Shown piece by piece: positions 1 through 64,000 of a DNA stretch of 64,000 nucleotides. The notes under the pieces were generated by a model that was not told where the DNA came from, made no database searches, and worked only from the letters and a program-made list of their open reading frames with translations. The position numbers were made by a program, and so were the translations under genes. The first letter of the stretch is position 1; each line of letters starts with the position of its first letter. This DNA is from an uncultured Oscillospiraceae bacterium (GTDB taxonomy: Bacteria > Bacillota > Clostridia > Oscillospirales > Oscillospiraceae), in the NCBI GenBank assembly GCA_947585425.1, contig CANPWZ010000006.1, positions 1-64,000 of the forward strand. The letters are read 5' to 3'.

Positions 1-510
1 ATCAATCAGCTTCTGCTGATCCCCTGCGTGATTTTGGATTTCCTCTGCATCCACCCGTTCCGGGACGGCAACGGCAGGATGTCCCGTCTGCTCTCGCTGC
101 TGCTCCTATACAAAAACGGCTACGACGCCGGGAAATACGTGTCCTTTGAGGAACAGATCAACAGCTATAAAGCCTATTACTATGAGGCACTCCGTCAGTC
201 CTCCGAAGGCTGGGACACGAACGAAAACAGCTACTTCCCGTTTATGGAGAATTTCCTCTCCATGCTCTATATGTGCTATAAGGAGCTGGACAAGCGGTTT
301 GCGGTGGTCAACGGCAAGCGGATCACGAAAAAGGCCCGCATTGAGGCGACAGTATTGAACAGCCTGACGCCCCTTTCCAAGGCGGAGATATGCAAGATCC
401 TCCCGGATGTCAGTCCCACGACAGTGGAGGCCGTGCTGGGGGCAATGGTCAAAAGCGGTATGATCAAGAGGCTCGGCGCATCGCGGGCGGCGAGATATAT
501 TAAAATGTAA
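1..510 (+). CDS. Fic family protein, C-terminal part (5' truncated by window edge)
   Basis: Frame open from base 1; HPFRDGNGR matches the Fic motif HPFx(D/E)GNGR; C-terminal winged-helix-like region. Confidence 0.9.
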   Translation: MNQLLLIPCVILDFLCIHPFRDGNGRMSRLLSLLLLYKNGYDAGKYVSFEEQINSYKAYYYEALRQSSEGWDTNENSYFPFMENFLSMLYMCYKELDKRFAVVNGKRITKKARIEATVLNSLTPLSKAEICKILPDVSPTTVEAVLGAMVKSGMIKRLGASRAARYIKM

Positions 511-513
511 CAG

Positions 514-540
514 GAAGGCGGCTGAGCAATCAGCCGCCTT
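514..540 (+). terminator. hairpin downstream of fic gene
   Basis: aaggcggctgagcaatcagccgcctt inverted repeat just after the stop codon. Confidence 0.6.
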
Positions 541-580
541 CTTTGATTCAGCGTCGCAACTTTTGATCCTCGCTATCCTA

Positions 581-760
581 TCAGACCCAAACGCTGACCC
601 ATACGCGGAAATAACGCTATGGGGCGGACGGAACACATGGAGCGGAGAGTATCTTTTTCTGTGCGAAAGACCTCCAAACGGACACAAAACTGCGGGAAAA
701 CAGCTTCGAAGGCACCTCATAACCCGGAGGTCGCAGGTTCAAGTCCTGCCGCCGCAACCA
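581..760 (+). repeat. Terminal direct repeat copy 1 (right end of element A / att); ends with tRNA-fMet 3' fragment
   Basis: 180 bp matching 30047-30226 with about 4 mismatches by eye; ends ctcataacccggaggtcgcaggttcaagtcctgccgccgcaacca (anticodon loop CTCATAA, T-arm, acceptor, CCA). Confidence 0.92.
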
Positions 761-761
761 A

Positions 762-795
762 AAGTGGCTGTTTTCGTGAGAAAACAGCCACTTTC
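762..795. terminator. Perfect hairpin directly after the att site
   Basis: aaagtggctgttttc gtga gaaaacagccacttt. Confidence 0.7.
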
Positions 796-822
796 TTTGC
801 TTTTTTGTTGGAAAACGATTTG

Positions 823-865
823 GGTCAGCGTATGGGTCAGGTCCTGACCCATACGCTGACCCAGA
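823..865. promoter_or_regulatory. Palindromic block of putative integrase arm-type sites
   Basis: tgggtcagcgtatgggtcag / ctgacccatacgctgaccca inverted repeat; the same gctgacccatacgc motif lies inside both terminal repeats (about 590-606 and 30056-30072). Confidence 0.55.
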
Positions 866-886
866 CGGCCCGCGGAGCATTTCGCA

Positions 887-2041
887 TCAGAAAGTGACGG
901 AGAGCACCCCGGACATGGTTTCGGCGGCGGCCTTCTGTGCCGCTGTGGTGACATGAGCATAGGTATCCAGGGTGAAGCCGGCGCTGTAATGTCCCAGCAT
1001 CCCGGACACGGTCTTGACGTCCACCCCGTTTTGCAGCGCCAGGGTAGCGAATGTGTGGCGAAGATCGTGAAATCTCAACTTCGGCAGCCCCGCCCGCTTC
1101 AATACCCGGTGCAGCATATTATTGACGCTGTCCGGTGAAATCGGTCCGCCGGCAGGCGATGGAAACACATATTCGTCGTGGGAACTTTCCTTTTGCCTTT
1201 TCAGTATCTCCACCGCGTCCGCCCCTACCGAGACGGTGCGGTAGGAGTTTTTTGTTTTCAGCGGCGCCTCTACAATCACCCCTTTGATCCGCGCCACCTG
1301 CCGGCGGACATGGATGGTGCCGGCTCCGAGATCGATATCCTCCCATTTCAAACCAAGCAGTTCGCCCCGGCGCAGGCCCGTCGCCAGCTCGATGTAATAC
1401 ATCTCATAGACGCCGGTCTCTTTTGCCTCCCGGAGGAAGGCGGCCAGCTGGTCTGCCGTAAGGGTGTGCATCTCCTTATGCTCCAACTTCGGCAAAGCAC
1501 AGCCAGCGGTAGGATCAGCCGCCAGGAGCCTCTGCTGAATGGCAAACGTCATGGCCGATGAGATGACCTGGTTGATGTTCCGCACGGTTTTTGCGCTCAG
1601 GCCCTTTGGCTGCTTCCGGGATTCGATGCGTTCTACCCTGCCGTTTCCCAGCAGGCTGAGGTACATTTTCTGCAGGTCCAGCGTGGTCAGCTTTGACAGG
1701 GGGATATCTCCGATGTAGGGCTTGATGTGATGGTCGATGTAGCCGCGGTAGGTTTGGTGAGAGGACGGGCGGACCTTGACGGCGGCGTAATTTGTGAACC
1801 ACACCTCCATCCACTGGCCGACCGTGTACTGCCTTGCCTTCCATATATCGACCTTTTCACATTCCTCCATGGCGCTTTTGAGCTTGACCTTTACCTCGGC
1901 CTGCGTTTTTCCTAAGACATTTTTGTAAATCGGCTTTCCGGTGTTGGGATCATGTCCGGCGGTATACCGTCCCTCCCAGCGGCCATCCTTGCGTTTACGG
2001 ATGCTGCCCTCCCCGTTGGCGCGTTTTCTCGCCATCGTCAA
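887..2041 (-). CDS. Tyrosine recombinase / integrase of element B
   Basis: 384 aa; GEGSIRKRKDGRWEGRY N-terminus; TGLRRGELLGLKWEDID and HDLRHTFATLALQNGVDVKTVSGMLGHYSAGFTLDTYAH catalytic regions; sits next to att. Confidence 0.95.
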   Translation of the reverse strand: MTMARKRANGEGSIRKRKDGRWEGRYTAGHDPNTGKPIYKNVLGKTQAEVKVKLKSAMEECEKVDIWKARQYTVGQWMEVWFTNYAAVKVRPSSHQTYRGYIDHHIKPYIGDIPLSKLTTLDLQKMYLSLLGNGRVERIESRKQPKGLSAKTVRNINQVISSAMTFAIQQRLLAADPTAGCALPKLEHKEMHTLTADQLAAFLREAKETGVYEMYYIELATGLRRGELLGLKWEDIDLGAGTIHVRRQVARIKGVIVEAPLKTKNSYRTVSVGADAVEILKRQKESSHDEYVFPSPAGGPISPDSVNNMLHRVLKRAGLPKLRFHDLRHTFATLALQNGVDVKTVSGMLGHYSAGFTLDTYAHVTTAAQKAAAETMSGVLSVTF

Positions 2042-2343
2042 CCACCTCCGTTTCGTTTCCTTGCTTGTTCTTCGTTCTCATCGTCGAAGGAGTAGGGTGG
2101 GATCTCGCCCAGTTCCTGTTCGATCCCTCTGGCCAGACGGATACCGGTGATGAAGCTGTCCAGGGAGGTCTGGTCCCGCAGGTCGTCCTCCAGATCCAGC
2201 AGATGGAGCAGCAGGACCCGTTGGCTCCTGCCCAACTGTCCCCGCAGGCGGGCGAGGATCCTGTCTCGCTCACGTTCTATCTTTGCTACTTCGGGTGACA
2301 CTGTGGTGAACCGTTCGTGCAGGGCTCTCAGGTATTCTGGCAT
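2038..2343 (-). CDS. Small hypothetical protein (DUF6809-like by recollection)
   Basis: MPEYLRALHERFTTVSPEVAKIERERDRILARL; RBS ggagg before ATG at 2343; overlaps int start. Confidence 0.6.
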   Translation of the reverse strand: MPEYLRALHERFTTVSPEVAKIERERDRILARLRGQLGRSQRVLLLHLLDLEDDLRDQTSLDSFITGIRLARGIEQELGEIPPYSFDDENEEQARKRNGGG

Positions 2344-2750
2344 AGCGGTCGCCTCCTTTGCAGCGACACACAATACCAGTAACCAGAGGAAATAGCCAGG
2401 GGTTAGGCGCACAGTTATCAAACTGTTATCATTTGCCGTGGGTATGCCTCTCTCTTGTTTCAGGCGTGGTACTTTTTGCACTGCTCGGAAGGCCGCAGTG
2501 TCACGCTTTGGGGTTCCACAGTCCTTGATCCTCTAAGGCTCAAAACCGCAAAATGAGAGGGGGCTGTGTAGTTACCTTACCGCCCTGAAAAGCGGACTTA
2601 CAAGCGTGACATGGCTCCCTGCTTTCTACGCATTTTGGAACTTCACAGCCCTTGAAAACAGGGACTTCACAGAGCCCGTCAAAGGGGGGCCTGTGTACCT
2701 GCCCTCTAAAGCGGTTTCTATATGCGTAGAAAATTCTTTTTTCAAAAGGC

Positions 2751-2782
2751 GGGGCCGCTCCATTTGCGAATGGAGCGGCCCC
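2751..2782 (-). terminator. Terminator hairpin of the 2798-3634 gene
   Basis: ggggccgctccatt tgcg aatggagcggcccc. Confidence 0.75.
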
Positions 2783-2797
2783 CGAATCCTTGCGCGA

Positions 2798-3634
2798 TCA
2801 GGTCACATAGACCCGGTACTCGGTGTGGTTATAGACTCCATCCTTGTACAGATCCCACGCCTCCACACTGTACGCTCCCGGTGGGCAGGAGTTGAACAGC
2901 TTGGTCAGTTCACTGTCCCGCCACGGCCAGAAGGACCAGCCCCCGGCGCTGTCCGGGATGCTGAGGCTGATCCTGACGTAGGGGGTGCCTTTACTTCCAT
3001 ATCGCAGCTTTCCATTGACGCTGGTGTTGGGATCGGTCCCGGCCAAATTCATCAGCGTGTACTGCATCCGGCGTGTCTCATAGAGATTGCGGACGAACAA
3101 GTAGTCGGCGTCAGCGCGGTCGAAGTGCCGCGCCTCCGGTGCTGGTAGCTCCACTGCGGGGAAACTGCTCCAGTCACAGGTAGGCGTGGGCAGAGGTGGC
3201 AGCGGTCCCTCCGCGAACATGTTGGCATCCCAGCGGCTCACGTCCTTGATGGTGTAGAGGGTGCCGTCGTCGCATGGGATCACGTCGCCCACTTTTGGAA
3301 CGTACTGGCTGCCGTCCGTCGGCAGGGTCACTGTGCCGCTGGGCTTGGACTCCCCCGGCGCCACGCCGGTGTAGGGCTTGTCCGTCTCGATCTGGACGGT
3401 GCCGTCCCAGTAGACGTTGAAGTCCACTTTGGCCCCGATGTCCCGGAGCCGGACGTAGTTCTCGTCGTTGATCATGTAGGCGGTGAGTTCCACCCTCTGG
3501 CTGTCGATGTAGACGGCGCAGTTGCTCCGGGTGGCGGTGAGCCGTGCCACGGCTGCCTGGGCTCCGCTGGTGAGCGTCACTCCGGCCAGGACGCCGGCGA
3601 CTACGAGCAGCAGATTTCTGATACGATTCTTCAT
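2798..3634 (-). CDS. Secreted protein with copper-amine-oxidase-N-like / stalk domain
   Basis: Signal peptide MKNRIRNLLLVVAGVLAGVTLTSGAQA; VYIDSQRVELTAYMINDENYVRLRDIGAKVDFNVYWDG; RBS ggaggagg upstream of ATG at 3634. Confidence 0.75.
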   Translation of the reverse strand: MKNRIRNLLLVVAGVLAGVTLTSGAQAAVARLTATRSNCAVYIDSQRVELTAYMINDENYVRLRDIGAKVDFNVYWDGTVQIETDKPYTGVAPGESKPSGTVTLPTDGSQYVPKVGDVIPCDDGTLYTIKDVSRWDANMFAEGPLPPLPTPTCDWSSFPAVELPAPEARHFDRADADYLFVRNLYETRRMQYTLMNLAGTDPNTSVNGKLRYGSKGTPYVRISLSIPDSAGGWSFWPWRDSELTKLFNSCPPGAYSVEAWDLYKDGVYNHTEYRVYVT

Positions 3635-3801
3635 TGGATTGACCTCCTCCTGGTATTGTTTTGGTGCTTTCGCAAACCAAACATACCGAATAAAGAGAGA
3701 AAAGTCTATCAGAACCGTGCTGGCAATACGGAGAAAGAACTGACGGGAAACGCGGCAGATCACCGAGACTTTTTCTTTGATCAGGCGGGTCATTTTTTAC
3801 C

Positions 3802-5214
3802 TCACATGGACATCGTCGGTCCCTGGTACTCCTCATGGTCGTCCAGCTTGTGCCCCATGGCGATCTTTTTCTCTCTGATCCTCTGCCGCAGCTTGCGGTC
3901 GATGTTCTGGATCATACTGGCGGCGTCCCTGGGCTGAACGTTATCCCGGAACACCCGGCTCAGCTGGTGGAGCAGGCGGACGACGGACAGCATCACGGAC
4001 GGCTTCCCCATGCTGTCCCAGCGATCCAGGAAGAACCGCGCGTACTCGTTCCCCTGGGCCGCGGACACCGTCAGCCAGTACCGGGCCTCCTCCCGGTCCT
4101 GGGGCACCTCTTGGCCCATCAGATACAGCTTGCCGAGGACGTACTGCGCGTACTGGTTTCCCGCCTCGGCGGAGGCGGTCAGATATTCCACCGCCCGCTC
4201 CACGTCTTTGGTTACCTCTTTGCCGGCGAGGTACATCTTCCCCAGCCGGTAGGCGGCGTACTCCTCTCCGTCGGATTCGTCCCGCTGGTCACGATCCTCG
4301 AAGGTGAACGTCCCCAGCCGTATGTTCTCAGCCTCCTGAATGACGGCGTTCTTGATGGCCCGGAACTCCTTCCGCTCAGACAGCGGCGGGCGTTGCCGAT
4401 CCTGCTCCGAGTAGTAGTCCTCTATCTCACACTGGAGGTCCCACCAGGTTTGGTAGCAGCGGTCCACCACCGGCAGGCGCTCCAGCTCGTCCACGATCTC
4501 ATCCACGGCTTTCTTCACCCGCTTGGGGAGGTAGCCGTATTTCTTTTTGCCCGTCACAGATTCTAGCTGTGAGACGAGGGCATCCATCTTTTCCTCCGCC
4601 GCCGGACAGTCGCAGACGCCCTCCCGCATCTGCCGGATCAACTCTCTCATGGCCCGGCGGCTCTCTTTAATCAACTCATCCCGTGACGCGGACTTCTGCT
4701 CGTAGGTGTGGAGCATCTCCTGCTTGAAGATGTCGTTGACGAGGACGGACTTGATCGTTCGGATACCCTCTCTGCTCAGGTATGCCTGCCCCGGCCTGGC
4801 GGACCACGCCATCATGTGGACGTGGGGATGGTCCCCCTCGTCATGGAAGGCGGCGTACCATCGGAAGTCTTTTGGCGGGATGTGCATGGCGGCAGCGATG
4901 TCGTTGCGGTGAGCCAGCAGGAGGTTCCGCCACTGACGCGCGTGGTCGAAGCCCAGCCGGGCGGCGTCCTCCCGTTTCAGTGAGATGATGTGGGTCCAGA
5001 TGTTGCCGGGGTACTCGTTCACCTCCGCGATGGCTTTCTCCAGATTGATATCCTCCTCGTCCCCGAACAGGCCGTGGGAACGGGGGCGGCCCGCCATGTA
5101 CTCCACATAGCCGGAGGGCAGCAGCTCCACCCCGTCCCGTGTGCCGATGTACCTGACGTACCCTCCCCTGCCTCCGCCTTTGAGGTAGGGGCTCTTTACG
5201 ATCAGTCTTGCCAC
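3802..5214 (-). CDS. MobP-type (MobP3-like) relaxase with C-terminal Sel1 repeats
   Basis: MARLIVKSPYLKGG...YVRYIGTRDGVELL; FHDEGDHPHVHMMAWS histidine motif; AAYRLGKMYLAGKEVTKDVERAVEYLTASAEAGNQYAQYVLGKLYLMGQEV Sel1 repeats. Confidence 0.88.
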   Translation of the reverse strand: MARLIVKSPYLKGGGRGGYVRYIGTRDGVELLPSGYVEYMAGRPRSHGLFGDEEDINLEKAIAEVNEYPGNIWTHIISLKREDAARLGFDHARQWRNLLLAHRNDIAAAMHIPPKDFRWYAAFHDEGDHPHVHMMAWSARPGQAYLSREGIRTIKSVLVNDIFKQEMLHTYEQKSASRDELIKESRRAMRELIRQMREGVCDCPAAEEKMDALVSQLESVTGKKKYGYLPKRVKKAVDEIVDELERLPVVDRCYQTWWDLQCEIEDYYSEQDRQRPPLSERKEFRAIKNAVIQEAENIRLGTFTFEDRDQRDESDGEEYAAYRLGKMYLAGKEVTKDVERAVEYLTASAEAGNQYAQYVLGKLYLMGQEVPQDREEARYWLTVSAAQGNEYARFFLDRWDSMGKPSVMLSVVRLLHQLSRVFRDNVQPRDAASMIQNIDRKLRQRIREKKIAMGHKLDDHEEYQGPTMSM

Positions 5215-5720
5215 GAGTCGTCCTCGCTTTCGTCATATCGTTCCCGCGCCTTTCGCTCAAAGGTCAGGCGGCCGCCGGCGGCCCGCACGTTTTTCACGCT
5301 GTCCGCCCGGATCTCGCTGAGGTAATCCGGCTCGATCTTCAGATAGTCCAGCAGGACGGAAAGACCCATGTCGTGTTCCACCGCCAGCTTATAGAGGAGT
5401 TTGGCCATCCTGTCCTCGAACATTCCCAGCCGCCCGTCGATGGCGGACTGGATGGCAGCGGGGAGCAGTTCGTTCTGCTCCGCCTCCAACAGATCCAGGC
5501 GGCGGGTGATGGCGCGCTCGATGAACTCGTTCTTGCTTCGGCTGCCGTCCAGACGATAGTCCCGGTCCAGGCGGTACTCCGTCACAGGGGACAGGCGAAC
5601 GGTCATTTTGTGTGTATTTTCCATTTCGTCGAAAAATCCCTCCAAAATCGTGTATTGGCGCTTGTTGAGCGCCGTTTTTTCTAAGTCCGGGGCGGGCTGT
5701 GAGGTCACATAGCTTTCCAC
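5202..5720 (-). CDS. Putative relaxosome accessory / DNA-binding protein
   Basis: Overlaps relaxase start; MTVRLSPVTEYRLDRDYRLDGSRSKNEFIERAITRRL resembles ribbon-helix-helix MobC-like N-termini; start codon uncertain. Confidence 0.55.
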   Translation of the reverse strand: MESYVTSQPAPDLEKTALNKRQYTILEGFFDEMENTHKMTVRLSPVTEYRLDRDYRLDGSRSKNEFIERAITRRLDLLEAEQNELLPAAIQSAIDGRLGMFEDRMAKLLYKLAVEHDMGLSVLLDYLKIEPDYLSEIRADSVKNVRAAGGRLTFERKARERYDESEDDSWQD

Positions 5721-5835
5721 CCCTCCGAAATGAGGTCACCCCACGCCCTGGGAAACTGCCCGCACTGCGGGCAGAAGTGGTTGGAGGGTCGCCGTTGGCG
5801 GCGGCACTCCTTTATCCTGCTTTGTCCTCACCGCC

Positions 5836-6282
5836 CTAAAAAACGTCCGTATCCTCGGGGAGAGGGGGCAGTTGCGCCAGTTTCTTTTTGGCCTCATATC
5901 GGGCGGTATCCAGTTCAAGCTTGTCCAGGTCACGCCGGAGCCTATCGTCGATGGCCCGCTGGATGGGGAGGACCCTGTAGTGGAGTTTGCCGTTGTACTT
6001 GCCGCCGTCGTGCATATAGATGTGGGTGCGCTCTACCTCGATGAGTCCGGCCTCCACCAGCTCGGTCACATATTTCGCCACGGTGTTCTTGGACATCCGC
6101 AGCGCCTTGCCGATCTCCTTGTAACCCAGCACGATGGAGTAGTCCCTGCGGTTCTCCATCCGCATGAGGAAGGCGTAGAGCGCGATGGCGTTGGCGGACA
6201 GTCCCAGCCCGAACAGCTCGTTGGGCAGCGGGAAATAGTTTTTGATGGGATCGTGCTTGGGATAGGGATAGTACTTTCTCAT
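5836..6282 (-). CDS. Helix-turn-helix / replication-initiator-like protein
   Basis: YFPLPNELFGLGLSANAIALYAFLMRMENRRDYSIVLGYKEIGKALRMSKNTVAKYVTELVEAGLI winged-helix. Confidence 0.7.
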   Translation of the reverse strand: MRKYYPYPKHDPIKNYFPLPNELFGLGLSANAIALYAFLMRMENRRDYSIVLGYKEIGKALRMSKNTVAKYVTELVEAGLIEVERTHIYMHDGGKYNGKLHYRVLPIQRAIDDRLRRDLDKLELDTARYEAKKKLAQLPPLPEDTDVF

Positions 6283-6488
6283 TCGCCGCCTCCCGTGTGC
6301 TTTTCCACCCAGCGGATGAACTCTTCCTTGGGCACCACGATCCGATTCCCGATCCGCAGAGACGGGAAATCTTTTTCGCGCAGCAATTCATAGCCGCTGG
6401 ACGGAGAGATGCCGAGTACTTTTGCTACCATCTGCGCGTTGAGGAACAGCGGCAGTTCGTCATAGGTCTTGTAGACAGATTCTTTCAT
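6279..6488 (-). CDS. Excisionase-like / HTH_17 protein
   Basis: LFLNAQMVAKVLGISPSSGYELLREKDFPSLRIGNRIVVPKEEFIRWVEKH. Confidence 0.8.
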   Translation of the reverse strand: MKESVYKTYDELPLFLNAQMVAKVLGISPSSGYELLREKDFPSLRIGNRIVVPKEEFIRWVEKHTGGGE

Positions 6489-6551
6489 GTTGATTTGCTC
6501 CTTTTCAGTTTTTGTTTTGAGTTGAGTTCTTTAGGGTCGGCGCTCAGTTAT

Positions 6552-6653
6552 TCATAGGACATCACTCCCTTTGAGAATTAAGGATACCGCTCCCACGAAA
6601 ATGTGGGAGCGGTAACCTTATTGCCATCTCAACAGTTTTGTGATATCCTATGA
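6552..6653. promoter_or_regulatory. Nested inverted repeats in the divergent promoter region of the polymerase-like operon
   Basis: Outer arms tcataggacatcac (6552-6565) / gtgatatcctatga (6640-6653), 13 of 14 complementary; inner hairpin taccgctcccac gaaaat gtgggagcggta (6585-6614). Confidence 0.6.
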
Positions 6654-6673
6654 TCACCTTCGGAGGTGATCCT

Positions 6674-9600
6674 GTGAGCTATCGGATCTATCAGCTGTCC
6701 GCCAAAGCGATGACCTGCTACGCCAGAGAGACGGACGGCGTCTATACATACCATCTGAACCGCGCCGCCACCCAGTGGTGCCGGGTGTTCGGCGCGCGCC
6801 ATGAGCAGGACAGCAGCGCGCTGTTCTTCCAGACCATGTGCGTGGTCCGGGGTAACGATTTTACGGAAGAACATAACGCTCTCATCGAGGACCTGGCCGA
6901 CGTGATCTTCTACATGGACTTCTCAGGCATCTTCGATCGCAATACCACGCCGAAGCACCTGGAGCGCCAGAGGAAGGCGGAGGACATGTTCCGGCCGGAG
7001 GGCGTGTGGCTGGACTTCGGGAATGGTGAGCAACGCTATCTTGCCTTCGAACGGTCCGGCAGCATGAGCCGTCAGGCGCAGCTGTCCTTCCTCCGGGCGG
7101 ACGTGTACGACGCTGTGCGCCGCCGCATCCAGATGGACATGACCATCCGGGACTGCCAGCTCAGCAAGCTCTACGCCTACAACGGACTGATGCTGTCCAG
7201 CGGCGTGCGGGTGGAGGGCGTGGACATCGACCGGCCCCACCGGGTCATCGTGGTGGACAATCCCACCGCCGCCGTCGGCCCGGTGGACGTGATCACCGTG
7301 GAGGACGACGGCACGGACAACAGCACCCGGCGGTATCACCGGGTGGAGCGGCGGACCACCATCGACGTGACCTGCCTGGACGGGGAGGGGATCATCTCCA
7401 CCCGGTACGCCCGGCGGATCGACAAGGCGTTCTGCGGACGGCACGTCCACCACTCCTTCCAGATCCGTCTGCCTTACGTCAAGGGGATGCTCCATGAGCT
7501 GGACATCCATGACCTTTTCCGGTATGACGACGTCCGAACCATCACCGACATCTGGGGCGTGGAGCACAACACAAAAGACGTGGACGTGATCCTTACCAGG
7601 AGCATGTTCAAGGGGTTCGGCTGGCTGAAAGACAGCGGCATGACCTGGGAGGACTACTGGGCGGTGTTCCGCAAGTACCGCCACGCCCTTTACATCACCA
7701 ACGTCAGCAAGGTGGAGCCGGAGGGACTCACCGAACTGAATTATCAGTTCCTGAACACCGTCTCCCTGCGGGCGGACGAGTTCCGCCCATACGATCTGCC
7801 GGAGGGCTGGGACCACAGCCCGGAGGAGGACGGGCGCCGCTGGCTCACCAAGCAGACGGAGCTGGCCTACTACAAGCTCAGGGCGGACCGAGATGGCAGA
7901 GCGGACTACTTCCTGCGGGAGCTGGACCGCGTTCACCTTTTTGACAGGGACAAGAGCAGAGAGTACCACATGGCCGCCGCGCTGAAAAAGAATCCGAGAC
8001 TGATCGCGGAGCCCGCCTACGTCAAGCGACTGGACGACCGGGCGGAGCAGATCGTCCGGCAGTACGCGGTGGGGCGGCTGATCGTGGAGGGGGACAACCG
8101 ATTCCTCTCCGGCAATCTGCTGGAGCTGCTGATCCCCTGGCTGGACCCGGAAGACGCCAAGGGCCGGAAGGATCGCCGGCGGCGGGAGTGGATCAGGACG
8201 AGCTGCCGGATCCCCGACGGCACCTTCTACGCCCCCGGCGCGGCCTACGAGCACGGCGCGCCCTGCACGCTGCTCCGCAATCCCCACATCGCCCGCAACG
8301 AGGAACTGCTGCTCACCTGGTATGACGCCAGCAGGAACAGGAACATGCGAGACTACTACTACCGCAATCTGACCGATGTGGTCTTTGTCAGCGACCTGAT
8401 GCTGTCCGCGGCCCGGCTGGGCGGCGCGGACTACGACGGCGACATGGTCAAGACCATCGCGGACCCCATCATCAACGCCTGCGTCCGAAGGAACTACCGC
8501 GCCTCCGACGGACAGGAGGGGCAGGCCCTCTCCAACGAGGAGAACCTGCCTCTGCTGATGATCCCGGCGGCGGAGCCCCGGATCGCCGACGCGGACGACT
8601 GGCGGGCCCGGATGGAGACGGTGAAGGGGACCTTTTCCTCCCGGATCGGGCAGATCTGCAACGCCGCGCTGGACCGCAGCGTCATCGCCTACAACGAGAA
8701 CTCCGACGGCGAGGAGCGCCGCCGCTGCCGGGAGGAGACGGAGACGCTGGCCATCCTGGTGGGGTTGGAGATCGACTCCGCCAAAAGCGGCGTCCGCCCG
8801 GACCTGGACGAGTACCTGGGCCGGCGCGACATCCAGCGCACACCGTTCCTCCGATACAAGGACCTGGTGGAGCGGGCGGAGGAGCGCCGGGCCTGGTACG
8901 AGCCCACGCCTGCCCAGCGGATGAAAGATTATTTCGACAGCGTGGACTGGTCCGAGGTGGACTCCAATCTGGAGCGCCTGCCCCTGCTGGCCCGGCAGCT
9001 GAAGAAGCGCACCCCGAAGATCGTGGACAAGCCCGCGGAGGACAGCGAGCTGTTCACCTTTGCCCAGCGGCCCGACTGGAAGGAGCGGCTGGATCCAACC
9101 ACTCTGGAGCGGGTGGGCGAGCTGCTGCGGGACTATGAGGCCGTCCTCTCCCGCATCCGCGCCTGCCGCGCCCCCGTTCGGAACCTGCCCCGCAAGCAGG
9201 ACATCGACCGCATCCTCTACGCCAGAGGGCAGGAGAACGACTGGGACGCCGATGAGCTGTATGCGCGGCTCCAGGACCTGGACGCGAGGCACATTTCCCG
9301 GCTTCGTCAGGCCATCCTGGAGGAGCGGTGGCACCTGATGGACGAGGGTGCGCGGGAGCGGTTCCTGACGACTTGGCTTCCGGGGCACGCGGACCTCTTT
9401 GATTTGCTGTCTGATTTCCGCTTCGGCGGCTACCGGGTGCTGGCGGACCTGATCATGGATCTGGACGACGCGGCGGAGGCCAAGGAGCGCAAGCAGCTGT
9501 TCCGGGAGCAGGACTCCCCCGCCTTTACCGGCATGATGGAGGCGTACCTCGCCAGGTCCGGCGCCCAGACCTACCGGGAGGCCGTTGCCGCCTACTGCCG

Positions 9601-9736
9601 GACCCTGCTGGACAACTTCATCGAGCCAGTGGAGGCGGTGGCCTATGTAGTTGCCCTGGGCAGGCGGGACCTCCTGTGGGACCTGCTGCCCGACGCCGTT
9701 CTCCCCAACCTGCTGGAGGTGCGCCATGGTAAATGA
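6674..9736 (+). CDS. Two-barrel (QDE-1/YonO/RdRP-like) RNA polymerase superfamily protein, putative
   Basis: GTG start with RBS ggagg (6662-6666); CTLLRNPHIARNEELLLTWYDAS, ARLGGADYDGDMVKTIADP (DxDGD at 8429-8443), AILVGLEIDSAKSGVRPD: same order and spacing style as the RNPC.../GGDLDGD/AVD.pKtG blocks of cellular RdRPs. Confidence 0.8.
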   Translation: MSYRIYQLSAKAMTCYARETDGVYTYHLNRAATQWCRVFGARHEQDSSALFFQTMCVVRGNDFTEEHNALIEDLADVIFYMDFSGIFDRNTTPKHLERQRKAEDMFRPEGVWLDFGNGEQRYLAFERSGSMSRQAQLSFLRADVYDAVRRRIQMDMTIRDCQLSKLYAYNGLMLSSGVRVEGVDIDRPHRVIVVDNPTAAVGPVDVITVEDDGTDNSTRRYHRVERRTTIDVTCLDGEGIISTRYARRIDKAFCGRHVHHSFQIRLPYVKGMLHELDIHDLFRYDDVRTITDIWGVEHNTKDVDVILTRSMFKGFGWLKDSGMTWEDYWAVFRKYRHALYITNVSKVEPEGLTELNYQFLNTVSLRADEFRPYDLPEGWDHSPEEDGRRWLTKQTELAYYKLRADRDGRADYFLRELDRVHLFDRDKSREYHMAAALKKNPRLIAEPAYVKRLDDRAEQIVRQYAVGRLIVEGDNRFLSGNLLELLIPWLDPEDAKGRKDRRRREWIRTSCRIPDGTFYAPGAAYEHGAPCTLLRNPHIARNEELLLTWYDASRNRNMRDYYYRNLTDVVFVSDLMLSAARLGGADYDGDMVKTIADPIINACVRRNYRASDGQEGQALSNEENLPLLMIPAAEPRIADADDWRARMETVKGTFSSRIGQICNAALDRSVIAYNENSDGEERRRCREETETLAILVGLEIDSAKSGVRPDLDEYLGRRDIQRTPFLRYKDLVERAEERRAWYEPTPAQRMKDYFDSVDWSEVDSNLERLPLLARQLKKRTPKIVDKPAEDSELFTFAQRPDWKERLDPTTLERVGELLRDYEAVLSRIRACRAPVRNLPRKQDIDRILYARGQENDWDADELYARLQDLDARHISRLRQAILEERWHLMDEGARERFLTTWLPGHADLFDLLSDFRFGGYRVLADLIMDLDDAAEAKERKQLFREQDSPAFTGMMEAYLARSGAQTYREAVAAYCRTLLDNFIEPVEAVAYVVALGRRDLLWDLLPDAVLPNLLEVRHGK

Positions 9737-10598
9737 GTGGAGCGAGTTCTTACAGTACACCGGCACGGTGACCTACGCAGCCAGAAGCAAACGGGATACC
9801 AGCTATCTGGGCCGGTTCACCTGGGACACGCTGCTAGACTTTGAGGGGCTGGTGCGGGTGCTCACCGTGCTGGCCAGAGGTTTCCTGTTCCATGAGCCGG
9901 ACGGCAGTCTGGCGGAGGACCCCCGAGGCCGGCTGGAGTACGCCCGGCGGGCGCTGTGCGCCTGGTGCAGCGTGCCGGATGTGGAGGACGCCGCGTCCAG
10001 GGAGGAGTGGAGATACCGCACCGACTTCCGGGATCTCCACGGCGAGTTTCCAAACTTGGTGGACGAGGACGGCGGCGGCTGGTTCTGGAGGCATGTCCGC
10101 CGGGTGGGAGCCTTCGTGGAGGAACACCCGGAGGTGGCGCCCAAGACGGCGGTGGACAAGGCGCTGGCCATTAAAAAGGGATTTGACGCGGTTTGGAGGA
10201 AGAAGGTCATCCAATTCCAGACGCCGCTGTTTTCCTCCAAGGCCCTTGGCCTGTGGCTGATCCGATTCGAGTCCGTGCTGGCGGACGGGTTGGAGCAGGG
10301 CCCGCTGCGGAGGGAGGACATCGTCCTGCCGGCGGAGCTGACGAAGAAGGTTTCGGCGATGCTGCCCAAGGGCCTGCCGTCGGAGGTGGTCTGCACGCTG
10401 ATCGCCTACTATGCGGCCAACAGGCCGGAGGACACCGGCTGGGTGGTGCTGCCGGTGGCCAATTTCGACGCCTACTTCGGGAACACCAGCTTCGGGCGGA
10501 AATGGCTGCAGATGATACCCAGGGAGATCATGGAGCGGGAGTCCGGGTTCGGCGTCTGCCGGTACCGGGTGCGGGAGGAGTTTCAGATCAGGGCATGA
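9726..10598 (+). CDS. Conserved hypothetical partner protein translationally coupled to the polymerase-like gene
   Basis: ATG at 9726 overlaps the upstream stop (9734-9736) by 11 nt; about 290 aa, no family recognised. Confidence 0.8.
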   Translation: MVNEWSEFLQYTGTVTYAARSKRDTSYLGRFTWDTLLDFEGLVRVLTVLARGFLFHEPDGSLAEDPRGRLEYARRALCAWCSVPDVEDAASREEWRYRTDFRDLHGEFPNLVDEDGGGWFWRHVRRVGAFVEEHPEVAPKTAVDKALAIKKGFDAVWRKKVIQFQTPLFSSKALGLWLIRFESVLADGLEQGPLRREDIVLPAELTKKVSAMLPKGLPSEVVCTLIAYYAANRPEDTGWVVLPVANFDAYFGNTSFGRKWLQMIPREIMERESGFGVCRYRVREEFQIRA

Positions 10599-10637
10599 GA
10601 AAAGCCCGGTCCTGAGGATCGACCGGGGCTTTTCTTT
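10597..10637 (+). terminator. Terminator of the polymerase-like operon
   Basis: gaaaagcccggtc ... gaccggggcttttcttt. Confidence 0.7.
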
Positions 10638-10839
10638 GTTTCGGCAGCGCAAAAACTGGGCCGTAATTTTAGGACTTTATGTATTTTTGCTTTCGATATC
10701 AAAAGAATGTTTTTGGCTGGGTAAATCAAACTATCCGGAGCAATCTGAAAGCGGAGAGCGGCGGCAGGGTGAACGCTTTTACCGTCAAACTTGTCATTTC
10801 ATTCAGAACTGATAAATTGTGTTCGGAGCGGCCCCCGCA

Positions 10840-11655
10840 TCACGCCGGATTTCTCTTCGCCACCACCACGAACCTGCCGTCTGTAGTGTGATAGCTGCAC
10901 GTGGAGAGCGTGAGGAGCTGGTCCCCGTACTCCGCCGTCACGCCGGTGTCGTAGAGGGCCGCATCACGGATATGGCTCAGGTATTCGTCAAAGACCGCCT
11001 CGTCCGTCAGGTCGGTATAGTTATAGTAGCGGAAGGCGGTCTTGTCGGTCACCTCGTAGGCTTTCGAGTAAAACGCCGCCAGCACCTCGTATTCCCCCGC
11101 CCCGTCCAGCGTGTCGAAACGGATGACGGGGTGCTTCCTCCAGAAGGACTCGTCTGCGTAGTCCGTGATGGCGGTGAACATGGCGCCGTTCTTCATGTGA
11201 TGGCCGTAGACGATATAGTTGCCGCAGCCCTCATAGCAGCTCCCGTCCAGAAAGGGGACGCCGCTGACGGAGCGTGTCCCGTCAAAGGCGCGGCGGAGGT
11301 AGTGCTCAGGGTCGTCCGGGGTGTGCATGACCGGGTAGTTGAGCTTGGTCCCGTCGATGCTGACCCAGCCGAACAGGTCGTGGTTCTGCTCGTAGAGGAC
11401 GTCGTATTTGTGGAAGCCGGACGGCGTCGGCTCCGCCTGGGGCGGGGGACTGCCGGCGGGAGCGGCAGGGCCGGGAGTGGCCGTCGGTTCGGCCTGCCCG
11501 ATCTGGTCGATCAGCGCCTGGAAGGCTTCCTCGTCCCGCTTTTCGCGGACCAGCTGGGAGATGACTATGTACGCGGATACGCAGACCAGGAGTAGGCAGC
11601 ACACGCCGAGGATGATCCGCAGGCGCGGTTTCCCGCCCCTCGTTTCCCGTTTCAT
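10840..11655 (-). CDS. srtB: Class B sortase
   Basis: NHDLFGWVSIDGTKLNYPVMH, NYIVYGHHMKNGAMF, TLSTCSYHTTDGRFVVVAKR. Confidence 0.93.
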   Translation of the reverse strand: MKRETRGGKPRLRIILGVCCLLLVCVSAYIVISQLVREKRDEEAFQALIDQIGQAEPTATPGPAAPAGSPPPQAEPTPSGFHKYDVLYEQNHDLFGWVSIDGTKLNYPVMHTPDDPEHYLRRAFDGTRSVSGVPFLDGSCYEGCGNYIVYGHHMKNGAMFTAITDYADESFWRKHPVIRFDTLDGAGEYEVLAAFYSKAYEVTDKTAFRYYNYTDLTDEAVFDEYLSHIRDAALYDTGVTAEYGDQLLTLSTCSYHTTDGRFVVVAKRNPA

Positions 11656-11730
11656 TCTGTCGCCTCCTCTGAACTTCTCTGCGCAGGGCGGCGGACAGGC
11701 GTATGCCCGTCCGCCGCCTCTGCGCGTCTG

Positions 11731-14700
11731 TTATTTCTTGATGCGCCGGCCCTTATTGCCAGGTCTCTTCTGCCACGGCGTAGGCCACAGTGCCGCGGCT
11801 GCTCCGACGACGCCGATGACCATCAGCGCGATCCACAGCCCCAGATGGCTGTTGTCGCCGGTGGTGGGCGTGTCGTCCGTGGGAGTGGTAGGCTTGGGCG
11901 TGGAACTGGGTCCGGGCGTCCCGCTGGGACCAGGCGTCTCACTGGGTCCGGGCGTCTCACTGGGTCCGGGCGTCTCGCTGGGACCAGGCGTCTCGCTGGG
12001 GCCAGGCGTCTCGCTGGGCGGAGGCGGCGGGGGCGGGGTGCCGGGCTTGTCGTTAACAAACTCCACACTGTCCTCGCCGTTCGCCTCTATGATCCCCTTG
12101 CCGTCGTCCACATCATCCGTATCAGTGACGGTGGTGGTATAGCCGTCCTGGTTGGCCTCTGTCTCGTCCACCGTGTAGGTGACGCCCGCGGGCAGATTAT
12201 CGATTTTCACCTTTTCGCCGCTCTTCAGGGTGAACGTCAGTTTGCTGCCCGTGATGGTGAACTTCTCCTCGACAGCGGTTCCGTCGGCGTTGTGCTTTGT
12301 GATCGTCACACCATCTTGCCAGCCCTCCGCCGTACCGGTCGGGGCATCGAAGGTCACGGTGAAGTGCCAGTCCTTGCTCTTGTTCCCGGCGGCGCCGGTG
12401 ACCGTCTTGGTGACGATCAGGCTGCCCAGCGGATCCTTCGTGTTGGTGAAGTCAGCCCGCTCCGGGGCTTCTGCCCGGATCTCGCCGGATATGCTGCCGT
12501 CCTCGCCCACTGTGCCGGTGCCGGTGACCTCGGTGGTGTAGCCGCCCGCGTTGGCCTCCGTCTCCTTTACGGTGTAACTGAGGCCGGCGGGCAGGCCGCT
12601 GGCGGTCTTGCCCTCCCCGTTCTTCAGGGTGAACGTGGCCACGCCGTCGACGAAGGTCATGCCGCCATAGGTGCCGTCGACATCAGCGGCCCGGGTCCCG
12701 TCGGCAGCGGTGCCGGTCAGCGTCACGGTGAAGGTGAACTCCCTGGTCTTGTCTCCGCCCTCGCCGGTGACCGTCTTGGTGACGGACAGATCGCCGGGGA
12801 GGATCTTGTGGTTGACAACGCTGGCCTCGACCGCGGCGTCCTCGAGGATGGTCCCGGTGTCGCCGGTGTAGGTGGTAACATAGCCGTCGGTATTGGCCTC
12901 TGTCTCGGTCACCGTGTAGGCGGCGCCCGCGGGCAGACCGGTGATCGTCACAGACTCGTTGTCCCTGAGGGTGAACGTCAGTTTGCCGTCCCTCCACGCG
13001 ACATTATGGTTTTCAGAGCCGCGGGCGCTGAACGTCAGCTTCACGCTGTCTTGGTTGATTGTCTTCCCCTCCGGGGCGGTGAACTCCACGCTGAAGGTGA
13101 AGTCCTTATCCTGGTCGCCGCCCTCGCCGGTGACCGTCTTGGTCACCTTGAGGCTGCCGGGCTTCGGGTCTTCCGTGGTGACGGGTATGTTGACAAAGTC
13201 TGCCTTGGCCTCGCTGCCGCCGGGGATGATCCCACTGGCGGTGCCATCTTCGGGACTTTCGACGGTAAAGCCCGCCACCGGACTCTCTTCCACGGTATAG
13301 CCGAACCCCTTGGGCAGATCGGTGGCGGTCAGGCTCTTGCCGGCCCCCAGGTCGAACTCCGCTACGCCATTTGTAAAGTGCATGTTGCCATACTGGCCGG
13401 TGATGGAGCTGACCGGGGTGCCGTTGGCAGCGGTGCCGGTCAGCGTCACCTTGAAGTGGAACGACGCATCCCCCGCATCGCCGGAGACCGTCTTGCTCAC
13501 GGTCAGTTCCCCGTATTCGGGCGAATCATTGATGTTGGTGAACTTCGCCTCGGCGGTGCCGTTTTCCGGAATCGTCCCGGTGGAATCGGTGGAGCCGGTG
13601 GTGTAGCCCTCGTAGGCTTCCTCGTCCACCGTGTAGGTGACGCCCGCGGGCAGGCCGGTGATCAGCACAGACTCGCCGTGCTTCAGGGTGAACGTCAGCT
13701 TGCCGTCCGTGATGGAGGCGCTCTCCGTGACACCGTTTCCGGCGGCGTCATACTTTGTGATCGTCACACCGGTGAAATCGGTGTCTACCGGTTCAAAGGT
13801 CACGGTGAAGGTGAACTCCTTGGTCGTGCTCCCGGCGGTGCCTTCGACCGTCTTGGTCACGAGCAGGTTCCCCTTGTCCGGCGACGTCTCGGGGCCCTTC
13901 TTGTTGGTGAACTTCGCGCTGGCGGTGCCGCCGCCGGGGATGGTCCCGGTGGCGCCGGAGGACTCGGTGGTGTAGCCGTCCGCGTTGGCCTCTGTCTCGG
14001 TCACCGTGTACTCCGTGCCCTCGGGCAGGCCGGTGACTTCCATCCGTTCGCCGTGTTTCAGGGTGAACTCCAGCTTGTTGCCCTCGATGGAGAGGCTCCC
14101 CGTGACATCGTTTCCGTCGGCGTCATACTTTTTGACGATCACATCGCTGTAACCGTTTTCTGCCGGTTCAAAGGTCACGGTGAAGGTGAAGCCCTGATCC
14201 TGGTCGCCGCCATCGCCGGTGACCTCCTTGGTCACGATCAGGTCCCCCTTGTCCGGCTCTTCCGTGGGATCCTTGTGGTTGTTGAAGACAGCCTTAGCTG
14301 AATCGCCGTCGTCGGGGATGGTCCCGGTGGCGCCGGAGGAGGTGGTGGTGTAGCCCTCCGCGTCCGTCTCGGTCACCGTGTAGGTGACGCCCGCGGGCAG
14401 ATTCTCGGCGGTCATGGTCTGGCCGTGCTTCAGGGTGAACGTCAGCTTGCCGTCCGTCCATGTGGCACTGTGCGTTTCCTCGGTTCCACCGTCGCTGAAC
14501 GTCACCTTCACGGCATCCGTCCACTTACCCATCTCCGACCCTGCCGGGACGGTGAACTCCACGGTGAAGTGGAACTCCTTGTCCGTTTCGCCGCCCTTGC
14601 CGGTGACCTTCTTGGTCACGGACAGGCTGCCCGTATTCCTGGTGTTGGTGAACTTTGCCTCGGCGGTGCCGCCGCTGGGGATGGTGCCGGTGACACTGCC

Positions 14701-17700
14701 GCCCTCGGGCGTGGTGGTGTAGTACTTCGCGCTGGCCTCGGTCACCGTGTAGGTGACGCCCGCCGGCAGGTCGGTGGCGGTCTTGCTCTGGCCGTGATGC
14801 AGGGTGAACTCCGCCTCACCGTTTGTGAAGATCATGTCGCCGTACTTGCCGTTGATAGTCTTGTCGCTCAGCGTCACCTTGAAGTGGAACTCCTTGGCCA
14901 TGTCCCCGCCCGGGCCATCCACCGTCTTGGTCACCTTGAGGCTACCGGGCTCCGGCTTGTCTTTGTGGTTTTCAAAGGACGCGCTGGCGGGTTCTTCCGC
15001 CTTGATCGTGCCGGATATGCTGCCGCCTTCGACTGTGCCGCTGCCGGTGACCTTGGTGGTGTAGCCGTCCTGGTTGGCCTCCTGCTCGGTCACCTTATAG
15101 GTGGTGCCATCGGGCAGACCTTCGATCTCCACAGACTCGCTGTGCCTCAGGGTGAACTCCAGCTTGCCGTCCGTCCATGTGGCACTGTGCGTTTCCTCGG
15201 GTTCACCGCCGTTATACTTTGTGAGCGTCACACCATTTTTCCAATCCGCCGGTGCTCCCTCCGGGGCGGTGAACTCCACGGTAAAGGTGAAGCCCTTATC
15301 CGTCTCCCCGGCGGTGCCGGACACCATCTTGGTGACGATTAGGTTCCCCTTGCCCGGCTTTGCGTTGTTAAAGTCAGCCGTAACCGTATCGCCGCCGGGG
15401 ATGGTCCCCTCGTTGCCGGAGGACGTGGTGATGTAGCCCTCTCCCGTGTAGTCGCCCTCGGTCACCGTGTAGGCAAGGCCCTTGGGCAGATCGGTGGCGG
15501 TCAGGCTCTCGCCGTGCCTCAGGTCGAACTCCGCCACGCCGTTGGTGAAGGTCATGTGACCGTAGGTGCCGGTGAAGCTTTCATCCACAGTTTCGCGGGT
15601 TTCGTCCGTGTAAATGGTCACCTTGAAGTGGAACAGCCTGGTCGTGTCCCCGTCCTTGCCGGTGACCGTCTTGCTCACGGTCAGATTGCCCTTGTCCGGC
15701 GGCGTGGTGTGCTTATCGTTGGTAAAGACCGCCGTGGCCGCGTCGGTTTCAGAGATGGTGCCGCTGGCACCCTTGGGCGTGGTGATGTAGCCGTCCTGAT
15801 TGGCCTCTGCCTCGGTCACCGTATACCCTGTGCCGTCGGGCAGACCTTCGATCTTCACAGACTCGCCGTGCTTCAGGGTGAACGTCAGCGTATTACCGTC
15901 CCACTTGTCGTCGTGGGCTGTGGTTCCATCAGTGGGGTAGAATGTCAGCTTCGCGGTGCTTTCCCAATCATCCACCGTCTGCCCCTCCGGGGCGGTGAAC
16001 ACCACGGTGAAAGTCCAGTCTTTCTCCGTGTCCCCTTCGCCGGTGACCGTCTTGGTGACCGTCAGGCTGCGTGTCGTGGGACTCTGCTCCGGGCCGCGGT
16101 TGATGTACTCCAACTTGGCGGCGGCCTTCGGGGGGATGAAGCCCGTCTCATCGCCGTGGACCTCAGTGGTGTAGCCCTCGTATTTGTCCTCGGTCACATG
16201 GTAGGTGATGCCCGCCGGCAGGTCGGTGGCGGTCATGGTCTCGCCGTTCTTCAGGGTGAACGTCAGCGTCTGAGCATCCGTCCACTCGACGTTGTGGCCT
16301 GTGGTTTCACCGTCGCTGAACGTGAGCTTTACCATTTTCTGATCCACCGGGGCGCTGAAGGTCACGGTGAAGCGGAACGCCTGGTTCGTGACGGCGCCGC
16401 TGACCGTCTTGGTCACCTTGAGATCACCGGTCTCCGCCGTGTCTTTGTTGTTAGTAAAGTCCACAGTGGCGGGGTCTCCCGCCTTGATCGTGCCGTCGGT
16501 ATTGCCCTCGATAGTTGTAGTGTAGCCGCCCTTGTTGGCATCTGGCTCGGTCACCGTATAGGTGGTGCCCACGGGCAGCTCGCTGATCGTCACAGACTCT
16601 TCGTGTTTCAGGGTGAACGTCAGCTTATTGCCGTCCGTCCACTCGACCTTGTGGTTTTCGTGTACTGTGGTTTCATCAAGGGTTTCATCAGCGGGGTAGA
16701 ACGTCATCTTCGCGGTGTTTTCCCAATCCACCGAGGTTCCATCCGGGGCGGTGAACTCCACCGTAAACGTCCAGTCCTCGGTGCGGCTGCCGGCGGCGCC
16801 GGTGACCGTCTTGCTCACGGTCAGGCTGCCGGTGTTGGCAGTGTTGGTGAAGGTGGGGACATCCGTGCCGTCCGGGAGTCCGGGGGTATATGTGATCTCC
16901 GCCTTGAGCGCTGCGCCCTCTCTGGACACCTCCACCGTCACATCGTACACCGTTTCATCATATGTGACGTAGCCCAGGGCGTCCGCCGGCTTGACCTCCT
17001 TGATGGTGTACTCGTAGGTCCCCTCTTTGTCGAATTTCACGGAGCCGAAGTCCACCCAGCCGCTGGCGTCATTGGTCACGGTGAGCGGGCTGGACGTGCC
17101 GTCCGGCATGGGGGAAGTGCCCGTCACGCCATCGACGGTGGACTCGCCCGGGGTCAGGGTAAAGCTGAACTGCCCCGCCCTCAGCGTGGCATCCGTCAGC
17201 ATCTTCCGCGCCTGCAGGGGGACGCTGATCTCGTTGGGGTTATACTCGTTGGTGAAAGCGAGATCGCCCGCACCCGGCTCCGCGCCGTCCACGGTCGCCT
17301 TCGCGCTCAGCGGCCAGGTGTTCGTGTCGCTGTTGTACTCCTCCTTTGTGACGACAACAGTGACCGTATATACTTTGCCGTCATAGGAGATGCCCGGCTG
17401 GCCGTCGTACTTCTCCCGCACGGTGTACTTGTAGGTGCCCGCCTGCGTAAAGACGAGACCCTCGCCAAAGAGCGCCACCTTGGCGGTCCCGTCCACAGGC
17501 GCTCCGTTGGGGACCTCCTGGGTCTTGCCCGCCAGCGGGTCGCCCGCCGGGTTGTCGGCGTCGGGCGTCACCACGAAGGTGAACTTGCCGGCCTCCAGCG
17601 TGCCGCCCTTCAACGTCTTGGTGAGTTCCACATTGACGGTGGCCTCCCCGACCGTGGGCATGGTGTTGGTGTATTCCACCTTCGCCTCACCCGTTTTGCC

Positions 17701-20700
17701 GAGGTCGCCGGAGACGGTGTAGCCACCTTCCGTTGCAGTGCCTTCCTTCGTGACCGTGCCACCGGTGACAGTCGCCGTGGTGCTGTACTCGCCGGACTCC
17801 TCTGTGACGGTGTACTTCGTGCCCAGGGGCAGGTCGTAGATCCGCACGGACTCGCCGTCCCTGAGGGTGAAGGTCCACACATTGTCCTTCGGGTGGTCGT
17901 AGTTGTGGTTTGTGGTCTCGTCGTCGAAGACCAGCTCCACGCCGTTCCAGTTGACCGACACCCCGGCCGGGGCGGTGAACTCCACCTTGAAGTGGAAGTC
18001 CGTCCCCACGACCTCGTCGCCGCCCTCGACCGCCTTGGAGACAGTCAGGCAGCCGATCTTGGGCTCATGCACCTCGCCGAAGTCGTTCACAAACGCGACG
18101 TTGTCCATTTCACCCGCCGTGTCAATGGTGCCCTGGCCGTCGTTATCGCCGTCGCTGTCGGTAACGGTGGTGGTAAAGTAGCCTCCCGTGTAGTTCTCGG
18201 TCACCTCGTAGGCGGTGCCCACGGGCAGGTTGGTGATCTGCACAGACTCGCCGTGCTTCAGGGTGAACGTCAGCATATTGCCGTCCCACGTGACGACGTG
18301 CTCCGTGGATTCACGGGCGCTGAACTTCAGTTCCGCGATCTTTTCCCAATTCACCGAGTCCTCATCCGGGGCGGTGAACTCCACGGTGAAGTTCCAGTCC
18401 TTGTTGGGATCGTCGGCGTTGCCGGTGACCGTCTTGGCGACCTTCAGGCCGCCCGTACCCGGCGCACCCTTGTAGTTGAAGAACTCCTCGCTGGCCTTGC
18501 CGCCCGCCGGGATGATCCCGGTGGCGCCGCCAGCCGGCGTAGTGGTGTAGCCCTCCGCCGTGTAGTTGTCCTCGGTCACGGTGTACTTGATCCCCGCGGG
18601 CAGGCCGGTAGCGGTGGCGGTCTTGGTGGGATCCTCGCCGTTCAGCTGGAAGGTGGCCACACCGTTGGTGAAGGTCATATCGCCAAATTCGCCGCTGATG
18701 CTGGTATCCTCCAGGGTCACGGTGAAGTTCCAGTACCGCTCGGTGTCGCCGCCGGAGACCGTCTTGGTCACGGTCAAGTCGCCGGTCTTCCGCTCGTTGG
18801 TGAACACGATGTTCACGGTGGCGCCCTCGTCGGTCACGGTGACTTTCACGCCGTTGCCTACCGGCTCGCCGCCGGTCACCGTCATGGTGTACTTGTTATT
18901 GTCCATGCCCGTCTCGGTCACGGTGACGACGGTCCCCTTTGGCAGGTCCTCCAGCAGGACGGCTCCGCCGGCGGGCAGGGTGATGTCCTTCTTGCCGTCT
19001 GTAATGGTGCCGCTCTCCGTGCCGGTGTACTTGACCTCCGGTGTGTCCTCTGTCCCCTCCGGGAATTCCAGCTCTACATGGAAGGTAAACGTGTCGGTCG
19101 TGGACAGATTCGCGGGGGTGACCGTCTTGGTGATCTGCACGTCGCCGGTTCCGGGCTTGGTTTCGTGCTTGGTGTTCTCGAAGGAGACCAGCGTCACATT
19201 GCCGCCCTGGTTAGTCAGCGTGCCGGTGGCGTAGGATACCGATTCACCGTTTATGGTGGTGTCGTAGTCAGCTGCGCCGACCTCGGTAACGGTATACGTC
19301 GTCCCGTTGGGCAGACCCGTGATGGTGATGGTCTGGTTGTGCTTGAGCTTGATGTCGCCGCCGCTCTCAAACTTCACATTGCCGTCCGCGTCGACCGTGA
19401 CATTGCCGCTACTGCTTGCCTCCGCGCCGGGGCCGGTCAGGGTATAAGGATAAGACCCCGCCAACGTAACGTCCTTCGGCGGCGTGAGTTCAAGAGTAAA
19501 TGTAAATTCCGTCTTGGGATCTTCTTCGCCGAGGACGGTCTTCTGGATGGTCAGATTGGCGGGGTCAGGCTCTTTGGAGTTGGTGAAGGCCACCTCTGTG
19601 GTGACGGTTTCGGTTTCGTCCGCCGTGATCTTGCCGGTGGCGGAATTGCCCTCTTCGCCATTCGCGCTGACAGTATGCCCCTGGGGGTTCTCCTCGGTGA
19701 CCTTGTAGGTGACGCCATCGGGCAGGCCCTTGATGGTGATGGACTGGCCGTCCTTCAACTCCACCCTGGCCTGGCCGTCCGTGAAGGTGATCGTGCCGCC
19801 CTCAGCGCCGGGAGTGAGGCTGTCGTTGTTCTGGTGTTCCACACTGCCCGTGTAGGGGTACGCCCCGTCCAGCGGGCCGAATTCCTCCAGCTCACCCTTC
19901 AGCTCGATGCGGAAGGCGAAATAGGCCTCCTTATCCCCGTCGGTGCCGGTGACGGCCTTGGAGATCGTAAGGCCGCCGGTCTTGAGCACGGGGTTGGGGA
20001 TGATCTCGGTGAGGACCTTGGCGTCGCCGCCGATCTCAACGCCGCCCTGGTTCAGGATCTTGTTGTCGGTCTCGCCGCCGGTCTCGTCTGTCCTGAACGC
20101 GCCGTTTCCGTCATAGGTGTGCTTGTCATAGGCATGCTCGTTTACCTTGACGGAGAGCGCCACCGTCCCCTTGTAATTGGCGGGGACGCTGTCCAGCGTC
20201 CAGGTGATCTGGTGCGTGCCAGAATCATACGCGATGGTGACGTTGACATTCTGGTCCTCTATGGTGACGATTCCAGTGGCAGACTTCGGCTCAGCAGTAG
20301 CATTGAGCGTCACGCCGTCAAAGCTGGCGCTGACAAAGTCCACGCCGGGATCCAGAGCGTCGGTGACCACGACCTTGGCGGCGTCTGGCTTGTAGTTGCG
20401 CCAGGAGATCTCATACTCTACCGTATCGCCCACATTCAGGCGATCACCCGGGTTGTGGTTGGTCTCCTTCTTCTCCACCTCGGGGGTGGGGTTCTCCACG
20501 GTCTTGGTCTGCTGCACCGCGTCGCCGTTGATCTGCACAAAGGCGGTGTTGTCCACATAGCCCGCCGCGGCGGCGGTGCTCAGCACCTCCACCGTCAGGG
20601 TCACCTCGCCGGAGGCCCCGGCGGGCTGGTAGCCCAGGTTCCAGACGACCTGGCAGTTGCCACCCTCGTTGGTGTACTGGATGACGGGAACGCTTTTTGC

Positions 20701-23700
20701 CGCCTCGGGTGTGCCGATATCGACAGTCTTGTCAGTGGTCTCCTTGCTCTTGGGCTTGGCGTCGCCGGTGGTTTCAAGATCCTTCAACTCCGCCGCCTGA
20801 GCGCCCGTGTAGCCGGTGGAGGTATTGAGCGGTTCCCCCTTGCTGTCCACGGTATTTTTGGGGTCAAAGCTGGCGCTGATGATCTTCACGTTGGGATCCA
20901 GCGGGTCGCGGATGGTGACCTGCGCCGCCTCGGTCTTATAGTTCCGCCAGGTGATCTTGTAGGTGATCTTGTCGCCCACGTACACCAGCGGGCCGTGCCA
21001 CTTGCCGTCCTCGCCGGGGGTCAGGTTGGCGTCAGGCTCATCCTCCGTGACGGGTGTAGTATTCTCGTTGTGCTGGATGCCGGTCTCGGTCTTGTCCGGC
21101 TTGCCCACGGGGTTGACCACGGTGTTGGTGTTGTAGGCGTTGTCCGCCACCCGGACGGTGGCCCGGTCCCGCACCAGATGGTCGGGATTGGCGGAAACGG
21201 GCTTGTCGGCCACGCCGTCGCCGTCGTAGTCCCACCACTCCTCCGCATCATCCTTCACCTTCACGGTGAGGGTCACGCTGCCATGTTCGTCGGGGGCCCG
21301 TTCGCCCACATCCCAGATCACCACATGGCCAGAGTCCACCGTGACCGGTTTTTTGGGATCGGTGTAGATCGTGGCAAGGTACTTGTTCGCCTCGTCCATA
21401 CCTCCGAAATACTTACACCCTTCCTCGTCGCTGGTGGGTTCGACGAACTCCACGCCGTCGTCCAGCGGGTCGATGATGACCACGCGGGCCGTGTTGCCGG
21501 TATCGTTGGACCAGTCGATCGTGTAGGTGATGGTGTCGCCCGCCTGGACGCCGGGCTGGGTGCCGGTGCCGTTGCCGCTGATCCTGTCCTCGTCGCCGTT
21601 GATGGCGGTCTCCCGCTTGTCGGCCTTCTTGGTGTTGACGAAGTTGGCGGACTCCTCAAAGGTGCCGGTGTTGCCGAACACGGAGTACACGCCGTTGTAA
21701 TCGGCGTTGGACTTTGTCTCGGGCCCGGAGGTCTCCGCGTCCGTCTGCTGTTCGCCCTTCACGCCGAAGTGGGCGGTGGGGCTGGTGATGTAGCGGCCTA
21801 TGTTCCGGATATAGCCGGAACCCTCGCCCTGGTAGTGCGCGTCAAGAAGTTCGCCGCCTTTGAAGAAGTAGTGCCGGACCTGGCCGCCGCCGATGTTCTT
21901 ATCGCAGCCGCCATCAGTCAAAGGCTTGCAGTTGGGGTTGTCCTGGACGGGATGTGTGTACCCTGTGTTCTCGCTCGTTGTGCCGTTCCACAAATAGAAC
22001 GGTGACGTCCCGTTCTTTCCATCCGCAAGGAAGCCGACCGGCTGGTGGTGGTTGTCGCCTTTCGCGTTCTCGTCCATGGTGGAATAGGCTTCCCACACAA
22101 CGGCGTTGGTGTGGTGGAACGGCTCGTAATGGAGATAGTCGTCCTCATTCGGTGTTCCGTTCTGATCCACCGCCCACATCAGGCCATTCTCGGTCTCAGC
22201 ATTCGCGTAATTGGGATCGGTTGTATACAAGTAGCTGCCGTCGGCCTTTGTGCCGCCGTACCAGCCGTAGGTCGTGCCCTCATTGTAATAGACGGGCAGG
22301 CTCTGCATGCCGGGGCGGTAGGTGCTGACGGAGCCCACCTGCTGGTTGTGGCTCACCTCTTTCAGAGAGTAGCCCTCGTCCAGCTGCCGGTCGGTCAGCT
22401 GCTCGGTGACCCGGTACACGGAGTTGGAGGGGATGCCGCTAAACAGCAGCGCCTCGCCGTGCTTCAGGGTGAACTCAGCGGTGTTCTCCGCGATGGTCTC
22501 ATTGTCCGCATTATTTCTGCCATCTGTATCATTATCGAAATAATCCGGGCGGTCGCCGCTGGGAATGATCTGATCGTAGAGATCGTCCTCGGTCAGCTTT
22601 GTGTTGCCTTCGTCCTTATAGCCGAAATACACATCCTTCGTCCAGTAGGCGCTGCTGGTGAGGTAGTCCGAGGTGATGGCGATCTCGGTGGTGGCTTCGG
22701 TGTCGTTGGGATCAATGGTCAGCAGTTCAAATTTCTCGAGCTGTTTGCTGTAAAGGCCGCTTTCTTCGATATTAAAGGTGCCGTCGTTGATGGGGTCCTT
22801 GCCCGTCCAGTTGGGATAATTTACATCCACGGACACCAGCCACACCTCGGTAGCATAGAACGTGCCCTTCTCGCCGCTTTTTCCGTCGATCTCAACGTCA
22901 GTACCCGAAACCGTACCGTTCGTGTCCACGGCGTCGTTGTGGTAGACGCGGAAGCCCGCTTCGGAAGCGCCGAATGTTTCCGCGTTTCCCGACCGGTTTT
23001 TGCCGATGTAGACATAGTAGCAAGTGCCGTCACACGCGGTGCCGTTATTGGCATAGACGTACCCCGTACCCTCAGTGTTGGGGACCACGCGTTTGCCGTC
23101 CCCGTCCACCACGGCCTTCTGGCCGTCCTGGGTCTGGAGGAACAGCTGGCTGTCCAGCTCCAGATCGATATAGTGGAACTGACGCTGCCAGCTCTGCGTG
23201 GCCGGGTTCCAGTGGATCACCACGGCGCTCTGCCTGCCCGTCATGCCCTGGATGTAGACCTGGTAGTTGAACTCCTCCTCGGTGTCGATCTCCTGGCCCT
23301 GCGGGGGATCGATCAGCTTCGTCACCAGCAGGGTGGTGTCGTTCACCCACAGCCGGCCGTTGTTGCCCAGGTACACGTTCACGATGATGCCGTTGTCCTC
23401 GGTCCCGGCCGTGCTGCCGGCCTCCTCCTCGGTCCTGGACGCCGCGCTGATGGTGGGCATGTAGTAGTTGTTGGCGGTGCGGGTGACGTTGTTCGAGTAG
23501 AAGCCCCACGACAGGTCCTTCGCGGTGGTCTCATCCTTGTACCGCTCTTCGCCGTAGTACTTTTCGATCTGAGCCTGCAGCTCTGCGTTGGTGTTCGAAT
23601 AGTTGCCGCCCTTGCTCTGGACGTTCTGGGCCAGGTCGCCCACGCGCAGCCCGCCGGGCTTGGCGCAGAGCACCCATTCGCCCGCGGCCAGGACGTTGCT

Positions 23701-26700
23701 GTGCTGCGTATTCCAGTCAGGATCGTAGCCCGTCAATCCATCGGTTGCCGTCGTATACTGGCTCTCTTCGGGTACTTTATTATCGTCTTTCGTGCAGCCC
23801 GCGTAATAGCCGTCCACCAGGGGCCAGCCGATGTATTCCTTGCCGCGGCTGTCGTCATGGGTTTCGGTGGCGGACAGATAGGGGTAGTCGGGATAAGTGC
23901 CGCTCATGTCGTGCCAGCACAGCATATCGCCGTTGGAGATGTGGGCCGACTCGTAGGCCGAGCCGAACTCGCTGCCCTTCCGGGTGATGACATACTGCGT
24001 CCAGGTGGCCGTGTTCGTCTTACTGTCCAGGTTGTAGTACTCGATGGCCAGGTAGAAATACTCGCTGGAGGGGAACGGATCGGGCTCCGTCTCCGACGGA
24101 CTCTCCGGCCTGGTCACGTCGGTCAGGCGGTCCACTTTCAGCAGGACGATGTCTTTGTCTTTGACATCTTTTCCCGCCATCACAGTCGTAATCGCTTCGC
24201 TGTTATCGACTGTGGCAGAACTCTTTTCCGCAATTTTCGTTTCATCCAGCTCCGCCAGCAGCCTGCCGCCGAAGTTGGCGGAGATCCCGTCGTGCATTTC
24301 CACTTTTTGCCACTTGCCGCCCGTGAATTGATAGGCCGTGCTGTACAGCGGCAGGGCCTTCTCAAACATATAGTACCGGTTGGCGGTGCTGGGCGCAAAG
24401 GAGGTCACCGGGTCGCCGAAGGTGTAGTCGGTGCTGGTGGTGGCGTAGTCGCCGTAGCGGTTCAGGGGATTGTACCAGTTGGAGAAAAATTCCAGGTTCC
24501 CCTGGTCGATGCCCCGGGCGCCTGCCGCCGCCGGCGTGGTGATCTTGTTGCGCAGGATGTACTCCGGGCTGATGCCCCCGGCGATGTTGATGCGGTTGCT
24601 GTTCTCCAGCACCTCGTCGCTGACGCCCACGGTGTAGAACACGCGCAGGGGGAAGCTGGCTTTATAGGCGTCGCCGGCCTCAGCGGTCAGGTTGGTTTTG
24701 TACGCCCAATGGTCGGCGTCTTCCCCCGTCTTGCCCAGGTTGATGGACATGGTGCGCAGGGGCAGCATGTTCACCGGGATGTTGATCCACAGGGCCTCGT
24801 CATAGTTGGTGTCGGTCTTGGAGCCGCCCAGGCTGGCGCTGTAATCGCCGCTGTCCTCCACCCAGATGCGCAGGTCGCTCAGGGCATAGACGCCGGGCTT
24901 TGCTCTGAGATGGGCACCGTTTACATCATATTTGATGTTGCTCCCGAGGTAATCCTTTTCGCTCTTGCCATCAAGGTAGGCAGGGTTCACATGGAGGTCG
25001 TTGCGGTTATCGGCCGTAAGCCGGTAGAAGGTATAGGTGGTGTGCCGCATCTTGTCAAGCGCGGGGTCCGCCGTGGGGACAACGTTCTTGTTAATACTAT
25101 CCAGCGTGGGCACGTATTTCGACGCGTTCTGATAGCTGACGCGGTAGACCCAGCCTTCATTCCACATATCCTCGGCAGTCTTACCGACAGGAGTAGTCGC
25201 CTTATATTTCGCCTCAGTGGTGGGCTCGCCCATGTACCAGCCCTCGGGGAGGGGGGCCGTCTCAGTGCCCTTGTTTGCCATGTACTGGTGGTTCCACTGA
25301 TAGTCGTACACGGCAGCCTTGGTGATGCCGTACAGCTCGCCGAACAGGGCCAGGTTCTTGACGTCCTTCACGTCCATGTACTTGCCCACCGGGTCCACGT
25401 AGGTGACGGCGTCGCCCACGCCCAGGTCGTTGGTGCCGCCCACGGGGGCGAACAGGTGCTCCGTGATGGCATCGACGATCTCTACGAAGGTGCCGGCCAG
25501 GTCCTGCGCCGAGGCATTTGCGGTCGAGGGATAGTAGGCAAAATTGTTGTACGCGATGTTCTTCATCACGTCCTGCGCGGTCAGGCCGGCGGGGTTTGTA
25601 TCGTCATCCTTCGTTCCATTCAAAGCGGGATACTTGACCGTCTGCTTCTCCTGAAGGAGATAGCCGTTGGTGTGGGTCCAGGGGTTTACGTACCTGGTGT
25701 TATTCCAATAACTATAATAAGGTCCCGTTGGATCCTGTTCCGCTTTGCCTTCTACATGTTGTAGTATGTTCTTGACCTCTCGCCAGGACTGGTAGTTTGT
25801 ACTGATTTCAGTTCCTTCACTCCAGCGCTGGAGTTTTTGCGCCGCCGTCACGATGCCCTGGATGAGCATCTCGCCCACGGACCAGTCGGGATAGACGGTC
25901 TTTGTCGTAACATTAACGTCGGTGTCGGCGGCTATCGCCTCTGCCAGTTCGTCCTGGGTCATCTCAACATAGCCCTTCTCGACCAGCCAGCTGATGTCTA
26001 CCTTTCCATTTTTAAAGAAGTAATCCGCGGGGTCCATGGTGGGGGCGTTGCTGTTGATATGATATGTCCATGTCTTAGGCAGTTGCTTGTCTGACTCTTC
26101 TACAGCGCCCGTTACTGTGCTGGCATCTATGGTGCTGAGGTCCACCATATCCACCGAGATGGTGTAGATGTTCCAGTTGTCCGCCACGTTATAGGCGCGC
26201 CTCACCGCCTCCTTGTAGTAGGCGGTGGTCATCAGGGTGCCCAGCAGCATGGAGGCGACGGAGTCGCTGTAGGTATTCGCCACTCCCTGCATCGCCGTCA
26301 GTCCATCACCGCTCAGCGGTGCTTCATCCGTGTTCTTTTTATTAGTGAATGCCCAGGCGACGGATTGGTATAGTCCCGTGTTTCCGCCTGCCATCTCGAC
26401 GAACATATCCCAGAAATTGCCTATTTCTTTGCCGTTGTTTGCGTTGGTGGCTCCGGTGAATGACCGCAGCCTGTTGCCGGTGTCGTTGACAAAGCCCCTG
26501 GCTGTGGGCTGGCTGGTCGCGTCACCCTCAGTAAACTCCGGCGTGATAAAATTGCCGTTCATCATATCGGTGGCCTGGCCGTCGGTGAGCATCACCAGGG
26601 AGGGGACGCACTGGTATTCCTGGTTGCCCACCTGCTCGGTTTTCTTGGCGTTCATCAGCTCCTGCATACCCACATAGTAACCGGCCTGGATGTCGGTGGT

Positions 26701-27741
26701 GCCGTTCTGGTAGGCGGTGTATTTCTTGTCGCCACAGTCGTTCCAGCCGTTCCAGCTATCGGCTTTATCTTCAAACCAGTCGTGCCCGGGGTTGTCGGTA
26801 TCAGCATCGTTGGTTTTTTTCAACTGGCAGATCTCGTTATTGACGAACACCCAGCCGCCTTCGCTTCTAAGAGCGTCGTCGTGCTTCGGGGCACTGCCGT
26901 CGGGACTTGTCTGGTTTTTGCTCCAGCCGGCCGTTAAGTACTGCGTATTATCACCGGGTTTTATCACTCCGTTACTATTATTATAATCTTCGGCCGCTTT
27001 TTCGTTGGGCGTGTAGTGCTTCATGGGCAGGATGGTCACGGCGGTGCTCTGACCGTGGTAGGGGTGGGTATTGTCGGTATCCGTGAAATCGTTGTTTGCC
27101 CCGTCGCCGAACAGCACCACCGACACCTCGTTGTACTCGCTCGACAGCATCAGCACATCGATGGCGGCGTTGATGGCATCGACGGTCATGGCGATCCGCT
27201 GCCGGCTCCACAGGGTCTCGTCCTCACCTAAATCTTCTGATTTGCTGAAGCTACTGTACATGGAGCCGGAGTTATCGAACACGATGACGGCCCGGACGGG
27301 GGGCACGCCGATGACCTCCAGGCTGGAGCCCAGCGCAGAATAGACGTGCAGGAAGTCGTCGTTGAGCGTGACCGTCTTGTTACCGGCTATGCCGTCAAGG
27401 CCCTCAGTCAAAGACAGGATGCCATCATTTGCATTCCACTGGTCTTTCCTGTCGCCCTTATCGCCATAGCCCAGGGCAAACACGGACTTATCCGACCACA
27501 GACGCCCGGCGTTGCGGGTGTTTGTGGAGAAATCCAGCATCTCCGTATAGGTGTCCATGGTGCTGGGGTCGGCCTGCCGGGTGACGCCCTGCGTGGGCCC
27601 CCCTGTCGCCGCCGCGTGGGCGGTGGGGAGGAGCAGGTGCAGCCCCTCGCACAGCGAGAGCGCCAGGCAGGCGCACAACAGGACGGCGGTGAGCCGGCGC
27701 GCCGCAGCTTTTAGTGTTGCCCTCACTCTGCTTGTTTTCAT
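11731..27741 (-). CDS. Giant LPXTG-type surface adhesin (5,336 aa): vWA, DUF11-like, two Spy0128-like pilin domains, about 19 DUF5979-like repeats
   Basis: Signal peptide; VRAVIVFDNSGSMYSS MIDAS; repeated GxLxVTKTVTGxxGxxxxxFxFTVxF...GLPxGxxYTVTExxxxGYTT; PTTGDNSHLGLWIALMVIGVVGAAAAL...KGRRIKK sorting signal. Confidence 0.95.
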   Translation of the reverse strand: MKTSRVRATLKAAARRLTAVLLCACLALSLCEGLHLLLPTAHAAATGGPTQGVTRQADPSTMDTYTEMLDFSTNTRNAGRLWSDKSVFALGYGDKGDRKDQWNANDGILSLTEGLDGIAGNKTVTLNDDFLHVYSALGSSLEVIGVPPVRAVIVFDNSGSMYSSFSKSEDLGEDETLWSRQRIAMTVDAINAAIDVLMLSSEYNEVSVVLFGDGANNDFTDTDNTHPYHGQSTAVTILPMKHYTPNEKAAEDYNNSNGVIKPGDNTQYLTAGWSKNQTSPDGSAPKHDDALRSEGGWVFVNNEICQLKKTNDADTDNPGHDWFEDKADSWNGWNDCGDKKYTAYQNGTTDIQAGYYVGMQELMNAKKTEQVGNQEYQCVPSLVMLTDGQATDMMNGNFITPEFTEGDATSQPTARGFVNDTGNRLRSFTGATNANNGKEIGNFWDMFVEMAGGNTGLYQSVAWAFTNKKNTDEAPLSGDGLTAMQGVANTYSDSVASMLLGTLMTTAYYKEAVRRAYNVADNWNIYTISVDMVDLSTIDASTVTGAVEESDKQLPKTWTYHINSNAPTMDPADYFFKNGKVDISWLVEKGYVEMTQDELAEAIAADTDVNVTTKTVYPDWSVGEMLIQGIVTAAQKLQRWSEGTEISTNYQSWREVKNILQHVEGKAEQDPTGPYYSYWNNTRYVNPWTHTNGYLLQEKQTVKYPALNGTKDDDTNPAGLTAQDVMKNIAYNNFAYYPSTANASAQDLAGTFVEIVDAITEHLFAPVGGTNDLGVGDAVTYVDPVGKYMDVKDVKNLALFGELYGITKAAVYDYQWNHQYMANKGTETAPLPEGWYMGEPTTEAKYKATTPVGKTAEDMWNEGWVYRVSYQNASKYVPTLDSINKNVVPTADPALDKMRHTTYTFYRLTADNRNDLHVNPAYLDGKSEKDYLGSNIKYDVNGAHLRAKPGVYALSDLRIWVEDSGDYSASLGGSKTDTNYDEALWINIPVNMLPLRTMSINLGKTGEDADHWAYKTNLTAEAGDAYKASFPLRVFYTVGVSDEVLENSNRINIAGGISPEYILRNKITTPAAAGARGIDQGNLEFFSNWYNPLNRYGDYATTSTDYTFGDPVTSFAPSTANRYYMFEKALPLYSTAYQFTGGKWQKVEMHDGISANFGGRLLAELDETKIAEKSSATVDNSEAITTVMAGKDVKDKDIVLLKVDRLTDVTRPESPSETEPDPFPSSEYFYLAIEYYNLDSKTNTATWTQYVITRKGSEFGSAYESAHISNGDMLCWHDMSGTYPDYPYLSATETHDDSRGKEYIGWPLVDGYYAGCTKDDNKVPEESQYTTATDGLTGYDPDWNTQHSNVLAAGEWVLCAKPGGLRVGDLAQNVQSKGGNYSNTNAELQAQIEKYYGEERYKDETTAKDLSWGFYSNNVTRTANNYYMPTISAASRTEEEAGSTAGTEDNGIIVNVYLGNNGRLWVNDTTLLVTKLIDPPQGQEIDTEEEFNYQVYIQGMTGRQSAVVIHWNPATQSWQRQFHYIDLELDSQLFLQTQDGQKAVVDGDGKRVVPNTEGTGYVYANNGTACDGTCYYVYIGKNRSGNAETFGASEAGFRVYHNDAVDTNGTVSGTDVEIDGKSGEKGTFYATEVWLVSVDVNYPNWTGKDPINDGTFNIEESGLYSKQLEKFELLTIDPNDTEATTEIAITSDYLTSSAYWTKDVYFGYKDEGNTKLTEDDLYDQIIPSGDRPDYFDNDTDGRNNADNETIAENTAEFTLKHGEALLFSGIPSNSVYRVTEQLTDRQLDEGYSLKEVSHNQQVGSVSTYRPGMQSLPVYYNEGTTYGWYGGTKADGSYLYTTDPNYANAETENGLMWAVDQNGTPNEDDYLHYEPFHHTNAVVWEAYSTMDENAKGDNHHQPVGFLADGKNGTSPFYLWNGTTSENTGYTHPVQDNPNCKPLTDGGCDKNIGGGQVRHYFFKGGELLDAHYQGEGSGYIRNIGRYITSPTAHFGVKGEQQTDAETSGPETKSNADYNGVYSVFGNTGTFEESANFVNTKKADKRETAINGDEDRISGNGTGTQPGVQAGDTITYTIDWSNDTGNTARVVIIDPLDDGVEFVEPTSDEEGCKYFGGMDEANKYLATIYTDPKKPVTVDSGHVVIWDVGERAPDEHGSVTLTVKVKDDAEEWWDYDGDGVADKPVSANPDHLVRDRATVRVADNAYNTNTVVNPVGKPDKTETGIQHNENTTPVTEDEPDANLTPGEDGKWHGPLVYVGDKITYKITWRNYKTEAAQVTIRDPLDPNVKIISASFDPKNTVDSKGEPLNTSTGYTGAQAAELKDLETTGDAKPKSKETTDKTVDIGTPEAAKSVPVIQYTNEGGNCQVVWNLGYQPAGASGEVTLTVEVLSTAAAAGYVDNTAFVQINGDAVQQTKTVENPTPEVEKKETNHNPGDRLNVGDTVEYEISWRNYKPDAAKVVVTDALDPGVDFVSASFDGVTLNATAEPKSATGIVTIEDQNVNVTIAYDSGTHQITWTLDSVPANYKGTVALSVKVNEHAYDKHTYDGNGAFRTDETGGETDNKILNQGGVEIGGDAKVLTEIIPNPVLKTGGLTISKAVTGTDGDKEAYFAFRIELKGELEEFGPLDGAYPYTGSVEHQNNDSLTPGAEGGTITFTDGQARVELKDGQSITIKGLPDGVTYKVTEENPQGHTVSANGEEGNSATGKITADETETVTTEVAFTNSKEPDPANLTIQKTVLGEEDPKTEFTFTLELTPPKDVTLAGSYPYTLTGPGAEASSSGNVTVDADGNVKFESGGDIKLKHNQTITITGLPNGTTYTVTEVGAADYDTTINGESVSYATGTLTNQGGNVTLVSFENTKHETKPGTGDVQITKTVTPANLSTTDTFTFHVELEFPEGTEDTPEVKYTGTESGTITDGKKDITLPAGGAVLLEDLPKGTVVTVTETGMDNNKYTMTVTGGEPVGNGVKVTVTDEGATVNIVFTNERKTGDLTVTKTVSGGDTERYWNFTVTLEDTSISGEFGDMTFTNGVATFQLNGEDPTKTATATGLPAGIKYTVTEDNYTAEGYTTTPAGGATGIIPAGGKASEEFFNYKGAPGTGGLKVAKTVTGNADDPNKDWNFTVEFTAPDEDSVNWEKIAELKFSARESTEHVVTWDGNMLTFTLKHGESVQITNLPVGTAYEVTENYTGGYFTTTVTDSDGDNDGQGTIDTAGEMDNVAFVNDFGEVHEPKIGCLTVSKAVEGGDEVVGTDFHFKVEFTAPAGVSVNWNGVELVFDDETTNHNYDHPKDNVWTFTLRDGESVRIYDLPLGTKYTVTEESGEYSTTATVTGGTVTKEGTATEGGYTVSGDLGKTGEAKVEYTNTMPTVGEATVNVELTKTLKGGTLEAGKFTFVVTPDADNPAGDPLAGKTQEVPNGAPVDGTAKVALFGEGLVFTQAGTYKYTVREKYDGQPGISYDGKVYTVTVVVTKEEYNSDTNTWPLSAKATVDGAEPGAGDLAFTNEYNPNEISVPLQARKMLTDATLRAGQFSFTLTPGESTVDGVTGTSPMPDGTSSPLTVTNDASGWVDFGSVKFDKEGTYEYTIKEVKPADALGYVTYDETVYDVTVEVSREGAALKAEITYTPGLPDGTDVPTFTNTANTGSLTVSKTVTGAAGSRTEDWTFTVEFTAPDGTSVDWENTAKMTFYPADETLDETTVHENHKVEWTDGNKLTFTLKHEESVTISELPVGTTYTVTEPDANKGGYTTTIEGNTDGTIKAGDPATVDFTNNKDTAETGDLKVTKTVSGAVTNQAFRFTVTFSAPVDQKMVKLTFSDGETTGHNVEWTDAQTLTFTLKNGETMTATDLPAGITYHVTEDKYEGYTTEVHGDETGFIPPKAAAKLEYINRGPEQSPTTRSLTVTKTVTGEGDTEKDWTFTVVFTAPEGQTVDDWESTAKLTFYPTDGTTAHDDKWDGNTLTFTLKHGESVKIEGLPDGTGYTVTEAEANQDGYITTPKGASGTISETDAATAVFTNDKHTTPPDKGNLTVSKTVTGKDGDTTRLFHFKVTIYTDETRETVDESFTGTYGHMTFTNGVAEFDLRHGESLTATDLPKGLAYTVTEGDYTGEGYITTSSGNEGTIPGGDTVTADFNNAKPGKGNLIVTKMVSGTAGETDKGFTFTVEFTAPEGAPADWKNGVTLTKYNGGEPEETHSATWTDGKLEFTLRHSESVEIEGLPDGTTYKVTEQEANQDGYTTKVTGSGTVEGGSISGTIKAEEPASASFENHKDKPEPGSLKVTKTVDGPGGDMAKEFHFKVTLSDKTINGKYGDMIFTNGEAEFTLHHGQSKTATDLPAGVTYTVTEASAKYYTTTPEGGSVTGTIPSGGTAEAKFTNTRNTGSLSVTKKVTGKGGETDKEFHFTVEFTVPAGSEMGKWTDAVKVTFSDGGTEETHSATWTDGKLTFTLKHGQTMTAENLPAGVTYTVTETDAEGYTTTSSGATGTIPDDGDSAKAVFNNHKDPTEEPDKGDLIVTKEVTGDGGDQDQGFTFTVTFEPAENGYSDVIVKKYDADGNDVTGSLSIEGNKLEFTLKHGERMEVTGLPEGTEYTVTETEANADGYTTESSGATGTIPGGGTASAKFTNKKGPETSPDKGNLLVTKTVEGTAGSTTKEFTFTVTFEPVDTDFTGVTITKYDAAGNGVTESASITDGKLTFTLKHGESVLITGLPAGVTYTVDEEAYEGYTTGSTDSTGTIPENGTAEAKFTNINDSPEYGELTVSKTVSGDAGDASFHFKVTLTGTAANGTPVSSITGQYGNMHFTNGVAEFDLGAGKSLTATDLPKGFGYTVEESPVAGFTVESPEDGTASGIIPGGSEAKADFVNIPVTTEDPKPGSLKVTKTVTGEGGDQDKDFTFSVEFTAPEGKTINQDSVKLTFSARGSENHNVAWRDGKLTFTLRDNESVTITGLPAGAAYTVTETEANTDGYVTTYTGDTGTILEDAAVEASVVNHKILPGDLSVTKTVTGEGGDKTREFTFTVTLTGTAADGTRAADVDGTYGGMTFVDGVATFTLKNGEGKTASGLPAGLSYTVKETEANAGGYTTEVTGTGTVGEDGSISGEIRAEAPERADFTNTKDPLGSLIVTKTVTGAAGNKSKDWHFTVTFDAPTGTAEGWQDGVTITKHNADGTAVEEKFTITGSKLTFTLKSGEKVKIDNLPAGVTYTVDETEANQDGYTTTVTDTDDVDDGKGIIEANGEDSVEFVNDKPGTPPPPPPPSETPGPSETPGPSETPGPSETPGPSETPGPSGTPGPSSTPKPTTPTDDTPTTGDNSHLGLWIALMVIGVVGAAAALWPTPWQKRPGNKGRRIKK
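11905..12020 (-). repeat. 18-bp tandem repeats encoding (GPSETP)n wall-spanning linker
   Basis: ctgggtccgggcgtctca / ctgggaccaggcgtctcg units; protein PGPSETPGPSETPGPSETP. Confidence 0.85.
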
Positions 27742-27789
27742 AGTCAGCTACTCCTTTACGATGATTGATTATGCACGCCCCCGATTTTT

Positions 27790-28159
27790 TACGGGAGGAA
27801 TTCATTGTTGTCGTACCAATTGGGCTTGCAAATACGACCGCCGTGACGTTCTTGGGGGTCGGACTTGTCTGGTGTTATAGAATCTATATATGTTTTTTCG
27901 GCGCCTGTGCCGGTCAGGGTCGGCGCTGTCCATCGGGAGATCTTTGGACGGCGCGGACTCGCCGTCTGTATGATCTGGACCCTCATCCGCGGTTCCGTGT
28001 TCTGACGGCTGCGTGTCGTCGAAAGGGGGGAGAATCATCCGAGGTGGTTTTATCCGCCAAATGCACTGTAACGCCGCTCGCCGCCGCGAAAGCCGCCGTC
28101 GGCAAAAGCGACACGGCCATGACCAGCGCCAGCATCAGGGCAAAAAAACTCTTGCACAT
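27790..28159 (-). pseudogene. Possible frameshifted small secreted protein
   Basis: ATG at 28159 with RBS ggaagg; MCKSFFALMLALVMAVSLLPTAAFAASGVTVHLADKTTSDDSPPF, then frame breaks at a CCCCCC run (28025-28030); the other frame continues DDTQPSEHGTADEGPDHTDGESAPSKDL. Confidence 0.45.
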
Positions 28160-28194
28160 TGTAGTTTACCTTCCTTCCGGTAAGAGTTCATTCT

Positions 28195-28241
28195 GTCCGT
28201 GGGGACCCCACGGACAGGGGGCTGGGCCGGCCCAGCCCCCT
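28195..28241. terminator. Two adjacent perfect palindromes
   Basis: gtccgtggggaccccacggac (28195-28215) and agggggctgggccggcccagccccct (28216-28241). Confidence 0.55.
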
Positions 28242-28659
28242 GATTTTCATTATGCGCTGACGCCGTATCCACGACAGGTGGTCTTTGCTGTCAGCGGGAA
28301 TCAATAAGTTTGCTCATATTATCCACAACTCCGGGGCAGTTGTCAACCGCTTTGTCCCGAACAGACAAAATCACGACCTGAATTACACTTGATTGAGGTG
28401 TGTATGATTTTTTCATTGTGCGCTTGACACATAACATCTCTACATATATCATCATACTACGTTCACCCGTGAACAAGTCAATAGGGCAAACCGAAAAAGT
28501 TGGAGAAAATTTTTCTCGCTCGATCAGGGGGCAAGAACTGCGCGGAGGCTTATCAACAAAATAACAATTTAGTCAGCGCAACTCCCGCCTTTGGCCGCAT
28601 CGAGGGCCGGGAAATACAGCTTTTAGAGGCGGCGGGGGTGTAAATGGGTACAAAAAGCA

Positions 28660-28690
28660 GAGCCGCGAAAAAACGATCGTTTTGCGGCTC
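28660..28690 (-). terminator. Hairpin downstream of recombinase
   Basis: gagccgc gaaaaaacgatcgtttt gcggctc. Confidence 0.5.
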
Positions 28691-28824
28691 GGATTTTCAT
28701 GCCATTTTCAAACAGACACCTTGAATTTTCACGGCGCTTGTGGTAATATGCCTATGTATGGATTGCAGTTCAGAGCGCAGCGGCCTGTCCGATCAAGACA
28801 ACATTGTTATTTTGTGATAAGCCG

Positions 28825-29661
28825 CTATGATACCAGCCCCAGCCTGTCCAGCGCCCGGGCGTGTTCCGCGCCGGTGGAGATCAGATAGATACGGGTCGTT
28901 TCAATGGACGAGTGCCCCAGCACGTCGGACAGCTTGGCGATGTCCCTTGTCACCCGGTAGAACATCCGGGCGAACAGGTGCCGCAGGTTGTGGGGGAATA
29001 CCTTGGAGCGCTCCACCCCCGCCCGGTCGCACAGGGATTTCATCTCCGCCCAGATCTGCCGCCGCGTCAGCCCCTTTCCGTTTCTGGTGAGAAATATCTC
29101 GCCGGAGGCGATTTTTTGTTTTCCGGCGTATTTCAGCAGTTTGCGGCAGAGCTTGCCGGGGAGCATGATGACCCGGATCTTTCCCTTGAGCGAGATCTGT
29201 GTCTGGCCGTTTCGCGCCGCCTCCACGGTGATATACCGCACCTCGCTGACCCGGATGCCGGTGGAACAGATGGTCTCCATCAAAAGCGCCAGTCGCGGTT
29301 TTCCACTTGCGGCGGCCAGGAGGCGGTCATATTCCTCCCGCGTCAGCTCCCGGCTCTGATCCCGGAACACCCGCCGCTGGAGCCGCAGGGCCTTGACCCG
29401 GCAATCCTCCCAGCCCAGGAATCGCAGGAGGGCGTTCACCGACGCCACCATGGAATTGACCGTGGTGGGGGCATAGCCCTGGGCCGTCAGTCCGTCCCGC
29501 CACGCGGCCACAGCGTCCTTTGTGACAGGCGCGCCGCCCATGTGCGCGGCAAAGGCGGATGCGTCCCGCAGGTACTTTTCGATGGTGCCCGCGCTCTTTT
29601 CCTCCCGCCGTAGATAGGCGGCAAAATTCCGCAAGTCGGGGTCAATCATTCTGTGTTTCAT
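28825..29661 (-). CDS. XerC/D-like tyrosine recombinase
   Basis: TICSTGIRVSEVRYITVE, HNLRHLFARMFYRVTRDIAKLSDVLGHSSIETTRIYL. Confidence 0.9.
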   Translation of the reverse strand: MKHRMIDPDLRNFAAYLRREEKSAGTIEKYLRDASAFAAHMGGAPVTKDAVAAWRDGLTAQGYAPTTVNSMVASVNALLRFLGWEDCRVKALRLQRRVFRDQSRELTREEYDRLLAAASGKPRLALLMETICSTGIRVSEVRYITVEAARNGQTQISLKGKIRVIMLPGKLCRKLLKYAGKQKIASGEIFLTRNGKGLTRRQIWAEMKSLCDRAGVERSKVFPHNLRHLFARMFYRVTRDIAKLSDVLGHSSIETTRIYLISTGAEHARALDRLGLVS

Positions 29662-29760
29662 AACTGCCTCCGTAAATAAAATAGGGTTATGTCTCTATTT
29701 TACCCAATGAGGCAGTAGATGATTTCAGCGTCGTAAAATTGAACTGAGCAAATGCACAAA

Positions 29761-29796
29761 GTTGAAGGACTCTGTCAAACGACAGAGCCCTTCAAC
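29761..29796. terminator. Hairpin
   Basis: gttgaaggactctgtc aaac gacagagcccttcaac. Confidence 0.6.
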
Positions 29797-30046
29797 TGTT
29801 CACGGAGCTTTTTCAGCCGCTTTGGAGATTTCCTGTGAGGGGCTTTTCTTTGAGCCGGCAGCGCAAATATTGGGTAGTGCCAACATTGCAAAATGCTTTC
29901 GTACATAATTCTTTACAACCGTCGGAAACTGAGTTAATATGAAGGAGTAAACCATTGCAAAAGAATTAGCAGCTTTTTGATTATAGCGAGGTAACTGCTG
30001 CCACTCTCCCGTTGTGGTCCTTTCCCCTTTTCCGCCTACACCCCGC

Positions 30047-30226
30047 TCAGACCCAAACGCTGACCCATACGCGGAAACAACGCTATGGGGCGGACGGAAC
30101 GCATGGAGCGGAGAGTATCTTTTTCTGTGCGAAAGACCTCCAAACGGACACAAAACTGCGGGAAAACAGTATCGAAGGCACCTCATAACCCGGAGGTCGC
30201 AGGTTCAAGTCCTGCCGCCGCAACCA
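30047..30226 (+). repeat. Terminal direct repeat copy 2 (right end of element B / att), ends with tRNA-fMet 3' fragment
   Basis: See 581-760; followed by cggagcaagc..gcttgctccggcgtttttt, the probable original tRNA terminator. Confidence 0.92.
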
Positions 30227-30254
30227 CGTCGGAGCAAGCTTCGTATCGCTTGCT

Positions 30255-30343
30255 CCGGCGTTTTTTACGCCGGAGCGCGCTCGCTCCGCTGCTCCTCCTC
30301 TCCCCACAAAGCCAAAGGGCGGCTTTGCGGGGGCCCCGTTTCC
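30255..30343 (+). repeat. Dispersed intergenic repeat, copy 1
   Basis: gctcgctccgctgctcctcctctccccacaaagccaaagggcggctttgcgggggccccgtt. Confidence 0.6.
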
Positions 30344-30419
30344 CGATGGTGTTTTCGAGCAGTCACCTCATAAGAGCAGCTGTTTCCGCATCGGAAACGG
30401 CTGCTCTTCATCGTTTCTC

Positions 30420-31655
30420 TCAGAACGGCACCCCGTCCTCCTCCCCGTCGGGCCGGTCCTCCCCGGCCTGGGCGGCGGTGTACACCGCCCCCTTGCCGTA
30501 CCTGGCCCGGATGGCGTCCATGGTCCGCTCCAGCTTCTCCACCCGCTCCCGGCGCCGGGGCTCCTGGGGCTGAAACAGGCCCAGCTGCTCCGCCGCCTCG
30601 TCCTCGGGGATCAGATTCTGGGCGGTGAGGGTGATGGCCCGGATGGGCGCGCCCGACTTCCAGCTCCGCTCCAGGATGTCCAGGGCGGCCCGGGAGAGCT
30701 CCCGGGCGGTGTTGGTGGGGGCGGGCAGGGGCCGCTGGCGGCAGATGTCCTTGAAATTGGGATCCCGGACGGACACCTGGAGGGTGACGGCCTTCATTCG
30801 GTGCCGCCTGAGCCGCACCGCCACCTGGTCGGCCAGCAGGGCCACCCCCCGGCGCACCTCGTCCCGGGTGGTCAGGTTGTGGGGGAAGGTCTCCCCGTTG
30901 CCCACGGATTTGGGGGGCGTGTACTGCCCCGCCGGGGCCACGGGGGAGTTGTCCAGCCCGTTGGCGTAGTTCCAAAGCTGGCCCCCCTGCTTGCCCAGCA
31001 GCTCCACCAGGGCCTGCCGGTCGAAGGCGGCCAGCTCCCCGATGGTGCCCACGCCGTACCTTGCCAGCACCTTCGCCGCCGCCCGGCCCACGAACAGCAG
31101 GTCGGTGACGGGCAGGGGCCACACGATCTCCCGGAAATTGTCCACGGTGATGACGGTGGTGGCGTCGGGCTTTTTGTAGTCGCTGCCCAGCTTGGCGAAG
31201 ATCTTGTTGAAGGACACCCCCACCGAGATGGTGAGCCCCAGGGACTCCCGCACCTCCCGGCGGATGCGGTCGGCCAGCGCCTTCGCATCCCCGCCGAACA
31301 GATGGAGGGTGCCGGTCACGTCCAGCCAGCTCTCGTCGATGCCGAAGGGCTCGATCAGGTCGGTGAAGCGGTAATAGATGGCGTTGATCTGCCGGGAGTA
31401 CACCCCGTATCGGTCGTGATGGGGAGGCAGCAGCACCAGCTCCGGGCACTTCTGCCGCGCCTGCCAGATGGTCTCCGCCGTTTTGACCCCCATGGCCTTG
31501 GCCGGCTCGTTCTTGGCCAAGATGATACCGTGGCGGCTCTTGGGGTCGCCGCAGACGGCCACCGGCCTGTCCCGCAGCTCCGGGTGCTCCAGCAGCTCCA
31601 CCGAGGCGTAAAAGCTGTTGCAGTCGCAGTGAAAGATGACCCGGTCCACGCCCAT
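30420..31655 (-). CDS. dinB: DNA polymerase IV (Y-family)
   Basis: MGVDRVIFHCDCNSFYASVELL, FGIDESWLDVTG, TISVGVSFNKIFAKLGSDYKKPD. Confidence 0.94.
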   Translation of the reverse strand: MGVDRVIFHCDCNSFYASVELLEHPELRDRPVAVCGDPKSRHGIILAKNEPAKAMGVKTAETIWQARQKCPELVLLPPHHDRYGVYSRQINAIYYRFTDLIEPFGIDESWLDVTGTLHLFGGDAKALADRIRREVRESLGLTISVGVSFNKIFAKLGSDYKKPDATTVITVDNFREIVWPLPVTDLLFVGRAAAKVLARYGVGTIGELAAFDRQALVELLGKQGGQLWNYANGLDNSPVAPAGQYTPPKSVGNGETFPHNLTTRDEVRRGVALLADQVAVRLRRHRMKAVTLQVSVRDPNFKDICRQRPLPAPTNTARELSRAALDILERSWKSGAPIRAITLTAQNLIPEDEAAEQLGLFQPQEPRRRERVEKLERTMDAIRARYGKGAVYTAAQAGEDRPDGEEDGVPF

Positions 31656-31766
31656 GCTCCTCCCCCCTTCCTGTCCTGAGGGCATTATACACCGCCGCCC
31701 CCGGTTTGTCAAACGTTTGTTCGATAATATTATAAAAAGAGAGAGCCCCCAAGGGCCCTCCCGATG

Positions 31767-32213
31767 TCATTTCGCCCCGGTGGAGCCGAACCCGCCGGCC
31801 CCCCGGCCGGTGTCGTCCAGGTCCTCCGCCTCGGCAAACTCCGCGGTGAGGTAGGGCGCGATGACCAGCTGGGCGATGCGGTCCCCGCACTCCACCACCC
31901 GCATCTCGCCGCTGTGGTTGTGGAGGGACACCATCAGCTCCCCCCGGTAGTCCGCGTCGATGACCCCCACCTTGTTGGCCGGGGCCAGGCCCTGCTTGGT
32001 CGCCAGGCCCGAGCGGGCGTACACCAGCCCCACATACCCCTTGGGGATGGCCATGGCAAGGCCGGTATGGATGAGGACGGTCTCTCCCGGACGGACGGCC
32101 ACGGGCTCGTCGATGAGGGCGTAGAGGTCGGCGCCGGCGGCGTCGGCGGAGCCGTAGGCGGGCAGCTTGGCCCTGGGGTCCAGCTTTTTCACGGGCAAGG
32201 GCGCGGTGAGCAT
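31767..32213 (-). CDS. dut: dUTP diphosphatase
   Basis: AYGSADAAGADLYA, YARSGLATKQGL, GVIDADYRGEL, GDRIAQLV, GRGAGGFGSTG. Confidence 0.95.
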   Translation of the reverse strand: MLTAPLPVKKLDPRAKLPAYGSADAAGADLYALIDEPVAVRPGETVLIHTGLAMAIPKGYVGLVYARSGLATKQGLAPANKVGVIDADYRGELMVSLHNHSGEMRVVECGDRIAQLVIAPYLTAEFAEAEDLDDTGRGAGGFGSTGAK

Positions 32214-32226
32214 CGTGCGTTCCTCC

Positions 32227-32787
32227 TTATCTGTCTCTGTCGGCGGTGATGGGCTGGACGGTCATCTCCCCGTCCCACAGGACGATGGAGCCGGATCGCA
32301 GCGACTTCTTCACATCGATGATGCGCTGGTTGGCGCTGCCCCGGAAGCGCAGATGCAGGTCCTTCTGGTCCTCGATGAAGGGCCCGTCCACCAGGATGTC
32401 GATGCAGAGGAGCAGCTTGTCGGTGACCTCGCACCGGGCGCGGCTGGGCATGAGCAACTCCTTGTCCAGCAGATAGCCGGAGTAGCACCAGATGGTCTTG
32501 TCGGGATACAATTCCTTCACCCGCCGGACCAGGGGGAGCAGGGCCCGCTGGTTGTCCGGCTCGAAGGGCTCGCCCCCCAGCAGGGACAGCCCCTTGATGT
32601 GGGCCGGGGCCAGGGCCGCCACGATCTTGTCCTCGTCCGCCTTGGTAAAGGGCCTGCCGTAGGAAAAGTCCCACGCCTCCTCGTTGAAGCAGCCGGGGCA
32701 GTGATGGGTGCAGCCGGACACGAACAGGGACACCCGCACGCCGGGGCCGTTGGCCACGTCCACCCATTTGATGTCAGCGTAATTCAT
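32227..32787 (-). CDS. nrdG: Anaerobic ribonucleotide reductase activating protein
   Basis: VSGCTHHCPGCFN radical-SAM cysteines; adjacent to nrdD. Confidence 0.95.
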   Translation of the reverse strand: MNYADIKWVDVANGPGVRVSLFVSGCTHHCPGCFNEEAWDFSYGRPFTKADEDKIVAALAPAHIKGLSLLGGEPFEPDNQRALLPLVRRVKELYPDKTIWCYSGYLLDKELLMPSRARCEVTDKLLLCIDILVDGPFIEDQKDLHLRFRGSANQRIIDVKKSLRSGSIVLWDGEMTVQPITADRDR

Positions 32788-32862
32788 AGATTCCTCTCCG
32801 TATCGGAAAAGGGGCGGCCCAGGGGCCGCCCCTTTTTAGTTTGGTTTTTTTGCGGCGGGGCC

Positions 32863-34989
32863 TTACAGGTGGAGCACCCGGGATTTGATCTCCTTGGTCT
32901 TGCCCACGTTCCAGAAGTTCTCGCCCAGATAGCCGCAGGTGCGCCGCACCACGTTCATCTTGGCGTGATCCTTATTGCCGCAGCAGGGGCACTCCCACTC
33001 GCCGTCGTCGTTGATCTGGATCTCCCCGTCGTACCCGCACACCTGGCAGTAGTCGCTCTTGGTGTTGAACTCGGCGTACTGGATGTTGTCGTAGATGAAC
33101 CGCACCACGTCCTTCAGAGCCTCCAGGTTGTGGCGCATATTGGGGATCTCCACGTAGCTGATGGCGCCGCCGGGGGACAGGCGCTGGAACTCGCTCTCGA
33201 TCTGGAACTTGGAGAAGGCGTCGATCTTCTCCCGCACGTCCACGTGGTAGGAGTTGGTGTAGTAGCCCTTGTCGGTGATGTCCTTGATGGTGCCGAAGCG
33301 CTCCTTGTCGATGCGGGCGAACCGATAGCACAGGGACTCGGCGGGGGTGCCGTACAGGGAGAAGCCGATGCCGGTCTGGTCCCGCCACTTGTAGCAGGTG
33401 TCCCGCAGATAGGTCATCAGCCTCAGGGCGAAGTCCTTGCCCTCGGGCTCGGTCTGGGAGCAGCCCTTCACCAGCTTGGTGACCTCGTAGATGCCGATGT
33501 AGCCCAGGGAGATGGTGGAGTAGTTATCCAGCAGATACTTGTCGATGGGCTCCCCCTTCTTCAGCCGGGCGATGGCGCCGTACTGCCAGTGGATGGGGGA
33601 CACGTCGGACCGAACGCCCATCAGGGCGTTGTGCCGGCACATGAGGGCCTCGTAGCACAGTTCCAGCCGCTCGTCCAGCAGCTTCCAGAACTTGTCCTCG
33701 TCCTGGCCGGAGAGGATGCCGATCTGGGGCAGGTTGATGGACACCACGCCCTGGTTGAACCGGCCCTCATACTTGTACGCGCCGGTCTCGGGGTCGATCC
33801 AGTCGGTGAGGAAGGAGCGACAGCCCATGGGGGAGTACACGTTGCCGTTGTGGGTCTCCCGCATGATCTTGGCGGAGATGTAGTCGGGGTACATCCGCTT
33901 GGCGGAGCACTTCACCGCCAGCTCGGTCAGGTAGTCGTACTCGCCGCCGGACAGGTTGTTACACTCGTCCAGCACATATACCAGCTTGGGGAAGGCGGGG
34001 GTGATGTACACGCCGGCCTCGTTCTTGATGCCCTCCAGCCGCTGCTCCAGGACCTCCTGGATGATGGCGGCGTTCTCCCTGATGTAGGGGTCGCCCTCCC
34101 GCAGGCACAGGAACAGGGTGACGAAGGGGGACTGGCCGTTGGTGGTCATCAGGGTGTTGATCTGGTACTGGATGGTCTGCACGCCGGACTTGAGCTCGTC
34201 CTTGGTGCGGGCCTCGGCGATCTTCACCGCCGTCTCCTCGTCCAGCTCGGGGGCGGCCTCCCGGGTCTTGCGGAGGTACTTCTCGTAGGTCAGGCGGAGG
34301 TACTTGCCCAGATGGCTCATCTCCACCGACTGGCCGCCGTACTGGTTGGAGGCCACGCAGGCGATGATCTGGGTGACGATGGTGCAGGCCACCTGGAAGC
34401 TCTTGGGGGACTCGATGAGCTTGCCGTTGATCATGGTGCCGTTGTCCAGCATGTCGCCGATGTTCACCAGGCAGCAGTTGAAGATGGGCTGGACGAAATA
34501 GTCGGCGTCGTGGAAGTGGAGGACGCCCTCGTCGTGGGCCTTGGAAATCTTCTCGGGCAGCAGGATGCGGCGGGTCAGGTCGCGGCTCACCTCGCCGGCG
34601 ATGTAGTCCCGCTGGGTGGAGGCGATGGCGGTGTTCTTGTTGGAGTTCTCCTCCGCCAGGTCCTTGTTCTGGTTGCGCAGCAGGGAGAGGATGGACTCAT
34701 CCGTGGTGTTGGCCTTGCGGACCAGGGCCCGGGTGTAGCGGTAGATGATATAAGCCTTGGCCAACTCGTACTTGCCGGCGGCCATCAGCTTGGTCTCCAC
34801 CATGTCCTGGATGTCCTCCACCAGCAGACGGGGCTTGTGGCTGGCGGCCACCGCGTCGGCGATGACGTCCACCGAGGCGTCGTCCAGGCGGAACTGCTCC
34901 TCCACGGCGGCGTTGGCCTTCTGGATGGCGTTGACGATCTTGCTGCGGTCAAAATCCACGACCGAGTTGTCTCTCTTGATGACCTTCAT
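32863..34989 (-). CDS. nrdD: Anaerobic ribonucleoside-triphosphate reductase
   Basis: MKVIKRDNSVVDFDRSKIVNAI ATP-cone; CQVCGYDGEIQINDDGEWECPCCGN zinc site; RRTCGYLG C-terminal glycyl region. Confidence 0.96.
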   Translation of the reverse strand: MKVIKRDNSVVDFDRSKIVNAIQKANAAVEEQFRLDDASVDVIADAVAASHKPRLLVEDIQDMVETKLMAAGKYELAKAYIIYRYTRALVRKANTTDESILSLLRNQNKDLAEENSNKNTAIASTQRDYIAGEVSRDLTRRILLPEKISKAHDEGVLHFHDADYFVQPIFNCCLVNIGDMLDNGTMINGKLIESPKSFQVACTIVTQIIACVASNQYGGQSVEMSHLGKYLRLTYEKYLRKTREAAPELDEETAVKIAEARTKDELKSGVQTIQYQINTLMTTNGQSPFVTLFLCLREGDPYIRENAAIIQEVLEQRLEGIKNEAGVYITPAFPKLVYVLDECNNLSGGEYDYLTELAVKCSAKRMYPDYISAKIMRETHNGNVYSPMGCRSFLTDWIDPETGAYKYEGRFNQGVVSINLPQIGILSGQDEDKFWKLLDERLELCYEALMCRHNALMGVRSDVSPIHWQYGAIARLKKGEPIDKYLLDNYSTISLGYIGIYEVTKLVKGCSQTEPEGKDFALRLMTYLRDTCYKWRDQTGIGFSLYGTPAESLCYRFARIDKERFGTIKDITDKGYYTNSYHVDVREKIDAFSKFQIESEFQRLSPGGAISYVEIPNMRHNLEALKDVVRFIYDNIQYAEFNTKSDYCQVCGYDGEIQINDDGEWECPCCGNKDHAKMNVVRRTCGYLGENFWNVGKTKEIKSRVLHL

Positions 34990-35288
34990 TGGTAAAGCTC
35001 CCTCTCTATATCTCATATTCTGCGCGAATATCACAGTCCAAAAGGCCGGGGCCCCCGCGCTTTGGAAAAAGCCGGGAATGACCCGTGCTCAATTATCGTA
35101 CTACATCTTGTGGTGTCTGTCAAGGGGTTTACGTAAAAAATATCAAAATATTGTGTGCGGGCCCTTTTTATGGGACCGGCCCGCCGTGGCGTCCCGATTA
35201 GGCGGGGCATAGACTGGGATGCACCTGTCCGGCCCTCCCGCCGGGGGCGGGGGATCGTGCCTGACAGGGAGTGAAAGGAGCGTGCTTC

Positions 35289-36221
35289 ATGAACCAGACC
35301 TATTTGAACTGTCCCTCCGTGGGCAACGCCATGTCCCCGGAGGAGTTCGCCGCCCAGAACGGCGACCCCGGCTTCGGCCCCGCGCTGGGCGGCCTCCAGG
35401 GCCAGAATGGGTGCGGCTGCCAAAGCGGCGGCCAGATGCCCCCCTATCCCTGCGGCCAGATGGCCGGGAACTGCTGCCAGCCCATGGTGTGCTGCTGCCA
35501 GCCGGTCCAGCCCCCCTGTAAGCCGGTAGAGGTGGACGAGGACGCCTGCTGCTGCAAGCAGTCCTTCCAGGCGGCGCTGGGGCTGCTGTGCAACCCCGTC
35601 CTGGCCAGCCTGCTGGACTTCAACGCCGTGGCCTTTATCACCGGCGACTATCTGGCCGGCTCCGTGCCCGAGACCCCGGCCACCCCCACCGCCGGCACCC
35701 CGTCCGACAACCTGGCGGACGACCTGACCGGCACCTTCCGGCGCTTCTCCCCCTGCAACGCCGACCTGCTGGACATCAACGCCCCGGTGTACGCCGCCAG
35801 CGCCACCGCCGACACCGCGGTGCTCACCGCCACCCAGATGTCCCTCTGCGCCCTGGACGCCCTTGCCATCCAGGCCGTGGAGGCCGAGGCCGAGGGCGAC
35901 CTGACCGCCGACGAGGTGGCCGCCCGGAACTTCCGAACCATCCAGTCCGTCCTGACCCAGAGCTCCACCCAGGGGGCCTGCGCCATGACCCCCGGCTGCC
36001 ACTGCTGCGACGGCAGCGGCGAGGGCTGCTGCTGCTCCGCGGGCGTGCTCACCGCCCTGTCCCAGGGCAATCTGAGCCGCCAGGTGTCCCTGGTGGCCGG
36101 GCCGTTGGTGCTGAACGAGGCCACCCTGCTGGGTCGGGTGGGCAACGTGCTCATCCTGGCCAACCCCGAGGACGAGCGGATCTATTTCGTCTGCGCCAAC
36201 AGCGTGCAGTTCATCGCCTGA
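35289..36221 (+). CDS. Cysteine-rich hypothetical protein
   Basis: Good RBS (gaaaggag); CC/CCC clusters (NCCQPMVCCCQPVQPPC, DACCCKQ, CHCCDGSGEGCCC). Confidence 0.8.
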   Translation: MNQTYLNCPSVGNAMSPEEFAAQNGDPGFGPALGGLQGQNGCGCQSGGQMPPYPCGQMAGNCCQPMVCCCQPVQPPCKPVEVDEDACCCKQSFQAALGLLCNPVLASLLDFNAVAFITGDYLAGSVPETPATPTAGTPSDNLADDLTGTFRRFSPCNADLLDINAPVYAASATADTAVLTATQMSLCALDALAIQAVEAEAEGDLTADEVAARNFRTIQSVLTQSSTQGACAMTPGCHCCDGSGEGCCCSAGVLTALSQGNLSRQVSLVAGPLVLNEATLLGRVGNVLILANPEDERIYFVCANSVQFIA

Positions 36222-36228
36222 GACGCGC

Positions 36229-36262
36229 AAAAACCCCGCGGGATCGCTCCCGCGGGGTTTTC
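36229..36262. terminator. Bidirectional terminator
   Basis: aaaaccccgcggg atcgct cccgcggggtttt. Confidence 0.8.
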
Positions 36263-36269
36263 TCTCGGA

Positions 36270-37367
36270 TCACACATTAAATCTGAAGAGGATGATGTCC
36301 CCGTCCTGGACCACGTAGTCCTTGCCCTCGGAGCGGATGAGGCCCTTCTCCCGGGCCGCCGCCATGGATCCGCACTCTTTCAGCGCGTTGAAGGCGATGG
36401 CCTCCGCCCGGATGAACCCCCGCTCGAAGTCGGAGTGGATCTTGCCGGCGGCCTGGGGGGCCTTGGTGCCCCTGGTGATGGTCCAGGCACGGCACTCGTC
36501 CTCGCCGCTGGTGAGGAAGGAGATGAGCCCCAGCAGGGTGTAGCTGGCCCTGATGAGCCGGTCCAGGCCGGACTCCTGGATGCCCAGGTCCTCCAGGAAC
36601 AGGGCCTTCTCGTCGGCGGGCAGCTCGGCGATCTCCGCCTCCAGCTTGGCGCACACGGGGATGACCTGGGCCCCCTCTGCCTTCGCCCGCTCCGCCACCT
36701 GGTTATAGTACTCCACCGCCGTGGGGTCGGCGAAGCCGTCCTCGTCCAGGTTGGCGGCGTAAATGACGGGCTTGAGGGACAGCAGCTCGGAGGTCTTGAT
36801 GAGCTCCCCGTCCTCCTCGTCCACCTCGCTGAGATAAGACCGGGCGGACTTGCCGTCGTTCATCCACGCCCGCAGGCCCTCGAACACCTCGGCCTCGTGG
36901 TTATACTTCTTGTCCGCCTTGGCGGCCTTCCTGGCCTTGTCGATGCGCCGGTCGGCCATCTCTACGTCGGCCATGATGAGCTCCAGGTCGATGATGTCCA
37001 TGTCCCGGACGGGATCGGTGGAGCCCTCCACGTGGATGACGTTCTCATCGTCGAAGCAGCGCACCACGTGGACGATGGCGGCGCACTCCCGGATGTTGGC
37101 CAAAAACTTGTTGCCCAGGCCCTCCCCCTTGGAGGCCCCCTTCACCAGCCCGGCGATGTCCACGAACTCCACCACGGCGGGAGTGGTCTTTTTGGGCTTG
37201 TAGAAGTCGGAGAGCCAGTCCAGCCTCGCGTCTGGCACCGCCACCGTGCCCACGTTGGGGTCGATGGTGCAGAAGGGGTAGTTGGCGCTCTCGGCGCCGG
37301 CGTTGGTGATGGCGTTGAACAGGGTGGACTTGCCCACGTTGGGCAGCCCCACGATGCCTAATTTCAT
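36270..37367 (-). CDS. ychF: Redox-regulated ATPase/GTPase YchF (first codons apparently supplied by element C)
   Basis: MKLGIVGLPNVGKSTLFNAITNAGAESANYPFCTIDPN; C-terminal TGS region. Confidence 0.97.
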   Translation of the reverse strand: MKLGIVGLPNVGKSTLFNAITNAGAESANYPFCTIDPNVGTVAVPDARLDWLSDFYKPKKTTPAVVEFVDIAGLVKGASKGEGLGNKFLANIRECAAIVHVVRCFDDENVIHVEGSTDPVRDMDIIDLELIMADVEMADRRIDKARKAAKADKKYNHEAEVFEGLRAWMNDGKSARSYLSEVDEEDGELIKTSELLSLKPVIYAANLDEDGFADPTAVEYYNQVAERAKAEGAQVIPVCAKLEAEIAELPADEKALFLEDLGIQESGLDRLIRASYTLLGLISFLTSGEDECRAWTITRGTKAPQAAGKIHSDFERGFIRAEAIAFNALKECGSMAAAREKGLIRSEGKDYVVQDGDIILFRFNV

Positions 37368-37373
37368 AATTCC

Positions 37374-38624
37374 TCATACTCCTTGATTTTCAACGGGTTT
37401 GGCGGCCCGTAACGGTCTCTGCTGTACCATTACTGTACCATTTTGCGTTTGCTGACTGCGTTCAAACTGTTGGACGGCTTTCGTCATCGAGTCATCGGTC
37501 ACATGGACATAACGATCCATCGTGGTCTGGATGCTGGCGTGGCCCAGCAGTTTTTGCAGCACTTTGGGCGGCATCCCGCTCTCGATGGCGCGGGTGGCAT
37601 AAGTGTGGCGCAGCGCGTGCATACAAAAATGCTTGATCCCCGCCTCATCGCACAGCTTGTACAAGTGGGTGTCATAAGAACTGTTCTTTGCAGGCTCACC
37701 AGTCCTCCAGTTGATAAAGACCAGGTCCCGCATCACAAGGGTCGCTTTCGCGCCGGTACGCCGGTCAATGTACTCCAAGGTCTTGGAGAGGACCGCCCCC
37801 TCCCTTCTCCCGTCAGCCCTTGCCTGTACGTCCCGGAGTATCTCGTAGGCACGATTTGTCAGAGGGATCGTTCGGTAACTCTGCTGCGTTTTGGGGGGAC
37901 CGGCACGCCAGTACTTCTGGCTGTGCCGGTATTCCAGCGTTTTATTGACCGTCAGCGTCCGTCTTTCCCAGTTGATCGCATCCCAGGTCAAGCCGATCAA
38001 TTCGCCGGTACGCAGTCCCGTCTCCAGGATCAGCGCGTATTGCGCGTAATTGTGAGACCGCTTGGCCGTCTCCAGGAATTTTTGCTGTTCTTCCACCGTA
38101 AGGAACTTGATGTCATCCACGGCACGGATGGGTTTCGTGTATCTTACCCCATCCATAGGGTGTTTGGCAATCAGGTCATTCATGACCGCTGACCGGAGCA
38201 TAGTGCCCATAGCGATATACGCCTGCCGGATCGTAGAGCCCGCATAGTCGTCTTCCATACGGTTCAGAACCATCTTGCAGTGCATCGGTTTGACCTCCGC
38301 CAAAGGCATACTGCCGATCACAGGCTGAATATTGTGTTCATATCTCTCCCGGTAATTCCTCCGGGTGTTGGGTGCCAGATCGCCTACGATATTTTTGATC
38401 CAATACTCAAACCAAGCGTCCACGGTCACATCTGGAGGGACGACTGCGTTATTGTGCTTGTCCGCGTATCTCGCGTCTTCCAGCCAATTTCGGGCCTCCG
38501 GGAGTGTAGAAAAACATCTGACGGAACGCTTCCCTTGCTTATTTACAAATCTTGCGCTGTAAAGACCGTCCTTTCTTTGGCAGATACCCTTGCCGCATTC
38601 TCTGCCTTTTAAGTTTTTACCCAT
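37374..38624 (-). CDS. Tyrosine integrase of element C
   Basis: [57 protein letters not shown]; stop codon 7 bp from ychF start. Confidence 0.95.
37422..37447. repeat. Putative arm-type repeat, left end of element C
   Basis: ctgtaccattactgtaccattttgcg; near-copy at 54116-54142. Confidence 0.65.
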
Positions 38625-38716
38625 AATAGGACTCCTTTCCCGCTATGAGAAAAAAGCCCCATGCAACAACAATCATTGTAGCATAGGGCTTTCTTTTTCT
38701 CAATAGCGAAATGCGT

Positions 38717-38884
38717 TCAAATGATCAATTTATTACTGATGAACTCCTCGAACTCTTTGCGCTTCACCAGCTTTTTTGTGCCTACATAGAGGACAAAGGG
38801 GCAGTTGGGCGTCCGCAACAGGCTGTCGATTTTGTTAATCCCGATGTTGCTATACTCAGCCGCCTCCCGGATGGTCAGCGTCAT
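38717..38884 (-). CDS. Excisionase-like protein
   Basis: MTLTIREAAEYSNIGINKIDSLLRTPNCPFVLYVGTKKLVKRKEFEEFI; ORF may start further upstream (38968). Confidence 0.75.
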   Translation of the reverse strand: MTLTIREAAEYSNIGINKIDSLLRTPNCPFVLYVGTKKLVKRKEFEEFISNKLII

Positions 38885-38948
38885 TTTCAGGTGGATTGGG
38901 ACATGATCCCCTTCGCCGTGAGACTGTGATCTATCTGAGGAGCGATAC

Positions 38949-39866
38949 TTAGTCTCCAAGGCGACCACCCTTCCTCACCGACGCCAGGTAGATGTCCGTG
39001 ACGTCAGGCCGCTCATGGCCCAGGAGCTTGGACACGGCGAGATGGGCGTCCAGCTCATTTTTACCGGCCGCAATCAACGCCTGATACTTTTCAGCAGCAT
39101 AGGTGTGGCGAAGTCCGTGGAAGGTCAGGGGGCGCTCGTCGCCCTCGTCACATAACTCCTTGCGATGATCCAGCAGAAACTTCTGGATGCCGTAAATGGC
39201 GTCGTCGGTGGGCATATCGTCCGGCACCAGCAGCTTGTGGCCCCGTTTGGTGCGGCGAAGCGTCTCCCGCAGCGCAATGGAGATCTGCTTATTGATGGGC
39301 ACGGTGCGAACCTTGCCGCCCTTGCCCTTGATGGTGATGGCCCCTTCCCGCAGCGCATCCTCCGCGATGGCCGTGTCGATGCGGAAGCACTCGTGGACCC
39401 GCAGTCCGCCATAGCGGGCCAGATAAAAGGCCAGAATGTAGTCGTCGCGGCCCTCAAACAGAGCGATCATCAAAAGGCGATTGAACTCAGGCGGCGTCCA
39501 GGTGCGGTCTACCCCGCCGAAGCGGCGGCGCTCCAGTTCGATGCCCAACTGACTATTGGAGGGCAAGCGATACTTGGCGTCCATCTTGTCGTGCCAGAAC
39601 CGGATGCCAGCCAGTTCCGTCTTGATCGTGCTGGCGGACTTGCCGGCCATCTGCATATGCTCCACGTAGCTGACCAGATGCTTGCCGCTGATATTGGCCA
39701 GCTTTTGCAGACAGTAGTGATCCGCGAGGAATTTGCAGAACCGCTTCATGGCCTCGTAATACCGATCCTTGGTCCGGAAGCTCCCCTGCCGATTGTGCCT
39801 TGCCAGCTTGTCCAGCTGGTCCACGAGGGCCCTGTAAATGCCCTCATTTTTGATGTTAGATTTCAT
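38949..39866 (-). CDS. Second tyrosine recombinase of element C
   Basis: LARYGGLRVHECFRIDTA, FHGLRHTYAAEKYQAL...VSKLLGHERPDVTDIYL. Confidence 0.9.
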   Translation of the reverse strand: MKSNIKNEGIYRALVDQLDKLARHNRQGSFRTKDRYYEAMKRFCKFLADHYCLQKLANISGKHLVSYVEHMQMAGKSASTIKTELAGIRFWHDKMDAKYRLPSNSQLGIELERRRFGGVDRTWTPPEFNRLLMIALFEGRDDYILAFYLARYGGLRVHECFRIDTAIAEDALREGAITIKGKGGKVRTVPINKQISIALRETLRRTKRGHKLLVPDDMPTDDAIYGIQKFLLDHRKELCDEGDERPLTFHGLRHTYAAEKYQALIAAGKNELDAHLAVSKLLGHERPDVTDIYLASVRKGGRLGD

Positions 39867-40069
39867 ATGAAAAACTCCCTAATCTTCAAAATATAAGTTC
39901 AGATGGGCGCAGTCCACCCCTTGGCAACTCTGTCCGTTTCCGGCTCGTTTCCACTGAAACAGACATCTCCGACAGGGCCCAAACCCTTGAAACAAGCGGC
40001 CTGAGGAACTCTGTTCCGATACCTGTCTCTCTTTCAGTTGTGCCTCGGTCAGTACGAACACAGCATGGG

Positions 40070-40206
40070 GAGATGAGCTCCCTGTCGCCTTGGGGTCCCG
40101 CTCGCGGCCCATCGAAGCGGACGCGAGTGGGAGAGGAGGAGCGGCGCAATGAATGAGCTTTCGCGCTTGCGCGGAAGCGAAGGATATGGAGCGCGCTCCG
40201 ACGACG
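40070..40206 (-). repeat. Dispersed intergenic repeat, copy 3 (inverted)
   Basis: Reverse complement gcgctccatatccttcgcttccgcgcaagcgcgaaagctcattcattgcgccgctcctcctctcccactcg resembles 60716-60826. Confidence 0.6.
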
Positions 40207-40504
40207 CTGCGGACACGGCCGCTGAACTCGGCTGCGGCGCAATGCCGCGGGTGTCCTTCGATCCCTCCGGCTGGGATCGGGGTGCGCGAACTCTCACGCT
40301 GCCGGACCGGCGCAGCGCCGGAGCGGTGAGAGGTGAGACCGTTGCCAATGGCCTCCGAGGTTATCATCCCTGGGTCCCCGCAAACCTCAAAGCGGGGAGG
40401 GTTCTGGCAGTTCGTCCTATTCTACGGTGCGTGTTTCCCTGGCCGGCGGCTGGCAGGACCGCTGGCTGCTCCCGATGAGCGGAAACCTTTCATAAACGCA
40501 AAAA

Positions 40505-40551
40505 GGGAGCGCGAAAAGTCGTCAAAGCATCAACAAACTTCTCGCGCTCCC
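40505..40551. terminator. Hairpin
   Basis: gggagcgcga ... tcgcgctccc. Confidence 0.6.
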
Positions 40552-40793
40552 TGAGAGCGCCTGGCTTTTCAATTATTCGCCCCGTGGGGCCGTTACGGAG
40601 ATATTGCGGCTGCCCACATGGCGGCAAAGTTCACCGTCTGGCAGGTCAGTCATCTAATTGGCTTCTTCCAGTCTATGCGGACGGCGAAAGGGCGCACTTT
40701 GCCCCTCCCTAACGCCGTTCCTCCCTACCTTACTCCGCCCTATCTTACTCCGCCCTGATTACAGGGCAAGTATAGCACAGTGCAAGGCCGCTG

Positions 40794-40818
40794 TATAGGT
40801 GGAAATGTTCCACCTATA
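40794..40818. promoter_or_regulatory. Perfect 11-bp-arm palindrome, possible operator
   Basis: tataggtggaa atg ttccacctata. Confidence 0.45.
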
Positions 40819-40981
40819 ATTCATCAATTTTTGCGAACGCGCTTTTTCACAGTGAACTAATCTTTTCCGCCAGTCTAATATATCTAAATACGATATAAGA
40901 GCCCAAAGAACAACCATTTTTAAAAAGTGGTAATGGCCCGGGCAACAGCCCAGGCCATTTCATTTCATTGAAGCGCTATAT

Positions 40982-41944
40982 TCACAGCAACGCCATGATC
41001 TGCTCCCGCTCCGGCATGGAGCGGATGGCCCCCTTTTTGGTGGTGACCAGGTAGGCCGCCGCGTTGGCGAAGCGCAGCATTTGCCCCAGATCGTCGGGGG
41101 TCAGGCCGTCCAGCCCATGTTCCAGCACATAGTTCAGCACGCAGGCGCAGAAGGTGTCCCCCGCGCCGGTGGTCTCGATGGTGCCGCCCAGTTTGAGGGC
41201 GGGCTGATAGGCCCGCATGCCGCCGTAATGGGCCCAGCTGCCGTCGGCGCCGGCGGTGGCGTTCAGCAGTTTGATGTGGGGGTGCTTCGCCTGAAGGATG
41301 GCCACGGCCCGCCCGATGTCCGCCTGGCCGGTCATGAACTCCAGCTCGTTGTCGGCGATCTTGAGCACGTCGCACTGGCTGAGGCCCCACTCGATCTGGG
41401 CCCTGGCGTTCTCCAGGCTGTCCCACAGGGGCGGGCGCAGGTTGGGGTCGAAGGAGATCACCGCGCCGCTCTCCTTGGCCAGGGCCACCGCCTGTTTCGT
41501 GGCGGAGCGCACCGGCTCATGGGTGAGGGACAGAGTGCCGAAGTGGAACACGCGGGCGCTCTGGATCAGCTCCGCGGGGACCTCCTCCGGCGTCAGCATC
41601 ATGTCCGCGCCGGGGGCCCGGTAGAAGGAGAAATCCCGGTCGCCCCCCGGCAGGGTCTTCACAAAGGCCAGGGTGGTGCGGACGGCCCGGTCCACGGCCA
41701 AGCCGCCCGTGTCGATGCCGGCTTCCTCCGCCACGCCCCGCAGCAGGGAGCCGAACATATCGTCCCCCACCTTGCCGATGAAGGCGGTCCTTTTGCCCAG
41801 CTTCTGCAGCATGGCCAGCACATTGCAGGGGGCCCCGCCGGGATTGGCCTCGAACAGGGAGTTGCCCTGGCCGCTGGCGCCGTTCTCCGTGAAGTCCATG
41901 AGCAGCTCGCCCAGGGCCACCACGTCAAATGCCTTGTCTGTCAT
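40982..41944 (-). CDS. PfkB-family carbohydrate kinase, probable fructokinase
   Basis: VALGELLMDFTENG...EANPGGAPCNVLAML; GTIETTGAGDTFCACVLNYVLEHG. Confidence 0.92.
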   Translation of the reverse strand: MTDKAFDVVALGELLMDFTENGASGQGNSLFEANPGGAPCNVLAMLQKLGKRTAFIGKVGDDMFGSLLRGVAEEAGIDTGGLAVDRAVRTTLAFVKTLPGGDRDFSFYRAPGADMMLTPEEVPAELIQSARVFHFGTLSLTHEPVRSATKQAVALAKESGAVISFDPNLRPPLWDSLENARAQIEWGLSQCDVLKIADNELEFMTGQADIGRAVAILQAKHPHIKLLNATAGADGSWAHYGGMRAYQPALKLGGTIETTGAGDTFCACVLNYVLEHGLDGLTPDDLGQMLRFANAAAYLVTTKKGAIRSMPEREQIMALL

Positions 41945-41957
41945 CCCGTCCGCCCCC

Positions 41958-43445
41958 TCAGTCCATGACGATGTCGTATTTCTCCACATCCATCAGCACC
42001 GAGCCCACCGCGTCGAAGCTGATGGCGGCAGCCTCCTGCCGGGTGAAGATGACGGCGGAGGCGGCCTGCTCCCCGTCGTTGACGAACACCTCCACGCTGA
42101 AGCGGTCCAGGATGATCCGCAGCTTGAGCGCGCCGTCCCTGGGCCGCACCAGGAGGCTGCGGGTGTGGACGATATCGGCGTTGCTGCCGCTGCGGGTGCG
42201 GTCCAGCTTCAGGATGCTGGTGCCCGGCTTGTACCGGAGGGTGGTGACGTACTCCCCGTCCTTGGCCACATGGACCCGGAAACAGCTGTAAGAGTCCCTG
42301 CTGGCGGGCCGGACGGTGACGGTCATGTCGATCATACGCCCCTGGATGCCGTGGAGGGTGGTCTCCGCGCCCACCAGCACGTTCTGGTAGGCGACCTTGT
42401 TCCGGCGATACCCCTCCAGCTCCCGCACCGGCGTCTGGATCAGGCGGCCCTCCCGGATGGACAGCTCCCGGGGCAGGGACATCTGCCCGAACCAGCGGTT
42501 AGTTCTGGGCTTGCCGCCGATGGTGTTCCAGTTCTGCATCCAGCCGATCATGATCCGGCGGCCGTCGGCGGCCTCCAGGGTCTGGGGGGCGTAGAAGTCG
42601 ATGCCGTAGTCGATGGCCTGGACGCTCTCCCGCTCGAAGCGGTTGCGCTCCCTGTCGTAGCTCCCGATGAGGCAGACGGTGCCGTGGCCGGCGTGGAACT
42701 CCAGCCCGATGGGGCTCATCTCCATGGGACTGACCAGCAGCACCTGCTTTCCGTCCAGGGGGAAGAAATCGGGGCACTCCCACATCTGCCCGTACTGGTT
42801 GCGGGAGGCGTCCACCGGCCCCACCAGGGACCAGTCCACGCCGTTCTCGCTTGTGTAGAGCAGCACCGTCCCGCTGCTGTCCGGGACGCGGTTGCCCACC
42901 ACCAGGCGGTAGGTGCCGTCCGGCTCCCGCCACACCTTGGGGTCCCGGAAGTCCTCCGGGCTGCCCCCGGCGGGCAGGTCTTTGGCCGTCAGCACCGGGT
43001 TGGCGGGCCACTTCTCATAGTCCACCCCGTCGCCGATGGCGACGCACTGGGTCTGGCAGTCGTGAAGCTCGCCGTTCTCCAGGCGGATCTGGCGCACCCC
43101 GGTGTAGACCAGGAGCTGGCGGCCGTCGGGCAGCTCCGCCGCGCCGCCGGAAAAGCACCCGTTCTGATCGTACTCCATATCGGGGGCCAAAGCCGCGGGC
43201 AGCCGCTCCCAGCGGAGGAAGTCCCGGGTCTTGACGTGGCCCCAGTGCATGGAGTCCCAGTCGGTGGAGTAGGGGTGATACTGGTAAAAGAGATGGTACT
43301 CCCCCTTGTAGCGGGAGAAGCCGTTGGGGTCGTTCATCCAGCCGATGGTGGGGGTCAGGTGAAAGGCCGGACGCCGGTCGTCCGGGATAAAGGGGCCGTA
43401 GTGGGCCTCGAATTCCCGCGCTTTTCGCAGCTTGTCGCTGATCAT
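41958..43445 (-). CDS. GH32 sucrose-6-phosphate hydrolase / fructosidase
   Basis: LTPTIGWMNDPNGFSRYKGEYHLFYQYHPY (WMNDPNG), RDPKVW, ECPDFF. Confidence 0.95.
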   Translation of the reverse strand: MISDKLRKAREFEAHYGPFIPDDRRPAFHLTPTIGWMNDPNGFSRYKGEYHLFYQYHPYSTDWDSMHWGHVKTRDFLRWERLPAALAPDMEYDQNGCFSGGAAELPDGRQLLVYTGVRQIRLENGELHDCQTQCVAIGDGVDYEKWPANPVLTAKDLPAGGSPEDFRDPKVWREPDGTYRLVVGNRVPDSSGTVLLYTSENGVDWSLVGPVDASRNQYGQMWECPDFFPLDGKQVLLVSPMEMSPIGLEFHAGHGTVCLIGSYDRERNRFERESVQAIDYGIDFYAPQTLEAADGRRIMIGWMQNWNTIGGKPRTNRWFGQMSLPRELSIREGRLIQTPVRELEGYRRNKVAYQNVLVGAETTLHGIQGRMIDMTVTVRPASRDSYSCFRVHVAKDGEYVTTLRYKPGTSILKLDRTRSGSNADIVHTRSLLVRPRDGALKLRIILDRFSVEVFVNDGEQAASAVIFTRQEAAAISFDAVGSVLMDVEKYDIVMD

Positions 43446-44116
43446 CAGGATCCCTCCGTTTCGCTGTTGTCAGGGTCGCCGTCCCCGCCCGTCTCTTTCT
43501 CCACGTCCTCCGGCCGCATGTGCAGCAGGAACACCTTTTCCATGGTGACGCTGCCGATCCAGCAGGCCGCGGCGGGGACGATCAGGAGCAGGACGGGGGC
43601 GATCAGGATCAGGGCGGCCCCGGCCAGGATGGGTAGGAACACCCACAGGGACTTGACAGGGTGGGCCGCCATGAGCAGGAGGCTGAAGCGCAGCACGTCC
43701 TTCACGCTCCCGTTGAACCGGGCGCAGTAGGCGGACAGCCATGCCGTCCAGGTCACCGCCACGCAGATGAGCACCAGGATCACCCAGTAGAGGTTCCCGA
43801 TCAGCTTCCCCTGGAGGTACATGGAGCGGAACACCAGGGCGTCCACTGTCAGCAGGATCAGCAGGGCCAGGGCGGGCAGCCAGGCCAGGGTGGAGCGCTT
43901 CAGGTTCTCCTTGAACGCATCCCAGAATGTCCGCCACAGATACCCCTCGTCCCGGCGGATGTATTTGTACACCGCGGCGTACAGGGCGGCGGACGACGCG
44001 CCCATGGTGACGATGGGGATGGAGAAGACCAGCCACAGGACGCTGAGGCAGATGCAGTCGGCGATATGGATCAGGCCGCGCATGAATTTGCTGTCGATGT
44101 CAAACAGGCGTCTCAT
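43445..44116 (-). CDS. YesL-like DUF624 membrane protein
   Basis: RGLIHIADCICLSVLWLVFSIPIVTMGASSAALYAAVYKYIRRDEGYLWRTFWDAFKENLKRST. Confidence 0.85.
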   Translation of the reverse strand: MRRLFDIDSKFMRGLIHIADCICLSVLWLVFSIPIVTMGASSAALYAAVYKYIRRDEGYLWRTFWDAFKENLKRSTLAWLPALALLILLTVDALVFRSMYLQGKLIGNLYWVILVLICVAVTWTAWLSAYCARFNGSVKDVLRFSLLLMAAHPVKSLWVFLPILAGAALILIAPVLLLIVPAAACWIGSVTMEKVFLLHMRPEDVEKETGGDGDPDNSETEGS

Positions 44117-44167
44117 TTCCCATGCCCCCGCTCGTCAGATGTGTAGTTTGGATGGACTTTGGCGCTG

Positions 44168-45916
44168 TCACGGACGGGTGTACTCCCTGAGAGAGGAGAA
44201 CAGCACCGAATTGTTCTCCGCGAACAGCTGGATGGTCTTGCCGCTGGCCCCGTAGAGCCGGACGGTGAGGGCGGCCTGGCCGTCGATGTAGAACACGCCC
44301 GCCGAGCCCTCCTGGATGTAGGTGAAGGAATAATCGGTATTGGGCTCCAGGTCCACCGCCGTCTCGGTGATGAGGGTGCCGCCCTCGTTGAACTGAAGCT
44401 GCACCTTGTCCTCCGCGGGGACCAGAGCGATGAACTTGTTCTTGCCGTCCCGGCCGTTGTAGTCGAAGCTGAGGCCGAAGGAGCCCTCGCCGGTATAGCG
44501 GAACTCGCCGGTGAGCTTGAAGCTCTCATAGCAGGTGAAGGCGTCGGCATAGGCGTAGACCGAGCCGGACTCCACGGAGACGTGGGTGTCCTCCGCCGCC
44601 AGCGCCCGCCGGACCGAGAAGGCGTCCTCCACGGCGTCCACCGGGGCCAGGGCCAGGGTGCCGTCCTCGTTTTGGATCAGCTTTTGGACGGCCAGATTGC
44701 CCGCCCAGCCGGACACGTCCTGGGTGGAGGAGGGGGACTCGGACCGCCGGGCCCAGCCCACCATGTAACAGTTCTCGCCGTCCTCCACGTGCTTGGCGGC
44801 GTAGAACAGCTTGCCGTCCAGCCGCACGGGGTCCCCGTAGGGGCCGTAGGGAGTATCGGACACGGCGTACCAGAGGGTGTCGTCCTGGGCGGAGTAGGTG
44901 ATGTAGTATTTGCCGCCCATCTCAAAGGTGTCGCTGCACTCCAGGTTCCAAAAGTCGCCGTTTTTGGCCTCGTCGTTGGTGAAGATGACCCCGTCGTAGT
45001 GTCTGTTCTCCAGATCGGGGCTGAGGGTGTATTTCAGGATGCGGGCCACCCCGCCCTGGGAGGCGGTGACGGTGAGGACGATGTTCCCGCTCTCGTCCAC
45101 ATATCCCTGGGGGTCCCGGAAGTCGTTTTTCTGGCCCAGCTCGGAGGGGGGCGTGATCTCCCAGCCCTCCAGCTTCTCGAAAGCGGTGGGGGTATCGCCC
45201 ACGGCCACCATGATCTTCTCGGCGTACTCCAGGATGTTCCCGTCACCGTGACCAGTATAGAAGAAGTAATACTTCCCGTCAACCTTCACCACGGAGCCGG
45301 TGCCAATCCAGCTGTCCTGCCCGCCGGAGCGGTTGGCCTCCAGCACCGGGTCGTCGTACTCGGTGTAGGTGAGGAAGTCGGTGGTGGTGGTCAGATAGGC
45401 CGAGTGGTTATAGGAGTCGCCGGCCTCTTTCAGATAGTAGATGTAATAGGTGCCGTCCTCATAGTAGGGCATGGTGTCGCCCACATAGGGCTGGCTGGTG
45501 CCGTCCATCTCCGGGAGGAAGAAGGTGGCGTAGTCGTAGGCCTCCTCCTGGCTGCCGGGGGTGCGGAGGGAGGAGAAGTCCTTGTCGTTTCCGGGGTCGG
45601 AGATCGTGTCCCCGGTGTCCCGGTCCCAGCCGGCGTAGAGGGTCATATCGGACTTGACCTTGTCCGCGCCCGCATCCCAGGGCAGGGTGAGGCCGGCGTC
45701 CTGGAACCAGCCCAGGAAGGTATAGCCCTCCCGGACAGGGGCCTCGGGGGCGGTGATGGTCTTGCCGGAGGACACCGTCTGGCTTGGGATGGTCAGGTCG
45801 GCGTCGGAGTTGTCGTCAAAGGTCACCGTGTACTCCGCGGTGGGGCCGCAGCCGCACAGCAGGGCGCTGAGGAGCAGGCACAGGGCGGTGAGCCCCGCGA
45901 TGATGGTTCGTCTCAT
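44168..45916 (-). CDS. Lipoprotein: InlB_B-like repeat plus GH32/GH43-like beta-propeller hydrolase
   Basis: Lipobox LLCGC; YTVTFDDNSD...GYTFLGWFQDAGLTLPWD; PYVGDTMPYYEDGTYYIYYLKE, FRDPQGYVDESG. Confidence 0.8.
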   Translation of the reverse strand: MRRTIIAGLTALCLLLSALLCGCGPTAEYTVTFDDNSDADLTIPSQTVSSGKTITAPEAPVREGYTFLGWFQDAGLTLPWDAGADKVKSDMTLYAGWDRDTGDTISDPGNDKDFSSLRTPGSQEEAYDYATFFLPEMDGTSQPYVGDTMPYYEDGTYYIYYLKEAGDSYNHSAYLTTTTDFLTYTEYDDPVLEANRSGGQDSWIGTGSVVKVDGKYYFFYTGHGDGNILEYAEKIMVAVGDTPTAFEKLEGWEITPPSELGQKNDFRDPQGYVDESGNIVLTVTASQGGVARILKYTLSPDLENRHYDGVIFTNDEAKNGDFWNLECSDTFEMGGKYYITYSAQDDTLWYAVSDTPYGPYGDPVRLDGKLFYAAKHVEDGENCYMVGWARRSESPSSTQDVSGWAGNLAVQKLIQNEDGTLALAPVDAVEDAFSVRRALAAEDTHVSVESGSVYAYADAFTCYESFKLTGEFRYTGEGSFGLSFDYNGRDGKNKFIALVPAEDKVQLQFNEGGTLITETAVDLEPNTDYSFTYIQEGSAGVFYIDGQAALTVRLYGASGKTIQLFAENNSVLFSSLREYTRP

Positions 45917-46009
45917 GTTAGCCTCCCTATGTCGTTGAGCGCGTCCGCAGTACGCTTGCAGAGGGGATACCCAGGCATCCCCTCTGCAGGCGTTTCGCGT
46001 ATAGTCGGA

Positions 46010-47791
46010 TCAGATCACGCTGCTCTGATAGATGGTGATGTTGGAGAACTCGATGGTCACCTCGCCCATCCCGGCCAGGTCCGCGGAGCCGAACTGGAAC
46101 AGGAGCTCAAAGTCCATGTCGGTGATGAGGGTGTCGGTGGTGGTGAAGGTGAAGGTCTGCTCATCAGTGGTGAAGTCGATGGCCTCGGACAGGCGGGGAT
46201 CCCAGCCGCCGGCGGGGTTCAGGAAGAAGCCGCAGGAGACGGGCTTGGTGGCCTTGGCGGTGATCTCCACCGTGAAGTAGCTGTCGGCGGGCAGGGTCAG
46301 GTCCATGTAGAGCTTGTCGTGCCAGTCGGTGGTGCCGCCCTGGTCGATGCGGTAGTTGAGGCTGCCGTTCTCGGTCCAGATGGTGCCCACGCCCCGCTCG
46401 TTGTCCTCGTCGGTGCCGTTGTAGGTGCCCCAGCTGTAATCGTCGCCCTCATAGGGGACGCCGAAGCTGTCGATGGTCTTTTCGGTGTTCAAATCGCCCT
46501 CCACCTTGCCGAACTCCAGGGCGGTGACGGTGATGGTGTTGGCGGTGACGCCGTCGGAGGGATTGCCGATCTGCATGCGGATCACGGGGTCGGACACGGC
46601 GTTCTCAGCGGTGAACACGTTGGTGATCTCCACCTCCTCGCCGGCGGCCAGGTTCAGGCTGTTGAAGTTGGCCCGGGCCGCGTCGGCCTGGGAGGAACTC
46701 TCCACCAGCAGCTCGCCGGACTGGGCGCTGTCGGCCTTGACGGTGAAGCGGTAGTAGTACTTGACGCCCGCCTCCACGGCCACGCCGGGCAGGGCCAGGT
46801 CGGCCTTGATGCTCCACACCCCGCCCTCGGTGGGATAGGAGTCGATCTGGAAGGCGGCCGCGCCGCCCGCCACGTTCACTGAGGCGGCGGCCCCGTCCCC
46901 GGCGGAGACGGCGGCCTCAGCCGCGCCGGAGAAGGTAGCGGTGTAGACGGGGGCCATGGTCTGCTCGCCGGTGATCTCATAGATCTCTATCTTGTCGATG
47001 GTGACAGTGAAATCACTGGGGGTGGTGTCGCTGGGGTTGTCGGGGTTGGGGGTGATCTTCCCCAGGTTCAAAAGCAGGTCGGCGGTGTTCTCTCCGGCGG
47101 AGGTGAAGTTCATCTCGATGGGGGCGATCTCAGGGCCGATGGGTAGGTTATAGGCCCCGCCCAGGTTCTGATCCCCGGCGTTGGCCAGGAGATGGGCGTA
47201 GGTGGGGGCGGTGGACTTGGCCCACACCTTCACCCGGTAGTCCGCCGCCTTCAGCTCCACGCCGGACTTCACCAGCTGGATGTCGGTGTCGCCGCTGCCG
47301 GGGTCGGTGATGTCGAACACATAGGCGCCCTGCTTCAGCGCGCCAGCGGCCTGGACGCCGTCCGCGACCTTGGCGGTCCAGCCGTGGCTGTCGGCGGCCT
47401 TGTCGGAGAAGTCGAACTTCTGGAAGACCACCGCCTCGCCGGTCTGGCGGGTGACGGTGAGTGTGGCGTAGGCCTTGGCCTCCAGCCCGCCCTTGTCGGT
47501 GACGGAGTAGGTCAGCTCATAGTCGCCGGGGTTCTCCGGGGTGGCCTTGCCGTTCTGGAAGGTCAGCTCGGGCAGAGAGGTGATGACGATTTTGGCGGTC
47601 ACGTCGCCGTCCTCCGCGTCGGTGGCGGAGACGCCGGCCATGGCGTCGAACTCGCTGCCGGCCTGGACGCTCTGGTCCGCCACGCCGGCGATTTCAGGGG
47701 CCGTGTTGTCCCCGCTCTGCCCGCAGGCAGAGACGGAGAACAGCAGGGCCAGGCACAGCAGTGCCGCGATAACATTACGAAGCTGTTTCAT
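46010..47791 (-). CDS. Lipoprotein with immunoglobulin-like and carbohydrate-binding-like domains
   Basis: Lipobox VSACG; APEIAGVADQSVQAGSEFDAMAGVSATDAEDGD (DUF5011-like); repeated beta-sandwich CBM-like segments. Confidence 0.7.
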   Translation of the reverse strand: MKQLRNVIAALLCLALLFSVSACGQSGDNTAPEIAGVADQSVQAGSEFDAMAGVSATDAEDGDVTAKIVITSLPELTFQNGKATPENPGDYELTYSVTDKGGLEAKAYATLTVTRQTGEAVVFQKFDFSDKAADSHGWTAKVADGVQAAGALKQGAYVFDITDPGSGDTDIQLVKSGVELKAADYRVKVWAKSTAPTYAHLLANAGDQNLGGAYNLPIGPEIAPIEMNFTSAGENTADLLLNLGKITPNPDNPSDTTPSDFTVTIDKIEIYEITGEQTMAPVYTATFSGAAEAAVSAGDGAAASVNVAGGAAAFQIDSYPTEGGVWSIKADLALPGVAVEAGVKYYYRFTVKADSAQSGELLVESSSQADAARANFNSLNLAAGEEVEITNVFTAENAVSDPVIRMQIGNPSDGVTANTITVTALEFGKVEGDLNTEKTIDSFGVPYEGDDYSWGTYNGTDEDNERGVGTIWTENGSLNYRIDQGGTTDWHDKLYMDLTLPADSYFTVEITAKATKPVSCGFFLNPAGGWDPRLSEAIDFTTDEQTFTFTTTDTLITDMDFELLFQFGSADLAGMGEVTIEFSNITIYQSSVI

Positions 47792-47806
47792 TTCGGCGCA
47801 CTCCCT

Positions 47807-49504
47807 TTAAAAGCTGGCCGTATAGCGGTCATAGGCGTCCTGATAGATCTTCTGGATGGCGCTGAGGTTCACCCGGCCGTTCAGATCGCTCTGGAAGGTG
47901 GACCAGTCGGCGTCGGACACGCCGCCGTTCATCAGCCACTTGATCAGGTTGGTGCGGATGTAGTCGTTCAGGTTGGACTCATAGCTGCTCAGGGTGTTCA
48001 GCTCCTCCAGGGTGAACTGGAGGTTGGTGGGGCAGGGCACCACGCCATCGGGCACATAGGGCTTGGCGCACAGGTCCAGCCGCTCCAGGCGGAGCTGGGC
48101 ACGGGGCTCCATGTGGACCACGCTGGTCCAGGCGTCCTCGGACAGGTAGATGATGCCCAGGGGGGCGTTCTGGAGGCGCAACTCGTCGGAGGTCATGCCT
48201 TCGGGCACTTCCTTCTGCACCAGCATACCGTTCTCGTCCAGCTCCTCCTCATAGACGATGCCGATGGGGCCGTAGTTGATTTGGGCGGAGATGATGGGGT
48301 CATAGTAGCGGTCGAAGTAGGCCAGCAGGACTTCCACGTTGGGCACGCCGTTGAAGAAGATGACCTCGCCGGTGCTGACTTCGGGGTTGTTGGACACGCA
48401 GACGGTCTGGTCGCCATTGGGGCCCACCAGGGGAGCGCAGCAGATGTAGTTCTCCGGATTGGACACCACGGTCTCGCTCTCCCACCAGTAGAAGGCGCCG
48501 TAGGTCTCGTCCCCCTTGCCGTTGGCCAGGAAGTTGTCCTGGGAGATCTCGAAGGACACCTTGTCGATGAGACCCTTGGACACCCAGTCGGCGATGAAGT
48601 TGGTGGCCTCCTTGAAGCGGTCGTCCTGGACGGTGTAGGTGACCTTGCCGTCCACGATGACCCGGTGGTCGGTGTTGTCGTTCAGGCCGAACATGCCGTA
48701 GAGATCGCACTGGTTGCCCTGCCAGTTGTTGTAGACGAAGCTCAGGGGCCGCTCATCGTCGGTCTTGCCGTTGCCGTTCATATCGTTGTCCCGGAAGTAG
48801 GCCAGCATGGCCTCCATCTGGGCGGCGGTGATGGACAGGCCGTCCTTCAGGTCGGCGGCGGTGAGGCCGGTGACGGCGCCGGCGTCGATGGCGGCCTGGG
48901 CCCAGTTCTTGTTCAGGAACAGCAGGTTGGGGTGCTGGAGCAGGCCCATCTCCTCCACACGGGGCAGGGAGTAGATCTTGCCGTCCTCGCTGGTGAGCTG
49001 CGCCTTGATGTCGGGGCGGTCCTCCAAAATCCTGGACAGGTTGGGCATGTACTCCAGGTAGTCGCTGATGGGCAGCAGGACCTCCCGCTGGGCGTACTTG
49101 ATGATCTCGCCGGCGCTCATGCCCGCGTGGTAGATGGCGTCGGGCCGGTCGGAGGCGTTGCCGAAGATCAGGTTCTTCTGCTGGCCGTAGACGGACTCGG
49201 ACACGTTCTCCCAGGACACGTACACGTTGGTGCTCTCATACAGGTCCTGCATGATTTTCATGTCGTTGTAGTCCAGGGCGGAGGCGTTCTTGGAGGAGTA
49301 GACATTGAAGGAGATCTCCTGGGCGCCCTTGTCATTGAGGATGGGGGCGTTAGGGTCGGTCCACTGGAAGCCGTACTCGGACTTGAGGGTCTCGATGTCG
49401 GAGCCGCTCTGCTGCCCGCCGGGCCGGCTGCCGCTGGGGCCGCCGCAGGCGGCCAGGGACAGCACCAGCGCCGCCAGCGCGAGGATGGAAAGGAACTTTT
49501 TCAT
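47807..49504 (-). CDS. ABC transporter extracellular solute-binding lipoprotein
   Basis: MKKFLSILALAALVLSLAACGG; adjacent to permease genes. Confidence 0.9.
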   Translation of the reverse strand: MKKFLSILALAALVLSLAACGGPSGSRPGGQQSGSDIETLKSEYGFQWTDPNAPILNDKGAQEISFNVYSSKNASALDYNDMKIMQDLYESTNVYVSWENVSESVYGQQKNLIFGNASDRPDAIYHAGMSAGEIIKYAQREVLLPISDYLEYMPNLSRILEDRPDIKAQLTSEDGKIYSLPRVEEMGLLQHPNLLFLNKNWAQAAIDAGAVTGLTAADLKDGLSITAAQMEAMLAYFRDNDMNGNGKTDDERPLSFVYNNWQGNQCDLYGMFGLNDNTDHRVIVDGKVTYTVQDDRFKEATNFIADWVSKGLIDKVSFEISQDNFLANGKGDETYGAFYWWESETVVSNPENYICCAPLVGPNGDQTVCVSNNPEVSTGEVIFFNGVPNVEVLLAYFDRYYDPIISAQINYGPIGIVYEEELDENGMLVQKEVPEGMTSDELRLQNAPLGIIYLSEDAWTSVVHMEPRAQLRLERLDLCAKPYVPDGVVPCPTNLQFTLEELNTLSSYESNLNDYIRTNLIKWLMNGGVSDADWSTFQSDLNGRVNLSAIQKIYQDAYDRYTASF

Positions 49505-49553
49505 ACTGTGTTACCTCCAGTTGATGGTGAGTTGAATGGTTAGCCGATGGGGA

Positions 49554-50456
49554 TCAGCCCTTGAGGGAGCCGATCATCACGCCCTGGGCGAAGTACTTCT
49601 GCACGAAGGGGTACAGGCAGATGACCGGGGCGCTGGACACGATGACGGACACGTACTTGATCTGGTTGGCCAGGCGGTACTGCTCCAGGATGGTCTCGCC
49701 GCTGCCGCCGGTGGTACTCTCGGAGGCGATGAGGATCTCCTTCAGCACCAGCTGGAGGGGGTACAGGTTCTCGTCCTGGAGGAAGATCATGGCGTTGAAG
49801 TAGCTGTTCCACTGGCCGACGGCGTAGTAGAGGGCCATGACAGCCAGGATGGCCTTGGACAGGGGGATGACCAGGGAGGTGAAGATGCGGAACTCGCCCG
49901 CCCCGTCGATCCGGGCGGCCTCCACCAGCCCCTCCGGGATGCTGGACTCAAAGAAGGTCCGGGTCATGAACAGGTTCCACACCGACAGGATGGAGGGCAG
50001 GATCACCGACCACATGTTGTTCACCAGGTGCAGGCTGTTCATCACGTTGTAGAAGGGGATCAGGCCGCCGCCGAAGAACATGGGGATGATGAAATAGATC
50101 ATCCAGAACTTCTTGCCCAGCAGCGTCTTGCGGCTCAGGGCCCAGCCCGCGGGGATGGTGACCACCAGGGAGAGGACCACGGTGAGGACGGTGTAGATGA
50201 TGGTGTTCAGGTAGCCCCGCCACACATCGGCCCGCTCCAGGATCTTCTGGAAGCCGGACAGGGTCACCCGCACGGGGTAGAGCACCACCTCGCCGGCCAG
50301 GACGGCGTCCGGGTCGGAGATGGCGGCGATGATGATGAAGTAGATGGGGTACAGGATGATGAGGGTCATCAGGCCCAGGAAGATGTAGTTGAGGGCGTAG
50401 AACACCTTGTCGCCCATGGTGCTTTTCAGCAGTTTGTTTTTCACTGGCATCGTCAC
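49554..50456 (-). CDS. Carbohydrate ABC transporter permease (LplC-like)
   Basis: EAARIDGAGEFRIFTSLVIPLSKAILAVMALYYAVGQWNSYFNAMIF EAA motif. Confidence 0.93.
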   Translation of the reverse strand: MTMPVKNKLLKSTMGDKVFYALNYIFLGLMTLIILYPIYFIIIAAISDPDAVLAGEVVLYPVRVTLSGFQKILERADVWRGYLNTIIYTVLTVVLSLVVTIPAGWALSRKTLLGKKFWMIYFIIPMFFGGGLIPFYNVMNSLHLVNNMWSVILPSILSVWNLFMTRTFFESSIPEGLVEAARIDGAGEFRIFTSLVIPLSKAILAVMALYYAVGQWNSYFNAMIFLQDENLYPLQLVLKEILIASESTTGGSGETILEQYRLANQIKYVSVIVSSAPVICLYPFVQKYFAQGVMIGSLKG

Positions 50457-50465
50457 AGCCTCCCT

Positions 50466-51437
50466 TTAGAACAGAGAGTTCTCGGAGAACTTCTTGGACG
50501 TGGTGTTGGCGATGATGAGCAGCACCACGTTGATGACCGAGTTGAACAGGCCGATGGCGGTGGCGTAGGCCTGGTCGGGCACGCCGGTGAGGCCCTGCTT
50601 GTACACGTAGGTGGCGATGAGCTCGCTGACGCCCAGGTTGCCGTCGGTCTGCATCAGCAGGGCCTTTTCGTAGCCCACGCCCATCAGGCCGCCGATGGAC
50701 ATGATGAGCATCACGCTGACCATGGGCATGATGGCGGGCAGGTCCACGTGGATGACCCGCTGGAACCGGGAGGCGCCGTCCAGGATGGCCGCCTCATGGA
50801 GCCCCGGGTCCACGTTGGACAGGGCCGCGATGTAGATGATGGCGCTCCAGCCGAAGTCCTGCCAGTTGCTGGAGAGGATGTACATGGGCCGGAAGGCGCC
50901 CTCCTCCAGGAAGTAGGACACCCGGTCCCCGCCGATGCCCGCGATGATGTTGTTCACCAGGCCGTACCGGCCGAAGAACAGGGTCAGCATACCGACCATG
51001 ACCACCAGGGAGATGAAGTGGGGCGCGGTGAAGATGGTCTGGATGACTTTGGCCGTCCGCTTGCCCTTCAGGGCGTTGAGGGACAGGGCGATGATGATGG
51101 GCAGGGGGAAGCCGATGATAAAGCCCAGGATGCACAGCAGGAAGGTGTTCTTCATCAGGGGCCAGAACTGCACGTCGGTAAAGAAGCGGATGAAGTTGTC
51201 GAACCCCACCCAGTGGGTGTAGGGGCCGATGATCTGGTCGCCGGGCATGAAGTCCTGGAAGGCGATCAGCACGCCGTAGATGGGCAGGTAGTTGAACAGG
51301 AACACCACCAGCACCGCGGGAAGCAGCATGAGCAGCCACGGGCAGCTCTTCCGCAGCCGCCTCCATTTCCCTCCGCCCACGGTGTTCCCGTTTTTCGGGA
51401 CGGCCACCGCGGTGGAGGCGCTTTTTTGTCTCGCCAT
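50466..51437 (-). CDS. Carbohydrate ABC transporter permease (LplB-like)
   Basis: HEAAILDGASRFQRVIHVDLPAIMPMVSVMLIMSIGGLM EAA motif; RBS before ATG at 51437. Confidence 0.93.
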   Translation of the reverse strand: MARQKSASTAVAVPKNGNTVGGGKWRRLRKSCPWLLMLLPAVLVVFLFNYLPIYGVLIAFQDFMPGDQIIGPYTHWVGFDNFIRFFTDVQFWPLMKNTFLLCILGFIIGFPLPIIIALSLNALKGKRTAKVIQTIFTAPHFISLVVMVGMLTLFFGRYGLVNNIIAGIGGDRVSYFLEEGAFRPMYILSSNWQDFGWSAIIYIAALSNVDPGLHEAAILDGASRFQRVIHVDLPAIMPMVSVMLIMSIGGLMGVGYEKALLMQTDGNLGVSELIATYVYKQGLTGVPDQAYATAIGLFNSVINVVLLIIANTTSKKFSENSLF

Positions 51438-51495
51438 TTTTTGATCCCCTTTCTTTTTTCCAAGCTTTATTTCAAGGCGTTTCGCCAAAAAGCGC

Positions 51496-52653
51496 TTACT
51501 GGAAGTCGTACGCCTTGCAGACAGGGGCGTTGGCGCTGGCGGAGTCGGCGTCGTACCAAACCAGGTTGTTGCCGCTCTCCTTGTCGAACAGCTGGATCAG
51601 CTTGGGCTGGGTGGTGAAGTTCACCTTGGCGCCCTGGGACACATCCACCGTCAGGTCCACGGTGGGGATGACCATGACCACCTCGTCCGTCTCGCTGCGG
51701 GCGTGGAGGTTCACCTCGCTGCCCAGCATCTCATTGACCTCGATGGTGGCCGTCAGGTCGCCGCTGCCCACGCTGATGTGCTGGGGCCGGATGCCGCACA
51801 CGATGTCGCAGGGCTGCTGGCCGTTCTGCTTCAGGGCCTTCTGCTGGAAGTCGTCCAGCTTGAACTTCGCGCCCCGGATCTCCGCGTAGTAGGTATCGTT
51901 CTCATAGAGCAGCTTGCAGTTGTCGAAGAAGTTCATGACGGGCATCCCGATGAAGCCGGCCACGAACAGGTTCACGGGCTTGCCGAAGACCTCCTCCGGG
52001 GTGCCGATCTGGTTCACAAAACCGTCCTTCATGATGACGATGCGGTCACCCAGGGTCATGGCCTCGGTCTGGTCGTGGGTCACGTACATGAAGGTGGTGT
52101 TGATCCGCTGGCGCAGTTTGATGATCTCGGCGCGCATCTGGTTACGGAGTTTGGCGTCCAGGTTGGACAGAGGCTCGTCCATCAGGAACACCTTGGGGTC
52201 CCGGACCATGGCCCGGCCGATGGCCACCCGCTGACGCTGGCCGCCGGACAGCGCCTTGGGCTTCCGGTCCAAGTACTGGGTGATGTCCAGGATCTGGGCC
52301 ACCTCCCGGACCTTTTTGTCGATCTCGTCCTTGGGCACCTTCTTCAGCTTCAGGGCGAAAGCCATGTTGTCATAGACCGTCATGTGGGGGTACAGGGCGT
52401 AGCTCTGGAACACCATGGCGATGTCCCGGTCCTTGGGCTCCACGTTGTTGCAGAGCCTGCCGTCGATGTACAGCTCCCCCTCGCTGATCTCCTCCAGGCC
52501 GGCCACCATGCGGAGCGTGGTGGACTTGCCGCAGCCGGAGGGGCCTACCAGCACGATGAACTCCTTGTCTTGGATGGCAAGGTTCACATCGTGGACGGCG
52601 GTGACGCCGCCGTCATAGACCTTCTTCAAACCTTTCAATAAGACTTCGGACAT
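51496..52653 (-). CDS. ugpC: UgpC/MsmK-type sugar ABC transporter ATP-binding protein
   Basis: GPSGCGKSTTLRMVAGLE, ALSGGQRQRVAIGRAMVRDPKVFLMDEPLSNLDAKLR. Confidence 0.94.
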   Translation of the reverse strand: MSEVLLKGLKKVYDGGVTAVHDVNLAIQDKEFIVLVGPSGCGKSTTLRMVAGLEEISEGELYIDGRLCNNVEPKDRDIAMVFQSYALYPHMTVYDNMAFALKLKKVPKDEIDKKVREVAQILDITQYLDRKPKALSGGQRQRVAIGRAMVRDPKVFLMDEPLSNLDAKLRNQMRAEIIKLRQRINTTFMYVTHDQTEAMTLGDRIVIMKDGFVNQIGTPEEVFGKPVNLFVAGFIGMPVMNFFDNCKLLYENDTYYAEIRGAKFKLDDFQQKALKQNGQQPCDIVCGIRPQHISVGSGDLTATIEVNEMLGSEVNLHARSETDEVVMVIPTVDLTVDVSQGAKVNFTTQPKLIQLFDKESGNNLVWYDADSASANAPVCKAYDFQ

Positions 52654-52967
52654 TTTTGACTCCCCTTTTCTTCAAATGTACGAAGGCCACAGCGTGGCCT
52701 TCCGCCATTGGAATAACGCTGTTGTTTTACATTTGTAAATATTATGTTTACATTACTGGCTGTTCTGATGTGGCTATCGTAACCCTAAATTTACGCTATG
52801 TCAACAAGAATTTGTGCAAAAAAATCAAAAATGGCACATTTGCCAAATTTGAACCGCAAGATTTGTTTACATTAACTCATTGAATTTACAAAATGCACAT
52901 CTTGCTTTTTCGCTCCAGGTGTGTTATCATCAGAAAAATGGAAAAGAAAAGCAGAGGAGTTTGACAA

Positions 52968-54014
52968 ATGCCACATAAGCGCGTAACGATGCAGGACCTG
53001 GCCGAGGCCTGCGGCCTCTCCCGGAACACGGTCTCCAAGGTGTTCAATGACCGGGGCGCCGTGCCGGAGTCCACCAAGCGGATGGTCCTCCAGAAGGCCC
53101 AGGAGATCGGCTACCTCCAGACGCCCTATCTCCCCGTCCCGGAGGGGGAGGCCGCTCCGTCCCCCGCCCGCCCCCAGAACATCGCCCTCATCACCAGCCA
53201 CATGCCCAAGGACTACCATTTCGCCATGCTGATCCTGCCCGTCTTCACGGAGCGCCTGGGCCGCGGCGGATATACCCTGATGATCTACGAACTCTCCCCG
53301 GAGGAGCTTCGGGAGCGGCGTCTGCCCTCTCATATGCCCCTGGAGCAGACCGCCGGCATCCTGGGGATCGAGCTGTTCGACCGGGGCTATATGGAGATGC
53401 TCTGCTCCCTGGGCCTCCCCGTCCTCTCCGTGGACGGCTACATGGAGGCCATGACCACCCCCATGAAGTGCGATTTCATCCTGATGGAGAACCTGTCCAG
53501 CACCATCGCCCTCACCGGGCGGATGATCTCAGCCGGGGCCCGGCGGCTGGGCTTCGTGGGGGACATTTCCCACTGCTGCAGCTTCCACGAGCGGTGGATG
53601 GGCTTCATCACGGCGCTGGAGAATGCCGGCATCCCCCTGGACAAGAGCTGCTGCATCCTGGAAAAGGACTCGGAGCCCTATGACGACGTGGACTGGGTGA
53701 TGGAGCAGCTGCGGAAAATGCCCGCCCTCCCGGATGCCTTTGTCTGCGCCAACGACTACCTCGCCTTCCCGGTGGTGGCGGCGCTGAAGCGCCTGGGCCT
53801 GGCCATCCCCGGGGACGTGATGGTGGCCGGGTTCGACGACACGCCGCCCTCCGCCGTGATGGACCCGTCCCTGACCACGGTGCAGATCCCCAGCGCCGAC
53901 TTCGGGCGGATCGCCGCGGAGTTGCTGCTGGACCGGATCCAGCGCCCCGGCGTCCCGTTTTTGAGCACCTACGTCAAGACCACGCCGGTCTGGCGGGAGT
54001 CTACGGGCAGATAG
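52968..54014 (+). CDS. LacI-family transcriptional regulator
   Basis: VTMQDLAEACGLSRNTVSKVFNDRGAVPESTKRMVLQKAQEIGY HTH; divergent to sugar operon. Confidence 0.94.
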   Translation: MPHKRVTMQDLAEACGLSRNTVSKVFNDRGAVPESTKRMVLQKAQEIGYLQTPYLPVPEGEAAPSPARPQNIALITSHMPKDYHFAMLILPVFTERLGRGGYTLMIYELSPEELRERRLPSHMPLEQTAGILGIELFDRGYMEMLCSLGLPVLSVDGYMEAMTTPMKCDFILMENLSSTIALTGRMISAGARRLGFVGDISHCCSFHERWMGFITALENAGIPLDKSCCILEKDSEPYDDVDWVMEQLRKMPALPDAFVCANDYLAFPVVAALKRLGLAIPGDVMVAGFDDTPPSAVMDPSLTTVQIPSADFGRIAAELLLDRIQRPGVPFLSTYVKTTPVWRESTGR

Positions 54015-54021
54015 AAAGGGC

Positions 54022-54071
54022 AAAAGAAGGATGCCGGATCTCGGGAAATGAGATCCGGCGTCCTTCTTTTA
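54022..54071 (+). terminator. Terminator of lacI-type gene
   Basis: aaaagaaggatgccggatctc ggga aatgagatccggcgtccttctttt. Confidence 0.8.
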
Positions 54072-54115
54072 CACGATCCTGTTGCATGGGGCCTTGCTCA
54101 ACGTGTTTTTTGTCA

Positions 54116-54142
54116 CTGTACCATTCCTGTACCATTTTGGCG
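54116..54142. repeat. Putative arm-type repeat, right end of element C
   Basis: ctgtaccattcctgtaccattttggcg, near-copy of 37422-37447. Confidence 0.65.
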
Positions 54143-54264
54143 TGGAATCTTATGGAACCCCATGGAGTTCCATACGCCCTGAAAACCTGGAAACCCGCTG
54201 TTCATCGGCTTTTATGACGATTTGTGGAATTTCAGAGATTTATGAAATAAGGGCCTCGTCTTTC

Positions 54265-54365
54265 GATTCCGAGTTTCATATGCTCACAGCTCCTTTATCC
54301 TCACGGGGAAACGCCCCCAGGTCGAATTCGCAAGAGATTATACCACACCGGGCGTGGAATCACAA
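54265..54365 (-). promoter_or_regulatory. Displaced native ychF promoter, RBS and first five codons (MKLGI)
   Basis: Minus strand: TTGTGA (54360-54365) N17 TATAAT (54337-54342), AAGGAG (54290-54295), ATGAAACTCGGAATC (54265-54279). Confidence 0.75.
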
Positions 54366-54487
54366 GAGAAACCGTAGCCCGGGCATCCGTTTTTCGGGAA
54401 TTTTAAGGCATAGCCTCCGCTCTACGGAGCGTTTGTTGCGTTTTCCCCCGCTCCGGGGTATCATAGAGGGCAAAAGGAGGCGGGCCT

Positions 54488-55252
54488 ATGGACAATCAAA
54501 AGACCGGCAGGCTCATCGCCGCGCGTCGGCAGGAGCTGGGGCTCACCCAGAGAGAGCTGGCGGACCGGCTGAACATCTCCGACCGAACCGTCTCCAAATG
54601 GGAGCGGGGCGCGGGATTTCCCGACGTGTCCCTGCTGGAGCCCTTGGCGGATGTCCTGGAGCTGTCGGTACTGGAGCTGATCCGGGGCGAGCGGCTGACA
54701 CCGGAGGCCGCCCCCGCCCCAGAGGCGGAACAGGCCGTCCGGGAGGCCAGCCGGGAGCTGGGAGGCCGCTTCCGGGGGACCCTGGGGCGGCTGCGGACCG
54801 CTCTGTGCGTCCTGGGGGCGCTGTTCCTCCTGCTGCTGGGGGCATCGCTGATACGATACCTGGCCGACCCTCCCGTCCGGCAGACTTCTCTTTCCGAATC
54901 CGACGCCCTGGCGCTGTGCCCCTTCGCCCTCATCACGGAGGACGAGTACGAACTGGCCCGGCAGCTGCTGGATGCGGCGGCCGCCGGACCCGCGGAGGAC
55001 TTCACCGTCCCCGCCTCCCTGCTGTCCATCGGCGGCGACCCGGCCATGCTGCTCCAGCTGGCTCCGCTGGGGGAGAGCGTCACCGTCACCTATGCCGACA
55101 GGCCCCTGGGGACCAGACCCAACCGGCAGGTCATCCTGACCATCTCCCCGGAGGGCCCCCTCTACAAAACCTGCGCCGCCTATGACGAGGAGGGACATCT
55201 GCTCTACTGCCTGCTGAATCAGGACAACGTCCTGTTCCAGCGGGCGGAGTGA
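54488..55252 (+). CDS. XRE-family transcriptional regulator with C-terminal membrane/extracellular domain
   Basis: TGRLIAARRQELGLTQRELADRLNISDRTVSKWERGAGFPD; TM segment LCVLGALFLLLLGASLI. Confidence 0.9.
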   Translation: MDNQKTGRLIAARRQELGLTQRELADRLNISDRTVSKWERGAGFPDVSLLEPLADVLELSVLELIRGERLTPEAAPAPEAEQAVREASRELGGRFRGTLGRLRTALCVLGALFLLLLGASLIRYLADPPVRQTSLSESDALALCPFALITEDEYELARQLLDAAAAGPAEDFTVPASLLSIGGDPAMLLQLAPLGESVTVTYADRPLGTRPNRQVILTISPEGPLYKTCAAYDEEGHLLYCLLNQDNVLFQRAE

Positions 55253-55309
55253 CGCCGTCCCCGCACTTCAAAAGGAGCGCCGGGCCCATGGGGCCCGGCG
55301 CTCCTTCTG

Positions 55310-57133
55310 TCATAGGTTTTGCCGCTCCGACCGCTCCACGGCGGAGGCGGTCACGTCGGTGATGCCCTCCCCCTGGTTGGGGTGGGCGGAGGAGTACACG
55401 TTGTCGATGCCGAACACGATCACCAGCACGGCGCAGATCACGCCGGCCACCGCCGGTTTGATCTTCCGCATCAGCTCGTCCAGCAGCGGCCCGATCAGAT
55501 AGACCACCGCCACCCCCGCGATGCCGAAGGTCAGCAGGCCCTCGGCGCACACCCGGCCGTTGATGTTCAGGAAGTAGCCTGAGTAGTCCCACCACTTCAT
55601 GCCGCCGTGGGTCATTTCCAGATACCAGCCGGTGAAGTACTCCACGCAGCCGGACAGCACGACGGCCAGGATGAACTCCAGGGCGGGCTTTTTGCGGAAC
55701 CGGGCCAGCAGCACCAGGATGATGGTGGCGCCGGTGCCGTAGATGGGCAGCCAGGGCCCGTGGAGCACCCCCCGGTTGACGAACACACCGCCCTGGACGA
55801 AGCCGATGGACACCTCCCACAGCCAGCCGAACACGGCAAAGACGAAATACATCAGGATCAGCGAGTAGACGGAGTAGTGCCGCAGGTAGTTGAGCCGCTC
55901 CGAGCGGGGGGGCTTCTCCTTTTCGGGCACGGGGAACAGCCGCACGGGGTAGGACTTCCAGGAGAGGATGTCCTCGTACTCGGCCACCCGCTGGCGGATG
56001 GTGGACTTCTCATCGTACTCCTCCTCCTGCTTCACCGAGTAGAAGGAGACGCCGAAATTGGCCGCCATGAAGTGGCGGAACCCCCTGTCCCTGGAGATGA
56101 AATCGTCCTGGTCGGCGGCGCGGAGGACCTCGATGTCGGCGTAGGCCCGGTCCAGCTCCTCCCTGGGGGCGTGGTCGAACAGGTAGGCGTCGTTGAGCTT
56201 TTCGACTCCCTCCACCCCGCTGGCGATGGCCTCCCGGCGGAGCCCTGCGTAGTACCCGGCGTAGAAGGACGCCTTGTAGGGGGCCACGTAGAACAGCTCC
56301 AGCAGGCCCATGGTGAACCAGGACAGGATGTCCCAGCCCAGGAAGGTCAGGCTCCACACGAAGCACTCCCACTTGTGGCCCTTCATCATCCTCTGGGACA
56401 GCCGGATGGCCTCCATGGGCTTGACGGAGGGGTTCTCCGCCGCGATATAGGGCACCAGGTAGTAGGAGTAGTATTTCACCACGCCCCCCACGATGGTGAG
56501 GCACCACAGCAGGTGGAACACCGAGGTGACGAACATGGTCCAGGCGGTCTTGAGCCAGCGGCGGCAGCGCAGCAGGAATGCGAATCGGTCGAAGGGGGTG
56601 TTCTCGTAGTTCTGGCACTCCATGGCCACCCGCCGCAGGGCCACGATGTAGTTTCGCTTGACGAACAGCCAGACCAGGAAGGCGAACAGCAGGGCCAGGC
56701 CGATGAACACGATCACCGTGATCCTATTTGACTTCATCACCGAGTGGATGGCCACGATGACGGTCGCCAGGAATTTGCCGGACACCGCCCCGTTGACGAG
56801 GGAGGCGAACACCCCCCGGCTGGTGCCGAACACCTCGGCCAGGGGACTATCGGGCAGTTCCGGCCCGTCGGAGCCCTCCGCGGCCTGACCGAACAGGTCC
56901 AGCAGCGCGGAGTACAGATCGACATCGCCGTTGGTGCCGTCCCCCAGGGTGTCGGCGATCTGATCCCCGTCCAGATCGTCCGCCGCCCGGTCCAGCCTGC
57001 CCATGGTCACCAGGGACAGGCTGCCGGTGAACTCCACGCCCAGCAGGGCCGCGATCAGGCAGGCCGTCACCAGCAGCAGATAGTTCCGCTTCAGCACGCC
57101 TTTGGCGTGCTTTTTCAGCGCTTTGCGATCCAT
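55310..57133 (-). CDS. DUF975 membrane protein with CmpB-like (PF06541-type) C-terminus
   Basis: N-terminal KHAKGVLKRNYLLLVTACLIAALLG; C-terminal FVFAVFGWLWEVSIGFVQGGVFVNRGVLHGPWLPIYGTGA. Confidence 0.8.
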   Translation of the reverse strand: MDRKALKKHAKGVLKRNYLLLVTACLIAALLGVEFTGSLSLVTMGRLDRAADDLDGDQIADTLGDGTNGDVDLYSALLDLFGQAAEGSDGPELPDSPLAEVFGTSRGVFASLVNGAVSGKFLATVIVAIHSVMKSNRITVIVFIGLALLFAFLVWLFVKRNYIVALRRVAMECQNYENTPFDRFAFLLRCRRWLKTAWTMFVTSVFHLLWCLTIVGGVVKYYSYYLVPYIAAENPSVKPMEAIRLSQRMMKGHKWECFVWSLTFLGWDILSWFTMGLLELFYVAPYKASFYAGYYAGLRREAIASGVEGVEKLNDAYLFDHAPREELDRAYADIEVLRAADQDDFISRDRGFRHFMAANFGVSFYSVKQEEEYDEKSTIRQRVAEYEDILSWKSYPVRLFPVPEKEKPPRSERLNYLRHYSVYSLILMYFVFAVFGWLWEVSIGFVQGGVFVNRGVLHGPWLPIYGTGATIILVLLARFRKKPALEFILAVVLSGCVEYFTGWYLEMTHGGMKWWDYSGYFLNINGRVCAEGLLTFGIAGVAVVYLIGPLLDELMRKIKPAVAGVICAVLVIVFGIDNVYSSAHPNQGEGITDVTASAVERSERQNL

Positions 57134-57213
57134 TGAGAGCGCCTCCTTTCCCGCGGATATTCGCTTTAATGGTTCATTATACTATTTTGCAGAGGAAAAT
57201 GCAAGACCGGCGA

Positions 57214-58377
57214 TCACACCGCCCGCTCCATGATCCACACCGGCCGGGCATCCTCCCCCGGCAGGGCGTCCTGCCTGAGGTCGGTGAAGCCCATGGCCGT
57301 CCAGAAGGCGTGGCCCCCCTCGTTGTCCAGCGGGCAGGCCAGCCGCACCCGGTCGAAGCCGGCCTCCTTCGCCGCCGCCAGCAGGGCGGTGACGACGGTC
57401 CTCCCGTTCCCCCGCCGCCGGAGGGCGGGGTCCAGCACAAACAGCCCGATATACAACGTCCTGGGTCGGGGCCAGCCCTCCACCGCATCCAGCGCCGCCC
57501 GGGGCGCGCCCTCCCGCCACAGGGCCAGGAAATGCTTTTGCGAGGGGGCGCATTTGGGGGGCAGCTCTGCCATGTCCCGCCGGAGGCTGTCCGCCGACAC
57601 CGTCCAGCCTCCCAGGACAAAGAAATCGGCGCACCGCTCCTCCAGGGCCAGCACGGCGTCGAAATCCTCCTCCGTGACGGGCCGGACCTTCCATCCGTCC
57701 AGCCGGGCGGCCAGGCCCTCGGCCACGGGCACGTCGGGCAGGGGGCCCTTGGCGCCCACGCATCGGTTGATGGGGACGCCCTGGGCGTGGAATCTCTCCT
57801 CGTAGTCGGTCATGACGCCCTGAACGCCGCCCGCGTGGAGGTCGCGGGTCACCTCGGACAGCTCGAATCCCGCCTTGGGGAACTGGAACAGGGACCACTC
57901 GAACAGGGCCTGGTTATCGGTCTTGAAGTGGATCTCCCCCCCGTCCCGCAGCACCTCCCGGTAGCCCCGGAGAAAGTTCTGGTGGGTGAGCCGCCGGGGG
58001 GCGTGCTTCACCGATGGCCACGGGTCGCAGAAGTTGATATAGATCAAGTCCACCTCGTCGGGGGCGAAGCAGTCGGACAGGGCGGCCGCGTCCCCGTCAA
58101 TGAAGAACACATTGGTGAGCCCCCCGTCCCGGCACCGCTCCATAGCGATGACCATGGCGTCGGGCACCCGCTCCACCGCCACATACAGGTCCTCCGGGTG
58201 GGTGGCGGCGGTCTGGGCGGTGAAGCGGCCCTTGCCGCAGCCCAGCTCCAGCCGGAGGGCCTTCGCCTCCGGCATCAGCTCCCGCCAGCGGCCCTTTTGG
58301 GCGGCGGGGTCCTTGACCCAGAGGGCGGCGCAGGCCTCCATCCGGGGGATCAGATTTTTCTTTTTGCGCATACGCAT
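57214..58377 (-). CDS. trmB: tRNA (guanine-N7)-methyltransferase fused to a GNAT acetyltransferase domain
   Basis: RLELGCGKGRFTAQTA, INFCDPWPSVKHAPRRLTHQNFL (TrmB); then VRPVTEEDFDAVLALEE...VLDPALRRRGNGRTVVTALLAAAKEAG (GNAT). Confidence 0.88.
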   Translation of the reverse strand: MRMRKKKNLIPRMEACAALWVKDPAAQKGRWRELMPEAKALRLELGCGKGRFTAQTAATHPEDLYVAVERVPDAMVIAMERCRDGGLTNVFFIDGDAAALSDCFAPDEVDLIYINFCDPWPSVKHAPRRLTHQNFLRGYREVLRDGGEIHFKTDNQALFEWSLFQFPKAGFELSEVTRDLHAGGVQGVMTDYEERFHAQGVPINRCVGAKGPLPDVPVAEGLAARLDGWKVRPVTEEDFDAVLALEERCADFFVLGGWTVSADSLRRDMAELPPKCAPSQKHFLALWREGAPRAALDAVEGWPRPRTLYIGLFVLDPALRRRGNGRTVVTALLAAAKEAGFDRVRLACPLDNEGGHAFWTAMGFTDLRQDALPGEDARPVWIMERAV

Positions 58378-58536
58378 AGCCGTCACCTCACAGGGGTGGA
58401 TAACACCAAATAAGTTACCATAGCGGCGGAAAAAGGTCAAGAAAAACCGGCGATTGACAACCCCGCCCCCATCCGCTAAAATAGGGGGAAGGGTGGCGTA
58501 TTTTCACCGCAAAATCGCGGAAAAGAGGGGATCCCC

Positions 58537-59163
58537 ATGGCAAAAGAGGAGCGCGAGCACAGGTCCCGCAAGAGCTGGATCATCAAGCTAGTCGTGGCGC
58601 TGGTCGTGGTGGCCGGTGTGGCGCTGGCGGGGGTCCGCATCGGCGCGGAGCTGGCCAAGGAGCCCGAACCCGTCATTACCAGCGAGCTGCTGGGCCAGCA
58701 GCTCCAGTCCGTCCAGGAGCTGGTCAGCGTGGACTACCGCTACACCAATATGGGCAAGTTCGAAAACCAGCTGGACTTCTACGGCTGGCATGTCCCCTTC
58801 ACCGGCAAGAGCTTCATCATCTCCTACGACGGGATCATCAAGGCCGGGGTGGATCTGGGCCAGGCGAAGGTGGACGTGAACGAGCTGACCAAGGCGGTCA
58901 CCGTCACCCTGCCGGAGAGCGCCATCCTCTCCCACGAGATCCCCGAGTCCAGCATCCAGGTGTTCAACGAGAAGGACGGCCTGTTCAACCCCATCACCAT
59001 CGACGACTACACCGGCTTCACCCGGGACCAGAAGGCCGCCGTGGAGCAGAAGGCCATCGACAACGGCCTGCTCACCGCCGCCTCCCAGCGGGCCGGGGAT
59101 ACGGTGAAGTCCCTGCTGGAGCTGATCCCCGGCATGGACAGGTACACCCTGGCGGTAAAGTAA
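58537..59163 (+). CDS. DUF4230-like membrane-anchored protein
   Basis: N-terminal TM; LQSVQELVSVDYRYTNMGKFENQ...KSFIISYDGIIKAGVDLGQAKV. Confidence 0.75.
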   Translation: MAKEEREHRSRKSWIIKLVVALVVVAGVALAGVRIGAELAKEPEPVITSELLGQQLQSVQELVSVDYRYTNMGKFENQLDFYGWHVPFTGKSFIISYDGIIKAGVDLGQAKVDVNELTKAVTVTLPESAILSHEIPESSIQVFNEKDGLFNPITIDDYTGFTRDQKAAVEQKAIDNGLLTAASQRAGDTVKSLLELIPGMDRYTLAVK

Positions 59164-59347
59164 AGCGGACATAACGGCGCCCGGCTCCCAAGGGAGCCGG
59201 GCACTTTTTGCCCTCGCGCGCCCGGGGGACGTTCCATTGCACAAAAAATCTTGTCAAAACTTTTTTGCAATTTTACAATCTTCCACTTGCAAAATTTCCG
59301 GTCCCGATGTAGAATACGTTAGCACATTAAACCAACACTTTCAATGA

Positions 59348-60712
<1,365 letters not shown>

Positions 60713-60715
60713 CGT

Positions 60716-60826
60716 CCTCGCAAGCTCCATATCCTTCACTTCCGCCTGCGGCGAAAGCTCACTCATTTCGCTGCTCGTCCTTTCCCCACGAAAACCGCTG
60801 GCGGTTTCCGCGGGGGCCCCGTTAGA
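60716..60826 (+). repeat. Dispersed intergenic repeat, copy 2
   Basis: gcaagctccatatccttcacttccgcctgcggcgaaagctcactcatttcgctgctcgtcctttccccacgaaaaccgctggcggtttccgcgggggccccgtt. Confidence 0.6.
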
Positions 60827-60838
60827 TTCCGCATATCG

Positions 60839-60874
60839 CCAAACTCCCCCGCCGTCCGGCGGGGGAGTTTTTTT
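60839..60874 (+). terminator. Rho-independent terminator
   Basis: aaactcccccgcc gtcc ggcgggggagttttttt. Confidence 0.85.
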
Positions 60875-60893
60875 GAAAAATTGTAAAACACCC

Positions 60894-60945
60894 TTGACAC
60901 CGAATGTAAAGCGTGCTATACTCCAAACGTAAAGTGAGCTTTACT
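60894..60945 (+). promoter_or_regulatory. Sigma-A-type promoter with overlapping GTAAAG repeats
   Basis: TTGACA (60894-60899) N17 TATACT (60917-60922); palindrome gtaaagtgagctttac just downstream. Confidence 0.7.
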
Positions 60946-60965
60946 TTCCTGAAAGGAGGGGTCCC

Positions 60966-61169
60966 ATGGAAAACCGCATCGCCGCCCTGCGGAAGGAGCG
61001 GCGCGTCTCCCAGGCGGAGCTGGCCGACGCGGTATCGGTGACCCGCCAGACCATCATCTCCCTGGAGAACGGGCGGTACAACGCCTCCCTCCTGCTGGCC
61101 CACCGTATCGCGGCCTACTTCGGCCTGACCATCGAGGATGTATTTCTGTTTGAGGAGGAGCAGACATGA
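60966..61169 (+). CDS. XRE-family small HTH regulator
   Basis: [60 protein letters not shown]. Confidence 0.93.
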
Positions 61170-61582
61170 AGAAAAAACAGATTTTTGCCGCGCTGGGCCT
61201 GGTCCTGGCCCTGGGGCTCTGGCTGGCCGCGTTTTTCCTGGACGGCCGGATACCCGACAGCGTGGGCGGAGCCCTGTTCGGCCTGGGAGGGGCCCTGCTG
61301 GGGGTCTGCGGCGCCGCCCTGATCGGGGGCAGTATCGAGGGCCGCATGACCCCGGAGGAGCGCCGGGAGCTGGAGGTGGGGGAACAGGATGAGCGTAACG
61401 CGGCCATCCGGGACAGGGCAGCTCTGAAAAGCTGGTACTGGACTTTGTACCTCCTGTGGGGGCTGTTTTTCCTGACCCTGATCCTGGAACGCGGCCCCTT
61501 TTTCGTCCTTGTCACCATCACCATCGTCCTGCACTGCGTATTCTACCTGATCAATCTGGGCCGCATGGCCCGGGAGATGTGA
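61166..61582 (+). CDS. Small membrane protein, co-transcribed with XRE regulator
   Basis: Overlaps upstream stop; several hydrophobic segments. Confidence 0.8.
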
Positions 61583-61593
61583 GGAGGACGACC

Positions 61594-62055
61594 ATGCTGA
61601 TCAAAAATCTGTTCTGTGGCCCCGACTACAACAAGTCCTTGCGCCGCCGCCTGTGGCTGGGCGCCGCGCTTCTGGGGGTGGGACTGGTGGGCTTCGTCTG
61701 CTGGTTCCTGGTGGTCCCCGGCAGCGGGTTGGACGACCACGCCCGGGGCTTCTACCTGGGGGCGGCCACCGGCGTCACCCTCGGAGCGGTCATCCTGCTG
61801 GCCCGCACTGTCTGGCTGCTGACCCATCCCGACGCCCGGAAGAAGGCACAGATCGAGGACACCGACGAGCGGGAGGTCCACATCACCCGCGCCGCCGCCC
61901 AGTTCGCCGGGCTGTTCACCTTTTTCGTGACCGCGGCCCTGCTGTTCTGGGTTGTGGCCGCGCCCCTGCCCGCCTTCAAGGTCCTGTTCAGCCTGATGCT
62001 GTGCTACGGCCTGTCCTTCTCGTTCGCCCGGGCGTACCTGTCCAAAAAGTTGTGA
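61594..62055 (+). CDS. Small membrane protein (MLIKNLFCGPDYNKSLRRRL)
   Basis: RBS gaggagg; four hydrophobic segments. Confidence 0.8.
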   Translation: MLIKNLFCGPDYNKSLRRRLWLGAALLGVGLVGFVCWFLVVPGSGLDDHARGFYLGAATGVTLGAVILLARTVWLLTHPDARKKAQIEDTDEREVHITRAAAQFAGLFTFFVTAALLFWVVAAPLPAFKVLFSLMLCYGLSFSFARAYLSKKL

Positions 62056-62939
62056 GCGCCCGGTATCTGACGCTGGCCGTCACGCCCGACCTGGCCGGCC
62101 GGGAGGTGGACGCTCTCCTCCGCAAAACGCTGGGCCTGTCGGGCACGGTGCTCCGCCGGGTGAAGTGGCTGGAGGACGGCATCACCCTGGACGGCCTGCG
62201 GGTCACCGTCCGGGCCCGGGCGCGGGAGGGCCAGACCCTCTCCGTGCGGCTCACCGTGCCGGAGCGGATCTCCGGGGTGGTCCCCGTCCCCGGCCCCCTG
62301 GACATCGTGTATGAGGACGGGGACATGGTGGTGCTGAACAAGGCCCCCGGCGTGCTGGTCCACCCCGGCCACGGCCATTTCGACGACACTCTGGGCAATT
62401 TCCTGCTCCACCACTACGACGAGACCGGGGACGAGTCCGACTTTCATCCCGTCCACCGGCTGGACAAGGGCACCTCGGGGCTGCTGGTGGTGGCCAAGCA
62501 CCCCCACGCCCAGGAGCGGCTGAAAAATCAGCTCCACACCGGGGATTTCCGCCGGGTCTACCTGGCGGTGTGCGACGGCTGCCCGGAGCCGCCCGGGGGC
62601 GTCATCGACGCCCCCATCGGCATGGCCGAGGGCTCCCTGGTGGCCCGGACCGTCCGGCCTGGCGGCCTCCCCGCCCGGACCCGGTACCGGGTATTGGAAG
62701 CTGGCCCCCGCTCCCTGGTGGAGCTGGAGCTGGACACCGGCCGCACCCATCAGATCCGGGTCCACATGGCATACCTCGGCTGCCCCCTGACAGGGGACTT
62801 CCTCTACGGCACGGAGGACAGGACCCTGATCGGCCGCCCCGCCCTCCACTCCTGCCGGCTGGAGCTGACCCACCCCGTCACCGGGGAGCGGCTGGCCTTT
62901 GAATCCCCCCTGCCCGAGGATATGAAAAAACTGATATAG
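62052..62939 (+). CDS. RluA-family pseudouridine synthase
   Basis: GTG start overlapping upstream stop; HPVHRLDKGTSGLLVVAK, ELDTGRTHQIRVHMAYLGCPLTGDFLYG. Confidence 0.95.
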   Translation: MSARYLTLAVTPDLAGREVDALLRKTLGLSGTVLRRVKWLEDGITLDGLRVTVRARAREGQTLSVRLTVPERISGVVPVPGPLDIVYEDGDMVVLNKAPGVLVHPGHGHFDDTLGNFLLHHYDETGDESDFHPVHRLDKGTSGLLVVAKHPHAQERLKNQLHTGDFRRVYLAVCDGCPEPPGGVIDAPIGMAEGSLVARTVRPGGLPARTRYRVLEAGPRSLVELELDTGRTHQIRVHMAYLGCPLTGDFLYGTEDRTLIGRPALHSCRLELTHPVTGERLAFESPLPEDMKKLI

Positions 62940-63012
62940 CGAGCCGCCGCCGGTTTCGGCGGCGGTTCTGTTTTGCGCCTCTCCCGCATAGAGTGCAGGG
63001 AGGTGAACGCAA

Positions 63013-64000
63013 ATGAAAAAGACCCGGACAACCCATCCCCATCCCGTTTGGAGGCTCCTCCGCCGGGGGCTGGCTGTGTTCCTGGCGGTGATGGCTCTTT
63101 GGTTGGTGTGGCTCACCGGCGACCCCGCCGCCGCCCTGGACGAGCTGACCGCTCTGGCCGCCGACGCGGAGGTGGCCACCTCCCTGCTGGCGGCGGAGCT
63201 GGGGACCACGCCCGAGGAGGGCGGCCTCTCCCCTCTGGACAAGCTGGTGCTGGCCCAGTCCTCCCTGCTCAGCGGGACGCTGCCCGACCCGGAGCCCACC
63301 CTCTCTCCCCCGCCCACGGCGGCGCCCTCCCCCTCCTATACCGCCCCGCCGGAGTTCAACGACGAGGACGACGACCCCCTGCCCCCCTCCGCCACCGCCG
63401 CGCCGGACGGCGTCATCTCCAAAACGCTGAAAGCGGGCACGTCGGCCAAATACATCACGGTGGGGAATGTATCCGTCTACAACCGCACCGATTACACCGT
63501 CGATTTGGCTCCCCTGCTGGACAGCGCTCCCCGTCTGACCAAAGGAGAGGGCCCCCAGATCCTGATCTATCACTCCCACGCCACCGAGGCGTACCACCCG
63601 GACGGGAACGACGTGTACGAGCCCAGCGGCGACCACCGCACTCTGGACACCAATTTCAACATGGTCCGGGTGGGCGAGGAGATGAAGGAGGTATTCGAGG
63701 CGGCGGGGTTCCAGGTCATCCACGACGAGACCCTGTACGACTATCCCAACTACAATAACTCTTACAGCCGCTCCGCCGAGGGCGTGTCCAAATGGCTGGA
63801 GCAGTACCCCACCCTCACCCTGATCCTGGACGTCCACCGGGACGCGCTGGCGGCCACCGACGGCACCATCTACAAGACGGCGGTGGGCACGGTGGACAAC
63901 TGCGCCCAGGTGATGATGGTCATGGGCACCGACGACAGCGGCGCGGCCCACCCCAACTGGAAGGTGAATCTCTCCCTGGCGCTGGCCGTACAAAAGAGGC
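63013..64000 (+). CDS. spoIIP: Stage II sporulation protein P (3' truncated by window edge)
   Basis: ILIYHSHATEAYHP, DTNFNMVRVGEEMKEVFEAAGFQVIHDETLYDYPNYNNSYSRS, LILDVHRD. Confidence 0.92.
   Translation, partial: MKKTRTTHPHPVWRLLRRGLAVFLAVMALWLVWLTGDPAAALDELTALAADAEVATSLLAAELGTTPEEGGLSPLDKLVLAQSSLLSGTLPDPEPTLSPPPTAAPSPSYTAPPEFNDEDDDPLPPSATAAPDGVISKTLKAGTSAKYITVGNVSVYNRTDYTVDLAPLLDSAPRLTKGEGPQILIYHSHATEAYHPDGNDVYEPSGDHRTLDTNFNMVRVGEEMKEVFEAAGFQVIHDETLYDYPNYNNSYSRSAEGVSKWLEQYPTLTLILDVHRDALAATDGTIYKTAVGTVDNCAQVMMVMGTDDSGAAHPNWKVNLSLALAVQKR

Follow-up and report, generated by a model that had tools for sequence, protein, structure and literature searches.

The gene at 9726-10598 (+ strand) begins inside the end of a gene for a YonO-type RNA polymerase, and it raises the question of what part its product plays beside that polymerase. 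The window analysed here is the whole stretch of 64,000 nt from a contig of an uncultured Oscillospiraceae bacterium. SPbeta YonO is a proven DNA-dependent single-chain RNA polymerase that transcribes the SPbeta late genes (Forrest et al. 2017, PMC5467207), and whether it needs further factors at promoters was left open by the authors (PMC5467207). We suggest, with a probability of roughly 60%, that the downstream protein, here called the partner, is a second subunit dedicated to the YonO-type polymerase, with a winged helix that directs the enzyme to particular start sites. Since there is now a candidate adjacent subunit, and also a natural clade without it, the promoter-factor question for YonO becomes directly testable.

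The partner is a real, selected gene. Its reading frame begins ATGGTAAATGAG and is translated into 290 aa, which are predicted to form a helical N-terminal part, middle helices and a C-terminal winged helix. The ATG at 9726 lies upstream of the polymerase stop (TGA, 9734-9736), giving an overlap of 11 nt (9726-9736), and the Shine-Dalgarno sequence GGAGG (9715-9719) lies within the polymerase gene, 6 nt 5' of the ATG. Directly 3' of the partner stop there is an intrinsic terminator (~10597-10637, + strand; -21.8 kcal/mol, z -2.75). Both the 11-nt overlap and the terminator right behind the gene had been pointed out in the initial annotation, and the coordinates agree with it. The overlap is not due to chance, since the junction is conserved in relatives down to ~56-60% protein identity (with partner starts at -8, -5, -1 or +8 relative to the polymerase stop), dN/dS against the nearest relatives (90-93% identity) is 0.14-0.23, a sign of purifying selection, and the substitutions in the same comparison are mostly at codon position 3.

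The upstream gene (6674-9736, + strand) encodes a YonO-type double-psi-beta-barrel RNA polymerase of 1019 aa with the motif GGADYDGDMVK. Its start is more likely GTG 6674, preceded by the Shine-Dalgarno sequence GGAGGTGA (6662-6669), than ATG 6650. The protein matches PF05183 (RdRP), a eukaryotic-type RdRP family, at 5e-12, which is above the cut-off, and phrog_8308, a PHROG of unknown function, at 2e-47; the polymerase profile A4 also matches the structures of plant RDR2 and Neurospora QDE-1. Searches by tblastn retrieve YonO-type polymerases of Bacillus, Enterocloster and Thomasclavelia phages, including SPbeta YonO, with which GGADYDGD aligns and the catalytic aspartates are invariant. By these alignments the window polymerase is assigned to the YonO superfamily, an already known group. 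Like SPbeta YonO (PMC5467207), it is a one-chain double-psi-beta-barrel enzyme with a DxDGD motif, encoded in firmicute mobile DNA. However, YonO ends in a zinc ribbon and has no partner gene, whereas the window polymerase has no C-terminal zinc ribbon and is overlapped by a partner gene.

The partner had been described as obligate-looking, and the distribution of the two genes supports this description. Among 99 relatives, matches to polymerase and partner are co-located at all loci that include the polymerase 3' end. The scan of named genomes yielded 24 loci, the most distant polymerase having 44% identity, and a partner of 271-299 aa lies directly downstream at each of those with the polymerase 3' end on the contig. 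In an evenly drawn sample of 301 genomes from the host family, all full-length polymerases whose 3' end can be read (20/20) have the partner, either overlapping or within ~80 nt. Homologues that usually lack this neighbour were not seen in the window family; such absence is seen only in the distant SPbeta YonO clade. The partner copies without a polymerase that were examined are remnants, including the apparent orphan in genome G369, upstream of which only the polymerase C-terminus remains. At one locus (L052) the partner is frameshifted. A gene fusion at another (L047) was considered and rejected, because the polymerase is frameshifted in this MAG and the partner is intact.

Phage relatives link the presence of the partner to the architecture of the polymerase. 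Single phage polymerases used as queries brought no matches in the viral scans; an alignment of 11 diverse polymerases found 80 viral YonO loci. Phage polymerases without the ribbon are followed by a downstream gene of ~200-315 aa, usually overlapping, and most of these phage partners carry a C-terminal CxxC...CxxC zinc ribbon of their own (group A6), while group A5 is without it. When bacterial and viral loci are pooled, a partner is present in 62 of the 63 resolvable loci whose polymerase lacks the C-terminal zinc ribbon and in none of the 41 whose polymerase has it (Fisher p 3e-28, a value that treats related loci as if they were independent samples). Three loci with a truncated or split polymerase gene (L099, L126 and L135) were left out as non-resolvable. 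The sole exception, L094, has a divergent polymerase of 1169 aa that lacks a zinc ribbon, and no partner was recognised there. One partner-profile match within the ribbon set (L114) was discounted, as it resembles a GIY-YIG homing endonuclease.

The ribbon polymerases group as a single clade (support 1.0) in a FastTree tree, and the window polymerase falls outside the SPbeta YonO clade; in this dereplicated set, the partner occurs with 54/55 ribbon-less and 0/31 ribbon polymerases. In the SPbeta genome, the ribbon profile of the A6 partners matches the C-terminus of YonO itself (4e-7). A distant partner gene was not found in that genome, where the best matches besides YonO had E values of 0.03 or weaker. 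The simplest reading of the tree and profiles is a single change that left the ribbon on the polymerase and removed the rest of the partner, or the same change in the opposite direction. YonO sits in one derived-looking clade of the polymerase tree, and in that clade the polymerase itself has the ribbon and the rest of the partner is missing. The phage YonO-type polymerase genes are also often split (L097, L099, L113, L135-L137, L109 and L111), and several of the split genes hold a GIY-YIG-like ORF between the pieces, which suggests intron insertions.

The partner itself belongs to no described family that we could find. None had been recognised in the initial annotation, and the searches of Pfam, PHROG, NCBIfam and PADLOC were all empty for it; the anti-phage defence families of PADLOC were matched by neither polymerase nor partner. 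PDB sequence searches with the partner returned nothing usable, and tblastn against phages and plasmids gave zero matches. In an alignment of 22 sequences, the N-terminus (MVNEWSEF...) has N3 and E4 invariant, and so are R30, R44, R51, W80, R122, H123, W157, Q163, Q165 and R180. The AlphaFold2 model (pLDDT 89.7, pTM 0.89) has at its C-terminus the elements H219-232, H244-251, H255-263, E269-274 and E277-282. From this helix-helix-helix-strand-strand order we predict, with moderate support, that approximately residues 203-282 form a winged helix. A PDB fold search with the model gave nothing significant, and its weak matches include winged helix-turn-helix repressors of the HlyU/SmtB/CadC type (ArsR-type; E ~1). 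Comparison of PDB structures with the sequence profiles of the window and phage partner models gave zero matches. Neither family nor PDB sequence searches found a sigma2/sigma4-type sequence or fold, and the best PDB fold matches are weak and not sigma. The initial annotation had offered a specificity factor, a primer/initiation factor or a nuclease partner. A specificity or initiation factor fits best, because the C-terminal part is predicted to be a winged helix; the nuclease was rejected, since the partner has no nuclease family match and the 22-sequence alignment contains no conserved acidic metal-binding set.

The window partner is likely, though not proven, to be homologous to the phage partners, as judged from profiles and models. 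The two phage groups A5 and A6 are homologous to each other (hhalign 98%, E 4e-14). Between the window family (A7) and A5, profile-profile matches are weak but collinear, and 0/120 shuffles reach them, a result to be read with caution as these tests were picked after the sequences had been seen. A direct comparison of A7 with A6 gave no significant match, and neither did a plain sequence search of the window family against the large phage partner group. The window-family profile A3 matches the partner of one phage contig (L059) at 2e-8, where the polymerase is 27% identical. Three of the seven top viral structure (BFVD) matches of the window model (A0A8S5PM02, A0A8S5SP62 and A0A8S5P5W3) are among the four best of the phage-partner model. 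The phage partners (phrog_30716 and relatives, annotated as "unknown function") share with the window partner their position, the order of parts, an N-terminal xNE motif and a predicted winged-helix-like region. They differ in that they have 200-315 aa and most end in a CxxC...CxxC zinc ribbon, whereas the window family (271-299 aa) has a middle insertion and no ribbon.

We propose that polymerase and partner are produced together through translational coupling and may assemble into a two-subunit enzyme. The helical N-terminal part of the partner would likely bind the polymerase, and the C-terminal winged helix would contact DNA and steer the polymerase to start sites. That the partner is part of the enzyme is suggested by the translational coupling, the constant pairing and the exchange of the ribbon, and that it touches DNA is suggested by the predicted winged helix. 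Choice of the start site is the likeliest task by analogy with sigma and AR9 gp226 (PMC9209446), though the fold would be unrelated. AR9 gp226 and phiKZ gp68 are phage-encoded extra subunits that a divergent double-barrel polymerase needs for promoter-specific initiation, so that the job proposed here is analogous to theirs (PMC9209446). However, these are 464-aa-class proteins with sigma-like elements in the multisubunit nvRNAP of jumbo phages, the window partner has a predicted winged helix, and there is no sequence match between them. Such a holoenzyme would allow genes of the window's mobilizable element to be transcribed without host sigma factors. Counting against a subunit role is the fact that YonO itself works without a partner.

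The pair stands divergent to a mobilisation module (887-6491, - strand) identified by family matches. It comprises a tyrosine integrase (887-2041), a MobL relaxase with Sel1 repeats (3802-5214), a MobC-like protein (5202-5720), a Rep-like HTH_36 winged helix (5836-6282) and an AlpA/HTH_17 excisionase-like protein (6279-6491), all on the - strand. The earlier remark that the pair alone is on the + strand, with the other recognised genes of the element on the - strand, is thus consistent with this module. The C-terminal Sel1 repeats of the MobL relaxase make a domain combination that looks unusual. Several relatives keep this gene order; in others the place of the module is taken by a serine recombinase, a MobA/VirD2-type relaxase, NikA/MobC and an AAA_25 (RepA-type) helicase. 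Because the mobilisation neighbours are exchanged between relatives and the pair is kept, the pair is a portable unit that serves more than one kind of mobilizable element.

Between the module and the pair lies a palindrome, TACCGCTCCCAC-GAAAAT-GTGGGAGCGGTA (6585-6614), whose right arm is included in a 22-nt motif, GTGGGAGCGGTAACCTTATTGC (6603-6624). Nearly all bacterial relatives have this motif in common, in the form GTGGGAGCAGTATTCATATTGC, ~65-105 nt before the polymerase start, adjoining a sigma-A-like promoter and often as the right arm of a palindrome. In the window, the candidate host sigma-A promoter (6621-6649, + strand), by consensus match only, consists of TTGCCA (6621-6626), a 17-bp spacer and TATCCT (6644-6649) with a GTGA extended -10, and its spacing recurs in relatives. 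The 301 genomes contain nine matches to the motif (<=2 mismatches), and 4/9 are directly upstream of a window-family polymerase. An Rfam search of the region upstream of the pair gave no credible family. Read on the - strand, the motif or palindrome often precedes a run rich in T and then resembles a leader terminator for the divergent operon (relatives L031-L055).

Adjacency and a winged helix would suit a repressor or an origin-binding protein as well as a specificity factor, and both alternatives have to be weighed. The main rival, which we nevertheless consider improbable, is a replication or priming partner that binds at an origin, which could be the palindrome (6585-6614) or the oriV/oriT of the element, and recruits the polymerase to make an RNA primer, either for replication or for synthesis of the second strand of the transferred element. 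Plasmid initiators typically contain winged helices, and the bacterial copies adjoin genes for relaxases, Rep-like proteins and AAA_25 (RepA-type) helicases. Phage partners also match the PriX primase (2e-4, two members), the Rep3_N WH1 domain (0.007, one member) and replication-initiation PHROGs, all of these weakly, but every one of these matches is below the curated cut-offs. Many partner-bearing phage relatives are, in addition, long and presumably complete tailed phages, and SPbeta YonO, the sole characterised relative, transcribes late genes (PMC5467207).

The partner could instead be an autoregulator, a winged-helix repressor or activator that acts on the promoter of the pair via the 22-nt motif and is no polymerase subunit. 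The motif occurs once per locus, just 5' of that promoter, in nearly all bacterial relatives whatever their neighbours, and among the predicted DNA-binding proteins the partner alone accompanies it in every case. But the motif is absent or weak in two loci that have the pair (L047, and L045, where the contig begins), the translational overlap suggests a complex, and the mutual exclusion with the polymerase ribbon, like the ribbon-bearing phage partners, points to a structural part of the enzyme. We therefore regard an autoregulator as quite unlikely. Such a structural part might lack sequence specificity and, as a structural or processivity subunit, complete the polymerase at its RNA exit or DNA clamp, the role that the zinc-ribbon tail would have in SPbeta YonO; the movement of the zinc ribbon between partner and polymerase could indicate this. 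Yet the ribbon is absent from the window-family partner alignment though the partner is conserved, and the predicted winged helix suggests DNA contact, which makes a subunit of this kind the least probable of the three.

A dedicated specificity subunit would have consequences beyond this element. As a partner stands behind every mobile-element relative with a readable end and behind most phage relatives, our findings suggest that most "single-chain" YonO-type polymerases are really two-subunit enzymes. More tentatively, and at somewhat less than even odds, we hypothesize that most of them are obligate two-subunit enzymes with an undescribed winged-helix specificity subunit, that single-chain YonO is the exception and kept only the partner's ribbon, and that in gut Clostridia the enzyme passed from phages to mobilizable elements and serves transcription without host sigma factors there. 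If this is true, the simplest known relatives of cellular RNA polymerase are usually paired with a second subunit, and some mobilizable elements bring their own transcription enzyme. In the open-access literature (preprints and most subscription papers being outside this scope), we found no earlier description of the partner family or of the split into two forms.

The pair lies at the edge of the conserved part, since similarity stops just past the terminator in two of the three nearest relatives. Downstream of it, on the - strand, are a sortase-like gene (10840-11655) and, beside this, a giant repetitive ORF of 5336 aa that resembles a surface protein (11731-27741). A direct repeat of 180 bp (581-760 and 30047-30226, 97.8%) ends in an apparent tRNA 3' end (GGTTCAAGTCCTGCCGCCGCAACC), and the two copies are possibly the attachment-site pair of a 29-kb element. 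The same genome contains a second copy of the polymerase (G000:C30:17603-20431, L014), which is 96% identical and is cut by the contig end.
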